Assembly (NCBI RefSeq): GCF_000271665.2 | Contig: NZ_CP010978.1 | Span: 4,571,001 to 4,635,000, forward strand | Direction of reading: 5' to 3' | Origin: Pelosinus fermentans JBW45 | Lineage (GTDB): Bacteria; Bacillota; Negativicutes; DSM-13327 | Length of the DNA stretch: 64,000 nucleotides | Shown: in pieces, positions 1-64,000 of the stretch | How the letters are laid out: every line of letters begins with the position of its first letter | Numbering within the stretch: position 1 is the first letter of the stretch | Notes under the pieces: model-generated | The model's input: only the letters and a program-made list of their open reading frames with translations | What the model was told of the DNA's origin: nothing | Database searches by the model: none | Position numbers and translations under genes: made by a program

Positions 1-3000
1 ACCATTACGTAAAATCTCCCAGAAATCATGAAGGTTTTTTGCTCCGGGATAACGGCCCGCTACCCCGATAACAGCTATATCTAATGTTCCTATCGATTTT
101 TCTTTCTGTGAGTTACTATGAACAGATATAAAGCGTGAATGTCTTTGCCGAATTTCTCCTGGTTTTGATTCAAATATCGGTTCCACTTCTTCCAAATCCT
201 TAGAAGTTGCCGTATTTTCTCCGTAGCCTATTATTTTGACTAGTTGACTGTAGTATGTTTCCAGAAAATATTCACTCAATTCCTGGATCGTTTGATATTC
301 AAAAAATAAAGTCTTTGGTAATGAACCAAAATCTTTTTCTAAACGATCCGTTAATTGTAATACTAAGATTGAATCAATCCCATATTTTTCAAACGGTGTA
401 TTCTCTTCCATTTGATACATTGACAGCTTAAGGACAGAGGAAAGTATCATTTTAATATATCTTATGGTTTTTTCTCTTAACACATTAGAGCTTATTCCCG
501 CGATTTCTTCACTTTTTTCAAGAAAATTTGAACCCTCTATAGAAACTTTTACTGGCTGTCCTATGTTTTCAAAATGCAGGTGCTGACGCTCTCCTTCCAG
601 CACCATCACTTGTTCTACACCAGAAGATAAGCCACGATACAAAGCCTGGATACCAGCAGCCGTCTCAAGAGGAAGCATCCCCATTTTTTGCAACATTCTT
701 TTCGCGACCTCTTCATCAACATGCATTCCCCCTTCCTTCCACAGCGGCCAATTAACCGACAGTGTTCTGCCATATCGCTCTTTTAGCCCAACTAACTCAT
801 TACGATAGTTCGCATAGCTGTCCATGAAGGCATTTGCCACCGAATAATCACTCTGCCCTGCATTACCTAAGCTTCCTGCGATCGAAGAAAAGAAAATAAA
901 GAAGTCAAGAGGTAACCCCTTGCTCGCTTCATCCAGATTTACAAGTCCGGAAACTTTTGGCGAAATAACTTTTTGCATTTCTTCCTTGCTTTTTTTGAAG
1001 ATAAAATTATCTTGAATGATTCCAGCCCCATGAATAATACCGTGAAGATTTCCATACTCCTTTGTAATACTTTGAATTAGATGGGCTATCCCTTTCTTAT
1101 CCGTAACATCGACCTGCTTATATTCAATTTTGCCTCCCTTTGCTTCCAACTCTTTTAGTGTTCCTCGTTTTTCTTCATTGAGTGGTGACCGTCCTGTCAA
1201 AATTATGGTCGTATCTTTTGCTTTACTTATAATTTCCCGCGTAAAAATACGTCCAAGTCCTCCAATACCCCCAGTAATTAAATACACTCCTTGATCCTTC
1301 CAGGGAATTGACGACTTTTCTTGCGAATCTTCTATTTCCTTCCACTCCATAACATACCGTTTCCCATTTTGATACCGAATCTGAAAATCCAGAGAATAGC
1401 TATTTTTCTCTACTTTTTTCACGACTTCGCCAGTCTCTTCTTCCCGGTCTACTTCGATAATTTGTCCCCTCAGTTTTGGATTCTCAAGCTGCGCCGTTTT
1501 TAGAAGTCCGGAAAGACCAGAGAAAAGCTGTCCTTCATTTTTCTTAACAACTACAATCTGAATTAGAATATTCTCTTTCCGTTTATTTTTCATCATAATT
1601 TGAATCTGCTCAAAAATTTGAATCGCATATGCCTGGAAACGTTCTTCTATCCCCTTCACTTGGCATTGCAAAACAAGATGCTGAATTTCAGGCTGGCTTC
1701 CTTCAATGCTTTCCTGAATCTTTTGATCCGGCTCACACAATATTACCAAACGTTGTTCATATAGAGGGGGGATTGATGGTGTAGAAGCTTTCTCCTTCCA
1801 ACATGGATGAAATAGCAGAACACTTTTCTTTGCCGCAGTTTCAAATGCGCCTGCCTTTTCTTCTAATACCCTTGTCGAAAACCCCTTTATTTTTATACAT
1901 ATTTTCCCTGTTTCATTGCATAAGTCTATATCTATTTTTTTTATTTTATCTTTGTTCGCACTGCCAGTATGGTATCGAATCAGCGCCCACATAGCAGGAG
2001 TGCAGTGGTCTATGACTTCCACCTCTTGCAATGCAAACGGCAGCATTGTTTTAGTGCCTTCTCCCTGTTCCATCAATAGATAACTTGACGCCTGCAGGGC
2101 GGAATCCAACAAACTAGGGTGTACGATATATTGATCTCTTGTATGAGAAACAGTGGAAGGCAAAGATAACTTCGCTAATACTTGGTTTTCTCCAAGATAG
2201 ACGGTATCAATTCCCCTATGGCCCGGACCGTATTCCATTCCCATTTCCTTAAAGGTCTCATAACATTGGCCGGATGAAAATAGGCTCCGGTTGCATCGGG
2301 TTTTCCATGCTTCAATATCTAAGTCTGGAGCTTCCGTACCAGAAATCAGTACAGCATTCCCTTTACTATACACTTCAGCTTCGTCATAAATTTCATAGGT
2401 AATTTCCCCAGTGGGTTCGGGATAAAGTCCAATATGTATCTTGGCTGCTTGTGTATCTACGAGGATAGGGCGCATCCACACCATATTGGTAAGCCGTACC
2501 CTTGTCTTTTCTTCGTTTCCTCCTCCGGCAGCCTCTTCCACTGCTGCCCGGGCCATTTCAATATAGGCGGCTCCAGGTAAAACTTTTTTTCCTTTCACTA
2601 CATGGTCCTTCAAAAAAAATTCTTGTCCTGTAAAGGTTGAACTAAACCGTTGTTCGGATAAATCGGAAGTATTTCTCTGCACCAGCGGATGAATGGGCAT
2701 AAAGGCTCCTGCACCTTCTACCCTACTATGATCGGTAGAGGTAACGTCAGGTATCCAATAATGTTCCCGGGCAAAGGGATATGTCGGCAATGGAACACGT
2801 CGACTCCTATCAAACAAGTTAGCCCAATTTAGAGTATATCCGCTAATGTACAATTCTGACAGAACCGATAATTTTTCTTTATATGTCTCTGCATTTATGC
2901 TCCTATCTTCCCGCAGTTCTGCCATCAGCTGCTCTCCATAATCTTTTAGCCCTTTTACTTCCTCTCGAAAACTAAATTCTGCTAAGCCGCTTTTAGCAAC

Positions 3001-4977
3001 TGCTATGAGTTGTTGTTGCAATTCATAGAGATCTTCCGCAATAAATATACACCTAGCTGAGAAATGACTGCGCCCAGCCAATAGCGTATAAGAAATTTCG
3101 TCAGCCCGCTCATTTTGTACTTTTTCTTCAAACCAGTGAATCATATCTGCAATTTTACGTTCTAACGCATCTTTTGTTTTTGCTGATAATGGAAATAAAT
3201 AACAAGGCTTCGCATTACCGGATGTACGTTTTCTTATTGGCGCTTCCTCAATAATCGCGTGACAATTCGTTCCACTAAAACCAAATGCACTAACTCCCGC
3301 CCGCAAAGGACCTCCATCCCTGCTTTTCCATTCCCTAAGCTCCCGGTTTATAAAAAACGGACTTTTATTTAGATCGATATGCTCGTTTACTTCTGTTATA
3401 TTAATTTGTGGAGGAAGTTTCCTATATTTCATTGCCATCAGAACTTTGAGGACACCAGCGATTCCAGCTGATATGATTGCATGTCCGAAATTTGGCTTAT
3501 GAGACCCAATGGCACAAAATTGACTTTTATTTGTAAACATTTGAAAGGCTTCCGTCAATGCTTTCACTTCAATTGGATCGCCCAATTTAGTGCCTGTTCC
3601 ATGTGTTTCTATAAAACTTACTGTTTCAGGATGTATTGCTGCATTTTTATATGCATCATATAGTAAAGCTTTTTGGGAAAGCATACTTGGCGCAGTAATC
3701 CCCTTTGTCCTTCCATCCTGGTTGATTGAGGAACCTTTTATCACTCCGTAAATGTAATCTCCATCCGCAACAGCTTGTTCCAGTTTTTTCATTAGCAAAA
3801 CCCCAACACCTTCGCCTAATGCAATGCCGTTTGCACGATTGTCAAAGGTTTTACATTGTCCATCAGGTGACAACATTTCTGTTTTTGATGCCATTACATA
3901 AAATTCCGGAGAACTTAAAACAAACACTCCACCCGCTAAAGCCATTTCCGACCGCCCGCTATGAATACTTTCACAAGCCAGATGAATGGCCACCAACGAA
4001 GAAGAACATGCAGTATCTATTGCTATATTAGGTCCTTTTAAATTTAAGAAATAGGAAATCCGCGCAGCTAAAATTGACATATCATTTCCTAAAAAAGTTT
4101 GCGAATTACGCTCCTGTGTTAATAATGTTTTTTCTTTGTAATCCGAGGTTCGCCCTCCAACAAAGACCCCCACTTTTCTCCCCGACAATTCTTCAGCAGA
4201 ATATCCTGCATCTTCAAACACCCTATATGCTTCTTGTAAAAATAACCGTTGCTGGGGATCCATCCGTTCTGCTTCAAGCGGTGAAATATTAAAAAATAAA
4301 GCATCAAATTCTTCTATATTGTTTAGTAATCCCCCCCATTTACTAACGGCTCGATCCACTTGTCCGGGGTCAGGGCTATAATATTTGCTTTCATCCCAGC
4401 CTTTGCGATTAATCTCCTCTATGCAATTATCTCCAGCTTGCAAATGATTCCAAAATTCTTCAACATTTTCCGCTCCAGCAAACCTGCCGGAAATTCCAAT
4501 TATCGCTATATCAGAACCACGCTCACCTACAGAAATACTACTTTCTTTTTTTTCAGGAACCGCTTTTGGGTCATGAGAAACTTGATATTGTTCCGGTTCA
4601 ATAACCCTCAACTTGTCCATCGTCGGAAAGTCTTCCAGCAGGCATTCAGCATTCTCCATACAGTTTAAGTTATTTTCCCTAAAGCCTTCTTCCGTATCTC
4701 CAACCATGCTGATTCGCTTGTCGCAGTGACCTATCCGAAATTGGTCAAAAATGTATCCTGCTAACTCGTTTATATTCGTATAATCAAACACTGCGTCAAT
4801 CCCTAATTTTAGACCTAATTTTTGATTAATTGACTCTACTAACTCTACAGACTGAATTGAATTAATGCCTATTTCCAAAAAGCTTTTCTCTGCATCAAGA
4901 AAATCATTTGAACATTTCAGTAAATCCATAAGGATCTCTTTTATCCCCATTTTTATATTATCAACATTAATATCCAT
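1..4977 (-). CDS. trans-AT polyketide synthase, 3' end off window
   Basis: Open for 1659 codons from ATG at 4977 to the left edge; the protein continues. My translation gives ACP (GINSIQS, phosphopantetheine Ser40), KS from about residue 153 (DTACSSSL Cys324, HGTGT His459, NFGH His499: complete triad), a ~170-residue linker with no acyltransferase, DH (HVVKGKKVLP His792; LLDSALQ Asp958), KR (GGIGGLGR near 1235, catalytic Tyr1378 in QSDYSVANAF), ACP (YGIDSI Ser1536), then the start of a second KS (IAVIGVAGRYPGAKN, ~1634). Lack of an AT between KS and DH points to a trans-AT system fed by a separate acyltransferase not seen here. All catalytic residues examined are present, so the module should leave an alpha,beta-unsaturated unit. 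AGGAGG lies just 5' of the ATG. Last gene in the window of the ligase-hydrolase-methyltransferase operon. Product unknown. Confidence 0.93.
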   Translation of the reverse strand, partial: MDINVDNIKMGIKEILMDLLKCSNDFLDAEKSFLEIGINSIQSVELVESINQKLGLKLGIDAVFDYTNINELAGYIFDQFRIGHCDKRISMVGDTEEGFRENNLNCMENAECLLEDFPTMDKLRVIEPEQYQVSHDPKAVPEKKESSISVGERGSDIAIIGISGRFAGAENVEEFWNHLQAGDNCIEEINRKGWDESKYYSPDPGQVDRAVSKWGGLLNNIEEFDALFFNISPLEAERMDPQQRLFLQEAYRVFEDAGYSAEELSGRKVGVFVGGRTSDYKEKTLLTQERNSQTFLGNDMSILAARISYFLNLKGPNIAIDTACSSSLVAIHLACESIHSGRSEMALAGGVFVLSSPEFYVMASKTEMLSPDGQCKTFDNRANGIALGEGVGVLLMKKLEQAVADGDYIYGVIKGSSINQDGRTKGITAPSMLSQKALLYDAYKNAAIHPETVSFIETHGTGTKLGDPIEVKALTEAFQMFTNKSQFCAIGSHKPNFGHAIISAGIAGVLKVLMAMKYRKLPPQINITEVNEHIDLNKSPFFINRELREWKSRDGGPLRAGVSAFGFSGTNCHAIIEEAPIRKRTSGNAKPCYLFPLSAKTKDALERKIADMIHWFEEKVQNERADEISYTLLAGRSHFSARCIFIAEDLYELQQQLIAVAKSGLAEFSFREEVKGLKDYGEQLMAELREDRSINAETYKEKLSVLSELYISGYTLNWANLFDRSRRVPLPTYPFAREHYWIPDVTSTDHSRVEGAGAFMPIHPLVQRNTSDLSEQRFSSTFTGQEFFLKDHVVKGKKVLPGAAYIEMARAAVEEAAGGGNEEKTRVRLTNMVWMRPILVDTQAAKIHIGLYPEPTGEITYEIYDEAEVYSKGNAVLISGTEAPDLDIEAWKTRCNRSLFSSGQCYETFKEMGMEYGPGHRGIDTVYLGENQVLAKLSLPSTVSHTRDQYIVHPSLLDSALQASSYLLMEQGEGTKTMLPFALQEVEVIDHCTPAMWALIRYHTGSANKDKIKKIDIDLCNETGKICIKIKGFSTRVLEEKAGAFETAAKKSVLLFHPCWKEKASTPSIPPLYEQRLVILCEPDQKIQESIEGSQPEIQHLVLQCQVKGIEERFQAYAIQIFEQIQIMMKNKRKENILIQIVVVKKNEGQLFSGLSGLLKTAQLENPKLRGQIIEVDREEETGEVVKKVEKNSYSLDFQIRYQNGKRYVMEWKEIEDSQEKSSIPWKDQGVYLITGGIGGLGRIFTREIISKAKDTTIILTGRSPLNEEKRGTLKELEAKGGKIEYKQVDVTDKKGIAHLIQSITKEYGNLHGIIHGAGIIQDNFIFKKSKEEMQKVISPKVSGLVNLDEASKGLPLDFFIFFSSIAGSLGNAGQSDYSVANAFMDSYANYRNELVGLKERYGRTLSVNWPLWKEGGMHVDEEVAKRMLQKMGMLPLETAAGIQALYRGLSSGVEQVMVLEGERQHLHFENIGQPVKVSIEGSNFLEKSEEIAGISSNVLREKTIRYIKMILSSVLKLSMYQMEENTPFEKYGIDSILVLQLTDRLEKDFGSLPKTLFFEYQTIQELSEYFLETYYSQLVKIIGYGENTATSKDLEEVEPIFESKPGEIRQRHSRFISVHSNSQKEKSIGTLDIAVIGVAGRYPGAKNLHDFWEILRNG

Positions 4978-4988
4978 TCCTCCGCCTC

Positions 4989-5810
4989 CTATGATAATTT
5001 CTCACCAACAGCCATATATAGCTGCCGCAGAATAGCGTGTTTTTTACTCTTAAACATGTTTCTCCAACCAACAGAAATATTAGCTAAAACCTTACTAGAC
5101 AAAAAGCCATCACATACCAGTTTTGCCGGAATGCTCATTCCTTCCGATTTTAAAAATATTTCCTCCCCCACTATTTCGCTATGGGCGCTGATGACTTCGA
5201 AATCCACTTTTGAAAATCCGCCTTCCCTTAATATGCCAGGCAGTTCCCTGCCTATGCGGGGATTGCCCCCCTCAGCAAAACGGGATTGGCAATAAGCATC
5301 ATAAAGTTCGCTTAACTCTGGCACATGCGGATGCGTCATGATATGCATATTAAAATCATTGTCAACAAATACAGCTCTGCCTCCAGGTTTCAATATTCTG
5401 TATACTTCACGAACAGCATTAACTGGATCAGGTAAATGTTCCAAAACCAAACGGATAATTGCAAAATCAAACATATTTTCAGCTAAACCCGTCTCCATTA
5501 TGGATTTTTCAAGTACTTCATACCGATTCCTGTTCTTTTTGGATAAATAATTTTGGGCATATTCAACCAAAAATGGGTCAATTTCTACAGCGGTAATATA
5601 TGCTTCAGGCAATTTATCCAAAACCTTTTCAGTAATAAATCCGGGACCTGAACCAAGCTCTACAATGCGTATTCCATCCCTTAGGCCGTATTCAATATAA
5701 TGCTTCAATTCTTTGTCCCAGAATAAGTCCACCTGCGCTTTCAAACGCTTTATTTCTGTTTCTACATGACTTGTAATGGTCTTGATTTGATAAGATCCCT
5801 GTTGATCCAT
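4989..5810 (-). CDS. SAM-dependent class I methyltransferase
   Basis: 273 residues. Motif I VELGSGPG at 50-57, an acidic residue (VEIDPF) after strand 2 and the FDFAIIRLVLEHLPDP block give a Methyltransf_11/25 Rossmann fold. The C-terminal third (RFAEGGNPRIGRELPG onward) resembles stand-alone methyltransferases of natural-product clusters. It overlaps the 3' end of the upstream hydrolase gene by 49 bp and ends 11 bp before the PKS start, so it is co-translated with both. Probable role: C-, O- or N-methylation of the polyketide or its starter. The substrate cannot be read from sequence. A GAGGGA site precedes the ATG. Confidence 0.85.
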   Translation of the reverse strand: MDQQGSYQIKTITSHVETEIKRLKAQVDLFWDKELKHYIEYGLRDGIRIVELGSGPGFITEKVLDKLPEAYITAVEIDPFLVEYAQNYLSKKNRNRYEVLEKSIMETGLAENMFDFAIIRLVLEHLPDPVNAVREVYRILKPGGRAVFVDNDFNMHIMTHPHVPELSELYDAYCQSRFAEGGNPRIGRELPGILREGGFSKVDFEVISAHSEIVGEEIFLKSEGMSIPAKLVCDGFLSSKVLANISVGWRNMFKSKKHAILRQLYMAVGEKLS

Positions 5811-6592
5811 TCTTTTTCCCTCTCTCTACATTCGGGTATTTCTTTACCCAAAAAACTGACTATCTGATCCGCGACTATCTTCCAATTAGGATCTAACATC
5901 ATGTCATGGCTCATATTGGAAAAAACAACAGGCGTTGTGCTATATGCACAGCCAATAGAAATAGCTCTTTTTTCCGAAAAAACACCATCTGTTTTTGAAC
6001 CAATCACTAAAGTAGGAATCGAAGTAGTTATTGACTTAGGAACAATTCTGCCGCGTAACTCCTTACGGACTTTAGTTGATTCTTCTTGCAAACATTTCAT
6101 AAACTCCTCTTTTTCTTCATCTGGTAATTGATTAGAAAAAAACAATTTTGCCAAAAAGTTTGTATTGCTGTTGCGATCAAACATCCTCTTTAGTGTCATC
6201 TGCAATGACTCTTTTAGCATCCCCTTAGGCGGAACAGATGCCATTAAAACCGCTGCTCTTATTTTTTCTGGATGCAAATACAAGATTTTCTGAACTAACG
6301 CCCCTCCCATCGAATGCCCTATCAAAACCGGCTTTCTTTTAAAAAGCAACATGGTTTCCAGTATATCCTCAACATAATCGGTTAATGAACTGGTATGAAG
6401 CTGTTCAAAGCCTTGGCTTTTACCATGTCCCCGGAGACTAAGAGCATAAGAAGAAAATCCTCTTGAAGAAAAATAAGGAAGGAAATATTTCTCCCAGCAC
6501 CAAGCCCCATGATAGGCTCCATGTATGAACAGCAGTGGTGGTATTTTATCGTTTATCTCTTTCGCTAAGCATTCTAAAACTTCTAATTTCAT
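5762..6592 (-). CDS. alpha/beta hydrolase
   Basis: Start taken at ATG 6592 (MKLEVLECL), preceded by GAAGGATG; a longer frame begins at TTG 6637 without a good site. 276 residues. Oxyanion region LLFIHGAYHGAWCWEKY at 20-36, nucleophile elbow GHSMGG (Ser94), candidate Asp in GSKTDG and His in MSHDMM near the C-terminus: a complete triad. No signal peptide. Lysophospholipase/thioesterase-like fold typical of Abhydrolase_6. It sits between an acyl ligase and a methyltransferase in the PKS operon, so an editing or product-release hydrolase is the most economical role (inference). No integral thioesterase is visible in the PKS part shown. Confidence 0.85.
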   Translation of the reverse strand: MKLEVLECLAKEINDKIPPLLFIHGAYHGAWCWEKYFLPYFSSRGFSSYALSLRGHGKSQGFEQLHTSSLTDYVEDILETMLLFKRKPVLIGHSMGGALVQKILYLHPEKIRAAVLMASVPPKGMLKESLQMTLKRMFDRNSNTNFLAKLFFSNQLPDEEKEEFMKCLQEESTKVRKELRGRIVPKSITTSIPTLVIGSKTDGVFSEKRAISIGCAYSTTPVVFSNMSHDMMLDPNWKIVADQIVSFLGKEIPECREREKEWINRDLIKSRPLQVM

Positions 6593-6640
6593 GCCATACT
6601 CACATCCTTCGAATATGAAATAAAAAATTCTTCTCAAATT

Positions 6641-8149
6641 TCATTCTAATTCTAAGCAATTTCCTTCAACTAACCAATTTCGCATTTCGTTAACAGCAAT
6701 TTTGCCGCTGCTAGTTTTCAAAAACGAATGTACAATAAATATTTTTTTAGGAAGCTTAAATTTTGAAATTTTCTTAGATAACCTTGTCAGCAATTCTTTG
6801 CGGGAAAGATTTTCCCCCTCATTCCAGCTAACAGCCACACAAACTATATGCCCCCAATATGAATCAGGCAATCCAAAAACACAACATTCACTGATTTCCG
6901 ACAAACTGTATAAAGCGGATTCAACTTCAACAGGATAAATATTTAACCCCCCTGAAATAATAACTTGATTGCGGCGGGAAATAATATAAATATAACCTTG
7001 GCTGTCCCTGTAACCTTGATCTTCTACTGTTGCCCATCCATTTTTCAAATGAAAACCAACACCATCTCCCCCCGAATAATAACAATGAATAACAAACTTA
7101 CTTCTAACCCATAAAGTCCCTATTTCTCCAACACCAACAGGACGGTCATTATCATCTCTAAATTCCACTTCAACACCATAAAAAGGTCTTCCAACCGAAT
7201 CAGCAGGCTGTGGGGAAAAAACATCGTGCACAGTCACAAAGCCTAATTCTGAGGCACCATAATACTCATATAATTTTGCATTAGGAAATATAACACGAAT
7301 CTCATGTAACATAGATGATTCCAGTTTTGATCCCGATGTAATAATTTTTTTTACCGCTGAAAAACTCTCTCTATTCAGAAGATTTTTTGTTATTTTTTTT
7401 AACATCGTCGGTACAAGAATAAGGGTTGAAATATTCTCGTTTCTCAAAAAATAAACCATAGCCGGCATTTCAAAATTATCCAATAAAAAAATACTAGCTC
7501 CCAGTTTTAGGCCTTCCAATACGCTATATAATGTTAAACCATGACATAAAGCCCCCGGTGCCAAAATATGTTCTGCAGCACTGATCTTAAACTCTTGACT
7601 GCTGGCAATAAAACTTTCCAACCAAGTTTGATGCGTCCTCATAAATGCCTTTGGAAAAGAAGTAGTACCTGAAGTAAAGCCAATAAATAAATCAGAATTA
7701 TCAATTACAGAGTGTATTAAATCTAAGTCTACTTCCTCACAATATAATTGCTTGCAATTATTGGTTAGATCAATTTTGATGCTATTTTTCAAAATAATAT
7801 TTTCTAAGTCTTTTGGATCATCCACAACTAAGACATCTATTTGATACCACTCAACAATATCTTCTATTTGTTTACGAGGCCACTTTTTATCCAAAATTAC
7901 TGCTGTACAGCCGGCAATAGAAGCAGCAAGAAAAAGTTCTACAAACTCACACCTATTATTTAATAACAACCCTAGTAATAAAGGCCTATTATCGCTTCTT
8001 CTTTTTCTTGATAGGTTGGCCAGCTTTGTTGCAATCAGTAAGGCGTTTTTTACTAATTGACCAAACGTTCTTTTATTCGCCTTACTAGTTAGCGCGATCT
8101 TATCGGGATGACAGTCAGCATACATGATAATGTCATCTGTAATTCGCAT
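6641..8149 (-). CDS. AMP-dependent acyl-CoA/acyl-ACP ligase
   Basis: Start chosen at ATG 8149 (MRITDDIIMYADCHPDKIAL) because GAGGAGA lies 7 bp 5' and the longer in-frame extension to 8299 crosses a terminator. 502 residues. ANL-superfamily hallmarks: IGFTSGTTSFPKAF (AMP loop, ~156-169), YYGASELGFV, GWATVEDQGYRD hinge region, and KTSSGKIAVNEM with the C-terminal catalytic lysine. First gene of the operon that continues with hydrolase, methyltransferase and PKS, so it may activate a carboxylic starter for transfer to CoA or the N-terminal ACP. Substrate specificity is not evident. It is unlikely to be a second biotin-pathway ligase since bioW is present upstream. Confidence 0.85.
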   Translation of the reverse strand: MRITDDIIMYADCHPDKIALTSKANKRTFGQLVKNALLIATKLANLSRKRRSDNRPLLLGLLLNNRCEFVELFLAASIAGCTAVILDKKWPRKQIEDIVEWYQIDVLVVDDPKDLENIILKNSIKIDLTNNCKQLYCEEVDLDLIHSVIDNSDLFIGFTSGTTSFPKAFMRTHQTWLESFIASSQEFKISAAEHILAPGALCHGLTLYSVLEGLKLGASIFLLDNFEMPAMVYFLRNENISTLILVPTMLKKITKNLLNRESFSAVKKIITSGSKLESSMLHEIRVIFPNAKLYEYYGASELGFVTVHDVFSPQPADSVGRPFYGVEVEFRDDNDRPVGVGEIGTLWVRSKFVIHCYYSGGDGVGFHLKNGWATVEDQGYRDSQGYIYIISRRNQVIISGGLNIYPVEVESALYSLSEISECCVFGLPDSYWGHIVCVAVSWNEGENLSRKELLTRLSKKISKFKLPKKIFIVHSFLKTSSGKIAVNEMRNWLVEGNCLELE

Positions 8150-8269
8150 ACCGAAATCTCCTCGCTTATCTTTTGTTATAACAGCTTGCTTCACTACATA
8201 TTTGCACATATGTTTCGCAAATGACACAGATATTTTTATCATTACCCATCCGCTACAACATGAACTCAT

Positions 8270-8306
8270 AAAAAACAAACGCAACATGCACTTTAGCATG
8301 ATGCGT
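8270..8306 (-). terminator. terminator closing the biotin operon
   Basis: On the minus strand ACGCATCATGC and GCATGTTGCGT pair (10 of 11 positions) around a 6-nt loop, followed by TTGTTTTTT. It lies 27 bp after bioA and before the ligase gene, separating the bio operon from the PKS operon. Confidence 0.75.
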
Positions 8307-8332
8307 GTTATATTATTAAATTTGCTTCTTCA

Positions 8333-10451
<2,119 letters not shown>

Positions 10452-10493
10452 TTATATCCACCCCGTTATCTTAAAATTCATTTCAGCTTTTAA

Positions 10494-11663
10494 CTAAACT
10501 ACTATTCGCAATCGTTTAGCAGCTGCAGCAATCTTTTCTGCAGCTACAGCTAATTCTGCTTCTTCATGAGCAGCCGATACCGTAATTCGTAACCGACTCG
10601 TTCCTGCTGGTACGGTTGGAGGACGAATTGCACTGACAATTACCCCTTCACGCCTTAATTCTTGCACTAAAGCGATCGTCGCTCCCGCCGAACCCACGAT
10701 AACCGGAATAATGGGAGTTAATCCCTCGCCCACTGGCAGACCAGCATCACGAAGCGAGCGGCGCATAAAACAGGCATTCCTTGACAACTTTTGAACGAGC
10801 TCCGGTCTAGATGCAAGTTGCTGAATCGCAGCACGTGCGGCAGCAATTGTTGCTGGAGACAAGGCTGTCGAATAAATAAAACTTCGTGCTTTATTTATTA
10901 AAAATTCTATTATTGTTTTACGACCAGCTACAAATCCGCCTTCGGATCCTAATGCCTTACTAAAAGTACCCATCTGAATATGGATACGTTCCTTTAATCC
11001 AAAATGGGCTGCTGTGCCGTGCCCGCCAGGACCAATGACCCCGGTTGCATGCGCATCGTCAACCATGACAAGCGCATTATACTTTTCCGCTATATCCACT
11101 ATATCGTCTACTGGGGCAATATCACCATCCATACTAAAAACCCCATCTACGACAATCAGCTTTTGTCCATTAGATGGACTTTGCGCTAATAGCGAAGATA
11201 AATGATTCACATCCGAATGCTGGAATATGGTAACCCGTGCCCGTGATAGCCGGCATCCGTCAACAATGCTGGCGTGATTTAACTCATCGCTGTAGATAGT
11301 ATCACCAGTACCCACAAGTGAACTAATAACTCCCACATTAGCCATATAACCAGTATTAAATGCTACTGCCGCTTCAGCACCTTTAAATTCCGCTAATTCT
11401 TGTTCCAATAACGCATAGTGAGGATGACTTCCTATTGTTAGCCGTGCACCTCCGGATCCCGTACCGTACTCATTTATTGCTGCCATCGCAGCCTGTTTTA
11501 TAGCCGGATCATGAGTTAACCCCAAATAATTATTTGATGCAAGTATTAGATACTCTTTTCCATCCATTTGCGCGTGCACCGCATCCCGAAAACTGTATGT
11601 ATAAAGTTCCCGGTGCAATTCTAATTGTTTGATCTCAGTCAAATATTTTGACAAAAAATCCAT
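10494..11663 (-). CDS. bioF: 8-amino-7-oxononanoate synthase
   Basis: 389 residues, alpha-oxoamine synthase family (PLP). It condenses pimeloyl-CoA with L-alanine to KAPA. Seen: LASNNYLGLTHDP, GTGSGGARLTIGSH, FNTGYMANVGV, VDDAHATGVIG and GTFSKALGSEGGFVAG with the PLP lysine in FSKALG. Its ATG overlaps the stop of bioW (TAATG), so translation is coupled and pimeloyl-CoA made by BioW is used directly by this enzyme. Confidence 0.96.
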   Translation of the reverse strand: MDFLSKYLTEIKQLELHRELYTYSFRDAVHAQMDGKEYLILASNNYLGLTHDPAIKQAAMAAINEYGTGSGGARLTIGSHPHYALLEQELAEFKGAEAAVAFNTGYMANVGVISSLVGTGDTIYSDELNHASIVDGCRLSRARVTIFQHSDVNHLSSLLAQSPSNGQKLIVVDGVFSMDGDIAPVDDIVDIAEKYNALVMVDDAHATGVIGPGGHGTAAHFGLKERIHIQMGTFSKALGSEGGFVAGRKTIIEFLINKARSFIYSTALSPATIAAARAAIQQLASRPELVQKLSRNACFMRRSLRDAGLPVGEGLTPIIPVIVGSAGATIALVQELRREGVIVSAIRPPTVPAGTSRLRITVSAAHEEAELAVAAEKIAAAAKRLRIVV

Positions 11664-12433
11664 TATAAATCTTCTCCTTCAGTTGGAACCGTAACCAGCA
11701 CTGGTTGTTTCTCAAGATACTTGCAGAGCTCTGCAACATTGCTATTTTCGCGTATAAAAAACACCCGTCCTCCCAGTGAACTGCCGTACGGTTTTAGTTT
11801 TGTAAACCGGATATACCCCTTTGCTGAGGCTACATACCCTGTAACATATTCTGGATCATCAGACCAACAGAGTTCTGCAATCACACCTGGAGCGGAAACA
11901 ACCTTAGTGGCAAGAATCATACCTTCCCGCACATGAATCCCTTGCAATCCCTGGCACTCCATCCATTGATTGAGAACATCTTCATCATTGCTATCCATAC
12001 GTGATACCCTGATACCACGCATGCCGGTATTATCTAACCGCTCTCCAGTCTTGGCACATACTAACATAGCTCCACGCATACTATCCGTTAATTTCACCAA
12101 TTGCTCCATACCACGTTCCACCGCTTGATTGCTCACTCCAATAGATAGTAACTCGGATTTTGCTGCAGCACGACCGGCCGTAAAATCCAAAACATCAACA
12201 GTCCGCGCAGGTAACAAGCGTACTGGTTTAACGATTTCCCTGGGGACAGCTTCTATTGTAATATTCACAAAATCTGCACTCCCCCGCGTATGCGAAAAAG
12301 CTCTTTCCAACATATCCTGCGTAATTTTTCCGAGCCGCTGCAAAACCACCAATCGTTCCGCACCCGATATATGCCGCCCACCCATTTCATGAGCGCCCCC
12401 TTGCGCCGATCTCATTCTAACGCTATAAAGCAC
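11663..12433 (-). CDS. bioW: 6-carboxyhexanoate--CoA ligase (pimeloyl-CoA synthetase)
   Basis: 256 residues starting at GTG (LYSVRMRSA), with AAGGGG 7 bp upstream; the YSVRMRS start matches BioW proteins. Characteristic segments: HISGAERLV, RGSADFVNITIEAVP, GMRGIRVSRMD, WSDDPEYVTGYVAS and GSSLGGRVFF. It makes pimeloyl-CoA from pimelate and ATP, so the strain uses the BioW route instead of BioC/BioH. Coupled to bioF by a one-base overlap; 49 bp after bioB. Confidence 0.95.
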   Translation of the reverse strand: MLYSVRMRSAQGGAHEMGGRHISGAERLVVLQRLGKITQDMLERAFSHTRGSADFVNITIEAVPREIVKPVRLLPARTVDVLDFTAGRAAAKSELLSIGVSNQAVERGMEQLVKLTDSMRGAMLVCAKTGERLDNTGMRGIRVSRMDSNDEDVLNQWMECQGLQGIHVREGMILATKVVSAPGVIAELCWSDDPEYVTGYVASAKGYIRFTKLKPYGSSLGGRVFFIRENSNVAELCKYLEKQPVLVTVPTEGEDL

Positions 12434-12482
12434 TTAATGACCCCTTTTCTTTTGGTTTCGTTGATGAATAATAGTAGTATCA

Positions 12483-13496
12483 TTACAATACAGCATGAAT
12501 AGCTTGTTTAGCAGAAAGCGGACTCAGTTCTAAATCATAAATCATCCTTAAATCGGTAGAATAATCCCGTCCATGGGTTGTTAAATATCCGCCAATCATC
12601 ATACCATTGATACCGCTTCTTAGGCTCAATGCCTGCAAATCACGTAGATTCTCTTCCCGCCCTCCCGCGGTACGCAAGCCGCGGTCCGGCAGAATAAATC
12701 GGAATAAAGCAAAGCTTTTTAAGACTTCCAAAGGTGTTATCGGTTGCAGATTCTCCAGTGGTGTCCCTTTCATTCTATGCAGTATATTAAGCGGCACGGA
12801 ATCCACGTTCATTGCTTTCAAAGCAAACGCCATCTCTAGACGCTGTGACATACTTTCCCCCATGCCAAGAATGCCCCCCGAACAAACTTCAAGTCCTGCT
12901 TCTTTAACAACCTTGATCGTTTGCACACGATCCTTGTATGTATGTGTATTGCAAATAGAAGAATAATGACTCTCGCTCGTTTCAATATTATGATGATAGC
13001 GTGAAACACCTGCCGCTTTTAACGCCTTGGCATTTTCAAAAGATAATAACCCCAGAGAACAGCATACATGCAGCTTTGTTTCCTGTTTGATGCGTTTTAA
13101 TGCTCTTAGAATTTTAGTAAACTCTCCCTCATCCCCCATGCCTCGCCCGCTAGTCACTATTGCAAAACGTAATGCCCCTCCATCTTCAGCCTGCTTTGCA
13201 GCAGACAGCAATTCTTCTTCAGTCATAAGCGGATACACGTTTACCTGGGTATGATGATGAGCCGATTGAGCACAAAAAGCACAGTCCTCAGAACACATCC
13301 CTGAACGCCCATTAACGATAGAGCATAAATCTACATCTTTGCCAACGTACTTTTGCCGTATAGCATCAGCCATCGCAAGTAAAAATGGCAAATCTTCTTC
13401 ATTTATATCCGCTAATGATTGTGCATCCTCCATTGTTATTTGCCCGCCGGCTACTATCCGATTTCCCAATTCCATTATCAATTGCACATTTCTCAT
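12483..13496 (-). CDS. bioB: biotin synthase
   Basis: 337 residues, radical-SAM enzyme that inserts sulfur into dethiobiotin. The CSEDCAFCAQS motif (CxxxCxxC) binds the 4Fe-4S cluster. IVNGRSGMCSEDC, YHHNIETSESHY, CSGGILGMGES and PLNILHRMKGTPLEN are BioB signatures, and the auxiliary-cluster Cys/Arg residues appear conserved. AGGAGG precedes ATG 13496. First gene of the bioBWFDA operon. Confidence 0.97.
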   Translation of the reverse strand: MRNVQLIMELGNRIVAGGQITMEDAQSLADINEEDLPFLLAMADAIRQKYVGKDVDLCSIVNGRSGMCSEDCAFCAQSAHHHTQVNVYPLMTEEELLSAAKQAEDGGALRFAIVTSGRGMGDEGEFTKILRALKRIKQETKLHVCCSLGLLSFENAKALKAAGVSRYHHNIETSESHYSSICNTHTYKDRVQTIKVVKEAGLEVCSGGILGMGESMSQRLEMAFALKAMNVDSVPLNILHRMKGTPLENLQPITPLEVLKSFALFRFILPDRGLRTAGGREENLRDLQALSLRSGINGMMIGGYLTTHGRDYSTDLRMIYDLELSPLSAKQAIHAVL

Positions 13497-13572
13497 TTAA
13501 TATTTCCTCCTCATTTATTCAACAAAAAATTCAACTTTGTCAATAGAATAAATTTAATTCATTTACTTTATA

Positions 13573-13603
13573 TTAACATAATTTCCAGTTAATTTCCAGT
13601 TAA
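13573..13603 (-). promoter_or_regulatory. possible bio-operon operator / 11-bp direct repeat
   Basis: Upstream of bioB the + strand reads TTAAC, ten bases, GTTAA, then a second AATTTCCAGTT copy giving another GTTAA. The halves resemble BirA half-sites (TTAAC/GTTAA), but neither spacing (10 or 21) matches the usual ~16, so this is only a candidate. The rest of 13497-13673 is very AT-rich with no other recognisable element. Confidence 0.25.
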
Positions 13604-13673
13604 ATTTCCAAATATCCCCAATTTATAAAATGTTTTCTTGTCTTAATAATGAGTAAATAAACATAATATAAAA

Positions 13674-13702
13674 AGGATTGTCTCAAAAATTGAGACAATC
13701 CT
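13674..13702 (-). terminator. terminator after flavoprotein gene
   Basis: AGGATTGTCTCA and TGAGACAATCCT form a perfect 12-bp stem with a 5-nt loop, followed on the minus strand by TTTTTATA. Placed 42 bp after the stop at 13744. Confidence 0.85.
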
Positions 13703-13743
13703 AAAGATCGAGAAAGCAAAATAATAAATCTATCATTCCTATA

Positions 13744-14787
13744 TTAAGATGATAAAAAATCTGAAAATTTTGGAGAAACCCTAGCAAGAAGTTCCCACTG
13801 CCTTATCATATACTGTCTTTCCTGCAAAACATATTTTTCATACGTCTTTATTAGTTGTTGTGCGTTGACAATCTGTCCTTTTGTATAGACAGATTGAATT
13901 GCTTCTGCAACCTTACATCCGCTTACTAAAGCACTAGATATTCCTTCCCCCATAGGATTAAGAAAATTAGCGGCTTCACCTGCAAACAATACTCTGCCTT
14001 TTCCTAATGTAACCGAATGTCCAGGGGTGATATATGGTATAATCCAGCGTTCTTCTTTAACCTGTGGTTGTATTCTTGCATTATAATAAGACTGAAGGAA
14101 AGAAAGAAATCGAGAATGATAGTGCTTTATTTTATTGGGATCTTTCACTCCTACTCCAATAATAAGAAAATCATCTTTGACATTAAACCATGCATCATAT
14201 TCGGATAATTCAGGGCTCAAATATGCATGAAAAAACTGACTATCCAAATCAATACTTCCCTTGGAAAACGTCTGGTAAGTAGCAATATAACTGTTTCGTT
14301 CCTGTAATAAATTCTTTTTAATAAGACTGCCAGCACCGTCACATACGATAACAACAGCCGCCTGTTCATAATATGTTTTGCGCCCTTGTAGTTCAACCGA
14401 TACATGATCGGATCCTTCTTTACAAGAAATAGCGACTGTTGACGTTCTAATCTCAGCACCACTATCTTTTGCCGCTAGAGCTAGCCAATGGTCAAATAAA
14501 CTTCGCCATATATTTAACCCACTACTTTCAAATGTAAACGCTTGATTTTCTTCATTGGTAATAATAATACCCCGGCTTACATTCGGTCTGCATAGAACCG
14601 AATCCGGTATTTTACCAAATTCATTTTTCACTATTTCCACAGATTTTGGTATCAAAATACCCGAACATGACTTTTCGCGCGGCATTTCCAGCTTTTCAAT
14701 CAATAACACTTTATATCCAGCAGCCGCTGTCCGTTTAGCAGCCATACACCCCGCAGGTCCAGCTCCTATTACTATAACATCATACAT
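13744..14787 (-). CDS. geranylgeranyl-reductase-family FAD oxidoreductase
   Basis: 347 residues. FAD-binding GAGPAG at 8-13 (VIVIGAGPAGCMAA), EKLEMPREKSCSG, and the distal GRVLFAGEAANFLNPMGEG motif place it in the GGR/FixC-like flavoprotein family that reduces isoprenoid or other double bonds or hydroxylates. No signal peptide. It stands alone with its own terminator, between bioY and bioB and transcribed in the same direction. A role in biotin metabolism is not supported; a quinone/isoprenoid or secondary-metabolite reductase is possible. Confidence 0.8.
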   Translation of the reverse strand: MYDVIVIGAGPAGCMAAKRTAAAGYKVLLIEKLEMPREKSCSGILIPKSVEIVKNEFGKIPDSVLCRPNVSRGIIITNEENQAFTFESSGLNIWRSLFDHWLALAAKDSGAEIRTSTVAISCKEGSDHVSVELQGRKTYYEQAAVVIVCDGAGSLIKKNLLQERNSYIATYQTFSKGSIDLDSQFFHAYLSPELSEYDAWFNVKDDFLIIGVGVKDPNKIKHYHSRFLSFLQSYYNARIQPQVKEERWIIPYITPGHSVTLGKGRVLFAGEAANFLNPMGEGISSALVSGCKVAEAIQSVYTKGQIVNAQQLIKTYEKYVLQERQYMIRQWELLARVSPKFSDFLSS

Positions 14788-14949
14788 ATTAAACGCTCCT
14801 CTTCAGCAAGTAATAAAATCAAGCTATCATAAATGCTGCATTAAAACTTTTAAAACCAAAGCATTTTTATCCAATCTTACTTAATGTTTCATTGTACTAT
14901 ATATGCTGGAACATAACCCTACCAAGAAGTATGATGGGCTTGCTCCCAC

Positions 14950-15495
14950 CTAGCCTTTGAACCGTAACAGAGAACGATTTACAAGTGCCCCTATCCATGT
15001 TGCAATAAAAGCCTTAACCAAATCCCCTAGTAAAAAAGGCAACACTCCAGCTATCAAAGCATTTCCCAAGCTTATATCGGTAATAAAACTTAGCCATACG
15101 ACTCCAAACAAGTCAACTACCATAACCCCACCAGTCACATTAGCTAGCGCCAGTCGCCAAATCCGGTTCTGCCTCCCTCTCAGCCAGGCAATCAGCATCA
15201 CTCCGATGAGAAAACCAAAATAATAGCCGCCGCGCGGTCCCAATAGAATGCCAATGCCACCACTCATACCTGCGAAAACTGGCAATCCTGCCGCTCCCAT
15301 CAGAATGAGTGTAATCACGCTAAAAGCTGCTTGTCTGACAGTTAAAATACTGCCTGTTAACATGATGCCTAAGCTCATTGCAGAAATAGGACTCGGGCTC
15401 ATGGGAATCGGAATCGAAATTAAGCCCAGCACAGCGGTCAGGGCGGCAAAAAATGCCGAATGAACCAAGTCTGTTGGTCGGTTTTTCGTGTCCAT
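14950..15495 (-). CDS. bioY: biotin transporter, ECF S-component
   Basis: Start at ATG 15495 (MDTKNRPTDLVHSAFFAAL) with GGAGGGGG just upstream; a longer frame to 15537 lacks a site. 181 residues, about six hydrophobic segments. AALTAVLGLISIPIPMSPSP, GLPVFAGMSGGIGILLGPRGGYYFGF and WLSFITDISLGNALIAGVLPFLLGDLVKA are BioY signatures. It captures biotin and normally works with the EcfAAT module, not present here. Neighbouring the bio operon but with its own promoter. Confidence 0.93.
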   Translation of the reverse strand: MDTKNRPTDLVHSAFFAALTAVLGLISIPIPMSPSPISAMSLGIMLTGSILTVRQAAFSVITLILMGAAGLPVFAGMSGGIGILLGPRGGYYFGFLIGVMLIAWLRGRQNRIWRLALANVTGGVMVVDLFGVVWLSFITDISLGNALIAGVLPFLLGDLVKAFIATWIGALVNRSLLRFKG

Positions 15496-15554
15496 TTTCC
15501 CCCTCCTACTTTTTGTTTTAAATGGTAATTTTTTCATAAATCAGCACTTTAAAT

Positions 15555-15583
15555 AGTATAAAAGAAAATATACAAATGGTCAA
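15555..15583 (-). promoter_or_regulatory. sigma-A promoter of bioY
   Basis: Minus strand TTGACC, 17-bp spacer, TATACT; transcription would start about 50 bp before the bioY ATG. No obvious BirA palindrome overlaps it. Confidence 0.75.
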
Positions 15584-15730
15584 CTATAATTTCCACAACC
15601 CCTTTATAAAACACAAGGCGACCACAGCAGGAAATAGTTGAAACAGGGATTATCTGTTGAAGAAACAGCTAGACAAGCTATGTATTCCTATTGAATTACT
15701 GAAAAAATACTTGTAAACCAAAGAGTAAAT

Positions 15731-15770
15731 GAAACCCTGCAAAATTCCATTAAGAATTTTGCAGGGTTTC
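15731..15770. terminator. hairpin between ABC-F gene and bioY
   Basis: GAAACCCTGCAAAATTC and its exact complement form a 17-bp stem with a 6-nt loop. T-richness is weak on both sides (ATTTACTCTTT on minus). Likely terminator of the ABC-F gene ending at 15824. The remaining sequence 15584-15730 shows nothing clear. Confidence 0.65.
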
Positions 15771-15823
15771 TTCAAAAAGGGAGAATTTTGAATTGCTTTT
15801 TTCTACTTCTACACCTAGCCTAT

Positions 15824-17725
15824 TTACTGTTGTCCAATTTCTTCAGCCAATTCATTCAAATAGGTCCAGCGCTCTAGCAGCTCTTCCAATTTTTTCTCAA
15901 GTTGCTGCTGCACTTCTGTTAACTCCTGAAGCAAGGCAAAATTACTACCAGTATTATTGATACGTGCCCCAACAATCTGAATCTCTTTTTCCACACTAGC
16001 AATTACATCATCAATTTCTTCATACTCTTTTTGCTCTTTAAACGTAAACTTCCGGGAACGCTCTTTGGGTCTTTCACTTTGCGGCTGCTCACTGCTCGTC
16101 TCTTTTCCCTGATTCTGCTTTTCCTCGTCATATGCCAAGGCACTTTGGTAATCCGAATAACCGCCTACATATTGCCGAATGCTCCCATCCTTTTCAAAAG
16201 CAAAGACTTTCTCTACAACTCGATCTAAGAAATATCGATCATGAGAAACGGCAATGACTGCACCAGGAAAATCATCCAAATAATCTTCTAATATGGTCAG
16301 CGTCTGAATATCCAAATCATTGGTAGGCTCATCTAATAACAATACATTCGGTGATCCCATTAAAATACGAAGCAAGTACAAGCGGCGTTTCTCCCCGCCA
16401 GACAATTTGCGAATGGGTGTCCACTGCATCTCTGGAGAAAAGAGAAATCTCTCCAACATCTGAGAAGCTGTAATAATACCACCATCGGCAGAAGGTATGA
16501 AATTGGCCTCTTCTTTGATATATTCAATCACCCGCAACTCTTCATCCATGTCCGTATTTTCCTGGGAGAAATAACCGATTTTTACGGTCTGTCCAATTTC
16601 AATCACACCACTATCAGGATTTAATTTTTGCGTTACCAGGTTCAGTAAAGTTGATTTTCCGCTGCCATTGGGTCCTACAATTCCCATCCGATCATTGCGC
16701 AGCACAATATAACTAAAGTTCTGGATGATGGCACGTTCTCCAAAAGATTTACACACATTGTCTATTTCAATAATCTTCCGTCCTAGACGACTGGCACCTG
16801 CTATAATTTCCACTCGATCCTGGCTTAAATCAACCTTCTCATCTGATAGCTTCTCAAAGCGTTCAATCCGAGCCTTTTGCTTGGTAGTGCGAGCTCTGGC
16901 ACCTCTTCTCATCCATGCCAATTCATTACGCAGTAAATTCTGGCGTTTATTTTCACTTGCCTCTTGGTCGGCTTCCCGCTGCATTTTTAGTTCCAAGAAC
17001 AGACTGTAATTTCCCGTGTAACTATATAAATTGCCCTTATCTAGCTCAATGATACGATTCACTACACGATCTAAAAAATAACGATCATGAGTAATCATCA
17101 GCAATGCGCCTTTGCGTTTATGTAGATACTCCTCCAACCAAGCCACCGTATCATTATCGATATGATTGGTAGGCTCATCTAAAATTAAGAGATCCGCCGG
17201 ATGAATCAGAGCACTTGCCAAAGCGATGCGTTTACGCTGCCCACCGGATAAAGTGCCTACCTTTGCTGTAAAATCGGTTATACCTAACTGCGTTAAAATG
17301 ATTTTGGCTTCACTCTCAAGCTGCCAGCCATTCATACCATCCATTTGCTGACTGAGTGCAATAAGTTGTTTTTGTAAACCTTGATCTTTCGGGTTATCCT
17401 CAGCGGCCAGCAGCACCTGTTGGTATTCCCTCAGCAATTTCATGATCGGTGAATACCCCTGAAACACCTGATCCAGAACCGTATCTGAAGGATTAAAAGA
17501 AGGATTCTGGGCTAGATATTGTACTTCTATGGTGTTGCCAATCATCACCTTCCCATCATCCGCTTCTTCCAATCCAGCGATGACTTTCAAAAAAGTAGAT
17601 TTTCCTGTGCCATTCACACCAATCAAGCCAATTTTATCATTTTCATCAATACCAAAAGAAACATTACTAAATAAATTCTTCATACCATAACTTTTGGATA
17701 ACTTTTCAATCGAAACTATATTCAT
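15824..17725 (-). CDS. ABC-F family ATPase (Uup-like)
   Basis: Start at ATG 17725 (MNIVSIEKLSKSYG) with GAGAGG upstream; 633 residues. Two ABC domains: Walker A GVNGTGKST and GPNGSGKST, signatures LSGGQRKR and LSGGEKRR, Walker B LLILDEPTNHID and VLLLDEPTNDLD. They are joined by a charged linker (NELAWMRRGARARTTKQKARI) and followed by a coiled-coil C-terminus (residues ~530-633). No transmembrane part, so it is a soluble ribosome- or DNA-associated ABC-F protein. The C-terminal coiled coil suggests the Uup group. Antibiotic-resistance function is possible but not indicated. Confidence 0.93.
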   Translation of the reverse strand: MNIVSIEKLSKSYGMKNLFSNVSFGIDENDKIGLIGVNGTGKSTFLKVIAGLEEADDGKVMIGNTIEVQYLAQNPSFNPSDTVLDQVFQGYSPIMKLLREYQQVLLAAEDNPKDQGLQKQLIALSQQMDGMNGWQLESEAKIILTQLGITDFTAKVGTLSGGQRKRIALASALIHPADLLILDEPTNHIDNDTVAWLEEYLHKRKGALLMITHDRYFLDRVVNRIIELDKGNLYSYTGNYSLFLELKMQREADQEASENKRQNLLRNELAWMRRGARARTTKQKARIERFEKLSDEKVDLSQDRVEIIAGASRLGRKIIEIDNVCKSFGERAIIQNFSYIVLRNDRMGIVGPNGSGKSTLLNLVTQKLNPDSGVIEIGQTVKIGYFSQENTDMDEELRVIEYIKEEANFIPSADGGIITASQMLERFLFSPEMQWTPIRKLSGGEKRRLYLLRILMGSPNVLLLDEPTNDLDIQTLTILEDYLDDFPGAVIAVSHDRYFLDRVVEKVFAFEKDGSIRQYVGGYSDYQSALAYDEEKQNQGKETSSEQPQSERPKERSRKFTFKEQKEYEEIDDVIASVEKEIQIVGARINNTGSNFALLQELTEVQQQLEKKLEELLERWTYLNELAEEIGQQ

Positions 17726-17761
17726 AACGATACCTCTCACCAACAAAATCTTACTATACCT

Positions 17762-17790
17762 ATTATACCTAATGATGGCAAGTATGCAAA
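17762..17790 (-). promoter_or_regulatory. sigma-A promoter of the ABC-F gene
   Basis: Minus strand TTTGCA, 17-bp spacer, TATAAT; the -10 lies ~37 bp before the ATG. Confidence 0.6.
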
Positions 17791-17877
17791 ATCAAATGGT
17801 GAGTTTAACTTCTAAATACAGCACCTACATAACAATGCGATTACATCCTTTTATGTCATAGACTTTTTATCAGATTT

Positions 17878-19434
17878 TCAAATCTTGATACCCATGATCT
17901 CATCGCGGAAGATACGCTCATCCATCATTTTAATATTTGGCGAAATAATTGGTTTGAAATCCATAAGTGCCAGAATATCTTTATCAATATCTACACCTGG
18001 TGCTATTTCTGTCAGCATTACGCCTTTTGCTGTCAGCTCAAATACTGCACGTTCGGTAATATACATGACCGATTGTTGTGTTTTTTGTGCATATGTACCA
18101 CTAAAGGTAATTTGCTCAACATGGTCAAGAAATTTCTTAACTTTCCCCTCATTAACAATTTTCAATTTTCCATCGGCAATGTTAACCTTCAGTCCACCTG
18201 CAGTAAAGGAACCACAATATATAACCCGCTTTGTATTTTGTGTAATATTGATGAAACCGCCGCACCCCGCTACGCGGCCCTTAAATTTACTAACATTAAT
18301 ATTTCCATATTGGTCGGTTTGTGCTAACCCGAGGAAGGCCAAATCCAGACCACCGCCGTCATAAAAATCAAATTGATATGGCTGGTCAAGAATGGCTTCA
18401 GCATTCATTGCAGCTCCAAATCCCAAGCCGCCTGCCGGGAGACCACCGACAGGACCAGACTCTACCGTAAGCGTCATTGTATCACCAATGCCTTCTTCAT
18501 TTGCCACCATGGCAATGCCTTCTGGAACACCAATTCCCAGATTTACCGCTGCGTTAGGGATAAGTTCCATAGCTCCACGGCGTGCAATTACTTTGCGCTC
18601 ATCAAGAACCATAGGGGCAATTGTAAAGAGCGGCGCACGAGCCTCCCCGCAATATACAGGATTATAGCTGCATGGTTCAGCATAGATCTGTAGATGATTA
18701 TCTGGATTTTCATTCACTACAACATAGTCCACGTTAATTCCGGGAACTTTTACATTCATAGGATGCATGCTGCCATTTTCCACAATGCGTTCTACTTGTA
18801 CGATAACAATACCGCCTGAGTTTTTGGCAGCTTGCGCCAGAGAGAGAAGCTCTAAGGATACTGCTTCATGTTCAATCGTAATATTACCTTTCTTATCCGC
18901 ACTAGTGCCGCGAAGCAATGCCACATCAATGGGAAAGGGTTTATACCAAAGCCACTCTTCACCTCCTAACTCAATCACCTCGACCAAGTCTTCCTTAGTA
19001 ACGTCATTGATCTTACCGCCTTCCACCCGGGGATCTACAAAAGTATTCAGACCTACCTTCGCAATAACCCCTGGTTTTCGTCCGGCAACATTACGAAACC
19101 AATGGGTAAGAGTGCCTTGGGGGAAATTATAGGCTTCAATTTTATTTTCCACGGCAAGTTTACCGAGTTTTGGTGCCAAATTCCAGTGTCCGCCGATTAC
19201 CCGTTTCACCAGCCCTTCATGTCCAAAGTGGTTTGCGCCACGATCCTTACCGTCCCCCTGCCCGGCACAGTATATCAACGTAAGGTCAATTGGAAGTCTT
19301 TCCTTTAGAAAGCTTTCTTCAATTGCTCCAGTCAATGCATCTGGATTACCACAGCCTACAAATCCGCTTGTTGCAACAGTGGCACCGCTTTTAACCAATT
19401 TGGCAGCTTCTTGTGCACTAATGATTTTAACCAT
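17878..19434 (-). CDS. acyl-CoA:carboxylate CoA-transferase (YdiF/propionate type)
   Basis: Start at ATG 19434 (MVKIISAQEAAKLVKSGATV) after GAGGTGAAGGA. 518 residues, both CoA-transferase halves fused. SGFVGCGNPDAL near the N-terminus, NLGIGVPEGIAMVANEEG, and TVESGPVGGLPAGGLGFG carrying the catalytic glutamate of the YdiF/propionate CoA-transferase family. It interchanges CoA between short-chain acids. It is the second gene after a GntP-family permease, 40 bp apart, under a sigma-54 promoter with a dedicated activator. The unit probably imports and activates a short-chain or hydroxy acid. Confidence 0.92.
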   Translation of the reverse strand: MVKIISAQEAAKLVKSGATVATSGFVGCGNPDALTGAIEESFLKERLPIDLTLIYCAGQGDGKDRGANHFGHEGLVKRVIGGHWNLAPKLGKLAVENKIEAYNFPQGTLTHWFRNVAGRKPGVIAKVGLNTFVDPRVEGGKINDVTKEDLVEVIELGGEEWLWYKPFPIDVALLRGTSADKKGNITIEHEAVSLELLSLAQAAKNSGGIVIVQVERIVENGSMHPMNVKVPGINVDYVVVNENPDNHLQIYAEPCSYNPVYCGEARAPLFTIAPMVLDERKVIARRGAMELIPNAAVNLGIGVPEGIAMVANEEGIGDTMTLTVESGPVGGLPAGGLGFGAAMNAEAILDQPYQFDFYDGGGLDLAFLGLAQTDQYGNINVSKFKGRVAGCGGFINITQNTKRVIYCGSFTAGGLKVNIADGKLKIVNEGKVKKFLDHVEQITFSGTYAQKTQQSVMYITERAVFELTAKGVMLTEIAPGVDIDKDILALMDFKPIISPNIKMMDERIFRDEIMGIKI

Positions 19435-19474
19435 ATCCTTCACCTCAGTACGTGTCTTTCGACACAATTTTTAA

Positions 19475-20881
19475 TTAATATAATCCAGTAAGTAAGTGGA
19501 AAAAAACCACTATAAATGCGACACTCGTTTTCATTAGGGTTAATGCGAAAATATCTTTGTATGCCTGTTTATGAGTCAATCCACAGACGACCAATAACGT
19601 AATGATGGCACCATTATGTGGAAGGGTATCCATGCCGCCTGATGCCATCGATGCAACTCTATGCAGGATTTCAGGAGACATACCGATGGATTGAGCCCAT
19701 GCCAGCCAATCTTTTGACATTAAGTCCAATGCAATGGACATGCCTCCTGATGCTGATCCGGTAACACCCGCGAGAGTAGTAACCGTCACCGCTTCAGAGA
19801 CTAAAGGTGTACCTCCTATTTTTATACTCATTAACGCACTTGAAATGGCTTTAAAGCCCGGTAATGCTGCAATAACGTTACCGTAACCTACCTCAGAGGC
19901 AGTATTCATGATGGCAAGTAATGAGCCGATAGCCCCGGCATTCATGGCTTTTGCCAAGCTGCCGCCTTTTGGTATCGATTTGTACCCTAAGCCCATGGCA
20001 AGTAAAATACCGATGACCAAAGCAATAATGAGTGACCAAATACTAATGACATTTTTAATATTGGCTGCTACCATTGGTAATTTCATTGCTTGAAATGGTT
20101 CAAGCATCGCCGGATTCCAGGCAAAGAAGTTGATCATCACAAAATTAATAATCAATACTGCCAAGAGAGGAATAACCCCAATATACCAGGAAGGTAGTTT
20201 AACCTCTGTATCTAAGCGTATGTCAGGCTCATTGATCGTATGCTCGCCATACCCTTCACCACTAGTAATAGCCGTTTTATATCGGTGATTTAAATAGAAA
20301 AGACCCGAACCGATCAGAATCGTGCCGCCAAAAATACCGCATATGGGAGCTGCATAGATCGTCGTGCCGAAAAAGCTAGTGGGTATAATATTTTGTATTT
20401 GAGGAGTACCAGGGAAAGAATCCATCGTCGCAGTAAATGCACCAAGAACGATAGCCGCAGGGATAAGCCGTTTTGGTATATTCGCTTCTCTAAATAGTGC
20501 AGCGGCAAAAGGATACACCGCAAATACCACCACAAACATACTTACACCACCATACGTTAAAACCGCTCCGGCTAACGTAACAGCAAGAATAGCACGTTCC
20601 CTTCCTAATCCTTTTATAATTGCGTGAGCAATACCTTGAGCCAGTCCAGTGTCCTCCATAATTTTGCCAAAGATGGCTCCCAGCAAGAATACAGGAAAAA
20701 AAGACTTTATATAGGTCACACCTTTTGCCATAAAAAGTTCGGTATAAGCCGGCATGATTGGCAGACTAGACATACTGGCAGCAAGCAAGGCAAATATCGG
20801 AGCAAATATAATAACTGAATACCCACGGTAGGCAAAGCAAATTAACAAAATCAGACTTGCTATAATACTGATCACTTCCAT
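19475..20881 (-). CDS. GntP-family permease
   Basis: 468 residues, about 12-14 hydrophobic segments spread through the chain. MEVISIIASLILLICFAYRG, SFFPVFLLGAIFGKIMEDTG, GGVSMFVVVFAVYPFAAALF, TGSASGGMSIALDLMSKDW and ASGGMDTLPHNGAIITLL are GntP/citrate-gluconate transporter family features. First gene after the sigma-54 promoter and followed by the CoA-transferase, so its substrate is likely a short organic acid such as hydroxybutyrate or acetoacetate (inference). Confidence 0.9.
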   Translation of the reverse strand: MEVISIIASLILLICFAYRGYSVIIFAPIFALLAASMSSLPIMPAYTELFMAKGVTYIKSFFPVFLLGAIFGKIMEDTGLAQGIAHAIIKGLGRERAILAVTLAGAVLTYGGVSMFVVVFAVYPFAAALFREANIPKRLIPAAIVLGAFTATMDSFPGTPQIQNIIPTSFFGTTIYAAPICGIFGGTILIGSGLFYLNHRYKTAITSGEGYGEHTINEPDIRLDTEVKLPSWYIGVIPLLAVLIINFVMINFFAWNPAMLEPFQAMKLPMVAANIKNVISIWSLIIALVIGILLAMGLGYKSIPKGGSLAKAMNAGAIGSLLAIMNTASEVGYGNVIAALPGFKAISSALMSIKIGGTPLVSEAVTVTTLAGVTGSASGGMSIALDLMSKDWLAWAQSIGMSPEILHRVASMASGGMDTLPHNGAIITLLVVCGLTHKQAYKDIFALTLMKTSVAFIVVFFHLLTGLY

Positions 20882-20970
20882 AACCTTAAACCCCCAATAC
20901 TTTTTTACTTGGTACTACAACGTCCAAACCTCCCTTCTTTGCATGATGCCACTTTCACATTTATAGTAAG

Positions 20971-20987
20971 TTGCAAGATGTATGCCA
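20971..20987 (-). promoter_or_regulatory. sigma-54 promoter of permease/CoA-transferase operon
   Basis: Minus strand TGGCATACATCTTGCAA: GG and GC elements exactly 10 bp apart, close to the consensus TGGCAC-N5-TTGC. About 90 bp before the permease ATG and 213 bp downstream of the gene for a sigma-54 activator. Confidence 0.85.
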
Positions 20988-21050
20988 AAGTGAAAATAAT
21001 AACAAACATAGACAAGTAACAGCCTTTAAGCAGAAAAGATAGCATTGATA

Positions 21051-21070
21051 TTGTCTGAAAATACAGACAA
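21051..21070. promoter_or_regulatory. likely enhancer (UAS) for the PAS-AAA-Fis activator
   Basis: TTGTCTG, six bases, CAGACAA: a perfect 7-bp inverted repeat ~64 bp upstream of the -24 element. A further half-site TTTTCAGACA lies at about 21081-21090. The position fits an activator binding site. The rest of 21071-21199 has only a short TGTTA/TAACA palindrome (21124-21138). Confidence 0.6.
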
Positions 21071-21199
21071 CTATGTATGGTTTTCAGACACAACAAAACA
21101 ACTCATGACGAATCCGCTTTGTAATGTTACATAATAACATCAACGGAAGTTAGCCATGAGTCAGAAATAGTCTATAGCAACCAGTAAACACATTGCCTT

Positions 21200-22945
21200 T
21201 TAACGTTTTTTACCAGGAGAGTTATACCCGATACCATATTTTTTTAATTTTTCATAAAAAACAGACCGATTTACGTGTAGCAATAGTGCAGCTTTACTTT
21301 TATTACCACCAGTATCCTCTAGCGCTTTTAGAATTGCATTTTTTTCTGCCTCATATCGTATTTCAACTAATTCAGCTCTAGTTGATTCCTTTTCTACGTG
21401 CTGGGGTTTCAGTATTTTTCTCATGATAGGGGCTAAATGTTCTGGTAAAATACAGATTCCTTCCTCCATGATGTTGACAGATCGCTCCAAGATATTCTCC
21501 AATTCACGGATATTGCCTGGCCAAGAATAGGCTTTAAGCACCTTCATAGCTTCTGGCGATATACAGTCAACAAAGCGTTCCAATTTCAAACTGATCTTTC
21601 TGAGTAAGACCTCACACAATAAAGAAATATCCTCCTTATGATCCCTCAGCGGTGGAATCTGGATGGAAACGATGTTCAAACGATAGTACAAGTCTTGCCG
21701 GAAATGCCCACTAGCCGTCAACGCTTCCAAATCTTTGTTCGTAGCAGTAATCACCCGTATATCCAGCTTAATGGTCTTAGTTCCACCAATTCTTTCAATT
21801 TCCCATTCTTGCAGCACCCGCAATAATTTCACTTGCATACCAAGGGGCATATCACCAACTTCATCCAAAAAGAGCGTGCCTCCGTTGGCCAGTTCCATCT
21901 TGCCAGGCTTACCACCTTTTCTCGCTCCAGAAAACGCACCTTCTTCGTAACCAAACAACTCTGATTCCAACAAATTTTCTGGTATTGCCGCACAATTCAC
22001 TTTAATAAATGGCCCTTGGCAGCGAAAACTCCCATTATGAATAGCATGTGCAAAGAGCTCCTTCCCCGTGCCGCTTTCTCCCAAAATCAGCACAGTTGAA
22101 CTGCCTTTAGCCGTTCTTTGGGCAATATGCTTAACCTCTTCAATTTTTTTAGTTTCTCCAATAATATCTTCAAATGTATACTTGCCACCTAACGTCTTTC
22201 GCAGTCTTTCTTTATAATATTCAAGCTCATGCTGGAGATGGCTGATTTCATTAGCCAGCCGCTTCAAATCCTTGATATCTTTAAATACGACATGACCAAC
22301 AGCACAAATAATTTCATCATTTTTTACAATGGGAATGCGGGAAACAATACAGTTATTACCATTCATTTTCTGTATTACATTCATTTCCCCTTTTCCATTT
22401 TCGATAACCTCATGCAATTGGGTATTGGGAATCACTTCCGTTACCTTTTTGCCAATCACCTCATGGGGCTTTTTATCCAAAACAGCATAATACGCCGGAT
22501 TCATCATGGTAATAATCCCCTGCTTATCTACCACCACAATCCCTTCTTCAATGCTTTCCAAAACATATTGCAGCGTACATTTTAGCTTTGTTACTTCTTC
22601 TAACTCAGCAGCCACTTTACTAAGCTCAGTAATTTCCTGAAAGACTGCGATTGCACCGATAATCCGCTTTTCTTTCCATATTGGCGTCGAGTTCATCAAG
22701 ACATGAGTCATACCGATTTGAAACCGTTGATTGAATTCGGCAGCCCCCGTTTCTATTACTCTTACTAATCGATTATCCGGAAGAATATTATCCACTATAC
22801 ATCCAATAGCCGCAGTACTTTTAAGGCCAATAATCATTTCTGCCCATTGATTCATGAAGATTATGATTCCTTTTTTATCAACCACGACAATCCCATTGTT
22901 TATCGAATTTAGAGTTGCATGAAAGTCTTCAATCATGAACTGCAT
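21200..22945 (-). CDS. sigma-54-dependent transcriptional activator, PAS-PAS-AAA-Fis
   Basis: Start at ATG 22945 ([14 protein letters not shown]) behind GAGAGGAG. 581 residues. PAS 1 (~8-110) and PAS 2 (~125-230) both begin with the GIVVVDKxGII pattern. A coiled linker ([21 protein letters not shown]) precedes the AAA+ domain: Walker [19 protein letters not shown] (sigma-54 contact loop; Ser in place of the usual Thr in GAFTGA), [12 protein letters not shown] (Walker B) and R-finger region. C-terminal Fis HTH ([23 protein letters not shown]). No receiver domain, so it senses a small molecule through PAS. The adjacent sigma-54 promoter identifies its target operon. Confidence 0.93.
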
Positions 22946-22967
22946 ATTCACACTCCTCTCACCTTTT

Positions 22968-23012
22968 TCAATTATTATCATGCTATTTTTGCAATATTAT
23001 GATAATAATTGA
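22968..23012. promoter_or_regulatory. 14-bp inverted repeat upstream of the activator gene
   Basis: TCAATTATTATCAT and ATGATAATAATTGA match perfectly across a 17-bp spacer, beginning 23 bp before the activator start. It may be an operator for autoregulation or a 5'-UTR hairpin. Nothing else is recognisable up to 23160. Confidence 0.5.
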
Positions 23013-23162
23013 AATTCGTAGGGTTTATTTAACATGCAATGCATGTATACGTAATTTTTTTCACAATGAAAGGCAATCTTTATCGTCTAGTTACAAGAAT
23101 AGGTTTGAAACCATTATAGCAAATTAAACTCAATTTTTCTACGCAGTTCATGATTCTATCTA

Positions 23163-23207
23163 TAACCCCCTCTGATCCGATATTATATCTAGGATCAGAG
23201 GGGGTTA
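23163..23207 (-). terminator. terminator after NSS symporter
   Basis: TAACCCCCTCTGATCC pairs perfectly with GGATCAGAGGGGGTTA (16-bp stem, 13-nt loop), 15 bp after the symporter stop. The following T-run is weak. Confidence 0.7.
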
Positions 23208-23221
23208 TCCAGCATTAAACT

Positions 23222-24592
23222 CTACATTTTTAGTATGCCAATGGCATTCAAGAAGACTACAATCAGTAATACGGGAGTTACATAACGAATCAGCAAGAAG
23301 TATACATTGACCAATCCTGCAATTTTTAACTTTCCATGATTGGATAATTCAGCGACTACGTCTTCACGCTTTATCGAATATCCCATTAATAAGGCAATCA
23401 ATAATCCGCCCAATGGCATAAAAACATTAGAAGAAATATAGTCAAATAAATCAAAAAATCCGAGTCCAAAGAAGGTAATATGCCCCAACATACTGGTCTT
23501 GTCAACCGATAAGGTTGCTAAAATACCTACTATAAACATAATTACTGCTGTCAGAATCGCTGCGCCTTTTCGCGACATGCCCTTCTCCTCAGATAAATAC
23601 GCCACAGGCACTTCTACCAATGATAACATGGCAGTAGTCGCAGCAATAGCCGTTAAAAAGAAAAAGGCAATTAATAATAGATTGCCAAAAGGCATTTGAG
23701 AAAATACCAAAGGTATGGTCATAAAGAGCAATCCAGGCCCAGCCGTAGGCTCCATACCAAAAGAAAATACAGTTGGGAATATCGCTAAACCTGCTAACAT
23801 GGATACTAATGTATCAGATAAAGCCACTTTAACTGCCATACTAAACATATTGTTCTCTTCAGTAAAATAACTGCTATAAGTCATCATCGTGCCCATACCA
23901 AGGGATAATTTAAAGAAAGCCAGTCCTAAGGCTGCTAATATAGCCGCAGCTGATAATTGTCCAAAATCAACATGAAATAAAAATTGAATCCCCTCTGCAG
24001 CTCCCGGTAAGGTCAAAGCACGAATATCACAAATAATAATCAGAATAAATAATAATGGCATTAATGTCTTGGTAATCTTTTCAATCCCTTTTTTTACACC
24101 CATTGTTAAAATACCGGCTACTACAGCAATTACAATGAACTGCCATAAAATAGGTGACAATGGCCCCATAATCACATCACCAAATTGGGCCTTAGCTGTC
24201 TCCATGGTAACGTTAACAAAATCTCCCGAAATTGCTTTAAATAAATAATAATATACCCACCCAGCTACACAGCTGTAAAAAAACATAATCAGATAAGAGG
24301 ACGCAACGCCCATAATCCCAATGTTCTTCCAAGGGGTACCGGGTTTTAACTCTTCCAAGGCACCTACAGCATTCTTCCTAGTTTTCCTTCCAATGTAAAA
24401 CTCACTGAGCATAATCGGTAAACCAACAAATAAAATACAGCAAAAATAGACTAATAAGAAAGCACCGCCGCCATTTTGTCCTGTTAAGTAAGGAAACTTC
24501 CAAATATTACCTAACCCAACTGCTGATCCTAGTGTTGCAAAAAACACTGCTAACCCTGAAGAAAATGTTTCTCTTTTTTTAACTACACCCAT
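23222..24592 (-). CDS. neurotransmitter:sodium symporter (NSS) family transporter
   Basis: 456 residues with ~11-12 membrane segments. TM1 signature GSAVGLGNIWKFPYLTGQNGGGAF is the LeuT/SNF hallmark including the Na+-site residues; LPIMLSEFYIGRK and FSFGMEPTAGPGLLFMTIP follow. Likely Na+-coupled amino-acid uptake. GGAGTGAAGTC precedes the ATG. Monocistronic, with its own terminator. The upstream gap 24593-24827 is AT-rich and shows no clear promoter or operator. Confidence 0.95.
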   Translation of the reverse strand: MGVVKKRETFSSGLAVFFATLGSAVGLGNIWKFPYLTGQNGGGAFLLVYFCCILFVGLPIMLSEFYIGRKTRKNAVGALEELKPGTPWKNIGIMGVASSYLIMFFYSCVAGWVYYYLFKAISGDFVNVTMETAKAQFGDVIMGPLSPILWQFIVIAVVAGILTMGVKKGIEKITKTLMPLLFILIIICDIRALTLPGAAEGIQFLFHVDFGQLSAAAILAALGLAFFKLSLGMGTMMTYSSYFTEENNMFSMAVKVALSDTLVSMLAGLAIFPTVFSFGMEPTAGPGLLFMTIPLVFSQMPFGNLLLIAFFFLTAIAATTAMLSLVEVPVAYLSEEKGMSRKGAAILTAVIMFIVGILATLSVDKTSMLGHITFFGLGFFDLFDYISSNVFMPLGGLLIALLMGYSIKREDVVAELSNHGKLKIAGLVNVYFLLIRYVTPVLLIVVFLNAIGILKM

Positions 24593-24827
24593 GACTTCAC
24601 TCCTATTTTTTATTTGCTCTAATCATTAGTCCTTTCGTTATGACTGTAAGTTTACAAAACAAGAAAATTTCACACTCTTTTAAGTTATTTTTGTAATATT
24701 CACACATTACAAACGACTCTATTGCTAAGTCTCTTTGTGTAGTTATTTACGAGCATAACAGTATATATAATAACATACATTTTTCATTTTGAAACTTACT
24801 TTTGCTTTCCAGACTAAATAAAAATAG

Positions 24828-24867
24828 GTTAACATATTCCTCCGCTTCACAAAGAATATGTTAACCC
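24828..24867 (-). terminator. terminator after ABC exporter
   Basis: AGGTTAACATATTC stem with near-perfect complement, followed on minus by TATTTTTATTT; 38 bp past the exporter stop. Confidence 0.8.
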
Positions 24868-24904
24868 CTATGAACAGTTCGCTGATCTTCCCTTTTATGC
24901 TAAC

Positions 24905-26653
24905 TTATTTGTTTAGCTCCTCTAATCCTTCGAACTGCATATTATAATACTTGGCATAAAGTCCATCTTGCAGCAGCAGCGTTTCATGATTTCCTCGTTC
25001 CTGAATGCCCCGATCATTAATCACAATAATTTCATCCGCATTTCGTATCGTGCTTAACCTGTGGGCAATGACAATGGTCGTTCGATCCTTAGAAAGCTGC
25101 TCTAATGATGCTTGAATATGACGCTCGCTCTCATTATCTAAAGCGGAAGTAGCCTCATCCAAAATTAAAATTTTAGGATTCTTTAAAAAGACGCGTGCAA
25201 TCGCCAGGCGCTGTTTCTGTCCACCGGAAAGACGAACCCCTCGTTCTCCTACATAGGTGTCATAGCCATAATCAAGACTCATAATAAAATCGTGAATGTT
25301 GGCATTCTTGGCTGCCTTAATAATTTCCTCCTCAGCAGCCTTAGGCTTGCCATAAGAGATATTGTCCCGCACACTGCCAGCAAACATATACACGTCCTGT
25401 TGTACAATTCCGATGTTACTTCGCAGGGACTTTAGCGTAACGTCACGAACATCCTTGCCGTCAATTGTCACAGAACCCTCTGTCACATCGTAAAAGCGGG
25501 GCAGCAAAGAACAAAGGGTCGTCTTGCCTCCTCCAGATGGACCAACCAAAGCTATGGTTCTTCCAGCTTCTATCGATATTGTCACCTTTTCCAGCACTTC
25601 AGTAGTTTTGTCATAATAAAAAGAGACATCCTTGAAAGCGATCTCACCACGCACATTGGTAAGAGATATTGCATCCTCTTTATCCACAATTTCCGGCTCC
25701 GTTTGCAGTACATCAACAAAACGCTTAAAACCAGCGTAGCCTTTTTGAAACTGTTCGGTAAAATTAATAAGTACATCAAGAGGATTAATAAAGATGCCAA
25801 TGTATAGAGCATAAACCGCCAGGTCCGTGAGCTGCATCGTACCATTGGCAATAAAGGCGCCGCCAAAGACCAGTACTGTCACATAAAGCAATCCTTCAAA
25901 GAAATTGTTTCCTGCATGAAAACTGCCCATTATTTTGTAACCAGTTTCTTTAGAATCTAAAAACTCAACGTTGCTGCTTTTAAACTTTTCGCTTTCGATC
26001 TCCTCATTGGCAAAGGATTTGACTACACGAATACCGGAGAGACTATCTTGTACCCGAGAGTTCACATTGGCAATTTTCTTTCGATTATCCATAAAAATAG
26101 CCTTCAGCTTTCGGTTTTGATAAACACTGAAAACTACCATGATCATCGTAACGCATAGGAGAATCAATGTCATTTTCACATGAATCAGCATTAGCAGCGC
26201 GAAAGAACCAATTATCTTTAATATGGAAATAAATAAGTTTTCCGGTCCATGGTGTGCCAGCTCTGAGATATCAAACAAATCTGAAACCAGTTTGGACATC
26301 ATTTCCCCTGTATTGTTTTTATCGTAATAGGAAAATGGAAGACGCTGCAAATGGTCGAATAAATCCTGTCTCATATCGCTCTCCATTCGAGCCCCCATTA
26401 CATGTCCCCAGGAGGTAATATAGTATTGGCAGCCATAGCGAATGAGGTACATCACAATTAACCCCCCACCAACATAACCAATCCCATGCAAAATCTCGTC
26501 TGAACTTTGGGTAAATAAACCTTTGGTAAGGAGGTTTAAAATTTGCGGAAATGCGAGATCAATCATGGACATAGTTAATGCACAAACCATATCCGTATAG
26601 AATAAGAACTGATAGGGCTTATAATATTGAATAAACTTCTTTAAAATGAACAT
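24905..26653 (-). CDS. ABC exporter, fused membrane and ATPase domains
   Basis: 582 residues. Six-helix ABC membrane domain (~15-305) followed by the nucleotide-binding domain: Walker A GPSGGGKTT, Q-loop NIGIVQQDVYMFAGSVRDNI, signature RLSGGQKQRLAIARV, Walker B ILILDEATSALD, H-loop IAHRLST. Type IV multidrug/lipid exporter half-transporter (MsbA/BmrA class) working as homodimer. Single gene. The 26654-26812 upstream region includes an imperfect GTTATA/TATAAC palindrome at ~26702-26726 that might be an operator. Confidence 0.95.
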   Translation of the reverse strand: MFILKKFIQYYKPYQFLFYTDMVCALTMSMIDLAFPQILNLLTKGLFTQSSDEILHGIGYVGGGLIVMYLIRYGCQYYITSWGHVMGARMESDMRQDLFDHLQRLPFSYYDKNNTGEMMSKLVSDLFDISELAHHGPENLFISILKIIGSFALLMLIHVKMTLILLCVTMIMVVFSVYQNRKLKAIFMDNRKKIANVNSRVQDSLSGIRVVKSFANEEIESEKFKSSNVEFLDSKETGYKIMGSFHAGNNFFEGLLYVTVLVFGGAFIANGTMQLTDLAVYALYIGIFINPLDVLINFTEQFQKGYAGFKRFVDVLQTEPEIVDKEDAISLTNVRGEIAFKDVSFYYDKTTEVLEKVTISIEAGRTIALVGPSGGGKTTLCSLLPRFYDVTEGSVTIDGKDVRDVTLKSLRSNIGIVQQDVYMFAGSVRDNISYGKPKAAEEEIIKAAKNANIHDFIMSLDYGYDTYVGERGVRLSGGQKQRLAIARVFLKNPKILILDEATSALDNESERHIQASLEQLSKDRTTIVIAHRLSTIRNADEIIVINDRGIQERGNHETLLLQDGLYAKYYNMQFEGLEELNK

Positions 26654-26812
26654 CTGAAAAATCTCCTTTAATCGACGAGGCTACAATCAAATTATTGTTG
26701 ACCTGTTATAATTCTCCATATAGTATAACATCTTTTAAATCAATCTTTCCAATGAATACGCGGGTGATTCATGCTAAATTATATTGTTAGTGCTAATACT
26801 TCAAAAATAAAC

Positions 26813-26876
26813 GTCTCAACCTTAGATAGAAGTATTCTATGATTTACATAAAGTACCTTTTATCTAGGATTGAGAC
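26813..26876 (-). terminator. hairpin terminator after chemotaxis receptor
   Basis: GTCTCAACCTTAGATA pairs with TATCTAGGATTGAGAC (one mismatch), 40 bp after the stop of the receptor gene at 26917. Confidence 0.6.
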
Positions 26877-26916
26877 TTGTTTACTTTAGGGATTCTTATA
26901 TTTTACATATTCGTAA

Positions 26917-28950
26917 TTAGACTCGAAACTTTGCAACCCCCTCTTGCAGCGTACTGGCCAAAGAGGCTAAACTATGACTGGCAGAAGCAATTTCCTGCAT
27001 GGATGCAGATTGCTCTTGTGTTGCAGCGGAAATCGTCTGGGTTTCTGCTGCATTCTCTTTGCTTACAATCTCGATTTCGTGAATTGAGCCTACCAAGGTC
27101 TGACTGCCATCAACGATCTGTTGAATGGCCTCGGATATTTCTTTTATCTGCTCGGAAAATTGAATAATGGACTCGACGATGATAGTAAACATCTCTCCCG
27201 CGGAGTTAATAACGATAATTCCATCCTTTACCCGTTCCAAACCAGATTGAGAAGCAGCAACAGCCTGCTCCATATTGATCTGATTCTTCTGAATCACGGC
27301 CCCAATCTGCTGCGTAGCTTGATTAGACTGCTCTGCCAGCTTTCGAACCTCTTCTGCTACCACAGCAAAGCCGCGTCCATGCTCCCCAGCTCTTGCAGCT
27401 TCAATGGCAGCATTTAATGCTAATAGATTCGTTTGGCTGGCGATTGTTGAGATCAGATTTACCATTTCACTAATTTCTTGCGATCCTGCAGCAAGCTCCG
27501 TAATTGCACTTTGTACCGCTGCCGAACCGTGGCTAATATCTTGCATTTGAACAATTGCTTGCTCTACAGACTGTTTTCCTTTTTCAGCCTCTTGGGATGC
27601 ATGTGTGGCAATTTCAGATACGCCTTGGGTTGTTGTTAATATCTGTTCCGTGTTAGTCGACATTTGTCGTGCTACAGCAGCAATACGATCCGCCGAATTT
27701 GCCTGTTTTTCCGTACCGTGTGCAATATCAGTAATGGAACCCGCTATTTGATTAGCAGCATCTGCTGAATGATTTGCACTGGCCGTTAGCTCTTCACTAG
27801 AAGCCGCTACATGCTCCGCCTGAGATTTTACATTGGTAACCAAAACACGTAAATTGCCTCGCATATCTCGAAAGCCTTTTGCTAATTGACCAATTTCATC
27901 ATGGGAAAAGACTTGAATCTCTTGTTCACTAAGATCCCCATCTGTTAGTATCAAACATTCATCTCGAATGATCTGAATGGGTTTTGCAAAACGCTTGCTC
28001 AAGAATATGATAAATAAGATGGCGATAATAATACTTGCAATTGAAATGGCGATCATCATGTACGCCAATGTAGTAATTTCTTTGTTCACTTCCGCTTCTG
28101 GCGCTGCCACTGTCATAATCCATTTAGATCCATCGGGCAATGGAACAGGAGTAAAAACTCCCATCTTTGTAACACTATCAACAAAACTATAAGATCCCTC
28201 CATCTGCGTACCTGTTTCATTTACGGTTTTAAACAAGGAAATTAAGCGATCGTCTAATTCTTTTGTCGGCAAATTCAGTTGAGGATTAATTTGTTTTTCG
28301 TTTAATTTTAGTTTGCCTATCATTTCTGGGTTCCTAGGGTATGCAATGACGGTTCCTAAATGATCCGTCAAAAATCCATAACCAGTTTCCTTAAACGTTA
28401 TACCTTTTACTAACTCTGTAAGTCTGTCTAGTGAATATGTCCCTCCCAGAACTCCTGCCAACTGACCATTATTAAAAACAGGTGTAGCTAAAACCACGGA
28501 TAGTTTGCCTGTTGTATTAGAGACTAAGGGGTCTGAAATAACGGATTTTTGAGTAGTAAGTACCTTTTGAAAATATTCCCGGTTATTATATTGACCTGTA
28601 GAGTTGTCTGAACGAATCCCCGAACCGTTTAGTGAAACAAAAAAAATCGCATCAAAATAGCCTATACGCTTTTGTGTTTCTGCCATAGCTTGAACAATTT
28701 CTGCTTTATTCGTACCATTCTTAATACGCTGGGTATTGGCAAGATCATCTAAGCGAATCAGCTTTTCTTGTAAGTCAAATTGTATTTTATTAGCATAATC
28801 CGTCCCAATTGAAGCTGCAGTCTCATTTACACTATGAATCAAAAATTTATTTGATAGATAATAACTAACACTAGATAATATTCCAAATGATAAGATAAAT
28901 AAGGGAAGCAACATAATTAAAAATCTAGTTTGAATACTGGTTACTTTCAT
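26917..28950 (-). CDS. methyl-accepting chemotaxis protein
   Basis: 677 residues. TM1 ~11-34, extracytoplasmic double-Cache ligand domain ~38-285 ([37 protein letters not shown]), TM2 ~295-317, HAMP ~318-370 ([14 protein letters not shown]), signalling domain with the conserved hairpin tip [20 protein letters not shown] and [18 protein letters not shown]. No terminal NWETF-type pentapeptide (ends EGVAKFRV). Class and ligand unknown; dCache receptors often bind amino or organic acids. The CheX gene lies next upstream. Confidence 0.95.
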
Positions 28951-29173
28951 AAGATGAGCCTCACTTTACAAATAATAATATTTCGTCTCTCAATTTTTGC
29001 AGCATAGCCTGGTGGTAGTAACTTTTTAGGAATCACCAGTAATGTTCATTTGAATAGTACCTTGACCAATCACCCCCATTTCTTTGCAGATGATGAATGT
29101 AATATAAAAATGGCATTTAGGACTTCACTTTCATACTAAGTACGTAGGAAATGACCTAAAAAAGCATATAGAA

Positions 29174-29220
29174 AAAACCGATAATGTAACATAATAGAAT
29201 TGTGTTACATTATCGGTTTT
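29174..29220 (-). terminator. strong symmetric terminator hairpin
   Basis: AAAACCGATAATGTAACA pairs with TGTTACATTATCGGTTTT, with T/A runs on both sides, so it could act in either direction. Its inner arms (TGTAACA/TGTTACA) match those of the hairpin at 29427-29490. Confidence 0.75.
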
Positions 29221-29419
29221 TATGTAAATTTAATAAATACTAACAGTATAAGGGGATTGTTTTATCATAAAGAATAGAAAACCTTGATAATTGCCCTTAG
29301 TGAATTGCAATCCTACACATTAAATGAGAGAGTTAATTTGAATGATTACAATATTCGTCATATTTTTTAAAAATATTTGTAAATTATTATAAAATTTGTA
29401 AGAAAAAAAGGATTTATCT

Positions 29420-29490
29420 AGAAAAAAGCGTATTTATATTAGTGTTGTAACACAATTCTATTGTGTTACATCTTTAACATGTAATACGCT
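29420..29490 (-). terminator. nested hairpin, probable cheX-side terminator
   Basis: Outer stem AGCGTATT/AATACGCT encloses a perfect TGTAACACAAT...ATTGTGTTACA hairpin; on minus the outer stem is followed by TTTTTTCT. Confidence 0.6.
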
Positions 29491-29612
29491 TTGTCCTTCT
29501 TAGAGTAAGGATTTAACCCAGTTTTGCACAGCTGGAAACCTACTTTATAATACATTAACATAAATATATCTTCTAATTAAGACGAAGACATTCGAATTCT
29601 TTTGGACACCTG

Positions 29613-29664
29613 CGAACAGAGCGAAGCAATCCCCTACTTGTTAGGAGATTGCTTTGCTCTGTTT
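29613..29664. repeat. dispersed intergenic hairpin repeat (GAAGCAATC type)
   Basis: AACAGAGCGAAGCAATC ... GATTGCTTTGCTCTGTT: the imperfect palindrome belongs to the widespread GAGCGAAGCAATCTC-type intergenic repeats. Directly downstream of cheX, where it may also serve as terminator. Confidence 0.6.
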
Positions 29665-29673
29665 TATTGCTAT

Positions 29674-30135
29674 TTATCCAGCATTAAGGCCGATGGCCAT
29701 TTCTATGGGGCAATTGTCTACAATCATTTCAACCGCAATATACGTACTATTACAAACTGCAACTTTCCCATTCCCTTGAAGAAATAAGGGAGGATTGATT
29801 TTTATGGTAAATCCAATCTGATTTAAAGACGTAGATGCATGAGAAACAATCATATTGACCAGCTCACAAATTGCACTTTCAGCCATCTCATCAATCGTAT
29901 CCATCGTTACCCGCCTTAACATCACTGAAGAAATGGTTTTAGCCGTCTGCTCTGTCATATTAAAAATGATATTTCCATCACTTTGACTGCTCATACCAAC
30001 TTGTATACTAACACCTAGACTATCAACAAATTGTTCTTTCGTAAAGATTTTCCCTCTGACAATGTTTGTAAACCCGACTTTAGGCACCACGCCTATAAAA
30101 GCACTCAGAAAAGGGTTAATAAATTTAGCATCCAA
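29674..30135 (-). CDS. cheX: CheX-family chemotaxis phosphatase
   Basis: 153 residues starting at TTG (GGGAGGACAGTAGT in front). The catalytic helix motif E-x2-N is seen in ESAICELVNMIVSHA, with GVSIQVGMSSQSDGNIIFNM as the preceding strands. The fold and length match CheX, a CheY-P phosphatase. A conserved 48-bp box lies 131 bp upstream. The chemotaxis receptor is the next gene downstream but is separated by terminators. Confidence 0.8.
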   Translation of the reverse strand: MDAKFINPFLSAFIGVVPKVGFTNIVRGKIFTKEQFVDSLGVSIQVGMSSQSDGNIIFNMTEQTAKTISSVMLRRVTMDTIDEMAESAICELVNMIVSHASTSLNQIGFTIKINPPLFLQGNGKVAVCNSTYIAVEMIVDNCPIEMAIGLNAG

Positions 30136-30265
30136 ACTACTGTCCTCCCATTATATAGTACATTTATTTTAAATTTTTCAACTTTATAAATAGCTCTATA
30201 CTATTTACCAGCAAACATATTAATCTAAAGACTAAGAATAGACGGACAAATAATCATCCTTACTG

Positions 30266-30314
30266 TTAGAATAACTCATTTGAAAAATTATTACCTCTTC
30301 TAAAAGGTATAGAT
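30266..30314 (-). promoter_or_regulatory. conserved 48-bp box, copy A
   Basis: Upstream of cheX. + strand TAGAATAA...AAATTATTACCTCT...CTAAAAGGTATAGAT. Most diverged of seven copies (see findings). The remaining sequence 30136-30574 is AT-rich with no convincing gene. Confidence 0.55.
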
Positions 30315-30574
30315 CTTTAAAATAGGTTGAATAAATAACAAAAAATAACCGTCTGTACCCATTATTTGCATTAGCACTGATTGCCAAGATAATAAAGGTA
30401 ACATGAATAATGGATTCTTAATGTGTATTATGTTTGCTCTAAATTTTTCAAATTTTGAACTCCCCTGAGTAAAAAGAGTTATATTCTTGGTACTACTCTC
30501 GTACAATACATTATGCGAATAGCATCTTAATTGTTTTTATTATTAAAATCCGATATTGATAAGGAGGATTCTAA

Positions 30575-30787
30575 ATGCTTAGCGCAGTCTGTGGTTGTTT
30601 GACAAATTCACCAAATACTACGAATACATGCATAGGCCACATCCCTAAGAGTTCTATTTATCTTAGTCGTACATTAAAAGGCCTAACTCCTGATGGCAGA
30701 TATGTACATCTAATAAAGAACGGTAGAGTAACGTACCATCCAGGTTACTACACTATAGACGGAAGATTATTGCAACCCCACACATAA
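30575..30787 (+). CDS. small protein of unknown function
   Basis: 70 residues, one of very few genuine plus-strand genes here. AAGGAGG lies 8 bp before the ATG, which supports translation. N-terminal part has Cys6, Cys8 and Cys19 (LSAVCGCL, NTCIGH); C-terminal part is basic and Tyr/Gly-rich (YHPGYYTIDGRLLQ). No membrane segment. I do not recognise the family. The IS3 element begins 1 bp after the stop codon, so any downstream partner or terminator has been separated from it. Confidence 0.55.
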   Translation: MLSAVCGCLTNSPNTTNTCIGHIPKSSIYLSRTLKGLTPDGRYVHLIKNGRVTYHPGYYTIDGRLLQPHT

Positions 30788-30885
30788 AGGGGCTGCCGCA
30801 CTAAAAATGGTGTGCTACCCGTCAAGAGGACAATAAAAAATAATAAATTTTTCTATCGCCAGCCTGATAACGGTTGGCGATACTT

Positions 30886-31821
30886 TTATGCTGCCAATCT
30901 ATAATGATTATGGTATGCCATTGGTGTCATTACATTTAACTTGCGTTGCAGACGTCGATTATTGTAGTAATCTACGTAATCCGTTATAGCCTCCACTAGA
31001 TTATCTCTATTAGTGAAACGATGACCATAATACATTTCTCGTTTCAAAATTCCCCAAAATCCTTCCATTGGTCCATTGTCAATGCAATGGGCTACTCTGG
31101 ACATACTTTGCTTCATGTGATGATCTTTTAAACGCATATGGAATTGAGCACTTGTATATTGATAACCACGGTCGCTGTGGAACAGCGGATGAGCCTCCGG
31201 TTCCAAACGAACAGCTTCATCAAAAGTATCCATAACCAATGGATTATCGTTATGATTACTAATTTTAAAGGCTACAATTCTGCGGTCGTATAAATCCAGG
31301 ATGGCACTCAGATATATCTTGTGAACTTCAATACCGATATAATATTTGAATTCAGAAACATCCGTAAGCCATTTTTCATTAGGCATATCAGCGTGGAATT
31401 CACGGTGTAAATAGTTTTTTGCGATGTGGTCCGGATTTTGAGCAGATCTGGTACAACTTTTTGGTCTCCATTTAATGGTGGATTGAATTCCTTTGTTTCT
31501 GCAAATACGAAGAACGCGTTTATCGTTCACAACAATTTTGTAATTTACATCCAGCTCATCACGAATACGGCGGTATCCCATATCTGGATGTTGTTTATGG
31601 ATAGTATATATTTCTTCCGAAATACGTTCATTCTTAATTTCACTATCACTCTTTGGATGATTGAGCCAACGATAATAAGCAGAGCGCGTGATTTTAAGAT
31701 ATTTACATAATTTTTTTGTTGGATAGCCTTTGGTTGAAGATAATTCCTTGATAGCTATATAGGCTGTAAGGTACTGTACTAAAGATAGTGATCCCTCCTC
31801 TCCAGTTCCCTGACTTTTTTT
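30886..31821 (-). CDS. IS3 transposase, orfB part (frameshift product)
   Basis: The catalytic part with its own Met begins at 31581 (231 residues), but the same frame is open back through 31582-31821 (KELSSTKGYPTKKLCKYLKI...YYRWLNHPKS), which is typical orfB sequence (HTH_21). Integrase core: DVSEFKYYIG (first Asp), HSDRGYQYTS (second Asp), EGFWGILKREMYY (Glu): intact DDE. It lies in the -1 frame of orfA. The heptamer A-AAA-AAA at 31821-31815 is a standard IS3 slippage site, so the active enzyme is probably an OrfAB fusion. Confidence 0.85.
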   Translation of the reverse strand, partial: KKSQGTGEEGSLSLVQYLTAYIAIKELSSTKGYPTKKLCKYLKITRSAYYRWLNHPKSDSEIKNERISEEIYTIHKQHPDMGYRRIRDELDVNYKIVVNDKRVLRICRNKGIQSTIKWRPKSCTRSAQNPDHIAKNYLHREFHADMPNEKWLTDVSEFKYYIGIEVHKIYLSAILDLYDRRIVAFKISNHNDNPLVMDTFDEAVRLEPEAHPLFHSDRGYQYTSAQFHMRLKDHHMKQSMSRVAHCIDNGPMEGFWGILKREMYYGHRFTNRDNLVEAITDYVDYYNNRRLQRKLNVMTPMAYHNHYRLAA

Positions 31822-32465
31822 AACAGATCATTCTCCATTTGTAGATCGGTGTTCATTCGTTCCAACTCTGCAATCTTATCCCGTAGCTCTTCTTCTGGAC
31901 TACGACTTGGCTGCGAACCAACACGGTGACCACGTCTGTCTTCAAGTCCAGCCCTTCCCATATCTTCATACTTTTTGACCCAGTTTCGAATCTGTTGATA
32001 AGAACAATTGTATTTGCTTGCCATTGCTCCATAGTTTTTATCATTCATTAAACAATCCTTGACTACCTGTAATCGTTCTTCAGGAGTTGTTGTTCTTTCT
32101 TTTGTCATGTATGTACCTCCAGTGGATTCTTTAAGTATTCCACCAGAATTATACACCTTTATCCAATCACAAAGTTGCTTGTTAGAACGAATATCGTACT
32201 TTTGACAAATGTCACCAAGTGATCCTTTTCCACTCAGATAGTCATTAACCGCATTCATCTTTAACGTTTTTGAATAACTTCGGTTCTTGGTTTGATTAAG
32301 CAATCCGATAGGACCTTCTGCTTTATATATTCGCACCCATCTCTGCACACTTTGGTAGGCTACGTTTGCAATTCTTCCCGCTTGTCTAATGCCAATTTTG
32401 CCATTCAGGTATCGTTCAACAATTTTTACTTTTTCTACTGGATCAATCTTACTTTTTCTAGACAT
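31779..32465 (-). CDS. IS3 transposase orfA (double HTH)
   Basis: 228 residues with two helix-turn-helix units (GIRQAGRIANVAYQSVQRWVRIY; NYGAMASKYNCSYQQIRNWVKKYEDMG) followed by a leucine-zipper-like coiled coil (ELERMNTDLQMENDLLKKV) for OrfA/OrfAB multimerisation. IS150-like organisation. It stops 40 nt past the frameshift heptamer. A shorter relative is truncated at 45352-45647. Confidence 0.88.
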   Translation of the reverse strand: MSRKSKIDPVEKVKIVERYLNGKIGIRQAGRIANVAYQSVQRWVRIYKAEGPIGLLNQTKNRSYSKTLKMNAVNDYLSGKGSLGDICQKYDIRSNKQLCDWIKVYNSGGILKESTGGTYMTKERTTTPEERLQVVKDCLMNDKNYGAMASKYNCSYQQIRNWVKKYEDMGRAGLEDRRGHRVGSQPSRSPEEELRDKIAELERMNTDLQMENDLLKKVRELERRDHYL

Positions 32466-32588
32466 AGAAATACCCCCATATAGGACTTTTATATTTCAGT
32501 GTCCTATATAGGGGTAGCATATCAAAAATAGTGCAGCAGCCCCTCTTACTTGATTTCTTCACGCAATTCTTCATGTATAAAAAAAGTT

Positions 32589-33701
32589 TTATTTTATTTC
32601 ATTTAAAATTTTTACAAGTTCATCTGCGCCTGTATCAGCAGGGCAAGGCTGTACGATCGCTTGCTCGCCAAGTCTTATTACACCATCATCATTACGGGCT
32701 TGCGCGAGAGATTCATTATTATGATAAGCGGCAGCCAGATTGCCAGCGATCAAATAGCTGCGCTCAATCCCACTCATATTGGCGAAAGCAGCTGGTTTCA
32801 TAAAGGATTTGTTGTTTATTTTGATTTCACCAGTAGCAGCATTGACAGTGACTTTCTTATTGCTGTACTCGGTCAACTTTTTAGAATAATTATCACGTCG
32901 TTCTTTTTCCCCTGGATGGGTGGAAGGATTTAGAACATCATCAAAAAGACCTTTTGATCCGCCACTGCTCATTTTGTCGATTACACGCTGCCATACTGCT
33001 GCCGGAGCGCCGGGATTGTAACCAGCATCAGTGATATAGGAAAAAGCGATATTGTCAGATTCCCATTCATTCGGCTTGGTTATGCCAACCGCCTTGGTAT
33101 TGGAAGCCACTACATCAACAGCTAATTTGCTGCCGCCACTCATTTGTGAACCAGCAACCTTTTGGACAAAATCGACTGTCAATTTCTTTTTAGCACCATT
33201 TATAGGATGATTCTTTTGTCCGTGGACCAGTTCGTGGGCAACAACGGCTGCTATCTTATCTTCGTTATTATCGAAAAAAGAAAATACGCCAACATTGACA
33301 GAAACATTATGCCCCAGGCTGCAAAACGCATTGAATGCCGTTTGGGGGTTGATAAAATAATTGTATGGCTTGTCTTGTATTGACGGCTCAGTTTTAGCAA
33401 TCGTGCTTGTCAGCCTTGTCATAATGCTGGCAAGTGTTGCATTAAAATCAGGGTCTTCGCTTACACCTTCCGATACTTTAAGTTGTTCAAATAGTTCATT
33501 TCGTCCATCATTTTCATAGTGGTCAAGAGATTTTTTTATCTCATCTTGTTGCTTAGCAGTACTAACCACTGTGCCTCCGAGTTTACCAATATTAATGGCT
33601 TCAGTTTTTGTTGGATGCAACAAACCTGTAGCCAGTGAAAAACAAAGAGTCAAAGTCCCTGTTCCCAGCACTGCCTTACGAAAAAAAGTTCTTAAATCCA
33701 A
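32589..33701 (-). CDS. secreted M48-family metallopeptidase
   Basis: 370 residues from TTG 33701 (AGAGGTG upstream). N-terminal basic stretch and hydrophobic segment (VLGTGTLTLCFSLATGLL) form a signal peptide or anchor. Zinc motif HELVH in VVAHELVHGQKNHP and the third ligand Glu in NEWESDNIAF give an M48 (HtpX/BepA/YcaL-like) active site. The C-terminus is ~90 residues without recognisable repeats. Periplasmic peptidase or quality-control role likely. Box B lies 57 bp upstream, inside the end of a tiny ORF. Its 3' end is next to the right end of the IS3 element. Confidence 0.85.
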   Translation of the reverse strand: MDLRTFFRKAVLGTGTLTLCFSLATGLLHPTKTEAINIGKLGGTVVSTAKQQDEIKKSLDHYENDGRNELFEQLKVSEGVSEDPDFNATLASIMTRLTSTIAKTEPSIQDKPYNYFINPQTAFNAFCSLGHNVSVNVGVFSFFDNNEDKIAAVVAHELVHGQKNHPINGAKKKLTVDFVQKVAGSQMSGGSKLAVDVVASNTKAVGITKPNEWESDNIAFSYITDAGYNPGAPAAVWQRVIDKMSSGGSKGLFDDVLNPSTHPGEKERRDNYSKKLTEYSNKKVTVNAATGEIKINNKSFMKPAAFANMSGIERSYLIAGNLAAAYHNNESLAQARNDDGVIRLGEQAIVQPCPADTGADELVKILNEIK

Positions 33702-33757
33702 TTGAGTAACACCTCTTTTATTTTTTTGCTAAATTAAAAATAGCTGCTTCCTTTATC

Positions 33758-33805
33758 TAGGATAAAACATTTTGCGAATCATTGCCTCTGCTAAAAGGTA
33801 TAGAT
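33758..33805 (-). promoter_or_regulatory. conserved 48-bp box, copy B
   Basis: + strand TAGGATAAAACATTTT, AATCATTGCCTCT and GCTAAAAGGTATAGAT; 57 bp before the M48 gene start. Close to consensus. Confidence 0.65.
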
Positions 33806-33904
33806 TCCCACATTTTTAAATTTATATGACTGAATTGTAGCCTCGTTTAATGATCGACGCTCTATTTCCAGTACTCCATCTTGATTAGTTGTTTCAGAAT
33901 CCAT
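33791..33904 (-). CDS. 37-residue ORF of unknown function
   Basis: ATG 33904 is preceded by GGAGGAG at ideal spacing. The peptide is MDSETTNQDGVLEIERRSLN... ending VGIYTF, hydrophilic, with no signal or membrane segment. Its stop codon lies inside box B, so if the box is a promoter it starts within this ORF. It sits between the DUF3829-like gene and the M48 gene. Could be a real small protein or a leader; coding is supported only by the ribosome site. Confidence 0.4.
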   Translation of the reverse strand: MDSETTNQDGVLEIERRSLNEATIQSYKFKNVGIYTF

Positions 33905-33968
33905 TTTTATCTCCTCCGTACAATATGATGATTTCATTGCATATAACTTACGTTATTTGATTGTCCTC

Positions 33969-34997
33969 TTATTCAGATATACTATTATTATATTCATCAA
34001 CAAGCTGCCCCAAGCGGCGTCTGAATTCGCCTACAGGATAGCTGCGTCCGCCAGTGGTAATTTTTCCGGTATTTTCATTTTTAATTTCAGTAGTCCCTGC
34101 TTTAATCATGTTCAGGGTGTCTGTCGCCGCTGTTTGCATTCCTTCGGTAGTGTTTACAAATTGGTTTAAAAATGGGACTTGGTCTGCCGAATACCCCTCT
34201 TTTTTCAGTTGATCTTTGTCTTTATAGATCTTTTTCAATTCTGATACATTTGAGTTGAATTTATTGTACACTTCTTCATATTGTGCAAAATCAGCCTCTA
34301 AGAAGTCTTTTCCTCCGCTTTCTAACGTATCAAACATATGGCTTATTTCTCTCCCGCTTAATAATACACTTAGTGCATAATAGTGTATGTTAAATCCTTT
34401 TTTCTTAAGACCAGGTAATTCTGCTCCTTCATGTTCAACTATTTTTGGATAAAATGAAGTTGAGGAATCATCTGCTGCCTGTGACAACTCTCTATAACTT
34501 AAAACCATCTTTTTATGAAGTTCACGTCCTTTGGCAAAATTGTCCTTTTCATACTCTTTATTTGCATAATATAAAGTAACATCTTTAAAATATAGCTCAA
34601 TAAATGCATCTGTCTTATCGCATAACGTTAGCATTTTAGCGTCAATTTCTCCATAGCTAGGTTTATCCGCCTGATATTTGCGTGGCAGCTTGGTGTGGCG
34701 CTCCTTATGAAACCCATAAAGACTTTTTTCCCCTTCTCTTTCCGCTGTCGGAAACAATATAAAACCGCTAAATTCTTTTTTTATATTTATTTCTTCGCCT
34801 GTACCAAATTCATTAAAATAGAACTTAGCAACACCGCTTAACCAGCCCTGTTTAAAATTTAAAAGTTCGATATAGGAATTAAACTTCTTTATATCATCTC
34901 CCTTTGTGCTGCTATTGCTCAAGTTATTTGAGATATTTGAACAAGCCGTTAATAATAGGCTCATACAAATACAAATTAGAACTACTCTTAATTTCAT
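33969..34997 (-). CDS. YiiG/DUF3829-like lipoprotein
   Basis: Start taken at ATG 34997 (MKLRVVLICICMSLLLTACS); ATG 35009 is alternative. 342 residues. Lipobox LLTAC gives a lipidated Cys19. The body, beginning KFNSYIELLNFKQGWLSG and rich in K/D/E with long helices (LSYRELSQAADDS, EVYNKFNSNVSELKK), matches the DUF3829 (YiiG) pattern of helical periplasmic lipoproteins of unknown function. Family assignment is from memory and moderate. Box C and a terminator precede it. Confidence 0.65.
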   Translation of the reverse strand: MKLRVVLICICMSLLLTACSNISNNLSNSSTKGDDIKKFNSYIELLNFKQGWLSGVAKFYFNEFGTGEEINIKKEFSGFILFPTAEREGEKSLYGFHKERHTKLPRKYQADKPSYGEIDAKMLTLCDKTDAFIELYFKDVTLYYANKEYEKDNFAKGRELHKKMVLSYRELSQAADDSSTSFYPKIVEHEGAELPGLKKKGFNIHYYALSVLLSGREISHMFDTLESGGKDFLEADFAQYEEVYNKFNSNVSELKKIYKDKDQLKKEGYSADQVPFLNQFVNTTEGMQTAATDTLNMIKAGTTEIKNENTGKITTGGRSYPVGEFRRRLGQLVDEYNNSISE

Positions 34998-35098
34998 TTC
35001 AATCCGCATTCCCCTTTATTGGTAAATTTCTTTCTTCGGTATCTGCTAATTTGCCATTTCATTACCCCATTTTTCTCTCTTTTTCTTATGCTTACTGT

Positions 35099-35146
35099 TA
35101 GGATAAACCATTTTGGGAATCATTACCTCCCCTAAAAGGTGTAGAT
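35099..35146 (-). promoter_or_regulatory. conserved 48-bp box, copy C
   Basis: 102 bp before the DUF3829-like gene and ~47 bp downstream (in minus orientation) of a terminator hairpin. Confidence 0.65.
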
Positions 35147-35192
35147 ATCGACATTTTTCACTAAAAATGCTAATTTTTAGTATACTTCTCAA

Positions 35193-35243
35193 AAGTAAAA
35201 GACTACGTTTTTGTCGGTCAGACAAAAAACGTAGTCTTTTACT
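35193..35243. terminator. long symmetric hairpin
   Basis: AGTAAAAGACTACGTTTT and its complement make a ~22-bp stem with a 5-nt loop. It separates the upstream genes from box C. Sequence 35244-35416 shows no recognisable feature. Confidence 0.75.
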
Positions 35244-35416
35244 CGGGAAGCAATGGGACTCGATAGACTGAAACTCGCTTCTGCACGGCAAGATTGACCG
35301 GTTACTATTTCAAGAGGAGTGCATGCTTCGGGGCTATCAGGCCATTTTTAGGGTTTGGTTTCCCAAAAGGCAACAAAGAAAAGTACCGACGTATGGAAAA
35401 CACATTTTAGGTGATA

Positions 35417-35550
35417 TTAATCATTTTTTAAACGATCGTAAATACTCGTTATCTCTTCAACGTAATTGTGATACTCCACTTTGGTAACTACCCATTCTTC
35501 TTCTGTTTGCTGCCTAATTTTCAGGATTTTCCTCGTCCATATATTACCTG
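35417..35550 (-). pseudogene. C-terminal remnant of the 37693/38220 secreted-protein family
   Basis: Translating the minus strand gives ...EEEWVVTKVEYHNYVEEITSIYDRLKND-stop. This aligns with the ends of the two intact paralogues (WVVTNVVLKYSG...IYDKLKNKYW and WVVTKVELQYNG...IYDVLK). An in-frame TGA and no signal peptide lie upstream, so only the tail survives. Confidence 0.6.
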
Positions 35551-35603
35551 GTCATGAACTCTACCTCCTCACTTATACCTTATTTATGAATAGCATTGTT
35601 AGC

Positions 35604-36329
35604 CTACAGATCAAGCGTAATTTCTGTTTTTCTAGGTTCCATACTCACGTAATCCAGATTGAGGAACAGAATGGTCGTAGCAACGGTGTAAAATGCAGCA
35701 ATGATGTCGATCAGGGTATCGGTAATGATGCTGATACTACCAGGCAAGGAGGTGGATAGATAACCGATTCCAAGACCAATTCCTCCATTAATTGAAGCAA
35801 GGACAAACACGATGCCAAAGGTTTTCCACCAGCGTCCTTTGACTAGTGATTTACTGTAATTAAGAGCTGTTTTTCCGCCCAGTTCGCGTAAGGCAACAAT
35901 TTGTACAATAAAAATATAGTATATAGACCAGATTACGCCAGGTATTATAAGTAAGAAAGTCAACCCCAAAATGATAACTCCGCCTAAGATACTGGTTGCT
36001 AAACAACTGCCCCATCGGGAAAAAGCTTTGCCTAGCGCTGCCCCCCAACTAATCGGCAGGTTATCATTGTTTTGAATTGCATGGTCAACAACCACGGCAA
36101 TCCCCATCATTGCAATCACACCGAATAATCCTTCCAGGATTTTGATTACGTTCATAAAATCCTGAAAACTGTTCATGTATCCAACCACCATATACAGAAT
36201 GATATTGATAGGGATATACACAATCAGTGTAATCATGACAATGGCTTTAAATTGCTGAGAATAGATTAGCCACCCTTTGGCTACCACATCACTTAAACTA
36301 AATTCTCTTTCTTGTATTGCTTTTAACAT
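35604..36329 (-). CDS. polytopic membrane protein
   Basis: 241 residues. An amphipathic start (FSLSDVVAKGWLIYSQQF) precedes about six hydrophobic segments (IVMITLIVYIPINIILYMVV; IAMMGIAVVV; GVIILGLTFLLIIPGVIWSIYYIFI; FGIVFVLASINGGIGLGIGYL; a C-terminal pair). The architecture resembles DUF975/GPDP-membrane-domain integral proteins. GRWWKTFG between segments is common in that group. No catalytic residues recognised. Downstream of a DUF2167-like membrane protein, 98 bp apart, no box of its own, so perhaps co-transcribed. Confidence 0.6.
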   Translation of the reverse strand: MLKAIQEREFSLSDVVAKGWLIYSQQFKAIVMITLIVYIPINIILYMVVGYMNSFQDFMNVIKILEGLFGVIAMMGIAVVVDHAIQNNDNLPISWGAALGKAFSRWGSCLATSILGGVIILGLTFLLIIPGVIWSIYYIFIVQIVALRELGGKTALNYSKSLVKGRWWKTFGIVFVLASINGGIGLGIGYLSTSLPGSISIITDTLIDIIAAFYTVATTILFLNLDYVSMEPRKTEITLDL

Positions 36330-36427
36330 GCAGACACCTCTTTTGGCTTATTTGAATTCACCAATATTCTCCCATCTTGCACTTCTTGCCAAGTGGAAGA
36401 CATATATTGGTAGATTTCACCACAGAA

Positions 36428-37381
36428 TTACTCTTCCATCGTTCCTGACGTCTCATTATCCTTTTCATTTTTCTTTTTTCTAAAATATTTCAGGACCAAT
36501 ACTCCTAGCGCTCCCACACCTATTACAATGAGCTTGATGAACTTAGCACCAAAAGCAGCAATCATAGCCAGCATTCCCAGCTTCTTAGCTGCCACGCCCG
36601 TAATTAAGGCTGCCAAACCATATTCAGCAATATGATCCGTTACAGAATTAAATTCTTCATACCGCTTTCCAGGCACAAATTCGGTAGCTGCCAGCAAGTT
36701 TTGTGCTACTGATTTCTCTGCTCCAATATTTTTTAAATCCGTAACTAAGGTAAGGGTCAAATATCCTTCCCGACCAAGAGCATAGGTATTGTAATTGATT
36801 GTTCTCTCCCTTTCCCCTCTTGTCTTAAGTTCTATCGACCAGACAAGATAATGACGAGCGGCATCATATTGAGGTTTTTCTACCCACCCGGTCACAGTCA
36901 TTTCGGAAAGCCCTTTTTCTTTTCGCTCTTTATTGTTTTCTTTCGTCCCTTCTTTGAGACTGGTTAATAGTTCTTCTGCATCCCATGCTTTAGCATCATC
37001 ATCTTTGATATAACCGGATTTTGTATAGTCAATGGTTACGATCCAATCCTCATTTTCTTTATCCGATATGATGAATCCAACCATTTCAGGGCATTCTCCG
37101 TTTCCCATACTCTTCATGACTCGGCTGGCCTCAGGTTGGGGAACAAATGCATAATGCTCAGGGATCTCAATCTGGGCTTGATCGAGCAAGCTGATCTTCG
37201 CAGGTCCTACAATCTGAACTTTCAGAGCTGCCTCCCAAGCAGCTTCCTGTTCTTTCTGGGCATTGCTATTTTGCGCTGCTCCGGCTACGCTAATAAAGTT
37301 TAGTAAACAAATGATTATAAAAATACTACCGATATATTTCCTCACGTTATTGCTCCTCTTCAGCCTTTTTGGTAGAATCAC
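36428..37381 (-). CDS. DUF2167-like membrane-anchored protein
   Basis: 317 residues. N-terminal signal (YIGSIFIIICLLNFISVAGAA), a large beta-rich extracytoplasmic domain (AQIEIPEHYAFVPQPEASRVMKSMG, WIVTIDYTKSGYIKDDDA, WVEKPQYDAARHYLVWSIEL, NYNTYALGREGYLTLTLV) with DUF2167 features, and a C-terminal anchor (AKFIKLIVIGVGALGVLVLKYFRKKK) preceded by a Gly/Ala-rich helix. Function unknown in the family. Box D lies 69 bp upstream. Confidence 0.75.
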   Translation of the reverse strand: MILPKRLKRSNNVRKYIGSIFIIICLLNFISVAGAAQNSNAQKEQEAAWEAALKVQIVGPAKISLLDQAQIEIPEHYAFVPQPEASRVMKSMGNGECPEMVGFIISDKENEDWIVTIDYTKSGYIKDDDAKAWDAEELLTSLKEGTKENNKERKEKGLSEMTVTGWVEKPQYDAARHYLVWSIELKTRGERERTINYNTYALGREGYLTLTLVTDLKNIGAEKSVAQNLLAATEFVPGKRYEEFNSVTDHIAEYGLAALITGVAAKKLGMLAMIAAFGAKFIKLIVIGVGALGVLVLKYFRKKKNEKDNETSGTMEE

Positions 37382-37449
37382 TTTTCCTCCCTCTTTGAAA
37401 ATTCCCCTTTATTTCCAACATATTCCTTACCAGATTCAACCATTACCGT

Positions 37450-37497
37450 TAGGATAATACATTTCAATAATCATTTCCTCTGCTAAAAGGTATATAT
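37450..37497 (-). promoter_or_regulatory. conserved 48-bp box, copy D
   Basis: 69 bp before the DUF2167-like gene; differs slightly at the distal end (TATATAT for TATAGAT). Confidence 0.6.
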
Positions 37498-37552
37498 TTT
37501 AACAAATTTTATTAAATATATATGCTTTTTTACATAATTGTAATTAAAATAG

Positions 37553-37609
37553 CAAAAAACTACAATTTCTGACAAACCCATTACTGGTATTCATTAAAAA
37601 TTGTAGTTT
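37553..37609 (-). terminator. terminator between paralogue pair and box D
   Basis: AAACTACAATTT/AAATTGTAGTTT stem followed on the minus strand by TTTTTTGC. Ends transcription of the 38220/37693 pair before box D. Confidence 0.7.
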
Positions 37610-37629
37610 CATTTTTTGTGAATTTAGGT

Positions 37630-37677
37630 TTATCCGATAACTACGAAGCGACGGGACGGTTCGAATTTAGTATCCAT
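37630..37677 (-). other. 15-codon mini-ORF
   Basis: MDTKFEPSRRFVVIG-stop with GTGGGGGT upstream, starting 16 bp after the stop of the preceding gene and ending before the terminator. It may be a micro-protein or the leftover start of a lost gene. Weak. Confidence 0.2.
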
Positions 37678-37692
37678 GATATTACCCCCACA

Positions 37693-38184
37693 CTACCAGT
37701 ATTTATTCTTCAATTTATCATAAATTCCCATCAACTTCACTTCGCCACTATATTTTAACACCACATTGGTAACTACCCATTTCTCATCCTGATAAGCCAG
37801 GATAAATATGTAGCGCTCGGTGTCCTCATGCTTAGGGGAGGTGCATTTTTCGGCTTCTTCCTGAGTGGAAAATTCTTCATAATAGTTGATTTTGGCAATT
37901 TCCAGTTTCCCAATATACGGGTTAATCAAGGAATCATTTTTCCGAAGATCAATGGTGTAATCAGGACTGAGCGTATAGTGGATTCTCTTCCAGACAGGCG
38001 GCTTTCTTTTATTAAACTCAAAAATCTGCTGATTCTTTGCTTCATAGGTAGCAAGAGCCTTATCAACCTCCGTCCTAACATACTCCTTAAATGAATCTAC
38101 GGCTTCAGCCTCACTTGGCGCAGCAAAGGCTAGGTTGGAGAATGCCAATACTAGAACTAAGGTTAACAGTAACACTTTTTTCAT
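37693..38184 (-). CDS. small secreted protein, paralogue 1
   Basis: Start at the Met matching the paralogue (MKKVLLLTLVLVLAFSNLAFA), with GGAAGGGAAG upstream; 163 residues. Cleavable signal peptide ending AFA-APSE. The mature part (SFKEYVRTEVDKALATYEAKNQ, TIDLRKNDSLINPYIGKLEI, NYYEEFSTQEEAEKC, RYIFILAYQDEKWVVTNV) has an NTF2/DUF4878-like flavour, but the family is not recognised. About 60 percent identical to the next gene. It resembles other small exported proteins of unknown function. Confidence 0.75.
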   Translation of the reverse strand: MKKVLLLTLVLVLAFSNLAFAAPSEAEAVDSFKEYVRTEVDKALATYEAKNQQIFEFNKRKPPVWKRIHYTLSPDYTIDLRKNDSLINPYIGKLEIAKINYYEEFSTQEEAEKCTSPKHEDTERYIFILAYQDEKWVVTNVVLKYSGEVKLMGIYDKLKNKYW

Positions 38185-38219
38185 AGACATCTTCCCTTCC
38201 ATTTCCTCGCTAAGAATAC

Positions 38220-38744
38220 CTAATGCAGATAACCCACTTTAGGCTCAATCTTCAATACATCATAAATACTGTTTGTTTTCAGGTCGCCGTTATATTGCAA
38301 CTCTACTTTAGTGACTACCCATTTATCCTCCTGATAGGCAATGCTAAATGTATAGCGTTTGGTATCCCGATATTTGGGTGAAGCACATTGTTCAGCTGCT
38401 TCTTTGCTGGAAAAATCCTCATAATAGTTAACTTTATCAATTTTCAGTATTCCAATATATGGTCTAATCAAAGAATCGTTCTTGCGAAGATCAATATTGT
38501 ACTTGCCATTAAGTGTAAAGTGTACTATGCGCCAAAATGGCGGTTTTAGCCAATCAGGTGGTTGTGGCCTATCTATTATAAAAATCATCTGATTATTCGT
38601 TTCATAGCTAACCAATGCCTTTTTGACTTCCTTGTCCACATAGCTCTTAAATGAAGCTATAACTTCCGACTCACTGGGCGCGGCAAAAACTAGATTGGAG
38701 AATGCCAACAACAGGACTAATGTTAGCATTAACACTTTTTTCAT
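38220..38744 (-). CDS. small secreted protein, paralogue 2
   Basis: 174 residues, signal peptide MKKVLMLTLVLLLAFSNLVFA-APSE. It shares the YVxxEVxKALxxYExxNQ, DLRKNDSLIxPYIG, NYYEDFSSKEAAEQCASPKYRDTKRY and WVVTKV blocks with paralogue 1, 35 bp downstream: a tandem duplication. A third, decayed copy lies at 35417-35550. Upstream lies a mobile repeat that carries box E. Confidence 0.75.
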   Translation of the reverse strand: MKKVLMLTLVLLLAFSNLVFAAPSESEVIASFKSYVDKEVKKALVSYETNNQMIFIIDRPQPPDWLKPPFWRIVHFTLNGKYNIDLRKNDSLIRPYIGILKIDKVNYYEDFSSKEAAEQCASPKYRDTKRYTFSIAYQEDKWVVTKVELQYNGDLKTNSIYDVLKIEPKVGYLH

Positions 38745-38751
38745 CGGTACA

Positions 38752-38910
38752 TCATCCTTCCGTTTTTTCTTTTACCTTTACTAATCTGTCGCCAAATCTT
38801 GACCACTCTCTAAGCCGTTCCGCTGCCTCAGGCGACAGCACTCCCGGCTTTATGCAAGGCAAACGCCTGACATTCTTAAGCTTTGTGGGAGACGCGGGGA
38901 CGGTGGTGGG
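38752..38910 (-). pseudogene. coding-like remnant fused to repeat end
   Basis: Open minus-strand frame reading TVPASPT repeats and then KNVRRLPCIKPGVLSPEAAERL... EKTEG-stop at 38752. The first part is the GGGGACGG repeat itself (a 21-bp tandem duplication, 38886-38927). The second part looks like the tail of a protein. Origin unknown; it may be part of the repeat family. Confidence 0.35.
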
Positions 38911-39039
38911 AGACGCGGGGACGGTGGAATCGTCTTATCAACCTTTTTCAACAATCCCTTACTTACTCCGCCTGGATATTGCTAATGATAAACTTCGTCC
39001 TTTTAGATTTATCCCGCTCTACTCTAATGCCCTTTTCTA

Positions 39040-39087
39040 TAGGATAAATCGTTTTAAAAGTCATTGCATCTAGCAAAAGGTATAGAT
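39040..39087 (-). promoter_or_regulatory. conserved 48-bp box, copy E
   Basis: Inside repeat E, 296 bp upstream of the paralogue-2 gene. Confidence 0.65.
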
Positions 39088-39122
39088 GCCCAAATATATT
39101 AAAAGATATTCAACAAAAAGAA

Positions 39123-39149
39123 CCGTCTTACCTTAGAAAGGAAAGACGG
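39123..39149 (-). terminator. terminator hairpin inside repeat E
   Basis: CCGTCTT-CCTT stem with complement, then GGTTCTTTTTG on minus; immediately upstream of box E as in the other copies. Confidence 0.6.
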
Positions 39150-39360
39150 CAAGGAGTTTACGATGGGAACGAATCATTCCCTTTTAATAGTACTCTTTTT
39201 TTCTCTTCACTATAAGATACTACCACCGTTCTCCATGTCTTGTTTCAAGTTAAATATTTTTAAATTAGGCTGTATTCCCATTATGTATTGCTGAGGGTCC
39301 ATAAAAATTAGCCTTTACAGTTCCGAGCATTTTAAAAGTTGTCACTCAATCCTTGTTATT

Positions 39361-39456
39361 TTAAAATTTTTCTGTTTGAAATGCTTTAATGATGGCAAGT
39401 ATAGCCCATAAAATCATCATAAAGCCAATTACTAAGAACGGGAAAACAATGTTCAT
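39361..39456 (-). CDS. 31-residue single-membrane-segment peptide
   Basis: MNIVFPFLVIGFMMILWAILAIIKAF followed by QTEKF: one hydrophobic helix and a short charged tail, GGAG 10 bp upstream. The same frame is open further upstream to GTG 39579, but that part overlaps the next peptide in another frame. Either a separate small membrane peptide or the second half of a frameshifted two-helix protein with 39492-39572. It resembles small OadG-like anchors only loosely. Confidence 0.4.
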   Translation of the reverse strand: MNIVFPFLVIGFMMILWAILAIIKAFQTEKF

Positions 39457-39491
39457 TCCGAGAATTTCTCCAAGTTGAGGATTAACATTAC

Positions 39492-39572
39492 CTACTGGGG
39501 CACAACAATTATCAATGCCAATACAATCGCTATCCCCGTAATAATTGGATGCTCTAAAAAGAGTGAAAACAT
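39492..39572 (-). CDS. 26-residue hydrophobic peptide
   Basis: MFSLFLEHPIITGIAIVLALIIVVPQ with a strong GGAGG 8 bp upstream. A single membrane helix; toxin-like (type I TA) or a leader/anchor peptide are possibilities. Box F is 144 bp upstream. The following frame encodes the 31-residue peptide. Confidence 0.4.
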   Translation of the reverse strand: MFSLFLEHPIITGIAIVLALIIVVPQ

Positions 39573-39670
39573 AGTACACACCTCCATTATGTTATGCCGC
39601 CAAAGTTTTTCCTTAACAATCTTGTTTATCCATTTCCCGATTACATAACTGAATAGCACGACCATAAAAT

Positions 39671-39865
39671 TCGTCCTTTTGGATTTATCTTGCTCTACTC
39701 TAATGCCCTTTTTTATAGGATAAATCGTTTTAAAAGTCATTGCATCTAGCAAAAGGTGTAGACTTTAAATACATTCAACAAAAAATGAGCCGTCTCACCT
39801 TTCAAGATAAAGACGACAAATAGTTACAACAGAAATCCAAGACATTACCACCGTCCCCTTGGCTC
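39671..39865 (-). repeat. repeat F, partial copy with box
   Basis: From CGTCCTTTTNGATTTATCTTGC to the end CCACCGTCCCCTTGGCTC. The 3' ~106 bp (39760-39865) are almost identical to 45247-45351. The left GGGGACGG end is missing. It cuts the SUFU-like gene at 39868. Confidence 0.75.
39716..39763 (-). promoter_or_regulatory. conserved 48-bp box, copy F
   Basis: Inside repeat F, upstream of the two hydrophobic peptide ORFs. Confidence 0.65.
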
Positions 39866-39867
39866 TA

Positions 39868-39998
39868 CCATGAATATCCGTTGAGGCAATTTCGTGCAAT
39901 ACGTTGGCAAAGGGGCCAAAGTGCTCTTCTATATGGCTTTCAATGACCTCCATCTCTTCCTCGCTATATATTTCAAATGGTTCTTCGTGGTTTTCCAT
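39868..39998 (-). pseudogene. SUFU-like gene truncated by repeat F
   Basis: ATG 39998 has AGGAGG upstream. MENHEEPFEIYSEEE, then EEHFGPFANVLHEIASTDIH, resembles the start of bacterial suppressor-of-fused (SUFU) domain proteins. After residue ~43 the frame enters the repeat (GRAKGTVVMSW...CRLYLER). The same CRLYLER tail terminates the truncated transposase at 45282. It lies 71 bp downstream of hscC, whose operon it once extended. Confidence 0.55.
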
Positions 39999-40069
39999 GA
40001 AAATCCTCCTATATATTGAGTCTATTAGGTTTGGGCAAATTTTACCGATTTCAGGCGGAACAGAGCCCT

Positions 40070-41767
40070 TCAAAAATATCCTTGCTCCAAGCTATCCAGC
40101 CGCTGCTTTAATACTGCCGCCGCCGGTTTTATTTTCCGCTCCTCTTGCCGGTCAAGCGCCTGTTCAAAGGCGGCCAGCCACAGGGCAATTATCTCTCTGG
40201 TATCTCCCAGCGCTTCTTCATACAGCCGTTCGCCGCGCGCCAGCAGCAGTTGGTTTTCCTGCTTGTCACGGGGGTGGATTTTCAGTGCAGCCAGCGCGGC
40301 TAATCGCGCTTCGATCTCGGCCTGCGGCATGCTGCCAGGAGTTTCTTCAATCACCGCCCGCCGCTTGACGCCGGTGCTAACAGCGGTGACCTCCACCTCC
40401 AGGATGCCGTTGATGTCGTAGGTAAAGCGGATGTCGATGGCCTCTCGACCGGCGGGGCCGGGGGGCACCGGTATCTCCAGCCGACCCAGCTCGATATTGT
40501 TCTTGGTCAGCCGGCTCTCGCCCTGGAAGACCTCCACCTCAATCGCCTTCTGGTTATTATGGGAGGTATACAGCCGTTTGATCCGGCTGGCGGGGATGAC
40601 GGTATTCCGTTCGATGATCGGAAAAAAGTAACCGCTTTCTTTATAGCCCGCCGCATTTTCCCGCACGATATCCGTCCCCAGCGTGTACGGACAAACATCT
40701 GTCAGCACGACCTCCTTGAGCGCCAGGTTCCGTGCCTTCATCCCTGCCTGAATGCCGGCGCCAATGGCCACCGCCTCGTCCGGATTGATGCTGCAGGCAG
40801 GCAAATGCCCAAACAGCTTGCTGACAAAGGCATGGATGAGCGGCATGCGGGTCGCTCCGCCAACTAAAATGACCGCATCCAAATTTTCTGGTCGCAGCGA
40901 GGCATCCTGCAGCGCCCGGACGACCGGGTAGCGCAGCCTGCGAAGGAGTCCCTCCGCCTCCTTTTCCAACTTGTCATGGGTCAGGCTGTAGGTTAGTTCC
41001 CGTTCGCCCAGCACGCAGCGCATCTCAGCCGCTTTGCCCCGGCTTAGGTTCTGTTTGAGCTGCTCAGCCTGCTTGTAAACAACAGCCAGCTCTTTATCGT
41101 TCAGTTCTTCGCCGTTCAACTGATGGTGCTGCAAAAATAAGCTTGCTAAGAGTTCGGTGAAATCCTCGCCGCCGAGATAGTTGTCCCCGGCGACGGCTCT
41201 GACCTCCAGCAGGTTTTCAAATATCTCAACAATAGAAACGTCAAAAGTGCCTCCGCCCAGATCAAAGACGATAAATTTGGTCTCAGACTGCTCGCCATGC
41301 AGCCCATAAGCAGTAGCTGCCGCTGTCGGTTCATTGATCAGCCGCTCTACCTTCAAGCCGGCCAACTCGCCGGCCCGCTTGGTGGCTCGCCGCTGGGCGT
41401 CATTGAAATAGGCGGGCACACTGATGACTGCTTCGGTGACCTCTTTCCCTAAAAAAGCCTCCGCGTCCTGCTTTAAAGACCGGATAACAAAGGACGAGAG
41501 CTCTTCCGGCAAAAAGGGGAGAGTTCCCAGGTGCAGCTCCCTGCGGCTGCCCATATAGCGCTTGAAGGTAGCGGCTGACAGCTGCGGATGCGTCACCAAT
41601 CGCTCCTTGGCAATCTGCCCGACAAGAATTTGCCCGTCCTCGCCCAGACTGACCACCGAAGGGGTCAGCACACTGCCCAGAGCATTTGAAATCAGCACCG
41701 GCTTGTCGCCGTCCCAGTAGCAGGCGAGGCTGTTGGTTGTTCCTAAATCAATTCCCAGTATCGTCAT
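40070..41767 (-). CDS. hscC: HscC-type Hsp70 chaperone
   Basis: 565 residues, shorter than DnaK (~610-640). The ATPase domain is intact: GIDLGTTNSLACYWDG, VISVPAYFNDAQRRAT, FDLGGGTFDVSIVE, VILVGGATRMPLIH. The short substrate domain (TDVCPYTLGTDIVREN, FPIIERNTVIPASR, IDIRFTYDINGILEVEV) and lack of the DnaK lid tail closely follow E. coli HscC. 28 bp after a J-domain/TPR gene, so the pair is a dedicated chaperone system like HscC with its J-partners. GC content is clearly above neighbouring genes; possibly acquired. Clients unknown. Confidence 0.88.
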   Translation of the reverse strand: MTILGIDLGTTNSLACYWDGDKPVLISNALGSVLTPSVVSLGEDGQILVGQIAKERLVTHPQLSAATFKRYMGSRRELHLGTLPFLPEELSSFVIRSLKQDAEAFLGKEVTEAVISVPAYFNDAQRRATKRAGELAGLKVERLINEPTAAATAYGLHGEQSETKFIVFDLGGGTFDVSIVEIFENLLEVRAVAGDNYLGGEDFTELLASLFLQHHQLNGEELNDKELAVVYKQAEQLKQNLSRGKAAEMRCVLGERELTYSLTHDKLEKEAEGLLRRLRYPVVRALQDASLRPENLDAVILVGGATRMPLIHAFVSKLFGHLPACSINPDEAVAIGAGIQAGMKARNLALKEVVLTDVCPYTLGTDIVRENAAGYKESGYFFPIIERNTVIPASRIKRLYTSHNNQKAIEVEVFQGESRLTKNNIELGRLEIPVPPGPAGREAIDIRFTYDINGILEVEVTAVSTGVKRRAVIEETPGSMPQAEIEARLAALAALKIHPRDKQENQLLLARGERLYEEALGDTREIIALWLAAFEQALDRQEERKIKPAAAVLKQRLDSLEQGYF

Positions 41768-41795
41768 GTATGTTGCCTCCTATATCCTAATAGCC

Positions 41796-44045
41796 TCACC
41801 AAAGCGATCTCCACCCTTCCTTCACCATGCGCCAGGCTTCCTTCACATAATGAGTAGTCGCCCGCCTATGCCCTTTCGACGCTTTATTATAGGCGGCATC
41901 AGCATCCTTGTACCAGCCCACTTCATAATAGCAGTCCCCCTGGCGTAACCAAATATCAGCAAGGGACGCACGAATTTCTTCGTTATCGCTATCGCCAAAC
42001 CAGCTCTCCGCCAGTTTACAGACGGCTATTGCCTCCTGCCACTGGGAGAGCGCTATGTAGTGGCCTGCCAGTCTCTCCATTGTCAGGATGACCAACTTGC
42101 GGATTTGCTCATTATCACTCTCAATAAACCACTCTATCGCCAGATTGCCGACGGCAATGCCAGCTTCCGGCTGCTTCGCTTTATCGCAATACAGCGACTT
42201 ATTGCACATGGCCCGGGCGACCTCCAGCAAGATGTCCTCTTCCTCATCGTCAGGCGAGGGAGGGGCGGTCGGCAATCCGTCAGTGCCAGCAAACTTGTTG
42301 ATCAGACGGTCGCAGGCGGCGATTGCCTCCTCCCACCGCTCCAGCTCCTCATAATGGGTAGCCATCCTGCCAAGCGCCAAGGAGACCACCCACAGGATTT
42401 GCCCATCCTTACTGTTCTCAAACTGCTCCGCCACCTGACTGCCGGCGGCTATCGCCTCCTCCAGTCGGTCAAGCTCGGCACAGCAAAGGGCCTTGTTCCT
42501 CAGCGCCCAGGCAACATTAAGCCGGATAGTTTCATGCTTGCTTTTGAGAAATTTATCAATTACCTGATTGTAGGCGGCCAGCGCTTGCTCTGTTTTCTCC
42601 AGTCCGGCATAAATCCTGCCCTGATTGACCATGATGGAGGAAACCGTGGCTCGAATCTCGGTGTGCCCGCTCTTGCCGAACCGCTCGATCGCCTGTTCAC
42701 TCAGAGCTATTGCTTCTTCCATCCGTCCCAGACTGACATACAAAGCCGACAGATTGCCCATCGCATCTACGACCACTTCAGCAATGTCCTGCTCTTTGCT
42801 CCCTAAGCCTTGCATGATGCTCCCCAAAAACCGGTCAATGACTCGGGTATAGAATTCAATGGCCCCTTGCTCATCCCCCTGCCTTTCACCAATGCAGCCC
42901 TGATTATACAACGCTTCGGCTACATACAACTGCACATCAGGGTATTCGGTGCTTTCAAACCGGCGGAGCAGCTCATCGTAAGCAGCCCTCTGCCGCTCGT
43001 CGTCTCCCAGCAGATGATAGCAGACACCCTTATTAAAGAGTACCCGCGCTAAAATAGCCGGATTCTCCGCCGCATCAAACAAGGCGAGGAGTTCGTCGCA
43101 CAGACTGATGATCTCCGCCGGATCAGCCTCCGCATCACGCATGCCCAGGATATAGGAGAGCCAGTCTTCAGCCACCGACCTACGGGCTTCCCGCCAGTCA
43201 CTCCCCGGCCGCAGCTCCGCCCTGCACATAATCCGCCACAATTCCTCCCTGGCCTCACCTTCTCTGTCTGCGTCGCCCAGCTTTTTCACGCATAGCAGCC
43301 GGTCTGCCGCCGCTTGGACGACCTTGTACCGAAACGCATCTACCTCGCCAAACAAGGCGACAATCCGGTCATAGCACGCTATCGCTTTCTCGGTATTTCT
43401 CATAGCCGTATACTGTCTGCCCCGGCTCAGCAGTGCATCGCATACCCGGACGCCCAGCAGCACATCGCCGCGAACCCGGGAGCTTAGCCAGTTGCCGCCA
43501 TACTCAAGCATCTCAAGCATCGCTATCAGCTCATCATTATCAAACAGCTCGTCCAGCTTATCTGGCTCGATCCAGGCAAACAACTCATTACAGCCTGTCC
43601 ATGCCTCATAGGGCAAGGGTAGCTGTTCCTTTAGCAAGCGCAGCACCTCGTCATGCAGCTCAGGAGCCAGGCTTAGCGGCCATTCTTCTCCCTTGAGCAG
43701 CCGCTGCCATTCGCCAGGATCGCTGCGCCGCGCCGCATCGGCGCACAGCGATGTCAATAGCTCCATGAACCGGCCTGCCGCCGGCTCCCGGGGCGAAGGC
43801 GGCGCGTCCGCCCATCGCGCCTGCCGCAACTGTTGCCAGGAGAGCTGCCGAAACGGCTCCCCGTATGCCTCCCGCACTACTGCCGTTTCCGCCTGGCTCA
43901 ACGCCTGCCGATAAGCCTCCTGCAGCTTGCTAAACTCGTCCGGGTCCTCCTCCGGATGAAATATCTTCAACTTATCAGCATAGGCCCGCTTGATCAGCCG
44001 GATGTCGTCGGTTGGTTCAATGCCTAACAGGTTCCAATAGTTCAT
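41796..44045 (-). CDS. J-domain protein with TPR array
   Basis: Start at ATG 44045 (MNYWNLLGIEPTDD), AAAGGA 9 bp upstream; 749 residues. Residues 1-50 are a J-domain (IKRAYADKLKIFHPEEDPDEFSKLQEAYRQAL) in which HPD is replaced by HPE-ED, a variant seen in this class. A linker, then from ~200 to ~720 about ten TPR-like repeats (AIACYDRIVALFG, AIEFYTRVIDRFLG, ALAAYNQVIDKFLKS, EAIAACDRLINKF). Soluble. Directly upstream of and probably co-transcribed with hscC, its likely Hsp70. GC-rich. Confidence 0.85.
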   Translation of the reverse strand: MNYWNLLGIEPTDDIRLIKRAYADKLKIFHPEEDPDEFSKLQEAYRQALSQAETAVVREAYGEPFRQLSWQQLRQARWADAPPSPREPAAGRFMELLTSLCADAARRSDPGEWQRLLKGEEWPLSLAPELHDEVLRLLKEQLPLPYEAWTGCNELFAWIEPDKLDELFDNDELIAMLEMLEYGGNWLSSRVRGDVLLGVRVCDALLSRGRQYTAMRNTEKAIACYDRIVALFGEVDAFRYKVVQAAADRLLCVKKLGDADREGEAREELWRIMCRAELRPGSDWREARRSVAEDWLSYILGMRDAEADPAEIISLCDELLALFDAAENPAILARVLFNKGVCYHLLGDDERQRAAYDELLRRFESTEYPDVQLYVAEALYNQGCIGERQGDEQGAIEFYTRVIDRFLGSIMQGLGSKEQDIAEVVVDAMGNLSALYVSLGRMEEAIALSEQAIERFGKSGHTEIRATVSSIMVNQGRIYAGLEKTEQALAAYNQVIDKFLKSKHETIRLNVAWALRNKALCCAELDRLEEAIAAGSQVAEQFENSKDGQILWVVSLALGRMATHYEELERWEEAIAACDRLINKFAGTDGLPTAPPSPDDEEEDILLEVARAMCNKSLYCDKAKQPEAGIAVGNLAIEWFIESDNEQIRKLVILTMERLAGHYIALSQWQEAIAVCKLAESWFGDSDNEEIRASLADIWLRQGDCYYEVGWYKDADAAYNKASKGHRRATTHYVKEAWRMVKEGWRSLW

Positions 44046-44137
44046 CTTGTGCATCCTTTCGCTTCCTTTCTACTAGTGCTTCATTATTGCAGGGTATTGA
44101 GCATCCCTTTTACAATAGGCCCCCAGGCGTCTAGCGG

Positions 44138-44335
44138 CTACATATTCCTAAAACAGCCTGACAAGCATACATAGATTTTTTTAGGGGAAAAGATCACTTC
44201 TGCAGCCGATATATCAATGGCTTCATCGGGCCGGATTTTTATATTGTTTCGCGTTGTTATGATGACGCCTTCCTCATCATGCCAGGTAATACACACATCA
44301 GTCGCCTGCATAATAATCCGGTCAGTTGGAGACAC
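44138..44335 (-). pseudogene. fragment of a CIS hub/gpV-like protein
   Basis: Up to 65 residues beginning at GTG inside repeat G. The sequence DRIIMQATDVCITWHDEEG, with the following VIITTRNNIKI and ISAAEVIF, has the alternating beta-repeat pattern of VgrG/gpV C-terminal needles (compare the end of the gene at 63160). The 5' part has been replaced by repeat G. Function lost. Confidence 0.45.
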
Positions 44336-44646
44336 GGGGACGGTGGATGCGTCTTATCACCCTTTTTCAACAATCCCTTACTACTCCGCCTGGATATAAC
44401 TTCGTCCTTTTAGATTTATCTTGCTCTACTCCAATACCCTTTTTTATAGGATAAATCGTTTTAAAAGTTATTACGTCTAGCAAAAGGTATAGATACCCAA
44501 ATATATTGAAACACATTCAACCAAAAAGAACCCTCTCACCTTAGAAGGTAAAGACGGCAAGGAGTTTACGATGGGAACGAATCATTCCCTTTTAATAGTA
44601 CTCTTTTTCTCTTCATTATAATGACACTACCACCGTCCCCATGTCT
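44330..44646 (-). repeat. MITE-like repeat G (317 bp) with regulatory box
   Basis: Terminal inverted repeats AGACACGGGGACGGTGG and CCACCGTCCCCATGTCT. Full-length relative of repeat E. It separates the hub fragment (left) from the Rhs fragment (right), both cut exactly at its ends. Confidence 0.85.
44447..44494 (-). promoter_or_regulatory. conserved 48-bp box, copy G
   Basis: Inside repeat G, ~400 bp upstream of the J-protein/hscC operon; no other promoter was recognised for that operon. Confidence 0.6.
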
Positions 44647-45180
44647 TGCAGGTTTAACCCATCGTCCCGATATTCGTCCTCCTGCGTAAATCGGGAAATC
44701 ACCGGATTGTAAAATCTTGCCCGCAGGTAATACTGCTGGGTGATCGGGTCCAACTGCTGGCCGGTATACTTGAAGCGGTTCGGAACGGTTTCTTCCTGTT
44801 CCGTGATATTGCCCCACGCGTCATACTCGTACCGGTTAAGCACGTCTCCTTCATCGTCTGTAAGATAGGTAATACTGCCTATTTCATCCGCTGCATAATG
44901 ATAGTATGTTCTGGCGTATTCAGCGTCGCTGATAATGAGTTCATGGCCGCGGATCAGCCGGTTGATGCCTGCATCATTGGTTTCTACCGCAACCTCTCTG
45001 CCACTGAAGATGAACTGGACTAGGCGCCCGTTCTCTTCCATCTCATAGCGCAGTCCTTCGGCGTCATAGCGGTTCACTTGTGTTTGACCGTCGACAGTTT
45101 CCACTTTGGTTGTCCGGTTGAAACCGTCGTAACTATACTGTTTGCCCCGTCATTGAGCAGGTTGCCGGCGCTGTCGTGGT
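44647..45180 (-). pseudogene. orphan Rhs core fragment
   Basis: Encodes the end of an Rhs core (RYDAEGLRYEMEENGRLVQF, YDAWGNITEQEE, YTGQQLDPITQQYYLRARFY, ISRFTQEDEYRDDGLNL) closely related to the large protein at 46793. The tail reads into repeat G right after LNL, where AYCANNP would follow. A 1-bp loss near 45147 shifts the frame upstream (LLNDGA/QYSYDGFN). No toxin tip remains. Confidence 0.8.
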
Positions 45181-45246
45181 TATTAGGCCAAGAAAAAAGA
45201 GGAGCAGAGTTGTTGTCGACAACCCCGTCCCCGTGACACACTCTTT

Positions 45247-45351
45247 AGACTTTAAATACATTCAACAAAAAATGAGCCGTCTCACCTTTCAAGATAAAGA
45301 CGACAATAGTTACAACAGAAATCCAAGACATTACCACCGTCCCCTTGGCTC
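45247..45351 (-). repeat. repeat H, ~105-bp partial copy
   Basis: Nearly identical to 39760-39865 (one base difference seen), ending CCACCGTCCCCTTGGCTC. It truncates an IS3-type orfA on its right. On its left CCCCGTCCCCGTGACAC (45225-45241) is another end fragment in opposite orientation. Confidence 0.8.
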
Positions 45352-45647
45352 ACCAGTTGTGTGCGTGAACGAATTCCATATTTTTTGCAGACTCCTGACA
45401 GGGAGTCTACCCCAGCTAGATAATCTTGTACAGCAACTTTCTTAAGCTCTGCTGTGTATTTGCTGTTTTGAGATTTTGATAGAAGACCCGCTTCTCCAAG
45501 TGACTGATAAATACGAACCCATTGTAAAAAGGCAGTAGCATTAACATGAAGGCTTTCTGCGATATGTCTTGCAGAGTCCTCACCTGACAAGTATCTCTGA
45601 ACCCAATAAATTTTTTCTGATGGAATACACTTTGAATTTCCAGTCAT
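45352..45647 (-). pseudogene. truncated IS3-type orfA
   Basis: ATG 45647 with GGGGAG upstream. HTH units VQRYLSGEDSARHIAESLHVNATAFLQW and DYLAGVDSLSGVCKKYGIRSRTQL as in the orfA at 31779. After SRTQLVS the frame enters repeat H. The right-end hairpin and GGGGAGCATATCAA sequence (45650-45715) match the IS terminus design of the intact copy. No orfB. Confidence 0.75.
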
Positions 45648-45801
45648 AAAAATACTCCCCTTGTAGTAGTCAGTTTTTTTATTTAAACTGTCTACCACAA
45701 GGGGAGCATATCAATTTTTACGTCTGCTGACCTCTTGAAATTACTGGGGATGTTTATAGTATCCCCGTCACACGACACCTTCTTGTTAGTATTAAAAGAC
45801 A

Positions 45802-46149
45802 CTACTTTAATAATTCGCTTAATTCTTCATTCAATTGTTCTCCAAATTTATATGCTTCAGCTACATCTCTATTTTCAAGATAAAATAATCCAACTAACAT
45901 ATCATTTTTGGGTTTGCATATAAGACATTTTACCTCACCTTGCCTCATAGCCTGTGGCATAATTTCACCTTCTAAAGAATCATTTAATGATTTAATACTT
46001 TCTTCATCATGAAACAAATCAAGCAATCCGGCATAAGGAAGTTTGTAGCTCCACCCAAACGAGACTATTGCATAACTTTCAAGATCAACAATAACTAAGT
46101 AAATTATTCCGTGCTTCGACATAAAATCCGTATATTTTCGACTATCCAT
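45802..46149 (-). CDS. hypothetical protein, possible roadblock-like fold
   Basis: Start at ATG 46149 (MDSRKYTDFMSKHG), AAAGGA upstream; 115 residues. Alternating hydrophobic strands (GIIYLVIVDLESYAIVSFGW, VKCLICKPKNDMLVGLFY) and a terminal helix (AYKFGEQLNEELSELL) suggest a profilin/roadblock-type alpha-beta fold; this is a guess. No signal peptide. Located just downstream of the Rhs immunity candidate, so it could be an orphan immunity protein left from a displaced Rhs tip. Confidence 0.5.
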   Translation of the reverse strand: MDSRKYTDFMSKHGIIYLVIVDLESYAIVSFGWSYKLPYAGLLDLFHDEESIKSLNDSLEGEIMPQAMRQGEVKCLICKPKNDMLVGLFYLENRDVAEAYKFGEQLNEELSELLK

Positions 46150-46311
46150 TTCAATCAATCCTTTACTTTGTTTATTGTGGTCCTGGGTCAAGCCATACTC
46201 CTGGTTCGACCTCAGTTAATCTTTCAGGTGACTCTGAATCACTGAAAATGGTGATTTAATAGATAATATTATCCAGTTTAGTTTTGATCACGAGACGACA
46301 CCTGAGATGAA

Positions 46312-46344
46312 AAGAGGTCAACGGATTTTGTCCGCTGACCTCTT
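46312..46344 (-). terminator. terminator after the Rhs immunity gene
   Basis: AAGAGGTCA-CGGA stem with complement and TTTTCATC on minus. The sequence GCTGACCTCTTGAAATTACTGGGG recurs at 45726-45749, so this end is a repeated unit. Confidence 0.6.
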
Positions 46345-46421
46345 GAAATTACTGGGGGATGTTAGCAGTATCTTGTTGACACCTTCCGAAATAAGTCAAG
46401 AAAGCGTCATCTGACTCCGCC

Positions 46422-46772
46422 TTAAAGAACATGTACTGAATAAATTGTTACATTCACCTCATTTTTTTCATTAACTGTTGCTTCGCAAGATAATGTTAAA
46501 TCACTTTTACGATTATTTGACCATAATTCAAAGTCAATTGAATATTCTTCACTATACTTCTGAGAATTATCTAATTTAAAAATATCCATTTCATCAAAAA
46601 ATTGATTTGGAGGTAAAGTCAGCTTCTCTCCATATTGTAGAATTGCTTCACTTAGTTCACTAGCTGTTAATACTCCGATTTTATTCATTTCTTCAAGCTT
46701 TCTATATTCTTCTTTAACTAGCAACTCAACTATTTCTTTAACACCGTTCTTAATTTGCTGTTCAATATTCAT
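46422..46772 (-). CDS. candidate immunity protein for the Rhs toxin
   Basis: 116 residues, acidic, no signal or membrane segment; helix-rich N-terminus (KEIVELLVKEEYRKLEEMNK) and beta-rich C-terminus (DFELWSNNRKSDLTLSCEATV). Starts 20 bp after the Rhs stop with AGGAGGG upstream. Position directly behind a polymorphic-toxin C-terminus is the classic immunity location; this is the main evidence. Family not recognised. Confidence 0.6.
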   Translation of the reverse strand: MNIEQQIKNGVKEIVELLVKEEYRKLEEMNKIGVLTASELSEAILQYGEKLTLPPNQFFDEMDIFKLDNSQKYSEEYSIDFELWSNNRKSDLTLSCEATVNEKNEVNVTIYSVHVL

Positions 46773-46792
46773 TTTCTATCCCTCCTTTGATG

Positions 46793-49700
46793 CTATTTTC
46801 TATTACCAGGCCATCTTGTTGCTGAATCAAGATGGTGTCCCAAGTGCTCAAAATATTTATCTGCTTCTCTTACTAAATATTTAGATTGATCAACTGTAAA
46901 ACCGCCTTTTCTAAGTGACTTATATGCTATACTTCTTTCTGCTTTAAGTGTGCCACCGTCTAATACATTTTGGGCCTGTGTTAACTTATAATGTGGTGTA
47001 CCAACTTTATTAGCAGGTCCTTGTACTTGAACCGTCAGTGCATCATATTTACTATACCCTTCTAGCTCTCTTACTGCTGCATCTTGATAAATATGATGTG
47101 CGTCTTTTAATCCAGCATTTTGCATCTGTCTATATGGGCCAGTAGTTATTTGCCTACCGTCAATTTCAACTGTTTTTATTTCCCTTACATATTTAGCTTC
47201 AGAAGTAGCATTACCCGACCCCTCAGGTACATCAGCTTCCGGTTTCCTCGGCTGATTGGGGTTCGACGTATTCTCAGGCGTTTCGTGTCGGTCTTGTCTA
47301 TTTACATCTTTTTGTTCGCACGCATACCCGCTCGGGTCATAATACACCACCGGGTTGTTGGCGCAGTATGCATACAGGTTTAGCCCATCGCCGCGATAAA
47401 TATCCTCCTGCGTAAATCTTGCGATAACAGGATTGTAATACCTTGCCCGCAGGTAATACTGCTGGGTCACCGGATCATACTGCTGGCCGGTGTACCGGTA
47501 GCGGTTCTCTACCTGTTCTTCGCAGACGACCGCATTGCCCCAGGCGTCGTATTCGTAGCGATTCTTTGCCTCAGCTTCATCCGTTACAAATATAATACTC
47601 CCCTGTTCGTCGCTTGCATAGTGATACCACGTTTTTTCCTGCGTGCATTTGCTGGCCCACAGCTCGAAGCTGCGGATCAAGCGTTTTTGGTCTTGGTCTG
47701 TCTCTTCCAAGACCACTTCCCGGTTCTCGTTGAAGATGAACTGCACCAGCTTACCGTTTTCTTCCAGCTCGTAACGCAGTCCTTCGGCGTCATAGCGGTT
47801 GATTTGGTTTTGGCCGTCTTTCGTCTCCACTCTGGTTGTCCGGTTGAAGCTGTCGTAGGTATACTGTTTGTCCCCGTCGCTGAGCAGGTTGCCAGCCTTG
47901 TCATAGGTGTACTGTGCTGTTTGGCCCTGCTTGGTATGGCTAGTCAGGCGATTTCTAGCATCATAAGTATATTGTTCTTCTATGCCGTTTACTATGCGCC
48001 GGCTGCGGTTGCCAGCCTTGTCGTAGAACAATTCTTCGCCGTAGTCCGGGTACTGGACTTGCGCCAGCCGGTTCAGGCCGTCATAGGTGTAGTGGGTTGT
48101 ACCCCGGAGTTGTTCTTTGACTGTCCGATTGCCATTGCCGTCGTAGTGGTAGCGGTTTTGCGCCAGCGTTTGGCCGTTCATGTCGATATGCAGCCCGCTG
48201 ATGTTCTTATCTATGTCGTAGCCGTAGCTTGTCCGCATTCCGTTGGCACGAAGGGCTTCTTTCAGCGTCCCGTCGGCGTTATGGGTGAATTGGACGATAC
48301 TTTGTCTTTCGTCACGGATTTCCTGTAGAAGGTCTGTTGCCGTATAGATATACTCCGTCGTTTTGCCGGTAACATCAGTCTGCCTGATCTTGTTGCCATT
48401 CAGGTCATATTCGTACGAGAGCAATCTTCGGCCGCTGGCCGCTTTCTCCTGTAGCCTTCCATCGGCGTAGTAGCGATAGCCGTAGCGCATGCCCTGAGCG
48501 ATGGCGGCTTTGAGCTTGCCGTCGGGGTGGTATTCATACATTTCTCTTAGGCCGCTGGAGCGTTCTAATTTTTCGGTCAGGGCATCATAGATGTTGTAGC
48601 GGTACTCAACCTGGTTGCCGTTGCGGTCGTTGTGGGACTTCAGCCGGCCTTGGGCGTCGTAGTGGAAGGTGTCGGTTTGGCCGGTAGGGTCGGTGATTTC
48701 CTTCAGCTTGTTGATGAGGTTGTATTCGTAGCGAATGGTATTTCCTTCGCCGTCGGTGGTTTCGGTGATGTTTCCAGCGTAGTCGTAGCCGTAATATTCC
48801 CGGCTGCCGTCGGCTTTGACGATTTCGGTAATTCTGCCCCATTTGTCCAGCTTGTATTCCGTTTTATTCTGGTTGCCGTCGCTGACGCCGATAATGTTGC
48901 CCTGGGCGTCGTATTGGTAGGACTGGATGGCTCCTCCCGGCGTGCGGATGGTTTGTATCCGGCCCGCCAGGTCGTATGCGTAGTCGACGCCGCTTTGGGT
49001 CGCGTCGCGCCGCTGTAGAAGCCGGCTGGCTTTGTCATAGCTGTTGGTCTCCAGTATGCTGCCGTCGGGCGCGAGGACGGTGATGACCCGACCCTGGGGG
49101 TCATAGGTGTAGCGATAGCCGTGGCCGTCCTTGCCTTTGGTTTGATATTCGTTGGGCAGTATCCTTCTTGTGATGCGCCCGTTTTTGTCATAGACGGTCC
49201 TTGTTACGCCGCCGTTTTTGCCGGTGTGTTGGGTCTCCCTGTTCAGGAGGTCGTATTCGTAGCTTTCTTCGACACCGTTGCCGTCTTGGATTTTTATGAT
49301 GTTGCCGGCCTTGTCGTAGGTGATTTCCGTCTTGTTTTCGATGCCGTTTTCTTTATCTTTGTGGATTTCAGCGATCAAGCGGTCGGCGGCGTCATATTGG
49401 CGCTCGACGCAATAGCCGGCCGGAGTTGTGATTTTGATGACGTTGCCGGTGTTGTCCAGTTGGTATTTGGTCCGGGCGGTGAAGTCGCCGCTGCCTTCCC
49501 GGTCGGCCCGTTGTTCGATTTCCACCAGCCGGCCCGCCGCGTCGTAGTGGTAGCGCAGCATCTGGTAGGCGTTGTCGTTGATTTTGCGCTTTTCATAGGT
49601 CCGTTGATTCAGGCAGTTGTAGCCGTATTCGATGACCGCGCCGGTGTTGTCTTTGATTTCGGTGAGCCGGTTTTGCCTGTCGTAGGCAAAACGGAGGCTG

Positions 49701-52700
49701 AGCACCCGGCCGCTGGCGCTGGTTTCGTCCTGTTCGTCGAGGAGTCTTCGCTCTTCGATCACATTGCCGGCATTGTCGTATTTATACTGGGTAGTCTGGT
49801 AGCGAAGCGTTCCGGCGGTCTTTCCGACCGGGATTCTTTTTTCGGTCAGCCAGCCCAGGCAGTTGTAGTGGTAGAGAATGCCCGGCCTGGTTTCGTCGGT
49901 GGCCCCTTCCAGGTAGCTTTGTGCGTCGATTTCTTTTACGATATTGCCGGCCAGGTCGTAGACGTAGGCTTTTTCTACTACGCCTCCGGGGCCCGTGATT
50001 TTTGTGAGACGGTTCCTCTCATCGTAGGCATAGGTGTAGCCCGGTCCGTCGTCGGTGGTTTCGTTGTAGTTTTCAGGCAGAATTTTTTTGACGATATTGC
50101 CTTTGGCGTCGTACTGTAGCCGCTCAATACCGCCATCGGGGTAGCGGATCTTGATTTTACGGTTGTCGCTGTCATATTCGTTTTCGATGCCCGTTCCGTC
50201 TTGGCTAGGTCCGTCGTAGGTGTTGGGATGGATTTCTTTGACGATGTTTTCTTCGGCGTCCCGGATGGTCGCTACGGTGTTGCCGAGGGGGTCGATGGTA
50301 GCCACGAGTTTGTCAAGGGCGTCGTGGATGTAGCGCCAGCCTGGGCCGCTGTGGCTTTTCTCGTGGTACTGGTTGGGCCGGATTTCTTTGATCCGGTTTC
50401 CCAGCTTGTCATAGTCGTTTTTCCAGGTGTTGCCGAGGGCGTCGATGACGAGCGTCCGGTAGTCGAGATGATTGTAGCCGTATTCTTTTCTTCCCAGAAC
50501 GCTTTCTACCGCCATCAGCCTGCTTGCAGCGTCATATTGGTAGGTGAATCTATCACCTTCGGCGGTGGTGACGCTTTGGGGTTTGTTTTGGCCTTCGGCA
50601 TAGTCATAGGTTGTCAGGTTGCCGCTTCCGTCAGTGTAGCTGATCATTCTTCCTTTGGCATCATAGGCGTAGCGGACGGTTTGCCAGCGTTCGCCTTCGA
50701 TCCGGTTTTTGACTTCCACCAGATTGCCTCTTTCGTCGTAACGGTAGCGGATGTCGACTCCGCTGGTGTCGCTTTCGGCGATTTTCCGGCCGGCCGCGTC
50801 GTATTCAAGGGTATGGATGAGTCCGTTGGGCCATATTTCAGCCGTCAGTTGGCTTTCTTCGTTGTAGGTATAGCGGGTTTCATGACCGCACCGGTCTTTT
50901 TGCCAGAGGATGTTTTCTTTGTCGTCGTACTTGGTTTCTTCTGTCGTTTCGTCAGCGTAGCGGATGGTTTCTACAAGATGGCGCCGGTTGTAATAGTAGC
51001 AGGTGCGCTCCCCGTTGTGCGGCTGGGTGACGGTGGTCATCCGATCCTGGTCCTGGTAAAAGAAGAGCGTTTCGGCTCCGTTTGCGAGGGTTTGCCGGAT
51101 GACACGCCCCTGGCCGTCGTATTGGTTGGCAACGTAGCGCTGACCGTTCTGGTCGGTGATGGCCGCGATAAAGCCCTGGTCGGTGTATTCGTATGTAATA
51201 GTCCCATCGTTAGGGTAGGTGACTTCGGTGAGGAGTTCGCCCTGGTAACGGTAGCGGATGTTCCGTCCAAGCATGTCGCGGATTTGTGTCAGTTTGTCAT
51301 TTTCATAGGTAAACTGCAATGTGTGTCCGTTAGCCAAAGTGACTTGGCTGATAAAGGAGCCGGTGTATTCGATTTTCACCCGGTTGCCGTTCTTGTCCGT
51401 GATGGCAGTCAGCCGTCCGAATTCGTTGTAGTCCCAGGTTTTCTTTTCCCGGATGAATTGAAGGCGGTAGCCGTGTTTTTCTTCGGTGAGTACGAGCGAC
51501 CGGTCGCCGCCGCGCCGGTTCTGGTAGATGCCGTCTTGTTGTTCGAAAGTTTCGATATGAAGGTCGGGCAGGAGGATGCGGACCTGGTTTTGGCGCCGCT
51601 CAATCCGGCTGCCCAGGCTTAACAGCCAGCGGCTGCCCAGATGCTGGTGTTTGTTTTGGTACAAGGATTCGTAGCTTCGGGTGAGGACGAAGTCTTCGCC
51701 GAGGTCGCTGAGGATGAGGTCGGTCATCCGGAGGCTAAAGGAACCGGTAACGACGTTGACCGGGTCTTTGAGACAAGTTTCTTTTGTAGGTATACGTCCC
51801 TCGGTATCCGGTCCGTTGTGACCGCCGCTTTTGTTTTCTCCGCCTGCCTTTTCGTGTCCGCCTTTTTCTTCCCTGCCTTTTTTTCTGTGTCCTGCCGCCG
51901 AGCCTACGATCGCCACGTTTTGCAGGGTATCAAAGAACAGGTTGAGCGATTCCGGGTCGTTAAAGCTGAAGGTGCCGTCTATGATTTTCCGGCCCAGGTC
52001 GCTGATGCCGTCTTTAGCCCGCATCAGCGCGTTGAAGCCCATGGCTCCCATGATGAGTCGCTCGACGGTCCGGACGGCTTTGGCTGCTTTGGCCGTTTTG
52101 GCGATCGTGTTGGCCACTTTGGCACCCGCCACCGCCAGTTTGAGTCCTTTGCCCGCCACGTTCGCGCCCGGGATGATGCACCCTATGAGGGAGCACGCCG
52201 CGCCGCAGTAGTCGCCCCGCGCCAGCGAGATGGCCGCGTTCAGGCCGTTGGCTACTACGCTGAGTCCCGGGATGCAGCCGGCGATATCAAGCAGGACCTG
52301 GACTCCGTTGAGCGCGGCGTCGAAGAGTGACGGCGCAGCCACGATGTCATGCTTGTTTTTGTTGTAGCCCAGTTGCCGGAACGCCGGTGTGCTGATCGTG
52401 ATGGCTCCACCGCTGAGTTTGAGTTCACTCGCCCCAATCCCCAGGCTGCAATTTTCCATTCCGTACAGCATGAGGGATTCGGCCGGCGGTCGTTCTGCTT
52501 TTTCTTCCGGTGAGGCCGGCGCGGGTTCTCCTCCCCCGCCACCGCTTCCGCCGCCGAAGATGCTTTCGACGTTTTTTACGAAGGCCGGAATTTCTGCCGC
52601 CATGGCTTTGACGCCGCCACTAAAGCTGACCGCGATGTCGCTGCCAATTTGCTTGAGGATTTCCTGCCCCGAGTTGTAGGGCTTGCTGCCGCCGCCAGCC

Positions 52701-54094
52701 ATGTACAGGGCCGCTCCCTGTGTATGCCCGGCATCGTATTTGGCTTGCACCGCTGTGATTTCGCCTTCGGGGATGGCGCTTTTGGCCGCTACGAGTTTGA
52801 GCCGTTTGTCGGCCTGGACGTGGATGTCCTGGGTGCTTTTGATGACAATGCCGCCCGCGTCTGTCATCTGGATGAGCGCCTGGTTGCCACCCCCTTGGTC
52901 GTACGCGCCCCGCGCCGCTACCAGTTCGCAGCTGCCCGGGGTCATTTTAAGCATTTTATTGGTCGAGTTCATCATTTTACTCGCGGGATCGACGTAATCC
53001 CCGTGTGTCGCGCTGTTGGCTCGCCGGCTCCCCAAGGCTACGGCTTTGCCGTTATTTTCGTAGTAGACGAATACTTCGTCGCCTTCGTCCGGCATGGAGT
53101 AGAAGTAGTTGTTCATGGTGTTTTCAAACGGCAGCCACATGGCGGTGGCTTCGTCCTGCTCGGCGTCACAATAGAAGTGGACTTTGATTTGCGTACCCTG
53201 CACCCGGATGATTTTCCCTTTGATGGCGTCTCTTTGGTTGAGCGCACCGGCACTCTTTTCCCTGTCCGGCCGGCAGCCTTCCAGGTGCGCCAGGGTTAGA
53301 CGGTTTTCCGCAGTTTCGCCTACGCTGACGATTTCGCTCCGCTGGCTCCAGCGCACTCGTTCCCCTTGGCTTTCGAGCTGGTAGCCTGCTCCGATGGTCA
53401 GGTCATAGCTTGTCTTACCTTCGGTTTCAAATTGGTAGGCTTCGGCTTGGTCGTCGACGTTTTGTTGGATTTGGATGTATTTCAGGATGTCTTTACCGCT
53501 GTCGGCCGGTTTTTTCCGGGTTTCCGCCCCCAGTTCTTTGCAGGCAAAGGGGTAGGTGCCCACGGCGAGGCGCAGCAAATCCGATTTGCTGTCGGTAAAG
53601 AGGTAGGCTCCGTACTGGTTGGCGATCCGCCGCAGAAACTGCCAGTCGGTTTCGGCGTTCTGGTAGAGCATTTGCTCGATTTGGATATCTTCGGCCACTT
53701 CCACCTGGATGCCGTAGGCCGCCATGACGGTGTTGGCCACCTCACTTAGCGTTTTGACGGTGCTTTGAAAGGTACGGCTGATTTTCTTCCGGTCTGCCAG
53801 TATGCTCAGGCTTTTGGCTTCGAGGACCAGTTCGCTGTAGTCGGCTTCATTGTTAAGGCCCACGCTTTGGCAGATGCCCACGAATACGTTGGTTCCGTCC
53901 GCGTCGGTGACTTTGACGGGCGCGTCTTCGAGCTCGAGGACTTCGGCCACTGTCAGCAGGCGTTTGCTGATGAGTGTGAGTTCCATGTGCCCATGCTCAT
54001 TGGCTCCGTCCAGGATGTGGATGTGTTTGACCCGGAGATATTCTTTGGCGAATTCAACTTTCAGCCGCCCCAGTTCCATCAGTTCTTTTCCCAT
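46793..54094 (-). CDS. VgrG-Rhs fusion effector with HNH-like toxin tip
   Basis: 2433 residues; AGGAGG before ATG. Residues ~1-235: gp27/gpD-like hub (LGRLKVEFAKEYLRVKHIHI, WQFLRRIANQYGAYLF); ~290-365: gp5 OB-fold (IKGKIIRVQGTQIKVHFY, MPDEGDEVFVYYEN); needle repeats to ~450; Gly-rich linker (GGGSGGGGGEPAP, ~520); hydrophobic helical block ~600-700; DUF6531-like entry (CLKDPVNVVTGSFSLRMTDL, ~785); ~870-2250 RHS/YD repeats ending YDPVTQQYYLRARYYNPV...NNPVVYYDPSGY. The variable tip of ~177 residues contains AHHIYQDAAVRELEGYSKYD and VGTPHYKLTQAQ, resembling AHH/SHH-type HNH/EndoVII nucleases. Fusion of spike and Rhs shell makes it a self-delivering CIS cargo. High GC. Immunity candidate follows. 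Confidence 0.93.
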   Translation of the reverse strand: MGKELMELGRLKVEFAKEYLRVKHIHILDGANEHGHMELTLISKRLLTVAEVLELEDAPVKVTDADGTNVFVGICQSVGLNNEADYSELVLEAKSLSILADRKKISRTFQSTVKTLSEVANTVMAAYGIQVEVAEDIQIEQMLYQNAETDWQFLRRIANQYGAYLFTDSKSDLLRLAVGTYPFACKELGAETRKKPADSGKDILKYIQIQQNVDDQAEAYQFETEGKTSYDLTIGAGYQLESQGERVRWSQRSEIVSVGETAENRLTLAHLEGCRPDREKSAGALNQRDAIKGKIIRVQGTQIKVHFYCDAEQDEATAMWLPFENTMNNYFYSMPDEGDEVFVYYENNGKAVALGSRRANSATHGDYVDPASKMMNSTNKMLKMTPGSCELVAARGAYDQGGGNQALIQMTDAGGIVIKSTQDIHVQADKRLKLVAAKSAIPEGEITAVQAKYDAGHTQGAALYMAGGGSKPYNSGQEILKQIGSDIAVSFSGGVKAMAAEIPAFVKNVESIFGGGSGGGGGEPAPASPEEKAERPPAESLMLYGMENCSLGIGASELKLSGGAITISTPAFRQLGYNKNKHDIVAAPSLFDAALNGVQVLLDIAGCIPGLSVVANGLNAAISLARGDYCGAACSLIGCIIPGANVAGKGLKLAVAGAKVANTIAKTAKAAKAVRTVERLIMGAMGFNALMRAKDGISDLGRKIIDGTFSFNDPESLNLFFDTLQNVAIVGSAAGHRKKGREEKGGHEKAGGENKSGGHNGPDTEGRIPTKETCLKDPVNVVTGSFSLRMTDLILSDLGEDFVLTRSYESLYQNKHQHLGSRWLLSLGSRIERRQNQVRILLPDLHIETFEQQDGIYQNRRGGDRSLVLTEEKHGYRLQFIREKKTWDYNEFGRLTAITDKNGNRVKIEYTGSFISQVTLANGHTLQFTYENDKLTQIRDMLGRNIRYRYQGELLTEVTYPNDGTITYEYTDQGFIAAITDQNGQRYVANQYDGQGRVIRQTLANGAETLFFYQDQDRMTTVTQPHNGERTCYYYNRRHLVETIRYADETTEETKYDDKENILWQKDRCGHETRYTYNEESQLTAEIWPNGLIHTLEYDAAGRKIAESDTSGVDIRYRYDERGNLVEVKNRIEGERWQTVRYAYDAKGRMISYTDGSGNLTTYDYAEGQNKPQSVTTAEGDRFTYQYDAASRLMAVESVLGRKEYGYNHLDYRTLVIDALGNTWKNDYDKLGNRIKEIRPNQYHEKSHSGPGWRYIHDALDKLVATIDPLGNTVATIRDAEENIVKEIHPNTYDGPSQDGTGIENEYDSDNRKIKIRYPDGGIERLQYDAKGNIVKKILPENYNETTDDGPGYTYAYDERNRLTKITGPGGVVEKAYVYDLAGNIVKEIDAQSYLEGATDETRPGILYHYNCLGWLTEKRIPVGKTAGTLRYQTTQYKYDNAGNVIEERRLLDEQDETSASGRVLSLRFAYDRQNRLTEIKDNTGAVIEYGYNCLNQRTYEKRKINDNAYQMLRYHYDAAGRLVEIEQRADREGSGDFTARTKYQLDNTGNVIKITTPAGYCVERQYDAADRLIAEIHKDKENGIENKTEITYDKAGNIIKIQDGNGVEESYEYDLLNRETQHTGKNGGVTRTVYDKNGRITRRILPNEYQTKGKDGHGYRYTYDPQGRVITVLAPDGSILETNSYDKASRLLQRRDATQSGVDYAYDLAGRIQTIRTPGGAIQSYQYDAQGNIIGVSDGNQNKTEYKLDKWGRITEIVKADGSREYYGYDYAGNITETTDGEGNTIRYEYNLINKLKEITDPTGQTDTFHYDAQGRLKSHNDRNGNQVEYRYNIYDALTEKLERSSGLREMYEYHPDGKLKAAIAQGMRYGYRYYADGRLQEKAASGRRLLSYEYDLNGNKIRQTDVTGKTTEYIYTATDLLQEIRDERQSIVQFTHNADGTLKEALRANGMRTSYGYDIDKNISGLHIDMNGQTLAQNRYHYDGNGNRTVKEQLRGTTHYTYDGLNRLAQVQYPDYGEELFYDKAGNRSRRIVNGIEEQYTYDARNRLTSHTKQGQTAQYTYDKAGNLLSDGDKQYTYDSFNRTTRVETKDGQNQINRYDAEGLRYELEENGKLVQFIFNENREVVLEETDQDQKRLIRSFELWASKCTQEKTWYHYASDEQGSIIFVTDEAEAKNRYEYDAWGNAVVCEEQVENRYRYTGQQYDPVTQQYYLRARYYNPVIARFTQEDIYRGDGLNLYAYCANNPVVYYDPSGYACEQKDVNRQDRHETPENTSNPNQPRKPEADVPEGSGNATSEAKYVREIKTVEIDGRQITTGPYRQMQNAGLKDAHHIYQDAAVRELEGYSKYDALTVQVQGPANKVGTPHYKLTQAQNVLDGGTLKAERSIAYKSLRKGGFTVDQSKYLVREADKYFEHLGHHLDSATRWPGNRK

Positions 54095-54170
54095 GGGGGT
54101 TCCTCCTTTCTTTGCTCCTAACGATTTTTATTATACTTGCTATTGTTTTTTTAATGTATCTTAATTTAAC

Positions 54171-54701
54171 TCACCTCTTTGTTGAGCTAATTAGAGCGAA
54201 GGCTGATTGTATTTCATCAGGGGTAGGAGGTTCAAGACCTTTCATCTTCAATCTAAAATGGTCGTTTTCTTTCATAAGAATGGCATAATGGAGTATAACT
54301 GCCCTCCCGCCTTCCTTAAGAGTTCTTCCTCCGCCCAACTGCCAATATTCATTCCAAAAGTGCTGCTGAACTTCATAACTTACGATAAATGCTGTTCTCC
54401 CTGCGACGGATTCAGTCCCTTTTGCCACTCTAGCCTCTATATTCTTGTATGCTTTTATTTTTTGATCATCAAATACAGGTTTGGCTTTATAATGTTCCAA
54501 GTATAGTGTCAATAATTTCTCTACTATTTCCGTATTAGATAAATTGTCAACTTCGTTCACCGATATTGTTGGTTCATAGCGGTCGTTAATACTTTGATAT
54601 ATCTGCGTTTTTAAAAATATGATCACTAGCAAACTTACTGTCGCAAATACTATAATAAACAAGCTCCCACGGATAACAGTTTTAAAAAGAATAAATTTCA
54701 C
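54171..54701 (-). CDS. single-pass membrane protein, unknown
   Basis: 176 residues. N-terminal membrane helix (GSLFIIVFATVSLLVIIFL) then an extracytoplasmic domain (SVNEVDNLSNTEIVEKLLTLYLEHYKAKP ... TAFIVSYEVQQHFWNEYWQLGGG). Located between the VgrG-Rhs gene and the Amidase_6-like gene. Positioned as a possible periplasmic-side immunity protein for the amidase-like neighbour, since that is transcribed just before it. No family recognised. Confidence 0.6.
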   Translation of the reverse strand: MKFILFKTVIRGSLFIIVFATVSLLVIIFLKTQIYQSINDRYEPTISVNEVDNLSNTEIVEKLLTLYLEHYKAKPVFDDQKIKAYKNIEARVAKGTESVAGRTAFIVSYEVQQHFWNEYWQLGGGRTLKEGGRAVILHYAILMKENDHFRLKMKGLEPPTPDEIQSAFALISSTKR

Positions 54702-54724
54702 GCTCCTTTCGTTTTTTCATAGGC

Positions 54725-55318
54725 CTAGCACCAATTAATTGTGGGGTATAGAGGAACAAGAAATCTAATTTCGGTAATATTTGTTTTATTGGGATAGATA
54801 GCACTTAACGGCCAATTACATCGTGGATCCGAGTGACCGGCATAGCACAAACCTCCATTAGAATCATAACCAGTTATTATTGCAGAGTGCTGCCATACTT
54901 GAGAGCCATCTGTTAATTCATAACAAAACTGAACTATATCTCCTGGTTTAATCGTAGTGCTACTCCATTCCACTCTAGCAATTTGACGTAATACCACATA
55001 ATCCATAAAGTCATCTACATTTATCCAACTATATGTATTAGTGTACCGGCCATCGCAATAAAAATCATATGCTGCAGATAACCCGGCGGCATTCCAACAT
55101 TGCGCTACAAAATTTGTGCAATCTTCACTATCCCCAAAATAATAGAAATTAGGGTTCATAGGATGATCATCAGACTCTCCGCAATGGCTAAGTGCGTACT
55201 CTACAGCTACTCTACGATCAATTTGAACTTTAAAAAATCCGTCTCGAATACCATATTTGATAATGCCATAGAACTCTTTAGCGCCTTTCTTAACATTTTT
55301 ATCAAGATCGAGCTTCAT
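54725..55318 (-). CDS. Amidase_6-like putative cell-wall amidase
   Basis: 197 residues. RRVAVEYALSHCG, NFYYFGDSEDCTNFVAQCWNAAG with the nucleophile-position Cys, YSWINVDDFMDYV, KPGDIVQFCYEL and WQHSAIITGY with the His are the hallmarks of the putative amidase domain PF12671 (NlpC/CHAP-like papain fold). Unusually there is no signal peptide or wall-binding domain. Located among CIS genes, which suggests an injected peptidoglycan-cleaving effector (inference). The following gene may encode its immunity protein. Confidence 0.7.
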   Translation of the reverse strand: MKLDLDKNVKKGAKEFYGIIKYGIRDGFFKVQIDRRVAVEYALSHCGESDDHPMNPNFYYFGDSEDCTNFVAQCWNAAGLSAAYDFYCDGRYTNTYSWINVDDFMDYVVLRQIARVEWSSTTIKPGDIVQFCYELTDGSQVWQHSAIITGYDSNGGLCYAGHSDPRCNWPLSAIYPNKTNITEIRFLVPLYPTINWC

Positions 55319-55364
55319 GATTCTAATCTCCTTCTTCTAAATTGAGAGTGGCTTTCCAGCTCCC

Positions 55365-55821
55365 TTATTCATATCCCCAATCGTCCAATCTCCAATTACT
55401 GGTTTTACTATCCCTTATTAATGTCCAATTTCAACCGGAATACGTGGAGTTTGGATTTAAGGTCCCATCCCCCCCCTGAAGGACCTACCTCAAAACTTGA
55501 CATCAACACAAGGACATTCTCAGCCTTGACACCATTCCGCATACCTTTCCCACCATGCATATACGAGTTAGTAATGCGATTTGATACTTCTTCGTCATAC
55601 CATAACTTTGTAAGGTTACATCCCGTAAAACCCTTGAATTTTCCCTTTACAAAAGGTATTGCAGCCTGAATTTCCGCTTCGCTAAATTTATCCGATTTAC
55701 CGATAATCACTACAGTATTATCGGTTCTACCATCTGGTTCGTAAAAAAGTAAAAAAATCGCCACAAAAAGCAAAAAGACCACCGCTAAAATTCGATAAAA
55801 AAGAGATCGTATCTTTTTCAC
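55365..55821 (-). pseudogene. DUF4829-like membrane protein, disrupted
   Basis: An intact N-terminal anchor (FYRILAVVFLLFVAIFLLFY) and DUF4829 body (TVVIIGKSDKFSEAEIQAAI, ENVLVLMSSFEVGPSGG). A run of eight G at 55467-55474 then shifts the frame: with seven G the reading continues GDGTLNPNSTYSG and, past one TGA, NWTLIRDSKTSNWRLDDWGYE, the conserved C-terminus. So one frameshift and one nonsense codon. The shifted frame ends at 55408 (137 residues). Confidence 0.7.
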
Positions 55822-55822
55822 A

Positions 55823-56482
55823 TCATAATAATACCTGCTTTGAGCCCTTTATATTGTCCAAAGCGTTTGCCGTATTCTCATTATTCTTTTTTTTATCCAG
55901 ACCAGCCTGCACGGCTGCGACTGTGCCGGATGGGTCCACTTTGTTCAGCGCCGCAGTAATGGCGGCTCGTCCGATCTGCTCCATGACTCCCGCCTGCGAC
56001 CCTGTACTTACAAAATCACCCGGTGTGCTGGCTGCAGTTGCTACGGCTACATCAGGAGCTTCTGCAGGTGCCGTATTGCTATCCACTATTACATCGTCAA
56101 TCTTATCTACTTTCTGACGGATTACGATGTTAAAATTCCCCATACCCGCTTGACTGCGATATACTTCGTTATAATCTATGACAAATGCTTTATCGAATAT
56201 GATGGTGCGTTTCGGCTTAGTCTCAATCTGTACTGTTACCTTACGGTACGCGTCTTCTTGCTCGGCCGGGACCTGCGCCCATTTGAACAACTTGACTGTC
56301 TCACTGTTGCCACTATCCTCGCTGTCAGCGTGAAGGGTTCCCGCTATAACTAGCGTCATATAGCCTCTGGTAGATTTCGCCAGAGAATCGCTTGGCGTCG
56401 ATAATATAGCCTGTACATTGTTAATGATTTTGTCGTCATAGGTTAATGTCTCCTGACCTTCGATCTGTAGGTTGAATCCCAT
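55823..56482 (-). CDS. Hcp-like / CIS adaptor protein
   Basis: 219 residues; GGAGGGG before ATG. N-terminal ~135 residues are beta-rich with a tube-like pattern (GYMTLVIAGTLHADSEDSG, VKLFKWAQVPAEQEDAYRKV, RTIIFDKAFVIDYNEVY, GNFNIVIRQKVDKID), resembling Hcp or tail-tube-derived domains. The C-terminal ~80 residues are Ala/Thr/Ser-rich with an amphipathic helix (QIGRAAITAALNKVDP). It could be a tube subunit with a cargo extension or an effector-loading protein. Family assignment tentative. Confidence 0.45.
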   Translation of the reverse strand: MGFNLQIEGQETLTYDDKIINNVQAILSTPSDSLAKSTRGYMTLVIAGTLHADSEDSGNSETVKLFKWAQVPAEQEDAYRKVTVQIETKPKRTIIFDKAFVIDYNEVYRSQAGMGNFNIVIRQKVDKIDDVIVDSNTAPAEAPDVAVATAASTPGDFVSTGSQAGVMEQIGRAAITAALNKVDPSGTVAAVQAGLDKKKNNENTANALDNIKGSKQVLL

Positions 56483-56546
56483 AGTATCCCCTCCATTTTT
56501 TTATATGACGTTAATAGACATTTTCTTATCTTCTTTAATCAAAATT

Positions 56547-57059
56547 CTATTGAATTTTGTAATTTCCACCTTTATTTTTAACTGCATTCTTAATTTGATC
56601 ATATATTTTTTTAATCGCCAGTGTCCCTCCCATCGCAACACCAAAAAATGAAAATGTAGTCAGGTACATAATCCCTGTCATAAGCACATTCCAAAAAGAT
56701 GGTACCATAGCAAAATTTCTCATGGCTTCTCCCACACGATACGTAGCCATTCCTTGACTGATTGGAATATTCTCTTTGTAATCTACAACTGCCCCGATTG
56801 AGAACCAAATCCCATAAATAATATGGAAAAGACAGCTTACGAAAAAAAACAACAATAAACGCTTTATTAAGAGAAAGCTTACTGTTACCATTGCTCCCCA
56901 GATGGTTATTGCAAGCATAAAAATTTGGAATCTACTTTGCTTTGCCGGATCAGAAAATATAATCACATCATTCAAAACATCTACTCTATCCAGAATGATG
57001 AGGAAGAAAGCAATTATAGCAAACAGTACGATTTTTATTATTTCTCTCATTTTCATCAT
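56547..57059 (-). CDS. four-helix membrane protein, unknown
   Basis: 170 residues with hydrophobic segments at ~8-24, ~44-66, ~68-92 and ~128-150 (IIKIVLFAIIAFFLIILD; IFMLAITIWGAMVTVSFLL; LLLFFFVSCLFHIIYGIWF; IMYLTTFSFFGVAMGGTLAI). GGAAG precedes the ATG. No recognised family; membrane immunity or accessory role is possible from its position in the CIS cargo cluster. Confidence 0.6.
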   Translation of the reverse strand: MMKMREIIKIVLFAIIAFFLIILDRVDVLNDVIIFSDPAKQSRFQIFMLAITIWGAMVTVSFLLIKRLLLFFFVSCLFHIIYGIWFSIGAVVDYKENIPISQGMATYRVGEAMRNFAMVPSFWNVLMTGIMYLTTFSFFGVAMGGTLAIKKIYDQIKNAVKNKGGNYKIQ

Positions 57060-57168
57060 ACGACTCTACTTCCGTCCCGTTGTCTTGTATCAGTTTGGGT
57101 GGAGTTTTGCAGTCAAAAGATTTATTCCCCCTGGTAGTATCACACCAGCATAATACGTCACTCTAACC

Positions 57169-57627
57169 CTACAAGCCTAATCTATCAAAAATATCTCTGT
57201 AATACAGATATATTGCCACTGAATCTTTACTCGGCTTAAAAACTATCTCATAATCTCCTTTCCGATAGATTGACTCGTGAAAATGCTTATAGGACTCTTC
57301 GCTCACAGGCTGCTTAACCCATCCTTTTCGGATCAGTTCTTGATAGTAATATTTCTCCACTTCTGCATCACTCATATTGTCATATTTATATTCAGCATTG
57401 ATCCATCGTTTGACCATTTTTCTTCTATTTATACTAAACTCTATCTGTTTTGCGCCTTCCGGATGTGTAATGGACTGAAACTGAAAACGTAAATTTTGCT
57501 CTCTACTTTCTATATCTGAGGGGTTAACAACTCGGTAAAGAAACGGAATTATTAATGAACCCAGAACAATAAAAAAACCTATCCCAACAACTATCGTTCT
57601 AAACCAGTCAAACACTTTTTTGATCAT
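57169..57627 (-). CDS. single-pass membrane protein, unknown
   Basis: Start at the third Met (57627), GAGG 9 bp upstream; 152 residues. One membrane helix (TIVVGIGFFIVLGSLIIPFLY) then a basic extracytoplasmic domain (FQSITHPEGAKQIEFSINRRKMVKRWINAEYKYDNMSDAEVEKYYYQELIRKGW, read from 57550 to 57320). Built like the protein at 54171; may be another immunity-type protein. Confidence 0.55.
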   Translation of the reverse strand: MIKKVFDWFRTIVVGIGFFIVLGSLIIPFLYRVVNPSDIESREQNLRFQFQSITHPEGAKQIEFSINRRKMVKRWINAEYKYDNMSDAEVEKYYYQELIRKGWVKQPVSEESYKHFHESIYRKGDYEIVFKPSKDSVAIYLYYRDIFDRLGL

Positions 57628-57725
57628 CCTGGTCATCCTCGTCACTTTTATTCATTGACATTAAACAAATACCAAGCATACCTACCGCCAAATGATTTTC
57701 CAATACTGGGAAATTTATAACCATA

Positions 57726-58670
57726 TCAATACTTCTTTATATACTCTTCCCAAGTACTCGGGTGAATCTTTTTAATCTGTTTCAGCCTATCACTTGGAAT
57801 CTTAGTATCCCAATAATTCACACCCTGCCGGGCAAATTCCTCAACAATCTCCATTTTCATCTTATATTCTTCTGATCCTATAGCAACAATCCAATCCCTT
57901 AATATGTCTACCGGAAAAAACTTTTCATTAGGGTCTTCATTGCCATAAGTTTCACTTCTGTAATATGGTTCCGATACTTTTGCTTTCTTTTCAACAATCA
58001 AATAATGGGCATATGCATTTCTTTCTAATGCTGGACCTCCTGCGAATAATGCTTTTACTGCAGCTGTTTTCCCGCTTTTCATTTTATGGTTAATATCAGC
58101 CCCGGCTTCTACTAAAGCTTTTGTTTTCTCAATACCACATCCAATAGATTCCATTAATATACTGGTGCCCGGCTCCATACCATGTTCATGACCAATATAA
58201 ATCCAATTAGGGTCAGCACCGTATTTTAGCAACAGCTTGACATATTTCGGATCCTTTTTAGCAAGGTTATCCACCCAGGAAAAACCTGCTGCTACTGAAA
58301 GGGGTGTTTCTTCTGAATAGGTCTTATACCTTACAGATGCTAGATTCGGGTCGGCGCCACATTTTAATAATGCTTCTGCAGAATTATATTTCTCCATTCC
58401 TATCGCCCATAATAGTAAAGTCACTTTGTACTTAGATTCCTGATAATTCAATAGCTCCGGTTTATCTTTTACTATTTTTTCTATGGCTGCAGTTTTTTGT
58501 TCCTTTACCGCGATTGCCAATTCCCAAACAGGAGTATCCTTGAAAATATTGATATTCGTCATTTTATATTCTCCCTTCGCGCCTTCACTCTCTTGGCTAT
58601 AACATCCGGATAATAGAACAGAAAAAAGGATCAGCAGCATGGGGGTTATCAATAATAACTTTTTATTCAT
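57726..58670 (-). CDS. ankyrin-repeat lipoprotein, probable lipase immunity (intact copy)
   Basis: 314 residues. Signal with lipobox LLSGC (Cys23). Ankyrin repeats follow (PVWELAIAVKEQKTAAIEKI, TLLLWAIGMEKYNSAEALLKCGADPNLASV, DPKYVKLLLKYGADPNWIYIGHEHG, KTKALVEAGADINHKMKSGKTAAVKALFAGG). A lipid-anchored ankyrin protein behind a CIS phospholipase-type effector is a recurrent immunity arrangement, acting in the periplasm. Directly follows a duplicated lipase tail. The second copy (59469-60415) is frameshifted, leaving this as the functional one. Confidence 0.85.
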   Translation of the reverse strand: MNKKLLLITPMLLILFSVLLSGCYSQESEGAKGEYKMTNINIFKDTPVWELAIAVKEQKTAAIEKIVKDKPELLNYQESKYKVTLLLWAIGMEKYNSAEALLKCGADPNLASVRYKTYSEETPLSVAAGFSWVDNLAKKDPKYVKLLLKYGADPNWIYIGHEHGMEPGTSILMESIGCGIEKTKALVEAGADINHKMKSGKTAAVKALFAGGPALERNAYAHYLIVEKKAKVSEPYYRSETYGNEDPNEKFFPVDILRDWIVAIGSEEYKMKMEIVEEFARQGVNYWDTKIPSDRLKQIKKIHPSTWEEYIKKY

Positions 58671-58673
58671 TAT

Positions 58674-58911
58674 CTAGTTTTCTCCCCCCTTTTCTTTAAT
58701 CCCATCTATTACTGCATCCATTAAATGATTTTTAACTGCATTTTCAACATTCGTCTTTGGATTCCACGTATTCGTAGGGTGTTGTGCAGGTAAATACTCT
58801 ACACTTCCAATTGGTTTTGAAAACCAGCCTTCAGCAGTGTGTAAAATTTCACCATCTACAATATATGCAGTCATTGAGGCAGAATAGTCTGAACCATTTG
58901 GGGTATAATCA
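58674..58911 (-). pseudogene. lipase-effector C-terminal fragment (duplicated)
   Basis: MTAYIVDGEILHTAEGWFSK onward, nearly identical to the last 66 residues of the gene at 60419. No catalytic serine. A by-product of the 1.19-kb duplication; its ATG overlaps the RDD stop (ATGA), so it may still be translated. Confidence 0.8.
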
Positions 58912-59386
58912 CCTTTGTCTTTGTAACTTTGTCATGCCAAGCCTGTCGATGTTTATTCTTAAAACAAATAAAATAACCCACACCACAAAAACCAATACTG
59001 ATACATTTTAAAATATTCCTTAAAAAAAGAATGCCGCATCCGATACGGTTTCCTTTTATACTGGCTACCCGTAGTCTTACTAATTTTTTCCCAGGAGAGG
59101 CTTGTAAAAAATTCTCAACAACCGAAAAGAAATATATACATAATAAAAAGAAAAGTAAATTATAGGCACCAGATTCTACGATAAAATATAACATCATGGT
59201 CAATTTTCCCACGAAAAATTCTGAGATAATACCATTATATAGCATTATTATGAACAAACCTGCTAAGAATCCAATGATTGGCAAACTTATCGAAAGCAAT
59301 ACTATATATATAAATACGAAAAATACTATATCAAGAATACCTGCAATAACCCGCCGCCTTGCGTAAGTTCGTATGTCATCCGCCAC
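58871..59386 (-). CDS. RDD-family membrane protein
   Basis: Start at GTG 59386 (ADDIRTYARRRVIAGILD) with AAAGGAG upstream; 171 residues. RDD signature region ARRRVIAGILDIVFFVF, three to four membrane helices, and the conserved ASPGKKLVRLRVAS and RQAWHDKVTKT. The last ~13 residues are read from the duplicated lipase DNA in another frame, so the native C-terminus has been replaced. Located between the two repeat copies. Confidence 0.75.
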   Translation of the reverse strand: MADDIRTYARRRVIAGILDIVFFVFIYIVLLSISLPIIGFLAGLFIIMLYNGIISEFFVGKLTMMLYFIVESGAYNLLFFLLCIYFFSVVENFLQASPGKKLVRLRVASIKGNRIGCGILFLRNILKCISIGFCGVGYFICFKNKHRQAWHDKVTKTKVIIPQMVQTILPQ

Positions 59387-59457
59387 ACTAATACACACTC
59401 CTTTAGCTTCTTATTGTTATGGCGACCGAGCTTACATTCAAATCATGCATACGCAAT

Positions 59458-60653
59458 GTATAACCCTATCAATACTGCTTTATATACTCTTCCCAAGTAC
59501 TCGGGTGAAGCTTTTTAATCTGTTTCAGCCTATCACTTGGAATCTTAGTATCCCAATAATTTACACCCTGCCGGGCAAATTCCTCAACAATCTCCATTTT
59601 CATCTTATATTCTTCTGATCCTATAGCAACAATCCAATCCCTTAATATATCTACCGGAAAAAACTTTTCATTCGGGTCTTCATTGCCATAAGTTTTAATA
59701 CTTCTGTAATATGGTTCCGATACTTTTGCTTTCTTTTCAACAATCAAATAATGGGCATATGCATTTCTTTCTAATGCTGGCCCCCTGCTAATAATGCTTG
59801 TACTGCAGCTGTTCTCCCGCTTTTCGTTTTATGGTTAATATCAGCCCCGGCTTCTACTAAAGCTTTTGTTTTCTCAATACCACATCCAATAGATTCCATT
59901 AATATACTGGTGCCCGGCTCCATACCATGTTCATGACCAATATAAATCCAATTAGGGTCAGCACCATATTTCAGCAGCAGCTTGACATATTTCGGATCCT
60001 TTTTGGCAACGATATCCACCCAGGAAAAATGTGCTGCTAATGAAAGGGGAGTTTCTTCTGAATAGGTCTCATACCTTACAGATGCTATATTCGGGTCGGC
60101 GCCACATTTTAATAATGCTTCTGCAGAATTATATTTCTCCATTCCGACCGCCCATAGCAGCAAAGTCACTTTGTACTTAGGATCCTGATAATTCAATAGT
60201 TCCGGTTTATCTTTTGCTAGTTTTTCTATGGCTGCAGTTTTTTGCTCCTTTACCGCGATTGCCAATTCCCAAACAGGAGTATCCTTGAAAATATTTATAT
60301 TCGTCATTTTATATTCTCCCTTCGCGTTTTCACTCTCTTGGCTATGACATCCGGATAATAGAACAGAAAAAAGGATCAGCAGCATGGGGATTATAAAGAA
60401 TAACTTTTTATTCATTATCTAGTTTTCTCCCCCCTTTTCTTTAATCCCATCTATTACTGCATCCATTAAATGATTTTTAACTGCATTTTTAACATTCGTC
60501 TTTGGATTCCACGTATTAGTTGGGTATTGTGCAGGTAAATACTCTACGCTTCCAATTGGTTTTGAAAACCAGCCTTCAGCAGTGTGTAAAATTTCACCAT
60601 CTACAATATATGCAGTCATTGAGGCAGAATAGTTTGGACCATTTGGGGTATAA
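59458..60653 (-). repeat. 1.19-kb direct repeat, copy 1
   Basis: Counterpart of 57717-58911; carries the 3' end of the full lipase effector and a frameshifted ankyrin gene. Confidence 0.85.
59469..60415 (-). pseudogene. ankyrin-repeat lipoprotein, frameshifted copy
   Basis: Same protein as 57726-58670 (lipobox LLSGC, ankyrin units). One base is missing near 59780: CTGGCCCCCTGCT here against CTGGACCTCCTGCG in the other copy, so translation stops at LLAGGQH (214 residues). The rest (YLIVEKKAKVSEPYYR...) is in another frame. The first part still has the lipobox and most ankyrin repeats and might retain activity. Confidence 0.85.
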
Positions 60654-61516
60654 GCATCTAAATTAACAGCTGCAGGATTAAATAGTATCGCATTTTTGTT
60701 AGTTTCCACTGCGTTAGCTGCAGCTTCCGCGCCACCTTTAGAATGACCGACAAATGTTATATTTGAGCCATATTTTTCTTTAACAAAGTTTTTTGAATAG
60801 GCTAATGAATTCCGCACATCGTCTGATTCGCCAAAAAGCTGTTTAGCATTATCATCTCCATCCGCACTCCAAGCCCAATCTTGTGTTCCTCTATTAACCA
60901 GCGTATATTCCGTTTTCCCTTCTACCGTCCTTGCATATACGCCGATTCTCATACTTCCTTTTTCCTTAGCATCATCTAACTGCCAACCTCCGGGTAATAT
61001 ATCTTTCTTTGCCTCCTCAAGGGATTTTTTATAATAAACGTGCGCTGCCATTTCTGCTGCTTCCATTAAAGTGGGTCCGCCTGCTGCACCTGACGCATTT
61101 TCCGCCTCTGTGGCGGCGGCGATTGCCTCCACTTCATCGCCGGCGGCCTCGTTGCGGTCGTCGATCTGGGCGCTGCCCGCGTTAATGACGATGGAGATCA
61201 CGCCTCCTTTGACGCAGGTGAGTTTGCTCTGTTCGATTAGGGCTGGCGCGCCCTCCAGGATATGTTTTTTGTTGACGTTGATCCAGGCCAACGGCGTTAC
61301 GGGCGAGCAGGGCAATTTTGTCGCTGCGCAGAAGCCGTATTTCAGAATATGCTGGCCCGGTTTGTGATCGTTGGCGTTTAACAGCGGCTCCAGTCCCGGC
61401 GTGTACGCCACGCCGTGATCTTCAGGCAAATTCAGGATGTTTTGCGAACTGCCTTTGCTGCATTTGGATTTGGTTCCCCGAGGGATATACGCGGGTCCTG
61501 ATGCGGTGGTTGACAT
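60419..61516 (-). CDS. DUF4280 (PAAR-like) lipase effector
   Basis: 365 residues. Residues ~10-122 form a PAAR-like DUF4280 spike tip: GTKSKCSKGSSQN, YGFCAATKLPCSPVTPLAWI, LTCVKGGVISIVI, with paired Cys. Residues ~160-330: alpha/beta lipase (class 3-like) with TLVNRGTQDWAWSADGD, nucleophile elbow GHSKGG and AILFNPAAV. No signal peptide. It should cap the spike and deliver a phospholipase into target cells. The ankyrin lipoprotein gene starts 4 bp after the stop (likely immunity), and DUF1629-like, pentapeptide and hub genes precede it with 1-20-bp gaps. Confidence 0.9.
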   Translation of the reverse strand: MSTTASGPAYIPRGTKSKCSKGSSQNILNLPEDHGVAYTPGLEPLLNANDHKPGQHILKYGFCAATKLPCSPVTPLAWINVNKKHILEGAPALIEQSKLTCVKGGVISIVINAGSAQIDDRNEAAGDEVEAIAAATEAENASGAAGGPTLMEAAEMAAHVYYKKSLEEAKKDILPGGWQLDDAKEKGSMRIGVYARTVEGKTEYTLVNRGTQDWAWSADGDDNAKQLFGESDDVRNSLAYSKNFVKEKYGSNITFVGHSKGGAEAAANAVETNKNAILFNPAAVNLDAYTPNGPNYSASMTAYIVDGEILHTAEGWFSKPIGSVEYLPAQYPTNTWNPKTNVKNAVKNHLMDAVIDGIKEKGGEN

Positions 61517-61517
61517 A

Positions 61518-62069
61518 TTACTCCCTCACTTTCACCCGTTCCAGGCCGGCTGCCAGCGGTCTTCTTCTTAAGATGCTTTCGGCGGCGGCCAGCGATACGA
61601 GCCAGATTTCTTCGACGAGTCCGGCCACTTTGAGAATGTGTTTGCCCCGGACGGCGCCTTGTTTCACCACGAGTTCTTCCACGATACCGGTATCGTAGAT
61701 TTTTGCCGTGCTGTGCAAACACTCCGTTGATTCGATATGCGGAATCCAATACAGCGGCACCGGCGACTTCACGCCTTCCGCCGCGTCAAAATCCAGCGGG
61801 TAGAGCTGAATACCCTTAAACTGGAGCTCCGGTTCGAGGAGCGAGAACAGGTCCCGGAACCGGTCGGCGATCATAAAGCAGGGCGACTGGAGCATATCGC
61901 AGATTTCAAGACCCATGTCGGGCTGATAATAGGCGACGACCAAGTCCTCCAGTCTGGTAAAGGCGGCCCGATCCATTTTGTAGGGATAGTGTTCCCGGTC
62001 AAGATTCTCGATGGCAATGGAATTGGATACGATATGGCTTTGGAAAAGCCGGAAATATTCGTCTGTCAT
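61518..62069 (-). CDS. DUF1629/Imm11-like CIS-associated protein
   Basis: 183 residues. Segments FMIADRFRDLFSLLEPELQFKGIQLYPLD and YWIPHIESTECLHSTAKIYDTG resemble the Imm11 (DUF1629) group found with PAAR-like and pentapeptide genes. Possibly an adaptor/chaperone for the spike-tip effector and not an immunity protein, given it is encoded upstream of the effector. GC-rich; 1 bp before the effector start. Assignment moderate. Confidence 0.55.
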   Translation of the reverse strand: MTDEYFRLFQSHIVSNSIAIENLDREHYPYKMDRAAFTRLEDLVVAYYQPDMGLEICDMLQSPCFMIADRFRDLFSLLEPELQFKGIQLYPLDFDAAEGVKSPVPLYWIPHIESTECLHSTAKIYDTGIVEELVVKQGAVRGKHILKVAGLVEEIWLVSLAAAESILRRRPLAAGLERVKVRE

Positions 62070-62070
62070 G

Positions 62071-63141
62071 TTATTTTTCCCCGCCTTCCGTCGTTTGGAC
62101 TGCGGCCAGTTCCTGAAAATCGGAATCCGTATAGTCGCCGCCCTCGATTTCCATTTCCGTCAGTAAAGAGTCTGTCAGCAAAGCACCGGGAAAGCGGCAG
62201 TTGGTAAGCCGCACGGCTTCCATTGTACAACTGGCAAATTCCAGATTGCGGTAGACATCGTTTCTTTCATTGTCTCGGCGCAGCGATTCGGCCAGCACGT
62301 CCCGGAACTCAACTTCACTAAGCCGCGTATCCAGAAACAGCGCGCCGGACAACCGGACCTGCGTAAATACGGTGCGCGCAAAGCGGCAGTTGGCAAAGGT
62401 GACGTCCCTTAGATCAACGTCATCAAAGGTGCAGTCTTCGAAGGTGCAATCCTGGAACCGGCTGACGCTCAAATCCAGCTGGTTAATTTTTTTTTTGCTG
62501 TAGCGACATTTTTCGTAGGTGCGAAACCGCAGGGAGTCGTCCGTACTGCAATTAAAAATGTCGATGGGCGGCAGAAGGGCAAACACCGCGCCCTGCCAGT
62601 CCTGGTACTCGCCAAACAGGATGTAGAATTCGTCCTCGCGCCTAAGTGCGCCGAGCGCCGGGGATGCGGCGAGGTCCTGCAGCCAGTATTTGAGCTTCGT
62701 GTACAGGCCGTAGGCAAGCAGCCGGACAGATTGCCAGCGCAGGCTTTCGAGGTGGGCACTCCGTACCCAGGTCCGTTGGTTTTTTGCCGCTTCCGTCAGG
62801 GCGTCTTCGTGGAAACGCCAATGGACAAACAGCCAGGCGGCGTCAATGTATTCGCTGTAAAAAGGGTCGGTTACCGGCCACTCGCTGCTGTAAAAGTCGA
62901 GACGAAGTTTGGGCTCGCCAAAGTACATGGCGGTGTACAGCACCGATATAGACAGATAGGCAGCCGGCGGCAAGCCTGCTTCCTGCTGCCGCCGCGCCGC
63001 GTTTTCCATCGCGCTTTCCACGGCGGCCACGCACGGCGCGGCCGCGGCCTCTTTGGCAAGATCCCGCAGGGTGTCAGCCAGCAGCTTACCTGCCAGCGGG
63101 ACATAGTGCTCCGCCTGGAATGCGGCGACAACATCTTTCAT
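62071..63141 (-). CDS. pentapeptide-repeat CIS accessory protein
   Basis: 356 residues. N-terminal ~200 residues form a helical domain (FQAEHYVPLAGKLLADTLRDLAKE, LEYWLQDL-type segments). The C-terminal ~130 residues carry pentapeptide repeats (DCTFEDCTFDDVDLRDVTFANCRFARTVF, LTNCRFPGALLTDSLL, each split here for brevity). Such proteins recur beside DUF4280 effectors in Bacillota contractile systems; probably an adaptor. One base from the next gene; AAAGGAG upstream. Confidence 0.75.
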   Translation of the reverse strand: MKDVVAAFQAEHYVPLAGKLLADTLRDLAKEAAAAPCVAAVESAMENAARRQQEAGLPPAAYLSISVLYTAMYFGEPKLRLDFYSSEWPVTDPFYSEYIDAAWLFVHWRFHEDALTEAAKNQRTWVRSAHLESLRWQSVRLLAYGLYTKLKYWLQDLAASPALGALRREDEFYILFGEYQDWQGAVFALLPPIDIFNCSTDDSLRFRTYEKCRYSKKKINQLDLSVSRFQDCTFEDCTFDDVDLRDVTFANCRFARTVFTQVRLSGALFLDTRLSEVEFRDVLAESLRRDNERNDVYRNLEFASCTMEAVRLTNCRFPGALLTDSLLTEMEIEGGDYTDSDFQELAAVQTTEGGEK

Positions 63142-63159
63142 GGGTTCCGTCTCCTTTCA

Positions 63160-64000
63160 TTAGGTGATGACAACGTCCTTGGCCGCCAGGGTAATCTGGT
63201 CTGGCAGCATGTTGATGAACGATTCGCCCGATTTGAGCAGGATCTGTTCTTTGGCCAGCACCTGGATGTCTTTTTTTGCCTGTACGGTGACGTTGGCTTC
63301 CGATTCGACGGTGATATTCTGGGCGGAGACGATCTTGATACCGTCGTCCTGCGTCAGGTCAATGAAAATTTTCTGATGCTGGCAGATGATATACAGTCCC
63401 CCGTCCGTCATCAGGAGTTCTTTGCCGCTGGGAGCTTTGAGGCTCTTATGGCGCGGGTTGGCCAGCGGCGCCGTATTGATCGAGCTGGCAGCAAAACCGT
63501 CCGCTTCATTTTTGGAAGGGAACATGATGCGCACGTAATCGCCAATTTCCGGCATGCAGTACCAGCCACTGCCGTCGCTGCTGGAGTAGGCGGTCGAATA
63601 GGGAAACCACCAGTCACCGCTGCCGTCGTACTCTTTGTCGATCTCGATAAGATGCACTTTGACGGTATCGCGCTGCACGTCTTTAACCTGGCCGATCAGC
63701 ACCCGGCCGGCGCAAGCGGTGTTGGACACCTGCGGCGCGACAAAGCCGGTTTTTCCGGCCAGGAGGTATTCCATTTCCAAAATGCCGTCGACGAGCCGGG
63801 CTTCCACTCTCTTGACGCGGCACTCGCTGCCGTTGATGGAGATGATGTCACCCAGGTAGACATAGTCGTAGGACCGGGCGATCAGGGCGGAGAAATCCTG
63901 TCGCAGCGCCTCGCCGCCGTCTGCCATATAGTTCTCAGTAACCTGGTTATATTCGTCGTCCTGCTTGCCATGCAGAAAGGAGGTGGTGGTGATTTCCTTG
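63160..64000 (-). CDS. CIS spike/hub protein (VgrG/gpV-like), 5' end off window
   Basis: Frame is open to the right edge (281 codons here; an internal ATG at 63927 is not the start). HGKQDDEYNQVTENYMADGGEALRQDF is the end of a gp27-like hub. An OB-fold follows (VLIGQVKDVQRDTVKVHLIEIDKEYDG, MPEIGDYVRIMFPSKNEADG), then needle repeats (DDGIKIVSAQNITVESEANVTVQAKKDIQVLAKEQILL). Contractile-injection spike to which the DUF4280 tip would bind. First of the effector-loading genes read right to left. Confidence 0.85.
   Translation of the reverse strand, partial: KEITTTSFLHGKQDDEYNQVTENYMADGGEALRQDFSALIARSYDYVYLGDIISINGSECRVKRVEARLVDGILEMEYLLAGKTGFVAPQVSNTACAGRVLIGQVKDVQRDTVKVHLIEIDKEYDGSGDWWFPYSTAYSSSDGSGWYCMPEIGDYVRIMFPSKNEADGFAASSINTAPLANPRHKSLKAPSGKELLMTDGGLYIICQHQKIFIDLTQDDGIKIVSAQNITVESEANVTVQAKKDIQVLAKEQILLKSGESFINMLPDQITLAAKDVVIT

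Follow-up and report, generated by a model that had tools for sequence, protein, structure and literature searches.

The window, a stretch of 64,000 nucleotides from Pelosinus fermentans JBW45 (contig NZ_CP010978.1, positions 4,571,001 to 4,635,000 of the forward strand), carries on its reverse strand a gene, preceded by AGGAGG and opening with ATG, that encodes a single chain of 2433 aa and is followed by a gene for a 116-aa protein (Table 1). The original prediction for this locus, made from the letters of the sequence, held that a VgrG-like hub, a hydrophobic block, a complete Rhs shell and a tip are joined in one chain without PAAR. The positions of both open reading frames were verified, and the composition of the chain was borne out by domain searches and alignment. 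Searches with Pfam and NCBIfam placed Gp44-like hub domain 2 (Gp44-like_2nd) at residues 100-170 (E 8e-7), DUF6531 at residues 777-850 (E 3e-11), RHS repeats (E 4e-118) and, close to the C-terminus, Rhs_assc_core (TIGR03696) at residues 2182-2256 (E 5e-22). Residues 18-438 align with the stand-alone VgrG of the same genome (E 8e-25), the gene for which lies about 9 kb upstream. Hydrophobic segments were found at residues 597-615 and 630-648 of the helical block, and PAAR, DUF4150 and DUF4280 had no match anywhere in the chain. The same collections gave no secretion-signal family in the chain; in Pfam, the OB-fold PF04717 had no match in it and a weak one in the sibling VgrG.

Table 1. Features of the VgrG-Rhs locus and of the gene cluster around it, in window coordinates
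Feature	Position	Strand	Basis
VgrG-Rhs polymorphic toxin, 2433 aa, whole gene	46793..54094	-	ORF, domain matches, alignment with sibling VgrG
Residues 1-480, VgrG-like hub with spike region	52655..54094	-	Gp44-like_2nd, E 8e-7; sibling VgrG, E 8e-25
Residues 591-770, hydrophobic helical block, no PAAR	51785..52324	-	Two hydrophobic segments; 20-91% identity among chassis copies
Residues 771-2257, DUF6531, YD/Rhs shell and Rhs_assc_core, YDPSGY at end	47324..51784	-	Pfam/NCBIfam, copy alignment
Residues ~1901-2433, 3' segment departing from sister genome, includes tip	46793..48394	-	Identity shift
Residues 2292-2433, tip of ~142 aa, predicted HNH-like toxin domain	46793..47221	-	Homologues, alignment, model
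Residues 2333-2368, HHxxQDAA ... GTPH, proposed active site His2333, His2334, His2368	46991..47098	-	Alignment, model
DUF7668 protein, 116 aa, proposed cognate immunity protein	46422..46772	-	PF24705; adjoins tip relatives elsewhere
Displaced remnant of Rhs shell end, no tip of its own	44616..45104	-	Identity comparison
Hcp/TssD-like protein	55823..56482	-	PF17642, E 9e-4, under cut-off; family kept in related clusters
DUF4280 (PAAR-like) protein, lipase-like C-terminus; possible separate spike tip	60419..61516	-	Domain matches
Imm11-like and pentapeptide-repeat proteins	61518..63141	-	Usually between VgrG and DUF4280 in related clusters
Stand-alone VgrG, C-terminal part; gene runs on beyond window	63160..63927	-	Domain matches

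Within a sample of 300 genomes of the class, a hub profile matched 37, and in nine genomes the match lies within an open frame of 1523-2444 aa, the VgrG-Rhs chassis; these are the genome under study (G000), G003, G348, G415, G427, G622, G625 and G652, plus G631 with a shorter copy. Eight copies were fully translated, the shell was confirmed in these, and outside the class a hub-Rhs chain was seen in part in G075, where it runs past the fetched stretch. An assembly artefact as the source of the fusion was rejected because the same fusion recurs in nine genomes. The single chain originally described is confirmed, but the fusion is not a one-off. Over eight copies, identity to the window is 37-95% in the hub, 45-93% in the shell, 77-91% in the associated core and 8-29% in the tip, the hub being about as conserved as the shell, and the DPSGY motif is kept in all eight translated copies. 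The other copies bear NucA/NucB, AHH, Tox-HNH-EHHH or LHH tips, as well as some that match no family, and each of the seven is accompanied by a different small gene starting between -19 and +71 bp from the toxin stop. The fusion is a recurrent chassis with a conserved body and a polymorphic tip, and no paper describing it was found in the literature searched.

How tips may be exchanged on this chassis is illustrated by the sister genome (G003), which shares 93-95% identity with the window over the hub and most of the shell, falling from about residue 1900. Both the tip and its neighbour are replaced there, by a NucA/NucB tip and a SUKH-like protein. Residues 1901-2180 of the window are 60% identical to the sister but 82% identical to G427, which is elsewhere in the chain more distant from the window than the sister is. 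In addition, the displaced shell remnant downstream is 91% identical to the shell end of the sister and 66% to that of the window's own gene. These shifts of identity point to recombination as the probable source of the gene's 3' end; read most simply, a 3' segment brought in the new tip and the putative immunity gene, and the former shell end stayed on downstream. That the downstream protein varies with the tip, as had been expected, was confirmed by the replaced neighbour in the sister genome and by the different neighbour in all seven other copies. Comparable pieces of shell also occur downstream of other chassis copies (L053, L128), and a transposase helix-turn-helix fragment lies at 45282-45698, like the shell remnant downstream of the probable immunity gene.

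The tip motif, AHHIYQDAAV...GTPHYKLTQAQ, reads in the sequence as it was quoted before. Plasmid homologues of the tip, with 41-46% identity, occur in Burkholderia and Paraburkholderia, and a genome scan added 12 loci in Burkholderiales, Pseudomonas, Bacillota and a verrucomicrobial MAG; one relative was found on viral contigs. Over 13 aligned sequences, tip residues His42, His43, Gln46, Asp47, Ala48, Ala49 and His77 are invariant, giving this small family the signature HHxxQDAA...G[TS]PHY. The tips of two chassis copies, those of G427 (E 2e-8) and G348 (E 1e-6), join the family distantly by hhalign; four other Rhs tips compared with it had a probability <1, a Tox-SHH member that gave no alignment among them. 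The family had no prior assignment and, spread over several phyla, is newly added to the HNH-like tips.

Assignment to the AHH, SHH or HNH toxin families, as originally foreseen, succeeded weakly for relatives and not for the window's tip, which has no family match in Pfam or NCBIfam. Three tip relatives match Tox-GHH2 (PF15635, best E 0.004) and three match Tox-SHH (PF15652, best E 0.06), all under the curated cut-offs, and PF15635 had no match in any sampled genome. Against PDB sequences the tip alone gave nothing, and a 13-row profile gave none or chance matches. In the confident AlphaFold model (pLDDT 88, pTM 0.82), a strand ends with the HH, and a second strand and a helix with His77 at its start come after it. 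The succession strand-strand-helix (beta-beta-alpha) is the order of the HNH site. The tip thus presents, by alignment and model, the HNH/Endo VII feature of an HH and a downstream His in beta-beta-alpha order. Foldseek and VIA comparisons of the model with solved structures in the PDB, and a Foldseek comparison with viral structures, gave nothing significant, and the nuclease reading therefore rests on motif and context. Of the nuclease proposed at the outset, the motif, the weak superfamily matches of the relatives and the beta-beta-alpha arrangement are retained; the match to a solved nuclease fold is not. Alignment and model support the prediction of an HNH-like, metal-dependent nuclease, and the tip is probably a toxin that cuts DNA or RNA. 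Were the resemblance to HNH only motif-deep, the toxic activity of the tip could be of a different kind, directed for instance at a protein or a small molecule, and the window's tip, having neither family nor fold match, would fit such a case. This alternative is considered unlikely, since the strand, strand, helix order comes with conserved His positions and a QDAA block, the best, though weak, family matches of the relatives are to HNH/Endo VII toxins, and several of the other tips borne by this chassis are nucleases of the HNH or NucA kind.

The 116-aa neighbour, which begins 20 bp after the toxin stop, scores 86.1 bits on DUF7668 (PF24705, cut-off 27), a family without a described function and with no mention in the literature searched. 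Among 398 Bacillota genomes, DUF7668 was found only in the one studied here. A plasmid collection holds 12 DUF7668 records, 11 with a tip match immediately upstream; ten of these 11 come from B. glumae and represent a single lineage, so that the plasmid pairs are not independent, most coming from one species. B. plantarii has a related gene in the same place after a tip relative, and the gene after each of six further tips encodes a protein of about 123 aa that hhalign connects distantly with DUF7668 (probability 97, E 5e-10). In Burkholderiales and Pseudomonas, the gene immediately after a tip relative encodes DUF7668 or a distant homologue of it, and in distant Bacillota tip relatives the next gene encodes Imm48 or other proteins, not DUF7668. 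The pair is thus old and mobile, and other pairings exist in the wider family.

The neighbour is, on this genomic evidence, very likely the antidote to the tip, that is, a predicted immunity protein, and the earlier proposal of it as the immunity candidate is strongly supported by the adjacency of DUF7668 to tip relatives in another phylum and by a neighbour that changes with the tip. A mere passenger could also lie here, as the other neighbours of distant tip relatives might suggest, but such a coincidence is highly improbable for a rare family that sits beside the same tip in another phylum, only 20 bp past the toxin stop, and that in the sister genome has given way to another gene, as the tip has to another tip. 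As the probable immunity protein, DUF7668 gains a testable candidate function. Its model has a pLDDT of 88; the best matches of the model in the PDB were ketosteroid isomerases (E 0.03, TM 0.3), too weak to use. As for the Imm48 neighbours of Bacillota tip relatives, a Pfam match was found in L022 and similar proteins in L068 and L069; no associated toxin was given for Imm48 by Zhang et al. 2012 (PMC3482391), and the arrangement suggests the Bacillota tip relatives as its toxin partner.

That the locus encodes a polymorphic toxin of predicted nuclease activity together with its immunity protein is well supported, because DUF7668 follows tip relatives and the sister genome has swapped both tip and neighbour. 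The full reading, with a probability of roughly 0.8, is a polymorphic toxin with a built-in delivery adaptor, an HNH-type nuclease tip and DUF7668 immunity, in which tip and immunity are exchanged together. In the proposed mechanism, the hub would seat the chain in the spike of a phage-tail-like injector, while the shell would fold round the tip and free it by cutting at DPSGY, as in studied Rhs proteins. The injected tip would act as a metal-dependent HNH-type nuclease through His2333, His2334 and His2368 and cut nucleic acid of a competing bacterium, and the DUF7668 protein would bind the tip, which would shield the producing cell and its relatives. The tip would move jointly with the immunity gene onto the conserved hub-shell chassis through recombination in the 3' end of the shell, an exchange that would leave remnants downstream.

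The chain resembles PAAR-Rhs and related T6SS Rhs effectors in its Rhs shell, variable C-terminal toxin, DPxG motif and probable downstream immunity gene; C-terminal self-cleavage has been reported for RhsB of Acidovorax citrulli (PMC10989746) and Tse15 of Acinetobacter (PMC11461821). It differs from PAAR-Rhs effectors in carrying a whole VgrG-like hub instead of a PAAR or clade domain, and in that no canonical T6SS sheath was found in this genome. A VgrG module N-terminal to a toxin is known in certain cases (Zhang et al. 2012, PMC3482391), and evolved VgrGs and VgrG-fused polymorphic toxins share this order, whereas the fusion in the window takes in a complete Rhs shell. Tox-GHH2 (PF15635) and Tox-SHH (PF15652) are likewise used as Rhs tips, with similar length and an xHH followed by a further His, but the window's tip scores on neither and its relatives stay under the curated cut-offs. 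The general kind is known; new here is that a polymorphic Rhs toxin carries its own VgrG hub, together with an HNH-like tip without a family and a DUF7668 immunity candidate.

Upstream, the gene cluster encodes Hcp/TssD-like, VgrG, FHA-like, PP2C-like, DnaJ-like and VWA proteins and several large proteins without family assignment, and the same gene set was found again in other Bacillota families. Among its best conserved products is a 732-aa protein without a family match (L051:1550-3748; contig 1 of this genome, about 4649550-4651750), which keeps 57-64% identity across distant Bacillota members. Of 30 hub-positive genomes tested, 27 encode it, against none of 40 hub-negative ones (Fisher p ~2e-16), a statistic that is only indicative because the genomes share ancestry. 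In this genome, the VipB/TssC sheath (PF05943) and Phage_sheath_1 (PF04984) are absent, with positive controls for both. The 732-aa protein as a TssC homologue was rejected, hhalign against six TssC giving a probability <1 with a shallow and a deeper profile, and its profile had no sheath match in the PDB; a sheath role is therefore a guess from context. Viral contigs held no relative of it, a profile search with the 429-aa cluster protein gave no baseplate match, and the cluster was not matched to any named injector system. With neither VipB nor Phage_sheath_1 and with no sheath match for the 732-aa protein, the chain is not filed as a T6SS effector; it would probably work like one.

The genome's want of a recognisable VipB or Phage_sheath_1 sheath would also suit a chain that is not injected but shown on the surface or shed, as Rhs toxins of the WapA type are, its VgrG-like part being a structural relic. 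The conservation of the hub, about equal to that of the shell, the Hcp-like, stand-alone VgrG and DUF4280 genes upstream, the 732-aa marker in nearly all hub-positive genomes and a chain without any secretion-signal family match make a surface toxin distinctly improbable. For delivery by an injector, a tentative proposal, held at somewhat less than even odds, is that the chain is the warhead of an undescribed Bacillota injector unlike T6SS and eCIS in sequence, with the 732-aa protein possibly its sheath and with an Hcp-like tube protein, VgrG, DUF4280, FHA, PP2C, the 934-aa and the 732-aa proteins as its conserved genes. A phage-like translocation system of Gram-positives was inferred from DUF4280 and VgrG genes (PMC5349215, PMC8651086), and the likeness lies in DUF4280 beside VgrG-like genes in Bacillota that lack recognisable T6SS or eCIS genes. 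Those papers infer its existence only, whereas a conserved set of candidate genes is listed here. The chassis thus marks a cluster that may be the system inferred but not found in the two papers, and the tip and neighbour pair is an entry point to this candidate injector.

Several further genes of the cluster were observed. The 934-aa protein (L018:6188-8992) has actin/Hsp70-like nucleotide-binding motifs (DFGTSNTT, DCGGGTTD), odd for an injector cluster, and Hsp70 and DnaJ-TPR genes lie at 40070-44054 of the window. The Imm11-matching protein (61518-62069) occurs in most related VgrG clusters examined and may therefore be a structural or adaptor part there, not an immunity protein. An Amidase_6/CHAP-like gene (54725-55318) separates the Rhs gene from the Hcp-like gene; unrelated genes occupy this site in the sister genome, so it may be another exchangeable cargo.
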